Positions 1 to 26,468 of a stretch of DNA of 26,468 nt are shown one piece after another. Made by a program: the position numbers and the translations under genes. The number at the start of each line of letters is the position of its first letter. Positions within the stretch are counted from its first letter, which is position 1. The notes beneath the pieces were generated by a model, which worked only from the letters and a program-made list of their open reading frames with translations, did not search any database and was not told where the DNA came from. Source of the stretch: Natrinema soli (GTDB lineage: Archaea > Halobacteriota > Halobacteria > Halobacteriales > Natrialbaceae); NCBI RefSeq assembly GCF_028618695.1, contig NZ_JAQIVI010000121.1, positions 39,777 to 66,244 of the forward strand, written 5' to 3'.

Positions 1-335
1 CGAAGTGACCGGTAAGAGACGTCAAGTTCAGCATCTAACTGGCGGATACTTGTGTTGAACCGGAGCAACGAGTAAAACGCGAATAACAGCTTTTCGAGGC
101 TGATCTTCGCGTGCGCGAAGATCGTGCCGGTCTTGTCGTTGAACGTGCGTCCACAATCCTTACAGCGGTACCGCTGATACGCTCGATAGCTGCCGTACTT
201 GATCACCGACTCAGACCGGCAGCGCGGGCACTGGAGGCCCTCGCGCCAGCGAACCTGCTGGAGCAGGTTCGAGGCGCTCGCCTCCGAGCGAAACAGTTCG
301 AATGGGAAAATACTCGGGTGACGCGTGAGCGTCAC
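1..335 (-). CDS. IS1595-like transposase, N-terminal part, cut by window edge
   Basis: The reading frame runs off the left edge, so only about 111 N-terminal residues are present. A zinc ribbon is visible (Cys36, Cys39, Cys58, Cys61; CPRC and CKDC), followed by GRTFNDKTGTIFAH and a helical stretch. This arrangement is typical of the N-terminus of IS1595-family transposases, which copy by a DDE mechanism; the DDE core would lie outside the window. The GTG at 333-335 is the likely start because the frame then reads straight into the F-E-L-F-R-S-E segment that precedes the zinc ribbon. I cannot tell whether the element is intact. The family call rests on the zinc ribbon and following motif, recalled rather than searched. 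Confidence 0.72.
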   Translation of the reverse strand, partial: MTLTRHPSIFPFELFRSEASASNLLQQVRWREGLQCPRCRSESVIKYGSYRAYQRYRCKDCGRTFNDKTGTIFAHAKISLEKLLFAFYSLLRFNTSIRQLDAELDVSYRSL

Positions 336-337
336 CC
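316..337. repeat. Perfect 9-bp hairpin at the transposase start codon
   Basis: GGGTGACGC, a GTGA loop, then GCGTCACCC. The stem covers the GTG start of the transposase on the minus strand. It could hide the start codon in mRNA or be part of an insertion-sequence end. Only the symmetry is seen. Confidence 0.55.
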
Positions 338-452
338 TTGCCCGCTATGCTTTCCAGCGGCAGCTCTCCCCGACCAACAATCTGCTTCTGATGAGCGTCA
401 ATTAATTGTACTTGAAAAGCATCCCACAGTGCACGGAATGAGTCCTGATACC

Positions 453-710
453 TCACCCAGTTTTGCTTTCGTGCCTCGATTCGGACTCTTCGGCTTTCTT
501 TTCTGTCGGTGTCGAGGTATCGACCGCGGCCTCGGTCTCGCTCTCGCTTGCTAAATACGCTAACCCACTGATGCATAATAATATAAAAACACTCCCAAGT
601 GCTGCTATCGCCCCGATACCGTTCTGGAAGAATATCCCTCCCACGACAATTACGGCACCGAGAACCATACTGAGAAGCAAGGCAGTGTATACTAGGGTTT
701 CGTTGGCCAT
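453..710 (-). CDS. Small two-helix membrane protein, function unknown
   Basis: An 85-residue protein starting MANETLVYTALL. Two hydrophobic segments (about residues 5-27 and 31-53) are followed by a charged tail rich in Glu, Ser and Lys, so it should be a small integral membrane protein with an acidic soluble end. The ATG at 708-710 was chosen over an upstream in-frame start because a box A-like TTTATC lies at 736-741, about 27 bases upstream, which fits leaderless haloarchaeal transcription. The family is not recognised. It lies between an insertion element and a stretch of degraded sequence, so it may be accessory cargo. Confidence 0.6.
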   Translation of the reverse strand: MANETLVYTALLLSMVLGAVIVVGGIFFQNGIGAIAALGSVFILLCISGLAYLASESETEAAVDTSTPTEKKAEESESRHESKTG

Positions 711-921
711 GAGAAATGGTAGGGGACAGAGAGTGATAAACATTCACACGGGACAGAGATCTCGACGCTTTTTATCGGAAGCTGAGCCCAATCGCGGTGA
801 TGCGAACCCCACAAGAAGACTTCCTCGCCGTCGAGGCGCTCGTCGAATACCACCCGGGTCGAAAAAGGAGGTCCAACCCGAACGGGCGGCTCGAGCGTAG
901 GTGCTGGCCGGCGAGATCGCC

Positions 922-1001
922 GCGAGTCACGGGCCGGGGATCGGGGATGCGCTTTCGCAGCGGGATAGCGGTGAAGTCCGAACTGCCACGTTAGCTCTCG
1001 A
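922..1001. repeat. Degenerate 80-bp repeat, copy 1 (partner at 1793-1871)
   Basis: It shares GCGAGT-ACGGGC, GATGCGCTTTCGCAGCGGGATA and a terminal CTCTCGA or similar with the segment at 1793-1871, in the same orientation. Read on the minus strand, both encode P-L-R-K-R-I followed by P-V-T-R, so both may be fragments of one lost coding family. Copy 1 has one extra base in the middle. The gap between genes at 711-1094 holds nothing else I can identify apart from the uspA promoter. Confidence 0.6.
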
Positions 1002-1068
1002 GGCGGTACAAATAACCACAAGAGAGGGAATGCGGGAAAGTAGGCCTATTTGACAGACAGATGGCGAT

Positions 1069-1074
1069 TTATAG
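1069..1074 (+). promoter_or_regulatory. Box A (TTTATA) of the uspA-like gene
   Basis: TTTATA is centred about 24 bases upstream of the ATG at 1095, the spacing of a leaderless archaeal promoter. This is the reason for preferring 1095 over an upstream in-frame ATG at 1050. Confidence 0.6.
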
Positions 1075-1094
1075 GTCGGGTGCCAATATCTACC

Positions 1095-1520
1095 ATGGTG
1101 CGCAATATCCTCGTTCCAGTTGACCATTCAAGTCAGTCAACTAAAGCGCTCGAATATGCTCTACAAGAATATTCGGATGACAACCTTACAGTCCTCCACG
1201 TGATCGACGTCAATCAAATCGCCATGTACGGCGACGAAGGTTATCGCTTTAGTGAAGAGTACATCCAACAACTACGCAACAGAGCGGAAGAACTACTCGA
1301 GCGCACTCGTCAAACTGCAGTCGACCATGGGACTGTCATTGAAACCGAACTCGAGACGGGGCTACCAATTCAAACAATTCATGAATATATAGATGAGAAT
1401 GATATCGACCACGTCGTCATAGGGAGCCATGGACGGTCTGGTGCCAGTCGTATCCTCCTTGGAAGCGTTGCAGAGGCCGTGACACGGCGCTCACCAGTTC
1501 CAGTGACTATTGTCCGGTAA
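1095..1520 (+). CDS. UspA-domain universal stress protein
   Basis: A 141-residue, single-domain UspA-fold protein of normal family length. It opens with the MVRNILVPVDHS strand and ends with the nucleotide-binding signature G-x2-G-x9-G-S (GSHGRSGASRILLGS) followed by SPVPVTIVR, so it should belong to the ATP-binding branch of the family. Such proteins act in the cytoplasm in stress and energy-state responses; the specific partner cannot be read here. The gene is monocistronic: both flanks are non-coding and it has its own box A at 1069-1074. No truncation or frameshift is visible. Confidence 0.88.
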   Translation: MVRNILVPVDHSSQSTKALEYALQEYSDDNLTVLHVIDVNQIAMYGDEGYRFSEEYIQQLRNRAEELLERTRQTAVDHGTVIETELETGLPIQTIHEYIDENDIDHVVIGSHGRSGASRILLGSVAEAVTRRSPVPVTIVR

Positions 1521-2098
1521 TCTTTCTCACCCTTTACTTTGTGTAGACGCTCTATAGCGCGCCAGACAATTCTTTCTTAGAATATGCTATATAGATGATG
1601 GAATGGTATAATACCAACAAATTAGTTCCGTATCTCTTAGACTGTAACGGTTTCTAGTGGACCGAACCATATGGCGACTCAGAGAACAACTATGTCCGGA
1701 ATCGGGTAGAACGGCTATTCGGTCCGTCGGTAGGTGACAGTCCCATTTGCATGCTTCCGGCGCTCGACCTCATCTTCCTCCATTATATCGTTGCGAGTTA
1801 CGGGCTCGAAATTGAGGATGCGCTTTCGCAGCGGGATACGGTGTAGCCCAAATCGTCCCGTTGACTCTCGATACTATTGTTTTCGGACGACTCACTACTC
1901 GAGACGAGTATTGAGTAATCGCCGCCAGTAGTTGAGCCTGACCTGCTCAATGCATATGGTGCAAATATTCATAGAGACTGTTGTACTTTTACGAGGATTG
2001 AGAGCGTAGCTCACGTGTTCAGCCCTTTCTCTGCACCCGCACAAGACCGGGTACCTCTCAAGCAAGATTAAACAGGGTAAGCGATAATGTGCAGTATC
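1521..2098. other. Intergenic stretch with degraded sequence, no intact gene
   Basis: No convincing gene is seen. It holds an 8-bp inverted repeat (GGACCGAA at 1659-1666, TTCGGTCC at 1718-1725) and the second copy of the 80-bp repeat (1793-1871). The 12-base string CCGGAATCGGGTAG-like segment near 1698-1711 also ends the transposase remnant at 3950. These suggest insertion-element debris. Confidence 0.5.
1793..1871. repeat. Degenerate 79-bp repeat, copy 2 (partner at 922-1001)
   Basis: Same orientation as copy 1. On the minus strand an open stretch of about 40 codons runs from LHRIPLRKRIL to a TAG near 1727, and looks like the C-terminal end of a lost protein. I do not recognise the family. 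Confidence 0.55.
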
Positions 2099-2866
2099 AT
2101 GCGGGAGTTCGTCTTCACAGTTGAATACGAGAACGGGACTGATGGGGTGATGGATCTCTTCATCGAACATCCGAATCTGTATGCCCGGTCGATGGAGATC
2201 AATGCGACCAGTGAGACAGTGTGGGGTATTGAGAAGGTCGTTGGCCCCGCTGCTGTCCTCGACGAGTTCGACGACGAGCTGGAACGCGTCGCTAATGATC
2301 CGAGTACTACCGGTATGTGCGGCGCACCTGTGACCGAGTACGAGTACACGATCCTCTCGTCGAATGCTGAATCGCGGAAAATTCATTGGCTTCGCCGAGA
2401 AGGCGACGGCCCACGGTCGATCCCCTTAGTCGCGGCAAAGCACATCGGCGAGGGGTTGATAATGCGCACTGAACGGCGTGGCAACCAATACCGGTGGCGA
2501 CTGCTCATCGACGGGACAGCATCGGAGACTCACGAGGAAGTCCGTGCGAACCTACGAGAGGTGTTGTCGCTTACTGTCGAACGACTCGGGACGCCACCGT
2601 GCTTGCTCGAAGACGGCCGCGTCCAGCAGACCCTCACGCCCGAACAGAAGTCAGCACTCGAGGCTGCAATCGAACGCGGGTACTACGAAGAGCCACGGCA
2701 GCAGTCGGTCACGGAAATCGCCGAAGACGTTGGTGTGTCGCGGTCGACGTTCCAGTACCGTCTCAACCGGGCGGAAGCATGGCTGGCACAACAGTTCGCG
2801 GCTGATTCACTCGATGTCGACCTGAACGTGGATCTCGACCCTGAGGACATCGAGTTCATCCAGTAG
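2099..2866 (+). CDS. HTH-10 (bacterio-opsin-activator type) transcriptional regulator
   Basis: A 255-residue protein with the layout of haloarchaeal HTH-10 regulators: an N-terminal sensor-like alpha/beta region and a C-terminal helix-turn-helix. The C-terminal part reads LTPEQKSALEAAIERGYYEEPR, then SVTEIAEDVGVSRSTFQYRL and RAEAWL, the family's hallmark HTH. The tail is acidic. It would bind DNA in the cytoplasm and sense an unknown signal through its N-terminal half. ATG 2099 (MREFVFTVEYENG) is favoured over 2087 because family members usually start directly with this strand. The metallo-hydrolase gene follows 76 bases downstream on the same strand, so the two may be functionally linked. 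The target is unknown. Confidence 0.85.
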   Translation: MREFVFTVEYENGTDGVMDLFIEHPNLYARSMEINATSETVWGIEKVVGPAAVLDEFDDELERVANDPSTTGMCGAPVTEYEYTILSSNAESRKIHWLRREGDGPRSIPLVAAKHIGEGLIMRTERRGNQYRWRLLIDGTASETHEEVRANLREVLSLTVERLGTPPCLLEDGRVQQTLTPEQKSALEAAIERGYYEEPRQQSVTEIAEDVGVSRSTFQYRLNRAEAWLAQQFAADSLDVDLNVDLDPEDIEFIQ

Positions 2867-2942
2867 ACGGCACGTCGAACCAACGGGGGTTGGAATATAT
2901 CGAAGTAAATCTCACCCCAATGACTCTCGTAGACCATCTTGT

Positions 2943-3710
2943 ATGACAACCACGACTGGTGCTAGTGTTCAGTTGATTCGCAACGCAACCCTCCTCCTGG
3001 ACGTTGGTGACACGACGTTCCTCGTCGACCCGATGTTCACGCCGCAGGGCGAGATGCCAACAGTGACGGACAACCCGGAAGTTCCGGACTCACTTACCAC
3101 GGCGAACCAGGACCGGAATCCGCTTGTTTCGCTGCCCGATGTCGACCTCACCTATGACGCTGTAGTCGTCACGCACCGCCACCCCGACCACTGGGACGGG
3201 GCGACCCGAGAGGAACTCAACGCCGACGTATCGCTGTTCTGTCAGCCCGAGGAGTCCGCGGCCTTCACCGACAAGGGCTTCACTGACGTCCGGCCTGTCG
3301 ACGACGAAACCTCGTTCGAGGGCGTCACCATTCATCGGACACCCGGTCGCCACGGCCACGGTGAGTTAGCCGAGGGAATGGGCCCTGTCTCGGGATTCGT
3401 GTTCGGGGGCGATGAGTCGGTGTATGTCGCCGGCGACACGATCTGGTACGAGCCGGTCGAAGAGACGCTCAACCAATTCGAGCCGGATATGGTCGTTCTC
3501 AACGGCGGCAAAGCGCAGTTTGATCAGGGCGAACCCATCACGATGGGCGTCGAAGATATCAACGCTGTCCGTGATACGACTGATGCTATGGTCGTTGTCG
3601 TTCATATGGAAGCGATCAACCATTGCTTGCTCACCCGCGAGGAATTGCGGGCGGAGACAGAGGATGTTCACGTTCCTGAAGACGGAGAGAAAATCACTCT
3701 CGAAAACTAG
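2943..3710 (+). CDS. Metallo-beta-lactamase fold hydrolase, UlaG-like
   Basis: A 255-residue protein with a complete metal site. LLLDVGDTTFLVDPMF is the first beta-hairpin, THRHPDHWD (His78, His80, Asp82, His83) is the HxHxDH motif, GRHGHG and VAGDTIW supply the later His and Asp ligands, and VHMEAINH gives the last His. The order and length fit UlaG/YycJ-like hydrolases rather than glyoxalase II or RNase Z. The substrate cannot be told; UlaG itself opens ascorbate-6-phosphate lactone, but this branch is used for many substrates. It probably forms a unit with the HTH-10 gene just upstream. No signal peptide is seen, so it should be cytoplasmic. Confidence 0.85.
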   Translation: MTTTTGASVQLIRNATLLLDVGDTTFLVDPMFTPQGEMPTVTDNPEVPDSLTTANQDRNPLVSLPDVDLTYDAVVVTHRHPDHWDGATREELNADVSLFCQPEESAAFTDKGFTDVRPVDDETSFEGVTIHRTPGRHGHGELAEGMGPVSGFVFGGDESVYVAGDTIWYEPVEETLNQFEPDMVVLNGGKAQFDQGEPITMGVEDINAVRDTTDAMVVVVHMEAINHCLLTREELRAETEDVHVPEDGEKITLEN

Positions 3711-3770
3711 CTATGGGTCGAACGGGACTCATACCACCTGAAGAGTACCGCGACCTGTTCAGCGAGAACT

Positions 3771-3950
3771 ACGTCGAAGAATTTCGGGCTGCGGTTCTTC
3801 TACTTCGCGTTCGCCTATCTGCTGTACTCGATCTGGCGAGCAGTCGATCTACTCGTGTAGGTCGAATTGACCGGTAAATACGAGCATTCGCCAATCGTGA
3901 CGGCCGACAATACGCTGATGCTGTTGAAGAAGGAAACCGGAATCGGGTAG
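3771..3950 (+). pseudogene. Transposase C-terminal remnant with internal stop
   Basis: The frame reads TSKNFGLRFFYFAFAYLL, then YSIWRAVDLLV, a TAG at 3858-3860, then VELTGKYEHSPIVTAD and ends KKETGIG at TAG 3948-3950. This is the tail of a haloarchaeal DDE transposase; a Gln codon probably became TAG. About 60 codons remain. The 5' side joins unrelated sequence: ATG 3713 opens MGRTGLIPPEEYRDLFSEN, perhaps the start of another gene cut by the insertion. I am sure it is broken, less sure of the exact IS family. Confidence 0.7.
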
Positions 3951-4309
3951 TAAAACCCCCAGATTGGGTTAGCGTGAGCTCTGAGTGGCAACACTGACGG
4001 AAGTTGACAAAATTCGGATATGGTATTGGGAATATAACAAGATACCTCGTTCAGAGAGTGGTTTGAAGCAGTTTCTCCTCGTCGATTCGGTCGAAACCAC
4101 ACATTACAGGCCCTAAACCCGCTGTAGTCTCAACTTCCCCACGAACGAATTCTATGTATCGAAATACAATTTATAGAGGGTAGATTACTCCATAGAACAC
4201 TCGAGTGGGCCGAAATAAGCGGAATGAGAGGACTCAGTATCTACTGTGTATTAGTGCAGTTGTACACAGTAGATTTACGTGGGTCGCCGCCGTCGGTCGA
4301 GTACGAACT
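3951..4309. other. Intergenic region upstream of the recombinase
   Basis: No gene is seen between the transposase remnant and the recombinase. It contains a good box A (TTTATAG, 4170-4176) and the 12-bp inverted repeat described separately. A GTG at 4205 is in frame with the recombinase and could give a form 35 residues longer. Confidence 0.5.
4239..4274. promoter_or_regulatory. Perfect 12-bp inverted repeat, candidate operator
   Basis: Arms ATCTACTGTGTA (4239-4250) and TACACAGTAGAT (4263-4274) are exact mirror images with a 12-base spacer. The repeat lies between the box A at 4170-4176 and the ATG at 4310 of the recombinase gene, so it could be an operator controlling the recombinase or an RNA hairpin in its leader. 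The arm TACACAGTAGAT occurs again at 19360-19371, upstream of the urea transporter. Confidence 0.7.
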
Positions 4310-5434
4310 ATGGAACCCGATGAGGGCGACGCTACACCCGGGGAAACACCAGTCGAAACGGCCATCCAGCAGTACCTCGACAGCGTCGAGGCTGGTAACT
4401 CCCGGAAGAACTTCGAGTCGGCTCTCGCGACGTGGCGCACCTGGCTACGCGAGGAGCGTGGTGTGAGGAGCCTCGAGGACCTGGACGTCCTCGACTGCCG
4501 TCGATACGCGCGCCACCTCAAACAGCGGGCCCGCGACGGCGATCTAAAAGCGAGTACTGCGACCACCTACTACGCGTACATCCGCGCGTTTCTCACGTTC
4601 TGTGTCGCTGACGAGCTCCTCGATACGAATCCGGCGAAAGCGAAGCGCGCCACCGACGAGCTCCCCGAGGATCTCGGTGACGCCGACCGGCAGTTCTGGC
4701 GAGAAAAGGAGCGGCAGGCGATCATGCGCTACGTCGACGAACGTGTCGACCACGCCCTTGACGAAGAAGCGGACGTGAGTCGTGAGCGGGCCTTTCGCGA
4801 TCGAGCAGTCGTCTATCTTCTTGGACTCTCGGGCGTTCGCGGCGCAGAGGTGTTCGCTGAACCCTCAGACGACAAGCGGAACGGCATCACCTGGGGAGAC
4901 GTCCAACTCGACGCCGGTGCCGTCCGCGTCCTCGGGAAGTCACGAGAGTACGAGTACGCACAGCTTCCCGAGCGGGCCGCCACGGTACTAGAGCGGTACA
5001 GGACTATCCTCAATCCACCGACCGACGAGTGGCCGGTCTTTCCCAGCGGACACGTCCCGTCGAAATATCGCGCCGTTCGTGAGCAGTTGGCCTATCAGGG
5101 TGTTCCGGACGACAAAATCGAGACGATCCTAGAGAGCAATGACATCGACACAGTGCTCCGAGAACATGAGGTCGTCCCACCAGCGCTCTCGACGAACGGT
5201 GCTCGCAACTTGATGAAGCGGCTGTGTGAGGACGCTGACCTCGACGTCGACGGTGACTACCTGAAGCCACATGGGGCCCGTCGAGGGCTTGGACACGAAC
5301 TCTACGCGAGTGGCCACGCCGAACTCGCCCAATCAGCGCTCCGACACGCGAGCATCGAGACAACCCACGAATCCTATTCCGACATCCAGGCGGCAGAGAC
5401 CGCGAAGCAAGTAGACGATCTTCTCAAGAATTGA
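4310..5434 (+). CDS. Tyrosine recombinase / integrase (XerC/D-like)
   Basis: A 374-residue recombinase with an N-terminal SAM-like core-binding domain (about residues 15-125, with WRTWL and TYYAYIRAFLTFC) and a full catalytic domain. The catalytic set is present: Arg in LGLSGVRGAEVF, Lys in LGKSREYEYAQLP, HGAR in LKPHGARRGLGHEL, His in ALRHASIETTHESY and the nucleophile Tyr in HESYSDI. It should cut and rejoin DNA at specific sites, either integrating an element or resolving replicon dimers. Its neighbours (repeat sites, AAA+ pair, Orc1 origin) favour a role in replicon maintenance, but no att site was found. ATG 4310 (MEPDEGDATPG) is preferred; a GTG at 4205 is possible. Confidence 0.88.
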   Translation: MEPDEGDATPGETPVETAIQQYLDSVEAGNSRKNFESALATWRTWLREERGVRSLEDLDVLDCRRYARHLKQRARDGDLKASTATTYYAYIRAFLTFCVADELLDTNPAKAKRATDELPEDLGDADRQFWREKERQAIMRYVDERVDHALDEEADVSRERAFRDRAVVYLLGLSGVRGAEVFAEPSDDKRNGITWGDVQLDAGAVRVLGKSREYEYAQLPERAATVLERYRTILNPPTDEWPVFPSGHVPSKYRAVREQLAYQGVPDDKIETILESNDIDTVLREHEVVPPALSTNGARNLMKRLCEDADLDVDGDYLKPHGARRGLGHELYASGHAELAQSALRHASIETTHESYSDIQAAETAKQVDDLLKN

Positions 5435-5484
5435 ATGGCGGTTGTTGGTTAAGGCAGATGGGGCCTTCTGGCCACCCAATAACT

Positions 5485-5506
5485 CTAATATTAACCTTAA
5501 TATTAG
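5485..5506. repeat. AT-rich site 1: perfect 10+2+10 palindrome
   Basis: The arm CTAATATTAA is followed by CC and its exact mirror TTAATATTAG. It is the best copy of the site family found at 5485, 5614, 7234, 7392, 8084 and 9068. It begins 51 bases after the recombinase stop. Confidence 0.85.
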
Positions 5507-5613
5507 GCGCGTTTGGTCGACTGTAGTGGCTCATTCATCGTTGACTACGGATGGAAGCATTGAAACTCCCAACGCTATCCCTTACTCACGGAAATGGGGT
5601 TTCCCGAGGTTGT

Positions 5614-5635
5614 TTAATATTAAGATTAGAATTAA
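5614..5635. repeat. AT-rich site 2
   Basis: TTAATATTAA, GA, TTAGAATTAA. The right half-site matches the mirror of the left at 8 of 10 positions. Same 10+2+10 geometry as site 1. Confidence 0.8.
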
Positions 5636-5690
5636 GAAGATGTCCGCCCATTCGTAGTATCACCCCAAAGGGCCAAGATGTCGGTAGCTT

Positions 5691-5710
5691 AGAGCTAGCA
5701 GGGTAGCTCT
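5691..5710. terminator. Small inverted repeat downstream of the winged-helix gene
   Basis: AGAGCTA, a 6-base loop, TAGCTCT. It lies about 140 bases past the 3' end of the winged-helix gene, with no clear T-run. It may be a transcript end or chance. Confidence 0.25.
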
Positions 5711-5850
5711 GAGAGAACAACCATGGCGGATAGTGCCAAGAATATCAGCACCGGGAAATAGCGCTCGCAGCGATGAATACGGCGTTCGGAGTACGAGTCA
5801 ATCAGAACGCAGCATGAAACTCCTCTTCTCGGATCTCTCCAAACGAACCG

Positions 5851-6327
5851 CTAGGGGGACCCAGTTGCTTCCATATCCGGTTCGTCGAATTCGAGTGCCT
5901 CTCTCACGGCTTTGGGAAGCGTCGGCCGCGGTGCGTCCTCGTGGCGCTGTACCCGCTCGGATTTTTTCGTCTCCTCATAGACCGCGCGTGCAACTGGGAC
6001 GCCCCGCAGGAAGTTGTGGTCGTAGAGGATCTCAACCCCGCGCTCGGTTGGTCCCCAGAACTTTGACGGGAGATCTCGCGTCGACACGTTGGGTTCGTGC
6101 ACGTAGACGTCAAGGATTCCTGCCTCTTGGAGCGTCTCGAGCTGGTCGAGGATGGCCGCCTCGTTCTTCGGAATCATGTAGTCGAGCTCGGCCAACGACG
6201 CGAGGTGTGCTGGGTGACCGAGGATCAACTGCAAGATGAGGTGGCGCGTTTCCTGGGAGAGCAGCTCACGCATTCGCTGCTGCTCTGCGAAAGGATCCTC
6301 GAACCCTTCTGGGGCCGTGTCGCTCAT
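5851..6327 (-). CDS. Winged helix-turn-helix DNA-binding protein
   Basis: A 158-residue protein. The N-terminal half reads RMRELLSQETRHLILQLILGHP, then SLAELDYMIP and AAILDQLETLQEAGILDVYV, the helix pattern of an ArsR-like winged helix; STRDLPSKFWGPTERGVEIL forms the wing and following strand. The C-terminal part is basic then acidic. Proteins of this type are common on haloarchaeal plasmids and proviruses as local regulators. ATG 6325-6327 (MSDTAPEGFEDPF) is chosen over the ATG at 6378, whose extra 17 residues look unlike coding sequence. It is divergent from the gene at 6443, with a 115-base shared promoter region, so it probably controls that gene. Confidence 0.78.
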   Translation of the reverse strand: MSDTAPEGFEDPFAEQQRMRELLSQETRHLILQLILGHPAHLASLAELDYMIPKNEAAILDQLETLQEAGILDVYVHEPNVSTRDLPSKFWGPTERGVEILYDHNFLRGVPVARAVYEETKKSERVQRHEDAPRPTLPKAVREALEFDEPDMEATGSP

Positions 6328-6414
6328 ACTGTAGAGTAGTGGGCTCGACTGCATAACGGTTTGGGTTGAACAAGTCAATAGAATCGTCGAAATACTGAGT
6401 CAGTTAGAAATGCC

Positions 6415-6420
6415 TTTTAC
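6415..6420 (+). promoter_or_regulatory. Box A-like TTTTAC upstream of the 6443 gene
   Basis: It lies 23-28 bases upstream of ATG 6443, the leaderless spacing. It is the reason for rejecting the in-frame ATG at 6410, which would place the promoter inside the gene. Confidence 0.45.
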
Positions 6421-6442
6421 CCAGCCAGTACTGTTTCCGCTT

Positions 6443-7225
6443 ATGAGTGCTCCATCCGTTCCCCCAAACTCAGGCGAGATCATGAAGGCTGTGCAGCAGG
6501 CCTTACGCGGGCTCGACGTCGGGTCGACGGAGGCCGTGCGAATCCTCTCGTGGGCAAACAGTGAGACACCGGCAATCTACGACCGTGATCAAACCGCGTA
6601 TCTCGTCCTCGGGAGCTATCGTGATCCGTATCTCCGCCGAGTACGGGCAGTCAGTGATCGGTTGAACCGTCGATACAGAACGTATGCCTTCCTCATTGGG
6701 GACCTCTCAGACATTGAGCTCCCCCGACTTCCGGAGTTCCGCGTGAAGTTCCATATCACGGCGACACTCTGTGATTACGTGGCTGCCGTGTTCGAGCAAG
6801 ATGCGGGCGGGGAGATCAACGAGCTCGGCAAACTGGGCGAAACAGAGTACTTCGAAAAGGCGTACGCCTTCCCGCGCGCATACCAGTGGGAAACGGAGGA
6901 CCACCTCACCGACGAACGTGATGTAATCGCTGCTGCTGCGCAAATCATAGCTGCCACCGATATCGATGACAAGACGAAGACTGCAGAACTCGAGGCGCTC
7001 GTTGAACGAGCAAACCAAGCTGAGATTGACATCTCGGTCGATGAGGTGAGGACCAAGCTCGAAGAACACAATATCGAGGTTCCGTCGTACAGCTGGGTGC
7101 ATCTGAATGACTTCCGTCTCTTCGAACTCCATGGGCGATGTTCTCCCTGGACGACTGAGGAAGAGTTACTCGACGCTACAGATGATCTTCCAGGGTCACC
7201 GAGACCAAAGTGGGAACAACGGTAA
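6443..7225 (+). CDS. Uncharacterised protein, possibly nucleoside-deoxyribosyltransferase/TIR-like
   Basis: A 260-residue protein of unrecognised family. Residues 51-130 alternate strand and helix: TAYLVLGSYRDPYLRRVRAV begins with a G-S-Y turn, a second strand is YAFLIGDL, and CDYVAAVFEQDAGGEINELG carries an acidic GGE-x2-E segment. That order resembles the Rossmann-like nucleoside 2-deoxyribosyltransferase/TIR/SLOG group, in which an acidic residue in this region helps cleave an N-glycosidic bond; this is inference from pattern only. A helical middle (about 140-215) leads to a C-terminal block rich in Trp and Phe with LPGSPRPKWEQ. Divergent from the winged-helix gene. Site 3 begins 8 bases after its stop. 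Confidence 0.65.
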   Translation: MSAPSVPPNSGEIMKAVQQALRGLDVGSTEAVRILSWANSETPAIYDRDQTAYLVLGSYRDPYLRRVRAVSDRLNRRYRTYAFLIGDLSDIELPRLPEFRVKFHITATLCDYVAAVFEQDAGGEINELGKLGETEYFEKAYAFPRAYQWETEDHLTDERDVIAAAAQIIAATDIDDKTKTAELEALVERANQAEIDISVDEVRTKLEEHNIEVPSYSWVHLNDFRLFELHGRCSPWTTEEELLDATDDLPGSPRPKWEQR

Positions 7226-7233
7226 GGCTAGTT

Positions 7234-7255
7234 TTAATATTAATTCTAATCTTAA
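7234..7255. repeat. AT-rich site 3
   Basis: TTAATATTAA, TT, CTAATCTTAA. Mirror match 8 of 10. It lies just after the stop of the 6443 gene. Confidence 0.8.
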
Positions 7256-7391
7256 GGATAAGTCTTCCATTGTTAGTCGGCATCAGCGTGTCCAATCGAA
7301 AGTCATCTTGCCCGAGAGAAAAGGGAGCCCCACTGATTTGAATAGGTCTTCCATGAAACGACGCCATCCGGTATCAGGATAGAAGGAGCAG

Positions 7392-7413
7392 TTAATCTTA
7401 ACTCTGAGATTAA
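7392..7413. repeat. AT-rich site 4
   Basis: TTAATCTTAA, CT, CTGAGATTAA. Mirror match 8 of 10. It sits at the point where homology of the helicase fragment stops. Confidence 0.75.
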
Positions 7414-7439
7414 ACCCAAGTCACACCCATTAACAAGAG

Positions 7440-8058
7440 GCTGGAGTGAACTTCCTCCACCCGATAGCGGGAATCGCTCACTGTTCATGTTCGCGAGCAC
7501 GACGACCAGATGCTCGAGCCCCTTCGCTGCGTGAATCGTTTGGACCGTCACCGATTTCGCACCGGCGTTCGCGTGGACGTCGTGGATACTTCCGGCTTCG
7601 ATGCCGCGCTCAATGAACCGGATAAGGTCTCCACGGGTCAGCGTCATCGCGATGTGTACTGACTGAATCGTGTGGAGGACGACATCGGCCGTGGCACCGT
7701 CGTACCCGTACCGCGAGAAGACACGTTCTGCCACCCCACCAAGCGTCTCCAGTTGTACCAACTTATCGCAGAACAAGCGCATGTTCTCGGGATATGCCTC
7801 CGTCTCCAGGATGTGCTTGATCTCATTGAGTGTGTAGCCTGCTTCCTCGAGGATGACCGCCCAGCCGCGGTCGGTGTCGGATTCGAGGATGCGGAGCCAC
7901 GCAAGCAGCAGTTTCGCCTGGGGGGTGCGGAACAGTTCAATTCCACCCCTCGTACGCCATCGGAAGTCCGTACTCCTCGGCGGTTTGCAGCAGGTCTCGG
8001 CCGAACTCTCGTGTCCGCGTGAGAACTGCGACATCTCGAGACTCGAGAGGTACTCAAT
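7440..8058 (-). pseudogene. UvrD/Rep-type helicase fragment with frameshift
   Basis: The downstream frame reads GIELFRTPQAKLLLAWLRIL, a helical 2B-like region, then TVQTIHAAKGLEHLVVVL and MNSERFPLSGGGSS, a UvrD-type motif V region. Upstream, RDVAVLTRTREFGRDLLQTA and YGLPMAYEG continue the same protein in another frame. The two join at about 7945, where one extra base breaks the frame. The N-terminal ATPase half and the C-terminus are missing: the fragment stops close to site 4 on one side and site 5 on the other. It is a dead remnant of a superfamily 1 helicase, about 200 codons long. Confidence 0.85.
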
Positions 8059-8083
8059 TCAGAGAAGGGCCGAACGAATGAGA

Positions 8084-8117
8084 TTAATCTTAAGATTAAT
8101 ATTCAGATTAGATTTAA
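8084..8117. promoter_or_regulatory. AT-rich site 5: three half-sites on the AAA+ promoter
   Basis: Three 10-bp half-sites, TTAATCTTAA, TTAATATTCA and TTAGATTTAA, are each separated by GA, giving an exact 12-bp period. The last half-site contains TTTAAG (8113-8118), which is placed as box A 24-29 bases upstream of the AAA+ ATG at 8142. A protein bound here would compete with the basal transcription factors, so this should be an autoregulatory operator as well as a possible partition site. Confidence 0.8.
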
Positions 8118-8141
8118 GTCGGTTCGGTATGTGGAGCCACT

Positions 8142-9071
8142 ATGGGCGATCAATTCAGCGAGGCCCTCGATAAAACAGAGGAGGTACAGGAAGCCTATGC
8201 GAATCAGCTCGGTATCAAGCCAGAGCGGATTCCATTCACGGCCGAGACACTTCCTGACGCGAGTATCGCGGTTCGCGCGAATCAGGAACTCCTCAATGAG
8301 GTTGCGAGCCACATCTTGAATCGAGCAGGCCACATCTCAATCATCGATGAACGGGGCGCTGGAAAATCTCACTTCCGCGATCTCGTGTACGATGCTCTTT
8401 CAGAGGGTCCTCGAAGCGATGAGTTCCGAGTCGCTCGAATACGGGAAGTCGAGTCCATCACGACACGTCGCTTCTATACGCGTCTTCTTGACGAACTCAG
8501 TGAGTACGATGACCTCGAGATTCCAGAGTCGTACCCTCATGCCACAGACGAAGTTCGTCAGCTTGTCGAAGAGGTTGCCGAACAACTCGAATCACTCAAT
8601 ATCGCGTGTATCATCCAAGTTGACCAACTGGAAGATGCGGCACGGAATACGCGAACCTTTGAGCAGTTACTAGCCGCGTTGCAGAGCGTCGGTGACCTCG
8701 GAGATAGTGAACCAGTATTCATCCTCTTCCTGTTTGGAACAGAGCGGGCTGGCGATCGAATCGACGAACTGCGCGAGACGCTCAGTTCCCGACTCGTCGC
8801 GAAGGATCGGACGCTGGAACGATTCGGGTTCGCAGAAACGGAGGAACTCATCGCTCGGTGGCTGGCTTGGGCCCGCGAAGAGGACTATGATTCCGGATAT
8901 CCTTCAGATCCGTACGCTGCAAGTGCCATCGAGTCCGTCGTCGAAGTCAGCGATGGGACCCCACGTGATACTCGACAGAAGTGCTATCACGCGTTCCGAG
9001 CTGGCGCACAGCAGTTCGCTGCCGAACAAGACGTTGAGATCTCGAACGAGACGTTAGACGCATATCTTTAA
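8142..9071 (+). CDS. AAA+ ATPase, Orc/AAA-like, without DNA-binding domain
   Basis: A 309-residue P-loop ATPase. The Walker A region is ISIIDERGAGKSHF (Lys75, Ser76), with Asp69 where the first Gly is usual. Walker B is IACIIQVDQLED, with Gln162 in place of the usual catalytic Glu. A sensor-1-like strand (VFILFLFGTERAGDRI), an LSSRL that could hold an arginine finger, and a sensor-2-like SDGTPRDTRQKCY follow. The protein ends soon after the lid, with no winged helix as in Orc1/Cdc6, so DNA contact would need a partner. That partner is likely the ribbon-helix-helix-like protein encoded 24 bases downstream. I infer a segregation or maintenance role; a regulator or transposition ATPase is possible. 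Confidence 0.72.
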   Translation: MGDQFSEALDKTEEVQEAYANQLGIKPERIPFTAETLPDASIAVRANQELLNEVASHILNRAGHISIIDERGAGKSHFRDLVYDALSEGPRSDEFRVARIREVESITTRRFYTRLLDELSEYDDLEIPESYPHATDEVRQLVEEVAEQLESLNIACIIQVDQLEDAARNTRTFEQLLAALQSVGDLGDSEPVFILFLFGTERAGDRIDELRETLSSRLVAKDRTLERFGFAETEELIARWLAWAREEDYDSGYPSDPYAASAIESVVEVSDGTPRDTRQKCYHAFRAGAQQFAAEQDVEISNETLDAYL

Positions 9072-9089
9072 TATTAAGCTTAAGAATAA
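9068..9089. promoter_or_regulatory. AT-rich site 6 on the promoter of the small downstream gene
   Basis: TTAATATTAA, GC, TTAAGAATAA; mirror match 8 of 10. It overlaps the TAA stop of the ATPase gene (9069-9071), and its TTTAATA (9067-9073) lies 23-29 bases upstream of ATG 9096 as a box A. The small gene can thus be transcribed on its own and repressed through this site. Confidence 0.8.
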
Positions 9090-9095
9090 GGGCGT

Positions 9096-9410
9096 ATGAG
9101 CAACGACAATCCATTCGGCGAAGCGATGGATGACGCAGCGGACGAAAAAGATCGAGAGGACCAGCAACCTGCGTCGGACTTCGATACCGAATCCTACTAC
9201 GACGCGCTCAACACTGGCGTAAAGGACCACACGATAGGCGTCTCCGTGAGCGAAGAGATGCATCAGTTCTGGCGTGAACTCCAAGATACGGACGACGTCG
9301 ACGTCGATCCTGCCCAGTCTATTCGGAATCATCTCGAAAATCTCGCTCATCGACATCCCGACGTGTTTGAACGAGCAATGCGGAAGCTCGAAATCGATCG
9401 CGAGATGTGA
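9096..9410 (+). CDS. Small acidic ribbon-helix-helix-like protein
   Basis: A 104-residue protein. The first 40 residues are acidic and probably disordered. Residues 43-86 fit a ribbon-helix-helix: a beta strand (HTIGVSVSEEM), helix A (HQFWRELQDTD), a turn and helix B (AQSIRNHLENLAHRHP), then a short tail helix. Ribbon-helix-helix dimers bind short, closely spaced AT-rich half-sites, which matches the 10-bp sites on a 12-bp period around this gene. The layout (ATPase gene, operator site, small DNA-binding gene) is like ParA-ParG type partition operons, with acidic N-terminus free to touch the ATPase. The fold is inferred from pattern; the family name is not recognised. Confidence 0.62.
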   Translation: MSNDNPFGEAMDDAADEKDREDQQPASDFDTESYYDALNTGVKDHTIGVSVSEEMHQFWRELQDTDDVDVDPAQSIRNHLENLAHRHPDVFERAMRKLEIDREM

Positions 9411-9471
9411 CCATCAAGTTAACAAGCAGAGAATTGACATTCAATCCGTTGTTGGTCAACTAACTCACTTG

Positions 9472-9632
9472 ACATCCTCCCCGCCCTAAAGGGCGAGGAT
9501 TCCCCGAAGGGGATATTCAGGTTGCGCGTTTCCTCGGTTCTCAAGTACGCTTTCGCGTGGAACGTCGAAGGTCGCCATCCAGTTGTGACCAAGGATGTCG
9601 AGGGTAGCTTCGAGATCTGTTTTCAGCTCGAA
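9472..9632 (-). pseudogene. Insertion-sequence tail: coding remnant plus end hairpins
   Basis: On the minus strand about 48 codons read FELKTDLEATLDILGHNWMA, then TFDVPRESVLENRGNAQPEY to a TAG at 9486-9488. Next to it lie two tight hairpins, CGCCCT-AA-AGGGCG (9483-9495) and CCCC-GAA-GGGG (9502-9512), within the GACATCCTCCCCGCCC sequence. That end sequence is common beside IS200/IS605-group (TnpB-type) elements in haloarchaea. The rest of the element is gone. A similar end lies at 19060-19110. Confidence 0.6.
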
Positions 9633-9680
9633 CCGGCGACGAATGACACTGACGAGAATAGGGGAGAAGACAATTTTAAT

Positions 9681-9950
9681 ATCGATGATAGGGGGTGTCC
9701 GGGTCAGAGTTTACACTTCGATGCCGGGGTGTCAGACGCATGGCTTACACTTCGATGACGGGGGAGGCGGAGATCGTGTCGAAGAGCAGATACTCAGATT
9801 CGCACGAAGTTGAGGCGAACCTCATTACACATCGATGACGGGGGGCCTCTTATCGAATGTACTTCGGTGACGGTTCTACCACAGAGAGCGTAAAACCGGA
9901 TATTACGGAGATAGATTAGTTATATCGCCCGAATAAACATCGACGGGGGT
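9681..9950 (+). other. Replication origin, left ORB-like repeat cluster
   Basis: Repeats of consensus TTACAC(A/T)TCGATGACGGGGG lie in one orientation upstream of orc1: good copies at 9710-9729 (GCC for GAC), 9744-9764 and 9825-9845, and degenerate ones at 9681-9698, about 9859-9874 and 9935-9950. The G-tract ending is the hallmark of haloarchaeal origin recognition boxes, bound by the neighbouring Orc1/Cdc6. Together with the right-hand copies this is an origin. The stretch 9880-9935 is AT-richer and could unwind first. Confidence 0.85.
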
Positions 9951-9954
9951 GAAT

Positions 9955-9962
9955 CTTTTTAA
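9955..9962 (+). promoter_or_regulatory. Box A (CTTTTTAA) of orc1/cdc6
   Basis: It lies 23-30 bases upstream of ATG 9985 and directly after the last degenerate ORB copy, so Orc1 bound at the origin may also limit its own transcription. It supports start 9985 over 9949. Confidence 0.6.
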
Positions 9963-9984
9963 CGCTCCGGCGTACACTAAGCGT

Positions 9985-11430
9985 ATGACCGGTAGTGATC
10001 AAGATGAGGCGGATCAATCTATCCTTGGTGAAGGAACGCATTCTAGAGTTGACGAAGAACAAATAGAAGCTGTCGGAGACACGGTGCCGGACCAAGATAA
10101 AGTAACTACTGAAGACAGTACTCAGCGATCGATCCGGGACATGCTCGACGATGAGGGGGAGACATCAGTCTTCGTCAATCGAGACCTTGTCGAGCCAGAC
10201 ACAATCATCGATGAGGAGCGAATCGTCGGTCGTGACGATCAACTTGAATCTGTTGTCTCATTTCTGAAACCGACCCTCCAAGGAAATCGCCCCCCAAATA
10301 TGCTGTTATACGGTCCTGCCGGGACAGGGAAATCACTCATCATTGGGGCAGTCACACAACAAATTATCGAGCTCTGTCAATCGAAGGGCAAACGCTTCGG
10401 TGTAGTCGATATCAACTGCCAGCCGATCAACACCCTCGACCAAGCAGTCTTCGAGCTCGTCCAGACCGTTGCGAAGGATGTCGACACGAAGATCGGCGTA
10501 CCTGAAACGGGCGTATCGACGAAGCATAAATATCGACGACTGTATAAACTTATCAACGAACACTATGACTCGGTCATTTTCATCCTCGACGAGATTGACC
10601 TCTTGGTCGGCCGGCGAGCAAACGACGAACCTGCCTATTCAAAACTGCTCTACCAACTATCACGAGCGAGTAATACAAACGAAATCGAAGGGCAGGTATC
10701 AGTCGCTGCACTGACGAATGACCCAAAATTTATGGAGGACATCGACGGTCGTGCCGAGAGTTCATTTAATCCGCGAGATGTCTATTTCCCAGATTATGAT
10801 GCAAATCAATTACGCCAGATACTCGAAAATCGTCGTGATGCCTTTCGGCCTGATGCATTAACTGACGACGTATTACCCCTCGTATCGGCATTTGCAGCAC
10901 AGAGTCATGGGGACGCACGAAAAGCAATTGACTTGTTTCGCGGTGCCGGTGATCTCGCGGATGAACGTGGTGACGAGAAGGTTCGCGAAGACCATGTCCG
11001 CGAATCCCAGGAGGAAATTGACAAGGATCGCTCATTAAAGCTTGTTGAGGGACTGACGACCCAAAAAAAGATCTCACTTTACGCGACAGCCTCTGTTGCG
11101 CATTTCTCGAATTGGTCAGGGAGCTCCGTTCCAAGTCCAGTTGGATTCAAGGTCTATCAATGGATTACCGAAGAGATAGATGCTGACCAGATGACCCGCG
11201 AGACATACGTCAAGTATGTCAAAGAACTCTCCACGTATGGTCTGATCTCGTCCTCCCGGAAGAGTCGAGGGCGTGGTGGCGGAATGTACATGGAGTTCAC
11301 CTTCACAGGAGATCCCGCAGCAATGATGAACCGGATTGTCGATGATACTCGAATGGAAGCAGTTTCCGACCAAGAAGAACTCCTCCGAACTGTCATCAAC
11401 TCACAGTTAAAGAAGTTCCATAATCAGTGA
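9985..11430 (+). CDS. Orc1/Cdc6-type origin-binding initiator ATPase
   Basis: A 481-residue initiator. An acidic N-terminal extension of about 60 residues is followed by an AAA+ core: IVGRDDQLE, Walker A GPAGTGKS (110-117), Walker B FILDEID (Asp202, Glu203), a sensor-1 Asn in AALTNDPKF, and sensor 2 SHGDARKAIDLF. A winged-helix domain forms the C-terminus, including FKVYQWITEEIDADQM and TYGLISSSRKSRGRGGG. It should bind the ORB-like repeats on both sides of the gene and load the MCM helicase. Start MTGSDQDEADQ is preferred from the box A. The N-terminal extension is longer than in many chromosomal Orc1 proteins, as is common on secondary replicons. Fully intact. Confidence 0.93.
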   Translation: MTGSDQDEADQSILGEGTHSRVDEEQIEAVGDTVPDQDKVTTEDSTQRSIRDMLDDEGETSVFVNRDLVEPDTIIDEERIVGRDDQLESVVSFLKPTLQGNRPPNMLLYGPAGTGKSLIIGAVTQQIIELCQSKGKRFGVVDINCQPINTLDQAVFELVQTVAKDVDTKIGVPETGVSTKHKYRRLYKLINEHYDSVIFILDEIDLLVGRRANDEPAYSKLLYQLSRASNTNEIEGQVSVAALTNDPKFMEDIDGRAESSFNPRDVYFPDYDANQLRQILENRRDAFRPDALTDDVLPLVSAFAAQSHGDARKAIDLFRGAGDLADERGDEKVREDHVRESQEEIDKDRSLKLVEGLTTQKKISLYATASVAHFSNWSGSSVPSPVGFKVYQWITEEIDADQMTRETYVKYVKELSTYGLISSSRKSRGRGGGMYMEFTFTGDPAAMMNRIVDDTRMEAVSDQEELLRTVINSQLKKFHNQ

Positions 11431-11470
11431 GTTAGCGGTGGGCCACGCAGAGGAACTTCTTGATCCCCCA

Positions 11471-11493
11471 CCCCCCGTCTTCGATGTGTAAAC
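11471..11493 (-). repeat. ORB-like repeat, right side, inverted
   Basis: Read on the minus strand it is GTTTACACATCGAAGACGGG plus further Gs. It faces the left cluster across orc1 and begins 40 bases after the orc1 stop. Confidence 0.8.
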
Positions 11494-11635
11494 TTGGATC
11501 CAATCCGATAAGGACACATCTCAAGGTCAGCAAAGTGTTACTGACACAATCAATGAGTGAAAAGTCAGGGGCATTATCAAGCTTCCTCAAGAACTGCGAC
11601 AGAAGACTGCATCCCAATGTTCTCGTGAACACCCT

Positions 11636-11658
11636 CCCCCCGTCATCGAAGTGTAAAC
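11636..11658 (-). repeat. ORB-like repeat, right side, inverted
   Basis: Minus strand GTTTACACTTCGATGACGGG plus further Gs, an exact match to the core of the copy at 9744-9764. Confidence 0.82.
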
Positions 11659-11850
11659 GGCAGAGAGAGGTGAAGGTCGAAGATCGGGATGAGAGGTTGT
11701 ATCGGCATCAGAGGACACAAGAACGGAGATATCGGAACAAACAACCATTGTGACGGTCTCGATGGGAAGAGAAACTACGCTCAGTTCGTCGGAGTTGATT
11801 TCCTCCTCTCCTCGCTATCAGGTCTATTGCGGATATGGTTACTACGCTTA

Positions 11851-11860
11851 CTATATAAAG
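11851..11860 (+). promoter_or_regulatory. Strong TATA box with no reading frame after it
   Basis: CTATATAAAG is one of the best box A sequences in the window. The first ATG downstream (11883) ends after two codons. A T-rich stretch follows at about 11936-11960. A short untranslated RNA from about 11885 to 11960, between two ORB repeats, is possible. Confidence 0.35.
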
Positions 11861-11988
11861 CCTTGCCAGACTAGATACAACCATGAATTAGAACGAGAGT
11901 CTACCGTTTGAGACCGCCTCTACCGTGTATACCTACTTTTCGTCGTTTTTCACTCTTCTCACGTTCTGTCCCCACTCCTCTCGCAGGA

Positions 11989-12016
11989 TTTTACACATCG
12001 ATGACGGGGGGGGGGG
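11989..12016 (+). repeat. ORB-like repeat with an 11-G tract
   Basis: TTTTACACATCGATGAC followed by eleven G, in the same orientation as the left cluster and opposite to its two nearest neighbours. It makes a convergent and a divergent pair in the right half of the origin. Confidence 0.82.
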
Positions 12017-12357
12017 AGTGTGGGGAGGTCGAGTCTTATCCACAGGATACCCTCACTGGCGAGCCGGCATCGACTGCACTTACTAATATCTTCAATAGTC
12101 GCTTAGCGTCGCTACGGTCAAGGACCTCGTAGATGAGTTCGATGTACGATCCCTCACTACTCGATGATAATCCTTGTCTGCTTTTCAATTGTAATATCGT
12201 ATCTCTTTTTCATAAGCGTAGGCTAACATCGGCTCAGTTGTCGCTCTTATGCAAAGTGTAGAAAGCCCGCATAGTTACACTGAAACGCCGCTAATCTAGA
12301 GGTATGGTTTCTTCTTAGCCAGCGTTCGACAGCTGATTGAGTTAGGAGTCGTTGAGG

Positions 12358-12762
12358 TCAACACGGAGCCGCTCGATGCAGAGTGATCAGCGCAACTTTT
12401 GGATGTTCGGCAGCTATCCAGTCAACAGCAAAGCTCACGCGACTACTCAACCGGAGAAACATCTCAGTAAGGAATTGCCTGAAGTGGTCTTCATTCTCGT
12501 AGATTTCGGGTAAAATCTCTCGTTTGAGACTCTTTCAGAGCGGTTCGATCGTGTTCAACGTCGGCGAATACGGCGGAATGAAGACGAACTCGATGCCGAG
12601 TTCGTCGGCCCGTTGTTGAGTGAGTTTTGCGTGAGGGGAGCCGGAGTTGTCCACCACGAGCAGAATCCGCCCGACCGGATTCTGCTCGCGGATCGCCTCT
12701 AAGGCGTCACAGACGGTCTCCTTGGTTATCCGCTCACCAAACGTGATCGCACTCGTCGACAA
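12358..12762 (-). pseudogene. IS630-family transposase remnant with internal stop
   Basis: The C-terminal half of a DDE transposase of the IS630/Tc1-mariner group: ILLVVDNSGSPHAKL, then LGIEFVFIPPYSPTLNTIEP, the typical second Asp and final Asx/Glu region. A TGA at 12535-12537 replaces the Trp usual after EPL; past it the frame continues KSLKREILPEIYENEDHFRQ to a TGA at 12358-12360. The N-terminal half is not found in any frame upstream. The copy is dead. Confidence 0.82.
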
Positions 12763-13211
12763 CCGTCTCGAAGCGACGCTTCGGCGTCGACGACTTATTC
12801 AGAACCGGGGCGTGACGGATGGCGAGCAATCAGTTACCGCTCCGTTCACATGCGAGAAAGTCACCGGCCTCGTATGGATGATCCTCGGCGACGTGGCTGT
12901 CGATAGAACAACGTATCTCCAGAGGAATGACGATCTTTCGTACGACCCGCGGGAACACAGTGAGAACTATTTGTGACTGTGATACAGTCCTTTCGAATGG
13001 TCGCCAGTCTTAGCCGCTCATGTGGACGGCATCTTCCCTATAGAGTATCGTACGTTGGAAACCACTCCGTCATAGAGCGCGTGAACACCGCCGCGTCGAC
13101 GTCCATAACATCTCCGATATCCCGGTGATCGGCCTCGAGGAAGGTACCCCACCCAACGTATATGAGTTCAACCTCGGATCCGGGGGTAGCAGCTATCGCT
13201 GGCCGATCCGT
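12763..13211. other. No recognisable gene
   Basis: This is the gap between the IS630 remnant and the end of ureF. Short frames exist but none looks like a known protein. The ureF transcript should end here; no clear hairpin with T-run was found. Confidence 0.5.
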
Positions 13212-13985
13212 TCAGCTCATGAACAGCCGTCTGCCGGCGTGTTCGTGACGCATCCCCATGATCTCTGCGAGGGGGGCGAACGAGGCCATCGCCGTGACAT
13301 CGTCGTCGACGTGGCGCTCGCAGACTGTCGCGATCACCGGCTGCAGCGTCTCGAGCACCGACTGGATCTCGGTGTGACCAAACCGGCCGAGCCGCTGTGC
13401 CGCCCCGAGCAAACCCGTAACGAACGAGTACGCATGTGCGAGGCACGCCTCGAGTGTCGAGAGACCGCGCGTCGCGGCGACGACACCGAAAACGACCGGA
13501 TAGTGGCCCGGCGTCGCGCCAGTCTCGATGGCCTCGGCGAAGTTGGCCGTGATATCCCCGCCGTCGGCAGCCGTCGATTTCGTGTCGGTACCTGCTTCGT
13601 CTTCGTTCTGCTCCTCGCCCGAATTCGAGTGCGTCGGTCGTGAACCGGGACTCAGTAGGTCGCACAGCTTCACGCCGGCTTTCGTCGAGCTCTCACGGAA
13701 CTCGCAAGGCATCGTCACCGCGTGGAGTCGCTCATCGACGGCCAGCAGTTGCTCGAGGTCGCCGGCGGTACTTGCGGCGTGGGCGTTCGCCAGTGCAACG
13801 GTTTCACACGGGCCGACGACACGTCGGAGATAGGCAGCTACCAGTTCCCGGAGGTCGTCTCCGTCTTCGATTCGGTCTTCGTTGATATACTGCTCGAGGC
13901 CGTACGAGGCCGTATATCCCCCGACAGGAAGAAACGAATCCGAGAGCCGGAGGGCGGTCAGAAACGGCGCTGGATCAGTGGTCAT
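13212..13985 (-). CDS. ureF: Urease accessory protein UreF
   Basis: A 257-residue all-helical protein that works with UreD and UreG in loading nickel into the urease apoprotein and acts as a gate on UreG GTPase. ALRLSDSFLPVGGYTASYGLE is the family's N-terminal motif; AATRGLSTLEACLAHAYSFV and AQRLGRFGHTEIQSVLETL are the conserved C-terminal helices. An acidic low-complexity insert (about residues 117-155) is a haloarchaeal addition. ATG 13983-13985 (MTTDPAPFL) was chosen because it overlaps the ureE end by 11 bases; a longer in-frame start would lie deep in ureE. Last gene of the operon. Confidence 0.92.
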   Translation of the reverse strand: MTTDPAPFLTALRLSDSFLPVGGYTASYGLEQYINEDRIEDGDDLRELVAAYLRRVVGPCETVALANAHAASTAGDLEQLLAVDERLHAVTMPCEFRESSTKAGVKLCDLLSPGSRPTHSNSGEEQNEDEAGTDTKSTAADGGDITANFAEAIETGATPGHYPVVFGVVAATRGLSTLEACLAHAYSFVTGLLGAAQRLGRFGHTEIQSVLETLQPVIATVCERHVDDDVTAMASFAPLAEIMGMRHEHAGRRLFMS

Positions 13986-14601
13986 GGTGGGAATGACTGT
14001 GATCATGCTCACCGTGTTCGTGCGCGTGCCCGCCAGTGCCGTGACCGTGTTCGTGGTCGTGTTCGAGGCCGGGGACGGATCGATGACCATCGTCAGAATC
14101 AGTCTCCTCGTCTTCGAGGTCCGTCACGAATAGGTCGGCCTCGACCGTCGTCTTCCGAATTTCGGAGCCGGGGACGACGTTGGCGACGACGCGCTCGACG
14201 ATATGGCGGTCCGCCTCGATCGGAACGTAGATGGTGCCGTCCTCGACAGAGAGGTCCCAGTGTTGGTTGCCGACGCGGTGGCCGAGTTCGACCGCGGCCT
14301 CAAGCGCCTCGCTCGTCGCGTTGGGCAGCGAAATCGCGAGCGCGTCGCGGGGTTCGAACGCGATGGCGATCATCCGGTCGTCGTCGACCGCCAGTACGTC
14401 GCCAACCGACACGGCCGGTTTGTCGACGATGACGCCCACGTCCGTCCCCGCGTCGGTCGTCGCCCGGAATCGTGACCGGCGGCGATTCTCGGCATTGAGG
14501 ACGACCCGCTCGAGGGTGCCCCGCTCCTCGTGAGTTTTGTGCAACACGGCGAGTTCGTCGTCAGCGTGGACGTTGCCGACGACTCCGTCGATTCGCTCCA
14601 T
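13975..14601 (-). CDS. ureE: Urease accessory nickel chaperone UreE
   Basis: A 208-residue protein that binds nickel and hands it to UreG. The N-terminal part has the UreE peptide-binding domain (ERVVLNAENRRRSRFRA) and the second domain has the metal-binding ferredoxin-like fold, with LGHRVGNQHWDL as its core. The last 36 residues are dominated by His and acidic residues (HDHEHGHG, HAHEHGEHDHSHSHHDH), a nickel-storing tail. ATG 14599-14601 overlaps the ureD stop as TGATG, so translation is coupled; this decides the start against an ATG 60 bases upstream. Confidence 0.93.
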   Translation of the reverse strand: MERIDGVVGNVHADDELAVLHKTHEERGTLERVVLNAENRRRSRFRATTDAGTDVGVIVDKPAVSVGDVLAVDDDRMIAIAFEPRDALAISLPNATSEALEAAVELGHRVGNQHWDLSVEDGTIYVPIEADRHIVERVVANVVPGSEIRKTTVEADLFVTDLEDEETDSDDGHRSVPGLEHDHEHGHGTGGHAHEHGEHDHSHSHHDH

Positions 14602-15560
14602 CAGTATCGCCGGTCGGCGGGTATGCCGACCCCTAGTGTCGTCCGTCTCGTTTCGTCCCATGCATCGCGAAGCGCAGCGGTGACGTCTGTCTGCCGGTGA
14701 CCGAGGAGCCGGATGATCGCGCCGGCGTCGTACGGGAGCGTTGAGACGCCGACCGCGACGTCATCACACTCGCCGAGCCGATCGCGGACGGATTTGATCA
14801 GTACCTCGAGATCTGCGCTCGAGGAATCGGTTTCCTCGTCACCGTCCGGCGCGAAGACGTATAGCGAGCCGATGACGCCGTATTCGCCGACGCTGGCCGG
14901 ACCCCGCGGATCGCGCTCGTCGGGTCGCAGGTCGACGGCGTCGGCACAGACCAGCCGGCCGTCACATTCGGCTTCGACGCGCGCGTGATAGTGGTCGAAG
15001 CCGAACGGCTTGTGATCGCTCAGGCCATCTGGGACAAGTACATCCGCGACGACGACGACCGAATCGGGGGCGAGGTCGACCGCGACGGTCTGGAGACAGC
15101 GGGCGTGCTCGTTGACGATCGTTGGCCCCGGAACGTACTCGAGGTAGCTCCCCGCCGCGGCCCGAATCGAGGCGTCGAGGTGGGCGTAGTTCTTGGTCAT
15201 ACTGTGGACCTTCGTCGCGCTCTGGGTCGTCACGCGGGCACGAGCGCCGGCTCGCGCGTCGATCGTCATCCGATGACGGTCGCCCTGTGCGACGCCACCT
15301 GTCGGCTCCTGCGCGACGAGCGTCGTCAGCCCGGGCGCCGGATCGGTCTCCAGCGTCCCAGTCAGGTGGTAAGGGACTTCCACGCGGTCCCGTATCAGGC
15401 GGGTCGGACCGTCGGATTCACGGGCAACGGTCGCCTCGAGTAGTCCGTTTTTTCCCGGGCCACCGGCGGGGGCCTGTCCGAGGGGTTCGTCGGCGTAGCC
15501 CTCGAAGGCGGGCGGTAGTCGCGCTGGGTCGGCCGCGGCGCTCGAGTGGCCGGTACTCAC
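14601..15560 (-). CDS. ureD: Urease accessory protein UreD
   Basis: A 319-residue protein of the UreD/UreH family, the scaffold that docks UreF and UreG on the urease apoenzyme. Family features are the PYHLTG start of the beta-rich core, [35 protein letters not shown] and the C-terminal [15 protein letters not shown]. An N-terminal extension of about 60 residues rich in Ala, Gly and Pro is unusual. The start is a GTG (15558-15560) that overlaps the ureG stop as GTGA, which argues for coupled translation. Confidence 0.92.
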
Positions 15561-16177
15561 GCGAACAACACCTCGCGCTTGACATGTTCGAGGACGGCGT
15601 CGATCCCCTCGCCGTCCTTGCAGTTCGTGAAGACAAACGGGTCCTCACCCCGGACTGCCGTGGCGTCGTCTTCTATCACCGAGAGGTCAGCGTCGACGTG
15701 GGGCGCGAGGTCAGTCTTGTTGATGACCAGCAGATCCGCCTGAGTAACGCCGGGACCGCGCTTACGTGGGATGTCCTCGCCCTCCGCGACGGAGATGACG
15801 AACAGGAAGTAGTCGGCGAGTTCGGGGTTGAATGTCGCGGCGAGGTTGTCGCCGCCGCTCTCGATTAGGACCACGTCCAGATCGGGGTGGCGCTCGGTGA
15901 ACTCGTCGATGGCCGCGAGGTTCATGGAAGGATCCTCGCGAATCCCCGTGTGCGGACAGGCTCCCGTTTCGACGCCCTCTACGAGATCCGCAGGCAGGAG
16001 GTCGGCGAACGACTCGCGGAAGACATCGGCGTCTTCCTGGGTCATGATGTCGTTGGCGATGACGCCCACTTCGTAGTCGCGTGCGACGAGTTCCGGGACG
16101 AGTCGCCGAACCATCGCCGTCTTCCCCGAGCCGACGGGGCCGCCGAGACCGACCTTTGCCACGTCTCGATACCCCAT
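15557..16177 (-). CDS. ureG: Urease accessory GTPase UreG
   Basis: A 206-residue SIMIBI-class GTPase that powers nickel insertion. Visible are the P-loop GPVGSGKT (13-20), the metal-binding Cys-Pro-His in [12 protein letters not shown], the [11 protein letters not shown] segment and the base-recognition NKTDLAPHV. The length is normal. ATG 16175-16177 overlaps the ureA stop by one base (TGATG), again coupled translation. Confidence 0.95.
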
Positions 16178-16605
16178 CAGTCGCCCTCCATCGGTTCGGT
16201 ACCGCTGTCGATTTCGTGTACATCTCCGTCCGCGGTCGCGTCGTCCGTCCCGAGTTCCTCGTCCGGGTCCGGATCGACCGTCCCGAGCTGTTCGCGACTG
16301 TCGGCTCTGATTGGATCGTGAACTGTAACGAGCTTGGTGCCGTCGGGGAAGACCGGCTCGACCTGAATCATGTCGACTAGTTCGGGAACGCCGTCCATGA
16401 CGTCCTCGCGGGTAAGCAGCTGCGTCGCTTCCAAGCGGATCTGCGAGACGGACTTGCCCTCGCGGGCGGCCTCGCAGGCCCAGTCGGAGATGTACGCGAC
16501 CGTCTCGGGGTGGTTGAGCTTCACGCCGCGCGCCTTGCGTCGGCGGGCGAGTTCCGCGGCCATAAAGACTGTCAGCCGCTCCATCTCCTTCGGTGAGAGG
16601 TTCAT
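16177..16605 (-). CDS. ureA: Urease gamma subunit
   Basis: A 142-residue subunit. The first 100 residues match the usual length and pattern: [60 protein letters not shown] and the [18 protein letters not shown] end. The last 40 residues are an acidic tail rich in Asp and Glu, a haloarchaeal extension. A strong ribosome-binding site, GGAGGTG at 16611-16617, precedes the ATG and fixes the start. A gap of 119 bases separates it from ureC, the only real gap in the operon. Confidence 0.95.
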
Positions 16606-16724
16606 CGGCCCACCTCCGAACAGGCGGTCGGCTGGTCTCGCCCGCTCGAGTTGGGTCTCCGCGTCGTCGATACCACTGTAACTGTCGTCGTGACTATCAT
16701 CGCTGTGTCTCTGCGATTCATGGT

Positions 16725-18431
16725 TCAGAGTAAGTACCGCTGTGCGAGTGGGATTTCGTCGGCCGGGTCGCAGCTGACGTGTTCGCCGTCTACCTGGACC
16801 TCGAACGTCTGGGCGTCGATCTTGATGTCGTCCGGGCAGTGGTCGTTGTGGTGCATATCGGACTTGCGGACCGACCGTGTTCCCTCGACTGGTCGAACCG
16901 GCGTTTTGAGTCCATAGGCGGCGCCAATCTCGTTCTCGGCTGCGGTCGCGCTGACGAACGTCACCGAGAGGCCGTGTTTCGCCCGACCCTGTGCGCCGGC
17001 GCGTTCGCGACCGATGACCGGTTCGCAGGTCATCAGCGAGCCGTTGGCCTCTCCCATCTGGGACCAGACGGGAAAGCCGCCTTTGATTATCGCCTTCGGC
17101 TTGATCCCGAAGAAGCCGGGTTCCCAGAGCGCGATGTCCGCGAGCTTTCCGGGCTCGAGTGAACCCACGTAGTCGTCGATCCCTGCGGTGATCGCTGGAT
17201 TAATCGTGTACTTTGCGACGTAACGGGCAATGCGGGCGTTGTCGGCATCGGTTCCCGCGTCGGCCTCGAGCGGGCCACGCTGGCTTTTCATCTTGTGGGC
17301 GGTCTGCCACGTCCGGCAGACGAGTTCGGCCATTCGGCCCATTGCCTGCGAATCCGTCGTCATCATACTGATTGCGCCGGTGTCGTGGAGCACGTCCTCC
17401 GCGCCGATCGTCTCAGCACGGATGCGCGACTCCGCGAAGGCCACGTCCTCAGGGACGTCCGGGTTGAGGTGGTGACAGACCATCACCATGTCCAGGTGCT
17501 CGTCGAACGTGTTCTCGGTGTAGGGCATCGACGGGTTGGTCGACGATGGCAGCATGTGCTCGTGGCCGATCAACTCGAGCACATCTGGGGCGTGACCACC
17601 GCCGGCCCCTTCGATATGAAAGGTGTGGATCGCGCGCCCGTCGATCGCGTCGAAGGTGTGCTCGACGAAGCCCGACTCGTTTAACGTGTCCGTGTGGATG
17701 CAGACCTGCACGTCCTCGTCGTCGGCTACCTCAAGACAGGTGTCGATCGCGGCGGGGGTCGAGCCCCAGTCCTCGTGGAGCTTGAGTCCGCAGACGCCGG
17801 CCTCGATCTGTTCGCGCAGCGGCTGGGGATCGCTGCTGTTGCCCTTGCCGTAGAAGCCGACGTTGACCGGCCAGTCCTCGGCGGCCTGCAGGAACCGTTT
17901 GACGTTCTGCGGCCCGGGTGTACAGGTCGTCGCCCCGCCGCCGAAGCCGCCGCCGAGCATGGTTGTCACGCCCGAAGCCAACGCATGTTCGACGAGTTGC
18001 GGGCTATTGAAGTGGACGTGAATGTCGAGCGCGCCGGGGGTCGCGATCAGCCCGTCCGCCGGGATCGTATCCGTACTCGGGCCAATCACCATGTCGACGT
18101 CGTCCATCGTATCTGGGTTGCCCGCTTTGCCGACGCCGGCGATCTCTCCGTTTCGGACGCCGATGTCGCCCTTCCGGACGCCCAGCACGGGATCGATGAT
18201 CACGACGTTCGTGAACACCCAGTCGAGCGCGCCCTCGGCTTGGGTCGTCCCAGACTGCATCCCCATCCCGTCGCGCATCGTCTTCCCGCCGCCGAAGACC
18301 GCCTCCTCGCCGGGGACAGTGTGATCCGTCTCAATCTTCGCCAGCAGGCTCGTATCGCCCAGTCGAAGCCGGTCCCCTTCGGTCGGCCCGAACAGGTCGG
18401 TATACTCTTTGCGAGGCAGGTCGCGACTCAT
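16725..18431 (-). CDS. ureC: Urease alpha (catalytic) subunit
   Basis: A 568-residue subunit that hydrolyses urea to ammonia and carbamate on a two-nickel centre. Ligands are His138 and His140 (IHVHFN), Lys217 (GLKLHE, the carbamylated lysine), His246 (CIHTDT), His272 (HTFHIEG) and Asp360 (TTDSQAMGR); Cys319-His320 (VCHHL) forms the active-site flap. From Lys217 on the numbering coincides with that of the Klebsiella enzyme, so nothing is missing. Its ATG overlaps the ureB stop by 4 bases. Haloarchaeal acidic surface is apparent. Confidence 0.97.
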
Positions 18432-18814
18432 TCGTCGCCCTCTCCGATGTATCCCCGTTCTCGAGCGCGCTCGAGCGCCGTCGCCTTCACGTCCTCGTCG
18501 TCGAGTTCGCCGTCGACCAGCCCGGCCATCCCATGGACGATCCGATCGCCGCCGATAGCAACGAGGTCGACATCGCGCTCGCGACCCGGTTCGAACCTGA
18601 TGGCCGTCCCCGCGGGGATGTCCAGTCGCATTCCGTATGCGGTCTCGCGGTCGAACGCGAGACCGGGATTGACCTCAAAGAAGTGGAAGTGCGAACCAAC
18701 TTGTACGGGGCGGTCACCGGTGTTCTCGACCGTGACCGTCACCGTCGGCTGTCCGTCATTTATCGTCACTAGCTCATCAGCCGGAAGCAGTTCTCCCGGA
18801 ACGAATCCACTCAT
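18428..18814 (-). CDS. ureB: Urease beta subunit
   Basis: A 128-residue subunit: [20 protein letters not shown], then [20 protein letters not shown] and [14 protein letters not shown], the conserved beta core; the C-terminal tail [21 protein letters not shown] is acidic. It begins the operon, and the order ureB-ureC-ureA differs from the usual bacterial gamma-beta-alpha order. ATG 18812-18814 is preferred over a TTG two codons upstream because GGAGTGA at 18822-18828 lies at correct distance for the ATG. Confidence 0.95.
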
Positions 18815-18821
18815 ATCCAAA

Positions 18822-18828
18822 TCACTCC
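18822..18828 (-). promoter_or_regulatory. Ribosome-binding site of ureB (GGAGTGA)
   Basis: GGAGTGA ends 7 bases before ATG 18814. It shows that the urease mRNA has a leader, unlike the leaderless genes on the left, and decides the ureB start. Confidence 0.6.
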
Positions 18829-19059
18829 GATAATATCAGAGTACTCATGTAACGGGAATATTTCCATCACGTAGCCAGATAGGAGAACAGACGAAGTAAA
18901 CGTATCCGCATACAACAATATTTGCGAAGTAATAGTCGGATGTAGTGTATATTTGTTAATAATCTTCGCAATAGCATATTCGTTCTAGAAGGCTGTTTTA
19001 GGACTGTTCATCTATCCACATATAGGACGAAAAAGACGAGTTCGTTAACCAGCGATGAT

Positions 19060-19110
19060 GGCATCCTCTCCGCCCTAAAACGCAAGGATTCCTCCATTGG
19101 GAGTTGAGTT
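19060..19110. mobile_element. Insertion-sequence end, diverged copy
   Basis: GGCATCCTCTCCGCCCTAAA, then CGCAAGGATTCCTCC, is a diverged version of the end at 9472-9512 and lies in the same orientation. The hairpin is weaker (AAAACGC against AAAGGGCG). Confidence 0.5.
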
Positions 19111-19116
19111 ACCGAC

Positions 19117-19302
19117 TCACAGAATCAATTTGTAGGTGCGCGCGCGATTCTTAGGGACTTTCATGAGAGTCTGGTTTCCCGACCAGTTGTGGTCATCCCG
19201 ATCGAATCGTGCGGGTCGCGCTATCGGCCAGACTTCCGTATCGCTGTTTTCTCGAAGGAAGTCGTCGGCTCCCTCCCCGATCTCAAGGGTCGAGGCATCC
19301 AC
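19117..19302 (-). pseudogene. Possible C-terminal gene remnant beside an IS end
   Basis: A 61-codon frame with a GTG start, reading [20 protein letters not shown] and ending [15 protein letters not shown]. It stops 7 bases before the insertion-sequence end, as a transposon-borne gene would. A TGA lies seven codons upstream of the GTG, so it is probably a truncated tail. I do not recognise the protein; a real small gene cannot be excluded. Confidence 0.4.
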
Positions 19303-19359
19303 CTCGTACCGCCTGTGAATTCACACTCGATAGTATTCCACCGATAGGAGGTGTACAAA

Positions 19360-19371
19360 TACACAGTAGAT
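19360..19371 (+). repeat. Third copy of the recombinase-promoter 12-mer
   Basis: TACACAGTAGAT, identical to the right arm of the inverted repeat at 4239-4274. It is single here, with a partial GTGTACA just before it. Confidence 0.55.
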
Positions 19372-19760
19372 ATCGGAACTATATATCTGAATTTATGTTT
19401 CCGCCAGAATATGATCGGAATACATCTTCCTAAAACACCGACCGGCGCCGGTGCGGGCCCGATCGTCGAAAGGTCTTCCGTCAGTTACCCCTGATACCGG
19501 TCGAAGACGCTCGCACGGTCGCTGTTACCGTTTTGATTCCCCGGTTGAGATTCTCGTTTTCCGTGATACGGTTACTCTGTCTGATTATATTGCGGTTTCC
19601 TATCTATCGTACGCACAATCTTCGGTCAATCGGTGATGGACCGTATTCTGCGTCGAGAGGTCCGGTAGTATCGAATTGCGATGACTCATCGTACAGACGG
19701 ATACCCAACAGTCCGAAGTCAGGGGATCTCGACCGCGGGACTTTGTAAACACTCGGTCGG

Positions 19761-19810
19761 ATATTTCCGCAATAATCTGAGAAAGCCCCAGATAATAGGC
19801 GGAATAATAT
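19761..19810. promoter_or_regulatory. Imperfect inverted repeat upstream of urtA
   Basis: ATATTTCCGCAATAATCTG (19761-19779) faces CAGATAATAGGCGGAATAAT (19789-19808) across a 9-base spacer. Allowing one gap, most positions pair. It sits about 65 bases before the TATA box at 19874-19882 and is a candidate operator for nitrogen control of the transporter. Confidence 0.55.
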
Positions 19811-19873
19811 TCATTCTTTACGGTTAATCCCTTCACTAGTATCCGGTAGTGATTGTACTATCTTGAGAGAACC

Positions 19874-19882
19874 TTTTTATAT
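19874..19882 (+). promoter_or_regulatory. Candidate box A of the urt operon
   Basis: TTTTTATAT is a strong TATA box, giving a predicted transcript start near 19905. A second one, ATATAAAA at 19911-19918, would start near 19942. Either leaves a leader of about 105-145 bases before urtA. Confidence 0.5.
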
Positions 19883-19995
19883 CTCTTCTCTCTCCACCGG
19901 ATGTGGATGAATATAAAACAACCGTGGTCTGGTATGTGGAATTCGTACGCATATCAGTTGGGATGCCAGGTATATTTCGACGGAGTTGGATCGAT

Positions 19996-20040
19996 ATGAG
20001 TCAAAAGTTGCGTATTCCAGGCGTGGCTTCGCTCCGGTGA
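19996..20040 (+). CDS. Possible 14-codon upstream reading frame before urtA
   Basis: ATG AGT CAA opens a frame (MSQKLRIPGVASLR) that ends in TGA 6 bases before the urtA GTG, with its stop inside the GGTGAT ribosome-binding site of urtA (20037-20042). It could be a leader peptide affecting urtA translation, or chance. Confidence 0.25.
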   Translation: MSQKLRIPGVASLR

Positions 20041-20046
20041 TCGCTC

Positions 20047-21312
20047 GTGACAAGCCCTACACTGTCCCGTCGAGAGATGCTCGCCGGCGGGGCAGCTAGC
20101 ACGCTCGCGTCGACTGCCGGCTGCGTTCAGGAGGGAGGTATCCTCGGCATCCAAGCAGGGTCCGACGGACCGACCGTCGCCATCCTCGAGGATCGGTCCC
20201 AAGACTTCGCCCTGACGGGAACGGCGAAGTACCGCGCATCGATCCTGGCGATCGAAGAGATTAACCGCGACGGTGGCATCCTCGGCCAGGAAATCGACGT
20301 CTTCGCTCCGGATCCCCAGTCCGACAACATGCGCTATCAGGATCTCACCCGACACGCGATCTATCGGGAGGACGTCGACGCGCTCTGGGCAGGCTACTCG
20401 AGCGCGACCCGGGAGGCGATCCGGCCGCTGATCAACGAACACGATCAGCTGTACTTTTACACGACGCAGTACGAGGGCGGCGTCTGCGACAAGACGGTGT
20501 TTCCCCTTGGTGCGACGGCCCGTCAGCAGCTCGGAGCCGTCGTCCCGTATCTGATCGAGGAGTACGGCGAAAAGATTTACACGATTGCGGCGGACTACAA
20601 CTTCGGCCAGCTGTCTGGTGACTGGGTAAAGCTCATCGCCGAGGAACACGGGGCCGAGGTCATCGGCGAGGAGTACATCCCGCTGAGCGAGACCCAGTTC
20701 GGGTCGACGATCAACAATATTCAGTCATCGAATGCCGACTTCGTGATGTCAATGCTCGTCGGCCAGAACCATAGCTCGTTCTACGAACAACGAGCCGCGA
20801 GCGGCCTCGACATTCCGATCGGTTCCTCAACGACGATGGCCCAGGGGTACGAACACCTGCGACTCGATCCACCAGCGCTGACCGATATGTACGTCGGTGT
20901 CAACTACATGGAGGAGTTGCCGACCGATCGCAACCAGGCATTCGTCGAGCGGTATTACGACCGCTGGGACGACGCTAAGTACCTCAACCAGGAGGCACAG
21001 AATAACTACTTCTCGATCTACCTCTACAAGAAGGCAGTCGAACGCGCCGGCACGTTCGACCAGGAGATCGTGATCGAGGAACTCGAGTCCGGACTCTCCG
21101 TGGAAGCGCCGGAGGGAGACGTTCGACTCGATCCCGAGACACACCACATGGTACACAAAATGCGTGTCGGCCACGCCGACGAAACGCACGAGATCACGTT
21201 CGACGAGGCACAGTACATCGAACCGTCCTTCCTGCAGGACGTCGGCTGCGACCTGACGACTGATCCCGAGCGGACGCAGTACGAACCGCAGGATGTCTAC
21301 GGGGGGATCTGA
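20047..21312 (+). CDS. urtA: Urea ABC transporter, substrate-binding lipoprotein UrtA
   Basis: A 421-residue binding protein of the amide/urea type that captures urea outside the membrane. The N-terminus is a Tat-type lipoprotein signal: SRREMLAGGAASTLASTAGC, twin Arg at 8-9 and lipobox Cys at 26, so it is exported folded and lipid-anchored, usual in haloarchaea. GPTVAILEDRS-like start, YFYTTQYEGG and GVNYMEELPTDRNQAFVERY are typical of UrtA rather than branched amino acid binders. The start is GTG with GGTGAT upstream. First gene of a five-gene operon. Confidence 0.93.
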   Translation: MTSPTLSRREMLAGGAASTLASTAGCVQEGGILGIQAGSDGPTVAILEDRSQDFALTGTAKYRASILAIEEINRDGGILGQEIDVFAPDPQSDNMRYQDLTRHAIYREDVDALWAGYSSATREAIRPLINEHDQLYFYTTQYEGGVCDKTVFPLGATARQQLGAVVPYLIEEYGEKIYTIAADYNFGQLSGDWVKLIAEEHGAEVIGEEYIPLSETQFGSTINNIQSSNADFVMSMLVGQNHSSFYEQRAASGLDIPIGSSTTMAQGYEHLRLDPPALTDMYVGVNYMEELPTDRNQAFVERYYDRWDDAKYLNQEAQNNYFSIYLYKKAVERAGTFDQEIVIEELESGLSVEAPEGDVRLDPETHHMVHKMRVGHADETHEITFDEAQYIEPSFLQDVGCDLTTDPERTQYEPQDVYGGI

Positions 21313-21313
21313 G

Positions 21314-22195
21314 ATGGCCGGTTCCGAACTTCTCGGTCTTGGTTTCGAGTTCGTCGAGGTCTTCGCGTTCATCGTCCTCGCGACGGTCGGCCTCGCGGTT
21401 ATCTTCGGTATGATGGGAATCATCAATCTCGCCCACGGCGAGTTCATCCTCGTGGGCGCGTACGCGACGACCTTCTCGGCAGCTGCTGGTCTCCCGCTCG
21501 CGTTAGCGATGGGCTGTGGCGTCCTCACTGCAACCGTTTTCGGGCTCGTCCTCGAGCGGTTCATCATCCGCCGACTCTACGGGCGGCTGCTCGACTCGAT
21601 GGTCGTGACCTGGGGAATCTCCCTCGTGGTGGTCCAACTGGTCCGGATCGTCTTCGGCAACTCCACACCAGGGATCGGCATTCCCTTCGGGGAGGTGAGC
21701 GCCGTCGATGCGCCGACCTACTACTTCGTCCTCGCCGCCGTCTCGGTCGCCGTGCTAGCAGGGCTCTATGCCCTGTTCATGTGGACCGACTTCGGCGTTC
21801 GCGCACGCGCGACAATGCAAGATGAGGCGACCGCTCGCAGCATGGGTGTCGACACCGACCGCATGTACATGGCCACGTTCGCCATCGGCTCCGCACTCGC
21901 GGGCCTGGCCGGTTCGCTGTATGCCCCCGTGCTGACGGTTACGCCCGGGTACGGCTCGTCGTTCCTCGTCGAGGCGTTCGTCACCGTCGTCGTCGGCGGC
22001 TCGAGCGTACTCGTCGGAACCATCCTCGCTAGCGGCTTCCTCGGGGCAGTCAACGCCGGCATGACAAACCTCGCGGGCACCTTCATGGGAAAAGTCGCGA
22101 TGCTCATCGCCGCGATCGTCGTCATCCGGCTGCTCCCCGACGGAATTACCGGCTTGCTCGAGGACGTTCGCGACAAGTGGGGTGGGAACCAATGA
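21314..22195 (+). CDS. urtB: Urea ABC transporter permease UrtB
   Basis: A 293-residue inner-membrane permease of the LivH branch with about eight hydrophobic helices. GIINLAHGEFILVGAYA and FGVRARATMQDEATARSMGV (the EAA-like cytoplasmic loop that contacts the ATPases) are seen. It pairs with UrtC to form the channel. ATG 21314 starts one base after the urtA stop and is preceded by a G-rich ribosome-binding site; an ATG 21 bases upstream is in frame but lies inside urtA. Confidence 0.93.
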   Translation: MAGSELLGLGFEFVEVFAFIVLATVGLAVIFGMMGIINLAHGEFILVGAYATTFSAAAGLPLALAMGCGVLTATVFGLVLERFIIRRLYGRLLDSMVVTWGISLVVVQLVRIVFGNSTPGIGIPFGEVSAVDAPTYYFVLAAVSVAVLAGLYALFMWTDFGVRARATMQDEATARSMGVDTDRMYMATFAIGSALAGLAGSLYAPVLTVTPGYGSSFLVEAFVTVVVGGSSVLVGTILASGFLGAVNAGMTNLAGTFMGKVAMLIAAIVVIRLLPDGITGLLEDVRDKWGGNQ

Positions 22196-23298
22196 GCACC
22201 GGCTCATCCGGCGCGGGGCTCCTCGGTGGGCTCACCAGGGTGCTCGAGGGGCCGAACACGATAGGAAATTCGCCTACGTTCTGGTACGGGTTCGTCGTCG
22301 CCGTCGTGCTGCTGGCGGCGGCGCCGGTCCTCTTCGGGAAGTACGCCGCCGCGACTGGCGCAGTGTTCCTTGCGTACGCACTGCTCGGGATGAGCCTCTG
22401 TTTCCTCTGGGGCTACTGCGGCATTCTCAGCTTCGGACAGGTGGCCTTCTTCGGCATCGGCGGCTACACGTTTGGCATCGTCGCGATCAACGTCGCGACG
22501 TTCACGGGGCTCACCTTGGGGCTGTTCGCAGCACTGGTCGCCTCGACGGTTACCGCCGCAGCACTCGGCTACTTCATGTTCTATGGCGGTGTTCGCGACG
22601 TCTACGTGACGATCCTCACGCTCGTCGTGGCGCTGGTCTTGCACACATTCATGGGCCAGACCGCAGGCGGCGAGTGGGCCGTCGGCGACGCCCGTCTCGG
22701 CGGGTTCAACGGGATGAGCGGCGTCCCCGATCTGGGAATCGGGATCGGTACTGTCGGACTCGAGCTCGGGATCGTCGCCCACTACTACGTGACCCTCGGT
22801 GCGCTCGTGGCGACGTACCTCGGGCTGCGCGTCCTCGTCAACGGCCAGTTCGGGTACGCAATGGTCGCGACCCGCGAGGACGAGGCCCGAACCGAGATGT
22901 TCGGCTATGACACGACGTTCATCAAGCTCGCCGTGTTCACGATTGGCGGCACGATCGCCGGGCTCGCTGGCGTCCTCTTCACCACGCAAAACAACTACAT
23001 CGATCCGAGTGTTTTCGGCATCACCGCCGCGTCGCTGCCGGTCGTCTGGGCCACCGTCGGCGGTCGGCAGTCGCTGCTCGGAACCGCGAGCGCCGCACTC
23101 GGAATCCAGCTTGTCGACTACTGGTTGGCCCTCTCGGGCAGTCAGTGGGCACTAGTCCTCATCGGCTCGCTGTTGGTGTTCGTGGTTCTCGTGATGCCCG
23201 AAGGCATCGGCCCATGGCTCCACGATCTCATCGTCGACCGTCGGTCAACTACGGAGCCGGCCAACTCGCCCGCGGTCTCTGAGGAGGTGAGCGACTGA
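22192..23298 (+). CDS. urtC: Urea ABC transporter permease UrtC
   Basis: A 368-residue LivM-type permease with about nine to ten hydrophobic helices. FLWGYCGILSFGQVAFFGIG is the family signature and YAMVATREDEARTEMFGYDT the ATPase-contact loop. ATG 22192 overlaps the urtB stop as ATGA, with GGTGGG just upstream. The C-terminal tail is short and cytoplasmic. Confidence 0.93.
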   Translation: MSTGSSGAGLLGGLTRVLEGPNTIGNSPTFWYGFVVAVVLLAAAPVLFGKYAAATGAVFLAYALLGMSLCFLWGYCGILSFGQVAFFGIGGYTFGIVAINVATFTGLTLGLFAALVASTVTAAALGYFMFYGGVRDVYVTILTLVVALVLHTFMGQTAGGEWAVGDARLGGFNGMSGVPDLGIGIGTVGLELGIVAHYYVTLGALVATYLGLRVLVNGQFGYAMVATREDEARTEMFGYDTTFIKLAVFTIGGTIAGLAGVLFTTQNNYIDPSVFGITAASLPVVWATVGGRQSLLGTASAALGIQLVDYWLALSGSQWALVLIGSLLVFVVLVMPEGIGPWLHDLIVDRRSTTEPANSPAVSEEVSD

Positions 23299-24077
23299 TG
23301 GCGGTCGGCGATCCGACCGTCAGGACGACCCCAGCCGTTAACGAGACCGGTGAGGGGACTTCGACGATCCTGCAAACCCGTGACCTGCGCAAGGAGTTCG
23401 GCGGGCTCACGGCGACCGACGATGTCGATTTGGCCGTCGAGGAGAGCGAACTGCGCTGTCTCATCGGCCCAAACGGAGCAGGAAAAAGTACATTCCTCAA
23501 CCTGATTACGGGTCGACTCGAGCCGACTGCGGGCTCGATCTACTACGACAGGTTCGACATCACGGGGTTGCCGTCCCACGAGCGCGTCGATCGGGGCATC
23601 AGTATGAAGTTTCAGGTGCCGAGCCTCTACGAGGAGTTCACGGTACGCCAGAACCTGCGGATTCCCCTCCAGCGTGCCGTCGAATCCGACGTGTTCGAGG
23701 CCCGAACGCGCGAACTTCTCGATCAGTTCGACCTGTTGACCGAGATTGACGAGCCCGCTACGAGCCTCTCGCACGGCCAGCAACAGCGTCTCGAGATCGC
23801 GATGGCAATGGGCCTCGAGCCGAAGCTGATGCTATTAGACGAGCCGGTCGCCGGGCTCTCGGTCGAGGAAACGGCCGAAATCGCGGATATATTACAGACG
23901 ATTCAGGCCAAGGAAGGCGTCGCGTTCATCGTCATCGAACACGACATCGATTTTGTCGAGATGATCGCGGATCGCGTCACCGTCCTTGATCAGGGCGGCA
24001 TCTTCACGGAGGGAACGATTGAGGAAGTCACGTCCAATCCGGACGTCAAACGGATCTACTTAGGAGAAGACGACTAA
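23298..24077 (+). CDS. urtD: Urea ABC transporter ATP-binding protein UrtD
   Basis: A 259-residue ATPase of the LivG branch. Walker A GPNGAGKST, Q-loop region ISMKFQVPSLYEEFTVRQNL, signature LSHGQQQRLEIAMAM, Walker B LMLLDEPVAGLS and the switch His in VIEHD are all intact. A 30-residue N-terminal extension is variable. Its ATG overlaps the urtC stop (TGATG) and follows GGAGGTGAG, the best ribosome-binding site in the operon. Confidence 0.95.
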   Translation: MAVGDPTVRTTPAVNETGEGTSTILQTRDLRKEFGGLTATDDVDLAVEESELRCLIGPNGAGKSTFLNLITGRLEPTAGSIYYDRFDITGLPSHERVDRGISMKFQVPSLYEEFTVRQNLRIPLQRAVESDVFEARTRELLDQFDLLTEIDEPATSLSHGQQQRLEIAMAMGLEPKLMLLDEPVAGLSVEETAEIADILQTIQAKEGVAFIVIEHDIDFVEMIADRVTVLDQGGIFTEGTIEEVTSNPDVKRIYLGEDD

Positions 24078-24775
24078 TGCTCGACATCACTGATCTGTAC
24101 GTCTCGTACGGAAAGACACCGATCCTCCGCGACATCGATATCAACGTCAACGACGGAGAGATCGTTGGCATCATGGGAAAAAACGGCGTCGGCAAGACGA
24201 CGCTGATGAAGGCCATCATCGGATTGCTCGAGGCCGATAACGGAACGATCACGTTCGACGAAACCGATATCACTGACGCCGGCGCAGATGACCGCGCTCG
24301 CCGCGGGATAGGCTATATCCCGCAGGGCCGAGACGTCTTCCCCGAACTGACCGTCGAGGAGAACCTCCGGATGGGCGAGACGATCAATGTGGACAACGAC
24401 GACCTCCAATACGAGGCCGTTTACGACTACTTCCCGATCCTTGAGGAGCGACGAACACAAGAGGCGGGAACGATGAGCGGCGGCCAACAGCAGATGCTCG
24501 CGATCGGCCGGGCGCTCGTCGGCAATCCAGCTCTTCTCCTCCTCGACGAACCGTCCGAAGGTGTGCAGCCGTCTATCGTTCAGGACATCACTCGGGACCT
24601 GCAACGGGTCAACGAAGAGATCGGCACAACGATCTGTTTCGTCGAGCAGAACCTTCACGTCGTCCAGAACCTCGCTGAGCGCTGTTACGCCATCGACAAG
24701 GGGACAATCGTCGACGAACTCGGTCCTGACCGACTCTCGTCTCGTGACGCCGTGACGAGGTACCTGGCAGTCTAG
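24077..24775 (+). CDS. urtE: Urea ABC transporter ATP-binding protein UrtE
   Basis: A 232-residue ATPase of the LivF branch, partner of UrtD. Walker A GKNGVGKTT, signature MSGGQQQMLAIGRAL, Walker B LLLLDEPSEGVQPS and a switch region VEQN (Gln in place of the usual His, as in LivF) are present. It overlaps the urtD stop by one base (TAATG). Last gene; a T-run (24791-24796) lies in the region after it. Confidence 0.95.
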   Translation: MLDITDLYVSYGKTPILRDIDINVNDGEIVGIMGKNGVGKTTLMKAIIGLLEADNGTITFDETDITDAGADDRARRGIGYIPQGRDVFPELTVEENLRMGETINVDNDDLQYEAVYDYFPILEERRTQEAGTMSGGQQQMLAIGRALVGNPALLLLDEPSEGVQPSIVQDITRDLQRVNEEIGTTICFVEQNLHVVQNLAERCYAIDKGTIVDELGPDRLSSRDAVTRYLAV

Positions 24776-24946
24776 CGAGTTTCGATCCTCGTTTTTGGTT
24801 TCTCGAAGGTGCACAGAGAGCGGGTTCAACGTAGTTATCTGCAGTACGCCATTGTCTGTAGCCGAAACACTGCAGAGATCGCTGGAGTTCGCTATCTGGG
24901 TTCGAGGTATCTGTTCGTCTGAAATCGAACGCTCGATAGATATCAG
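24776..24946. other. Gap after urtE; T-rich stretch
   Basis: CGTTTTTGG about 15 bases after the urtE stop is the most likely transcript end, since archaeal termination needs only a T-run. No gene is seen. Confidence 0.35.
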
Positions 24947-25105
24947 TCAATCATTCGAAACAGTCTGACTGGGCTGGATCCAGTTATGTAGACGATCAGA
25001 GAATGCTCCCAGTGCAACCCCCGCGACAAATAATAAGATACTCGGGACGAGTACCCAGAGGAGGTCGGGATGCTGTGCGCCGGTATGCAACGGAACGTCA
25101 AGCAT
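24947..25105 (-). CDS. Small single-helix membrane protein
   Basis: A 52-residue protein, MLDVPLHTGAQHPD then LLWVLVPSILLFVAGVALGAF, one membrane helix and a short polar tail. Start ATG 25103-25105 is a guess; the frame stays open to 25192 upstream. Function unknown. It converges with urtE. Confidence 0.45.
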   Translation of the reverse strand: MLDVPLHTGAQHPDLLWVLVPSILLFVAGVALGAFSDRLHNWIQPSQTVSND

Positions 25106-25327
25106 ATACGTCCTATGCGTGATGACGGTAGTTAACCTCCGGATTGGGGCCAAACTTACAACGATATCGTCCGCTACTGTGTGTACTCTCAATATATGGC
25201 CAAATAAAGATCAATCCATAAGGAAAAGATCTGAAACAGCCTCCATAGTTTAGTATCTCCACGTCTAACTGAGATCTTGGCCCCTGCTACATTCAGCTCA
25301 ATTACGAAGACATGTCTGTCGATCGGT

Positions 25328-25450
25328 ATGGCGAAACCTTTCTCACACCCACTCCCCGTGCTCAATAACCGACTGCAGCAGCTCTCGTCGGCAGTAGATT
25401 CGATTCGCTGGGAAGGCCGAACGGCGGTATTGCCTGAATGGTGGATTTAA
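25328..25450 (+). CDS. Possible 40-residue small protein
   Basis: ATG to TAA, reading MAKPFSHPLPVLNNRLQQLS and ending WEGRTAVLPEWWI. No promoter was found and no family is recognised. It may be chance; the stretch 25200-25480 otherwise holds nothing. Confidence 0.2.
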   Translation: MAKPFSHPLPVLNNRLQQLSSAVDSIRWEGRTAVLPEWWI

Positions 25451-25480
25451 CAGGGAGAACTCTCAGCATAGGATTAGATC

Positions 25481-25624
25481 CTACTCAGTTGCGAGTTCGT
25501 CGTAGATTTCCTCGTGCTCGTCGAGGCCTCGTCGTCCGAGGAACCGAATGAGATACTACCGCGCCTCCTCAGGAGACATTTTATCGGGAATCTCGTGCTG
25601 GTCACTTCCGGCGGCCGTACTCAC
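25481..25624 (-). pseudogene. Small protein gene broken by an in-frame TAG
   Basis: From GTG 25624 the frame reads STAAGSDQHEIPDKMSPEEA, R, a TAG, then YLIRFLGRRGLDEHEEIYDE and LATE to TAG 25481-25483. The two halves fit one continuous acidic, helical protein of about 46 residues, so the TAG looks like a mutation. The family is not recognised. Confidence 0.45.
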
Positions 25625-25707
25625 TTCCCACTATGGGATTCGTGGTCATAGTCGTTCAGTTCGTGTGGCTCATCGTCACCTGTGTCGTGCTCAGGAGCCC
25701 TGGATAG

Positions 25708-25977
25708 CTAATCTGTGCCCACAATACGTGACAGCCAAAGGTGGATCGTTGCCTCGTATTCCGGTGTGAGTGGCTCGGTATGCTCTCGTAAATAGTCAAC
25801 CACGTCGCCCTCATCGATACTGGCCTCATCTGTCGCAAGTGCCTTCTGGATCTCTTTGACTGGCCGGTTGTAGTCGAACCGAATGCCGTTCAGAGCGTGT
25901 GTCTTCTTCACTCGCGATGACGTGCGACAAGCGCTGACCGCGATCATGGGCGAGCAGCCGCATGGAACGACTATCAC
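25708..25977 (-). pseudogene. C-terminal fragment of an unknown protein
   Basis: The frame reads VKKTHALNGIRFDYNRPVKE, IQKALATDEASIDEGDVVDY and LREHTEPLTPEYEATIHLWL to a stop at 25708. The last 65 residues look like real acidic protein; the first 20 or so do not. The 5' part is probably lost. A fragment is more likely than a complete gene. Confidence 0.4.
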
Positions 25978-26468
25978 ACGAGTCTGATAGGCGATGAAGA
26001 ACTCGGTGGATCGGATCTCGAAGAGAGAACGCGGCAGGTGAGTCCAAAACAGCCACCAAAGCAGATCCTATCGATGGATCTCGAAACGGCGACCGGACTG
26101 CTCGAGGATCGGTACTGTCATCTGGTTCTCCTCGAGGACAGCACAGCGAGTGCAGGTGGTGTCATACCCGTTGTGACCCCGCCAACCGCCGGAACCGCGT
26201 GAGAACCACCATAGAGCCACCTACAAAATAGGAACACGGACACGAACGGTCTTGGTCGTCGGCTCTCCGGTCGACGTCGCTGTCTCTTCTAGTGATAACT
26301 CCGAGAAGACCCTCTCGAATCAGAAATAGTAGCGGTGTGAGTTACACAAATTCCATGGATTGGCTTCCTTTCTCACTCACAACGGGTGTGATTGTACCCA
26401 CGGGCACCGTCTAGTTAGCGCAGTTTGAGAAGTGAGCAGGTCGTAGAGATTGGTTGGAACTATGCTCG
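25978..26468. other. Decayed sequence at the right edge
   Basis: No intact gene is seen. ATG 26074 to TGA 26202 (MDLETATGLLEDRYCHLVLL and on) begins like a haloarchaeal ArsR-type regulator but is cut off after about 20 recognisable residues. Nothing was recognised in 26203-26468. Confidence 0.35.

Follow-up and report, generated by a model that had tools for sequence, protein, structure and literature searches.

A conserved AAA+ ATPase and small-protein gene pair with dispersed hexad arrays, a candidate plasmid-maintenance module of haloarchaea

The gene pair and its neighbourhood

The window, that is, the whole stretch of 26,468 nucleotides of Natrinema soli DNA that was analysed, contains the gene of an AAA+ ATPase followed by the gene of a small protein, which together with arrays of a short repeat form a cassette (Table 1). 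The ORF list agrees with the positions that an earlier note had given for both genes, with an Orc1 gene further on. The block of the ArsR-like gene bears arrays on both sides, and relatives have a full helicase and a nuclease where the window has a helicase remnant. In some records an integrase and scattered transposases are found near the cassette, with no transposase within its conserved part.

Table 1. Genes and repeat features around the cassette, in positions of the window.
Feature	Position	Strand	Remarks
Tyrosine integrase	4205..5434	+	PF00589 41.2 bits; edge of the array-bearing region
Hexad array 1, 5 units TTAANN	5479..5506		gap between the converging integrase and ArsR-like genes
Hexad array 2, 4 units	5614..5635		same converging gap as array 1
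ArsR-like winged-helix gene	5851..6378	-	sub-threshold HTH matches only; annotated ArsR in relatives
271-aa protein	6410..7225	+	no assigned function; forms a divergent pair with the ArsR-like gene
Hexad array 3, core 7234-7255	7222..7261		where the 271-aa gene ends, facing the converging helicase remnant
Hexad array 4, 4 units	7392..7413		gap between the converging 271-aa gene and helicase remnant, downstream of the remnant
UvrD/AddA-like helicase remnant, two frames	7450..8044	-	in part within ORF 7303-8034 (-)
Hexad array 5, 6 units	8078..8117		its end lies 24 bp upstream of the ATPase gene
AAA+ protein, 309 aa	8142..9071	+	AAA+ domain of Orc/TnsC type with lid; no winged helix; Asp-Gln in Walker B
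Hexad array 6	9062..9089		overlaps the ATPase stop; 6 bp between its end and the small-protein ATG
Small protein, 104 aa	9096..9410	+	ORF, alignments, model; probable ribbon-helix-helix DNA binder
Direct repeats close to TTACACTTCGATGACGGGGG	9675..9844		before orc1; distinct from the hexads
Orc1/Cdc6 initiator	9949..11430	+	TIGR02928 427.5 bits; separate gene adjoining the cassette, not obligatory

The description of the ATPase as Orc/AAA-like and not ParA-like holds. Its structural model (pLDDT 89) has an AAA+ domain with lid, a trait of the Orc1/Cdc6 family, and its structural matches in the PDB are Orc/Cdc6, TnsC and MuB, which together place it among AAA+ proteins of the Orc/TnsC type. By sequence, the protein scores 25.1 bits against PF13401, under the cut-off of 27, and the two families returned by a Pfam scan with E up to 1, AAA_22 and CHASE3, do not reach their cut-offs; neither a ParA family (the type I deviant-Walker ATPase) nor an actin-like or tubulin-like NTPase family (ParM, TubZ) was among the hits. 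PDB sequence searches with the alignments of the ATPase and of the small protein found nothing significant. An ordinary Orc1 was ruled out by the missing C-terminal winged helix: Cdc6_C matches the neighbouring Orc1 and not the ATPase, and the structural match to Aeropyrum ORC2 extends no further than residue 289 in a chain of 390 residues. The ATPase also differs from Orc1/Cdc6 in its Walker B (Asp-Gln), its obligatory small partner and the lack of a match to the Orc1 profile TIGR02928, and from TnsC/MuB in that the small protein, and no transposase, accompanies it in the conserved cassette. All of the 32 loci have Gln after the Walker-B Asp, and so have the best 120 of the 179 homologues from the database. 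Since all close homologues checked carry it, slow ATP turnover is to be expected, so that a switch, clamp or tether is likelier than a fast motor, and the role of motor previously proposed for this protein becomes doubtful.

The small protein is a probable ribbon-helix-helix (RHH) DNA binder, as judged from its predicted fold. Its C-terminal half is conserved, with a strand-like TIGVSV and helices at 53-64, 72-86 and 88-103 in alignments and model, and its best structural match, a weak one, is an RHH domain. The N-terminal part (residues ~1-28) is acidic and modelled with low confidence.

Both proteins are conserved together: among 391 Halobacteria genomes, surveyed with only 5 or 12 candidates scored per genome, the full-length ATPase and small protein occur in the identical 25, and neither is found full-length alone in any, while the small-protein gene adjoins the ATPase gene in 32 of 32 loci. 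The distances within the two families are correlated (Mantel r 0.81 over 25 loci, 0 of 9999 permutations, kinship not controlled). The adjacent genes are mostly plasmid-borne across many haloarchaea, and chromosome-size contigs carry some pairs or ATPases (G019:C1; P0045). The small gene is reduced to broken pieces in Halostella (L020) and Haloarcula CBA1115 (L019), and a partial second ATPase (residues 2-263, G012:C61) has no small-protein match of its own. Distant relatives of the ATPase (~30-39% identity) are the sole matches in 45 of the 391 genomes, one of them weak; the five fetched all have Asp-Glu in Walker B, with neither small partner nor arrays. A phage origin of the cassette was ruled out by the absence of ATPase matches in 50,697 phage records, and a defence gene by the absence of a PADLOC match to the pair. 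No description of the pair was found in searches of the open-access PMC subset, judged by the openings of abstracts.

Hexad arrays in the window and in other genomes

The six repeat sites first seen in this DNA proved to be real. The pattern TTAATATTAA-N2-TTAATATTAA with up to three mismatches has five matches in the window (5485, 5614, 7234, 8084 and 9068) and none in 100 dinucleotide-preserving shuffles; the sixth site, at 7392, reads TTAATCTTAA and is also recovered by the hexad pattern, which in 10 shuffles gave 0 hits at three mismatches and one at four. The earlier note had seen one design of 10-bp half-sites and 2-bp spacers; a common repeat is indeed present at all six sites, but its unit is a 6-bp hexad, TTAANN, in 4-6 consecutive copies. 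Over 19 loci (the window and L001-L018), TTAA-TTAA distances of 6, 12, 18, 24 and 30 bp were counted 116, 77, 50, 18 and 14 times, and other distances up to 36 bp at most 6 times each; a smaller excess is seen at 37 bp (17) and 38 bp (13). Among 285 units, T stands at hexad position 2 in 284 and A at position 3 in 269, counts that are somewhat favoured since one mismatch was tolerated per unit. Site 5, formerly read as three half-sites in tandem, keeps its tandem character as six hexads in a row, whereas site 1 is no perfect palindrome, for its perfectly inverted arms enclose a centre CC.

In other loci, arrays are found upstream of the ATPase gene in 30 of 32 cases, between both genes in 30 of 32, and directly 3' of the small gene in 8 of 32. 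TTAANN arrays before both genes, at up to three mismatches, are missing from L014 (degenerate) and L043. In L043, AACGNN hexads were spotted by eye, post hoc, at both gene starts, and six of the nine strict AACGNNAACGNNAACG matches in its 3.8-Mb genome lie on the 150-kb contig of the pair; of these, two overlap each other and two are the cassette sites from which the motif had been taken, and some matches fall inside Asp/Asn-rich reading frames, so that this finding is exploratory.

Of the 25 genomes with the pair, 22 have arrays at up to one mismatch, as compared with 15 of the 366 without it (Fisher 4e-23), and the reversed control pattern also scores in 14 of 391 genomes; two other pair-bearing genomes, G252 and G330, have arrays only at two or three mismatches. 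The pair's own replicon carries 15 of 15 matches in N. zhouii (a plasmid), 9 of 11 in Natrinema DC36 and 11 of 12 in H. halobius. Far from being equally common genome-wide, the sites are rare and clustered on the replicon of the pair. They extend across kilobases, in N. zhouii over as much as ~34 kb. In the whole of pNG100 (33 kb), as in that of a 30-kb N. thermotolerans plasmid, there are three arrays, none of them outside the cassette. Repeated-motif cis sites near the pair genes on the same replicon, a trait of type I partition, are therefore present.

Two gaps point to a dependence on the pair. An array 3' of the 271-aa gene is found in all four complete plasmids with both the ArsR/271-aa block and the pair, and is absent from the three plasmids with the block and without the pair, two of them near-identical Haladaptatus plasmids; beside the helicase, none was found in the eight pair-less plasmids fetched, of 32 pair-less records. 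Among the 15 array-bearing pair-less genomes, G343, G363, G159, G212, G065, G226 and G145 were read as DNA, G157, G166, G188, G287, G292 and G033 as match lists only, and G140 and G325, known by counts or places only, are genomes in which the reversed-pattern controls also score. In G343 and G226 the ArsR/271-aa block retains arrays and no pair was found, G145 retains arrays with pair remnants only, and in pair-less genomes arrays flank toxin-antitoxin modules (TumE, PIN), one on a 3.37-Mb contig.

Possible roles of the cassette

The Orc-type fold of the ATPase could indicate a control of replication or copy number, in which this protein would act in initiation or inhibition and the arrays would be iteron-like, titrating the ATPase or the small protein. 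The arrays are AT-rich, and in the window and several relatives the cassette is closely followed by an Orc1 gene, both of which go in the same direction. However, the ATPase lacks a winged helix, the arrays are dispersed over kilobases, and orc1 is preceded by separate repeats, which are likely those of the Orc1 origin and which rule out the arrays as that origin. Moreover, the cassette is found both with and without Orc1: one of seven complete cassette plasmids has no Orc1 match, and in H. halobius the match nearest the pair is partial with an inner stop, a full Orc1 being ~260 kb away. This role is thus rather unlikely. A pure transcriptional circuit, with the small protein as repressor, the arrays as operators and an unrelated job for the ATPase, would agree with arrays just before both genes in nearly all loci, and RHH proteins are often repressors. 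Yet four of the six window arrays sit in 3'-3' gaps of converging genes, where they cannot be ordinary operators, and several loci keep additional arrays in gaps 3' of genes, so that we regard such a circuit as unlikely.

The arrays might instead be recombination borders, as short shared repeats or as sites of a recombinase (e.g., the neighbouring integrase), with stability modules, the pair and toxin-antitoxin operons included, being swapped as units. In this line, 103 of 775 BLAST homology ends lie within 10 bp of an array (AT-rich controls: mean 25, maximum 58, 1000 draws), and of the 397 distinct (collapsed) ends 47 lie within 20 bp of one; the stretch from the first to the third array is common to L009/L010 and L010/L011, and the TumE and PIN toxin modules are array-flanked. 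Conserved elements at gene ends would nevertheless give block ends anyway, just 40 of 101 arrays coincide with a homology end within 20 bp, and L009 and L034 share their flank past the first array. Borders with a postulated crossover site would also fail to explain why arrays overlap the starts of both pair genes and why they co-occur so strictly with the pair, and we hold this account to be quite improbable. As for AT-rich chance repeats or archaeal terminators, the base composition, the position of some arrays in 3'-3' gaps and the scores of the reversed control would fit them, but chance repeats are ruled out by the shuffles and the hexad spacing, and terminators by the 6-bp period and the dependence on the pair at the 271-aa gene end and the helicase side; the contrast between pair-bearing and pair-less genomes also speaks against both. 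Highly improbable as a general explanation, they may still explain several of the 15 pair-less genomes with arrays.

We consider the cassette a haloarchaeal plasmid-maintenance module, most likely for partition (segregation), and give this reading about an even chance. The partition system first proposed stands as the best inference in that the pair is conserved together and the sites are rare and clustered on its replicon, but its motor is doubtful in view of the Walker-B Gln. Besides this replaced Glu, points against partition are the array-bearing pair-less genomes and the presence of ParA on four of the seven complete cassette plasmids, the larger ones. The arrays beside toxin-antitoxin modules, the pairs or ATPases on chromosome-size contigs, the partial second ATPase and the loss of pNG100 from one strain count against it too. 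In its favour, the ParA profiles PF13614 and PF01656 have no match in three of the seven plasmids (30, 33 and 119 kb). In such a module, the small protein would bind the hexad arrays cooperatively as dimers, would repress its own two-gene unit from the arrays overlapping both gene starts, and would build nucleoprotein complexes at these and, on the same replicon, at further arrays in gene-free gaps. Its acidic N-terminal tail may contact the AAA+ protein, which in the ATP-bound form would assemble on DNA and link plasmid copies mutually or to host DNA, acting as switch, clamp or tether.

The archaeal segregation systems SegAB and AspA-ParBA, both named in passages of a review, have small site-binding proteins, as the cassette would have in the reading given here. 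They use ParA-type ATPases, and by this description the cassette ATPase is set apart from them. The delta/omega/parS system of pSM19035, a ParABS with an RHH ParB, likewise combines an ATPase and a small protein with several sites of contiguous repeats; passages of PMC9499535 describe six parS sites over the promoters of the copS, ATPase and RHH genes, with at least four repeats needed, to be compared with 4-6 hexads per array and with arrays at both gene starts here. Both systems differ in the ATPase (AAA+ here, ParA with deviant Walker motif there) and in the repeat (hexads TTAANN here, heptads WATCACW there), and the small protein here is an RHH protein only with probability, from its model.

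A bolder proposal, which we advance tentatively as a possibility, is a further class of partition NTPase: an AAA+ protein of the Orc/TnsC type, locked in its ATP-bound form by a natural change of the Walker-B Glu to Gln, with a tailed adaptor and dispersed hexad 'centromeres', where hexads would have changed with the adaptor and kept the 6-bp period (AACGNN, the diverged G219 pair) and arrays would serve as joints for the exchange of stability modules between haloarchaeal replicons. If so, the known set of partition NTPases (ParA, actin-like ParM, tubulin-like TubZ) would gain a member, one that links the AAA+ proteins of replication initiation and transposition with segregation. We know of no mechanism for the transmission of haloarchaeal plasmids without ParA, for which this strictly linked, widespread pair with its replicon-confined arrays is a concrete candidate. 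It can be studied on pNG100, a plasmid that can be lost, as a cured strain without it is reported in passages of PMC6528647.

Conservation of the pair and its arrays

Close relatives of the AAA+ ATPase (E ≤1e-8, identity ≥67%) were found in 25 of 391 genomes of the class Halobacteria, and the full-length small protein (E ≤1e-5) occurred in the same 25. Neither protein was found alone in any of the 391, with 5 or 12 candidates scored per genome, and the pair is conserved together, as the possible partition-like system described in an earlier note would require. A further ATPase copy, partial and with no small-protein match of its own, is present in genome G012, and pieces of the small gene occur in four further genomes, one of which (G145) also keeps an ATPase piece. 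Across 32 loci (a single genome supplies two), the small gene starts at most 39 bp from the ATPase stop; arrays of TTAANN hexads precede the ATPase gene in 30, stand between both genes in 30 and immediately follow the small gene in 8, and the array at the small gene ends a few bases upstream of the ATG. Both array-less loci have diverged pairs (ATPase identity of 59% in L014 and 69-70% in L043). In a Mantel test over 25 loci, ATPase and small-protein distances are correlated (r 0.81, 0 of 9999 permutations).

Array-bearing genomes (≤1 mismatch) comprise 22 of the 25 with the pair versus 15 of the 366 without it (Fisher 4e-23), and a reversed hexad pattern used as background matched in 14 of 391. 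Within three genomes scanned at two mismatches, arrays concentrate on the pair's replicon: 15 of 15 matches on the plasmid of Natrinema zhouii, inside ~34 kb (reversed control, 1), 9 of 11 in Natrinema DC36 (control, 2) and 11 of 12 in H. halobius (control, 4). On each of two plasmids, pNG100 and that of N. thermotolerans (30 kb), three arrays were found, all within the cassette of pair and arrays (≤4 mismatches). All 4 complete plasmids that bear the pair (L017, L051, L052, L098) have an array in the gap 3' of the 271-aa gene, and none of 3 that lack it does (L054, L055, L097). L054 keeps a decayed start of this array, L055 and L097 are near-identical at the gap, and L097 has a single three-mismatch match ~4.8 kb away. 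No array was found in the 5.5-5.6-kb stretches read from eight helicase-bearing plasmids, sampled from 32 pair-less records. As counter-examples, draft genomes G343 and G226, where the pair was not found, retain the arrays of the block formed by the ArsR-like and 271-aa genes, and G145 retains them along with its pair remnants. Broken small-gene remnants lie on two plasmids (L019, 11700-12250; L020, 11900-12170); ParA is present on that of L019, as though an earlier system had given way to another.

Hexad arrays of the window

Features of the window
Feature	Position	Strand	Location
Lone arm of inverted repeat	5442-5452		3' of integrase
Arrays 1, 2	5479-5506, 5614-5635		gap between 3' ends of integrase and ArsR-like gene
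ArsR-like gene	5851-6378	-	
271-aa gene	6410-7225	+	divergent from ArsR-like gene
Arrays 3, 4	7222-7261, 7392-7413		gap between 3' ends of 271-aa gene and helicase remnant
Helicase remnant	7450-8044		
Array 5	8078-8117		start of ATPase gene
ATPase gene	8142-9071	+	
Array 6	9062-9089		start of small-protein gene
Small-protein gene	9096-9410	+	
Inverted repeat, degenerate	9417-9466		directly 3' of small gene
Four direct repeats near TTACACTTCGATGACGGGGG	9675-9844		upstream of orc1
Urease genes and five-gene urea-type ABC transporter set	13209-18820, 20047-24775		

All six sites of the earlier note are present where it placed them. The pattern TTAATATTAA-N2-TTAATATTAA (≤3 mismatches) gave 5 matches in the window and none in 100 dinucleotide-preserving shuffles; the sixth site (7392) was recovered by a search with the 10-mer taken singly and also by TTAANNTTAANNTTAANNTTAA, which in ten shuffles gave no match at three mismatches and one at four. 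Relatives show that the true repeat unit is a TTAANN hexad, present in 4-6 contiguous copies (four in 43 of 78 arrays, five in 19, six in 16). In 19 loci (the window and L001-L018), TTAA-TTAA distances of 6, 12, 18, 24 and 30 bp occur 116, 77, 50, 18 and 14 times, other spacings up to 36 bp at most 6 times each, with a smaller excess at 37 bp (17) and 38 bp (13).

At the helicase position, a complete AddA-like helicase is found in relatives (L017, 9841-15313), together with a gene for a PD-(D/E)XK nuclease, so that ~5.5 kb would seem, by this comparison, to have been lost between arrays 4 and 5.

A proposed partition-like role and competing readings

Arrays 5 and 6 may be operators of the two genes, and a circuit of transcription only could be built on them; an operator role is not expected for arrays 1-4, in gaps between 3' ends, and we regard this reading as quite improbable. 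In some relatives, such as L017, different genes occupy the equivalent gaps. The number of arrays and their placement favour a structural role, for example as centromere-like sites. A partition-like role of the cassette, with slow or switch-like ATP use, has in our judgement about an even chance. The nearest described layout is that of pSM19035, a resemblance on paper: there, six parS sites, each of 7-10 contiguous heptads, cover the copS, delta and omega promoters, at least four contiguous repeats are required, and ParB is an RHH protein (PMC9499535). The haloarchaeal NTPase, unlike that of pSM19035, is not ParA, which places the cassette outside such systems. No published description of the pair was found in the open-access PMC subset.

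Control of replication by pair and arrays is a less probable reading than partition, and we consider it unlikely. The repeats upstream of orc1 are probably its origin repeats, and pNG100 has one predicted origin, orc/cdc6-associated, in a source whose consulted part lacks the word 'partition' (PMC3528665). Among seven complete cassette plasmids, one has no Orc1 match, and ParA profiles PF13614 and PF01656 gave no match on three (pNG100, N. thermotolerans, Halomarina BCD28) and matched on the four larger; H. halobius has an incomplete Orc1, with a stop inside it, ~2.3 kb from the pair, and a full-length one ~260 kb away. The cassette is therefore bound neither to one initiator nor to absence of ParA.

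Recombination borders are a further reading of the arrays, which we also regard as quite improbable. Ends of homology blocks fall ≤10 bp from an array in 103 of 775 cases, many of them repeats of one another, versus a mean of 25 and a maximum of 58 in 1000 AT-rich control draws; after collapsing repeats, 47 of 397 distinct ends lie ≤20 bp away. Conserved elements at gene ends account for part of this excess. L009/L010 and L010/L011 each have in common a stretch that reaches from array one to array three; homology breaks off at each end of it, at the outer arrays, and further blocks of homology begin again some way out. L009 and L034 do have the flank past the first array in common. An HVO_A0114-type regulator block has arrays on either side in five Halobacteria loci (L087, L089, L090, L091, L093), its partner being a TumE toxin in L087, the locus tested in full, and arrays likewise flank a winged-helix/PIN pair in L092. 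Arrays at module borders may be joints for exchange or merely favoured site positions. Some of these toxin-antitoxin-like modules (L087, L089-L093) are not accompanied by the ATPase pair, and a contig of 3.37 Mb bears one of them.

Diverged relatives and neighbouring features

A diverged pair in G219 seems to use AACGNN hexads, found post hoc at the same two places as the TTAANN arrays, which we take as a lead only; such arrays lie on its contig (L099, 8720-10020; L101, 2934-3831; L102, 3975-4002), some within Asp- and Asn-codon-rich reading frames. Distant ATPase relatives (L046-L050 and further genomes; ~30-39% identity) frequently lie on long contigs. The five relatives examined (L046-L050) have an ordinary Walker B Asp-Glu, with small partner and arrays both absent.

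An inverted repeat close to TTAACCAACA ... TGTTGGTTAA adjoins the small-gene 3' end in six loci (L001, L008, L017, L018, L035, L041), and the window has a degenerate one of the same type and a lone arm; it may be a terminator, an origin part or a recombination site. The urease and urea-transporter stretch resembles megaplasmid copies in Halomontanus and Natrinema.
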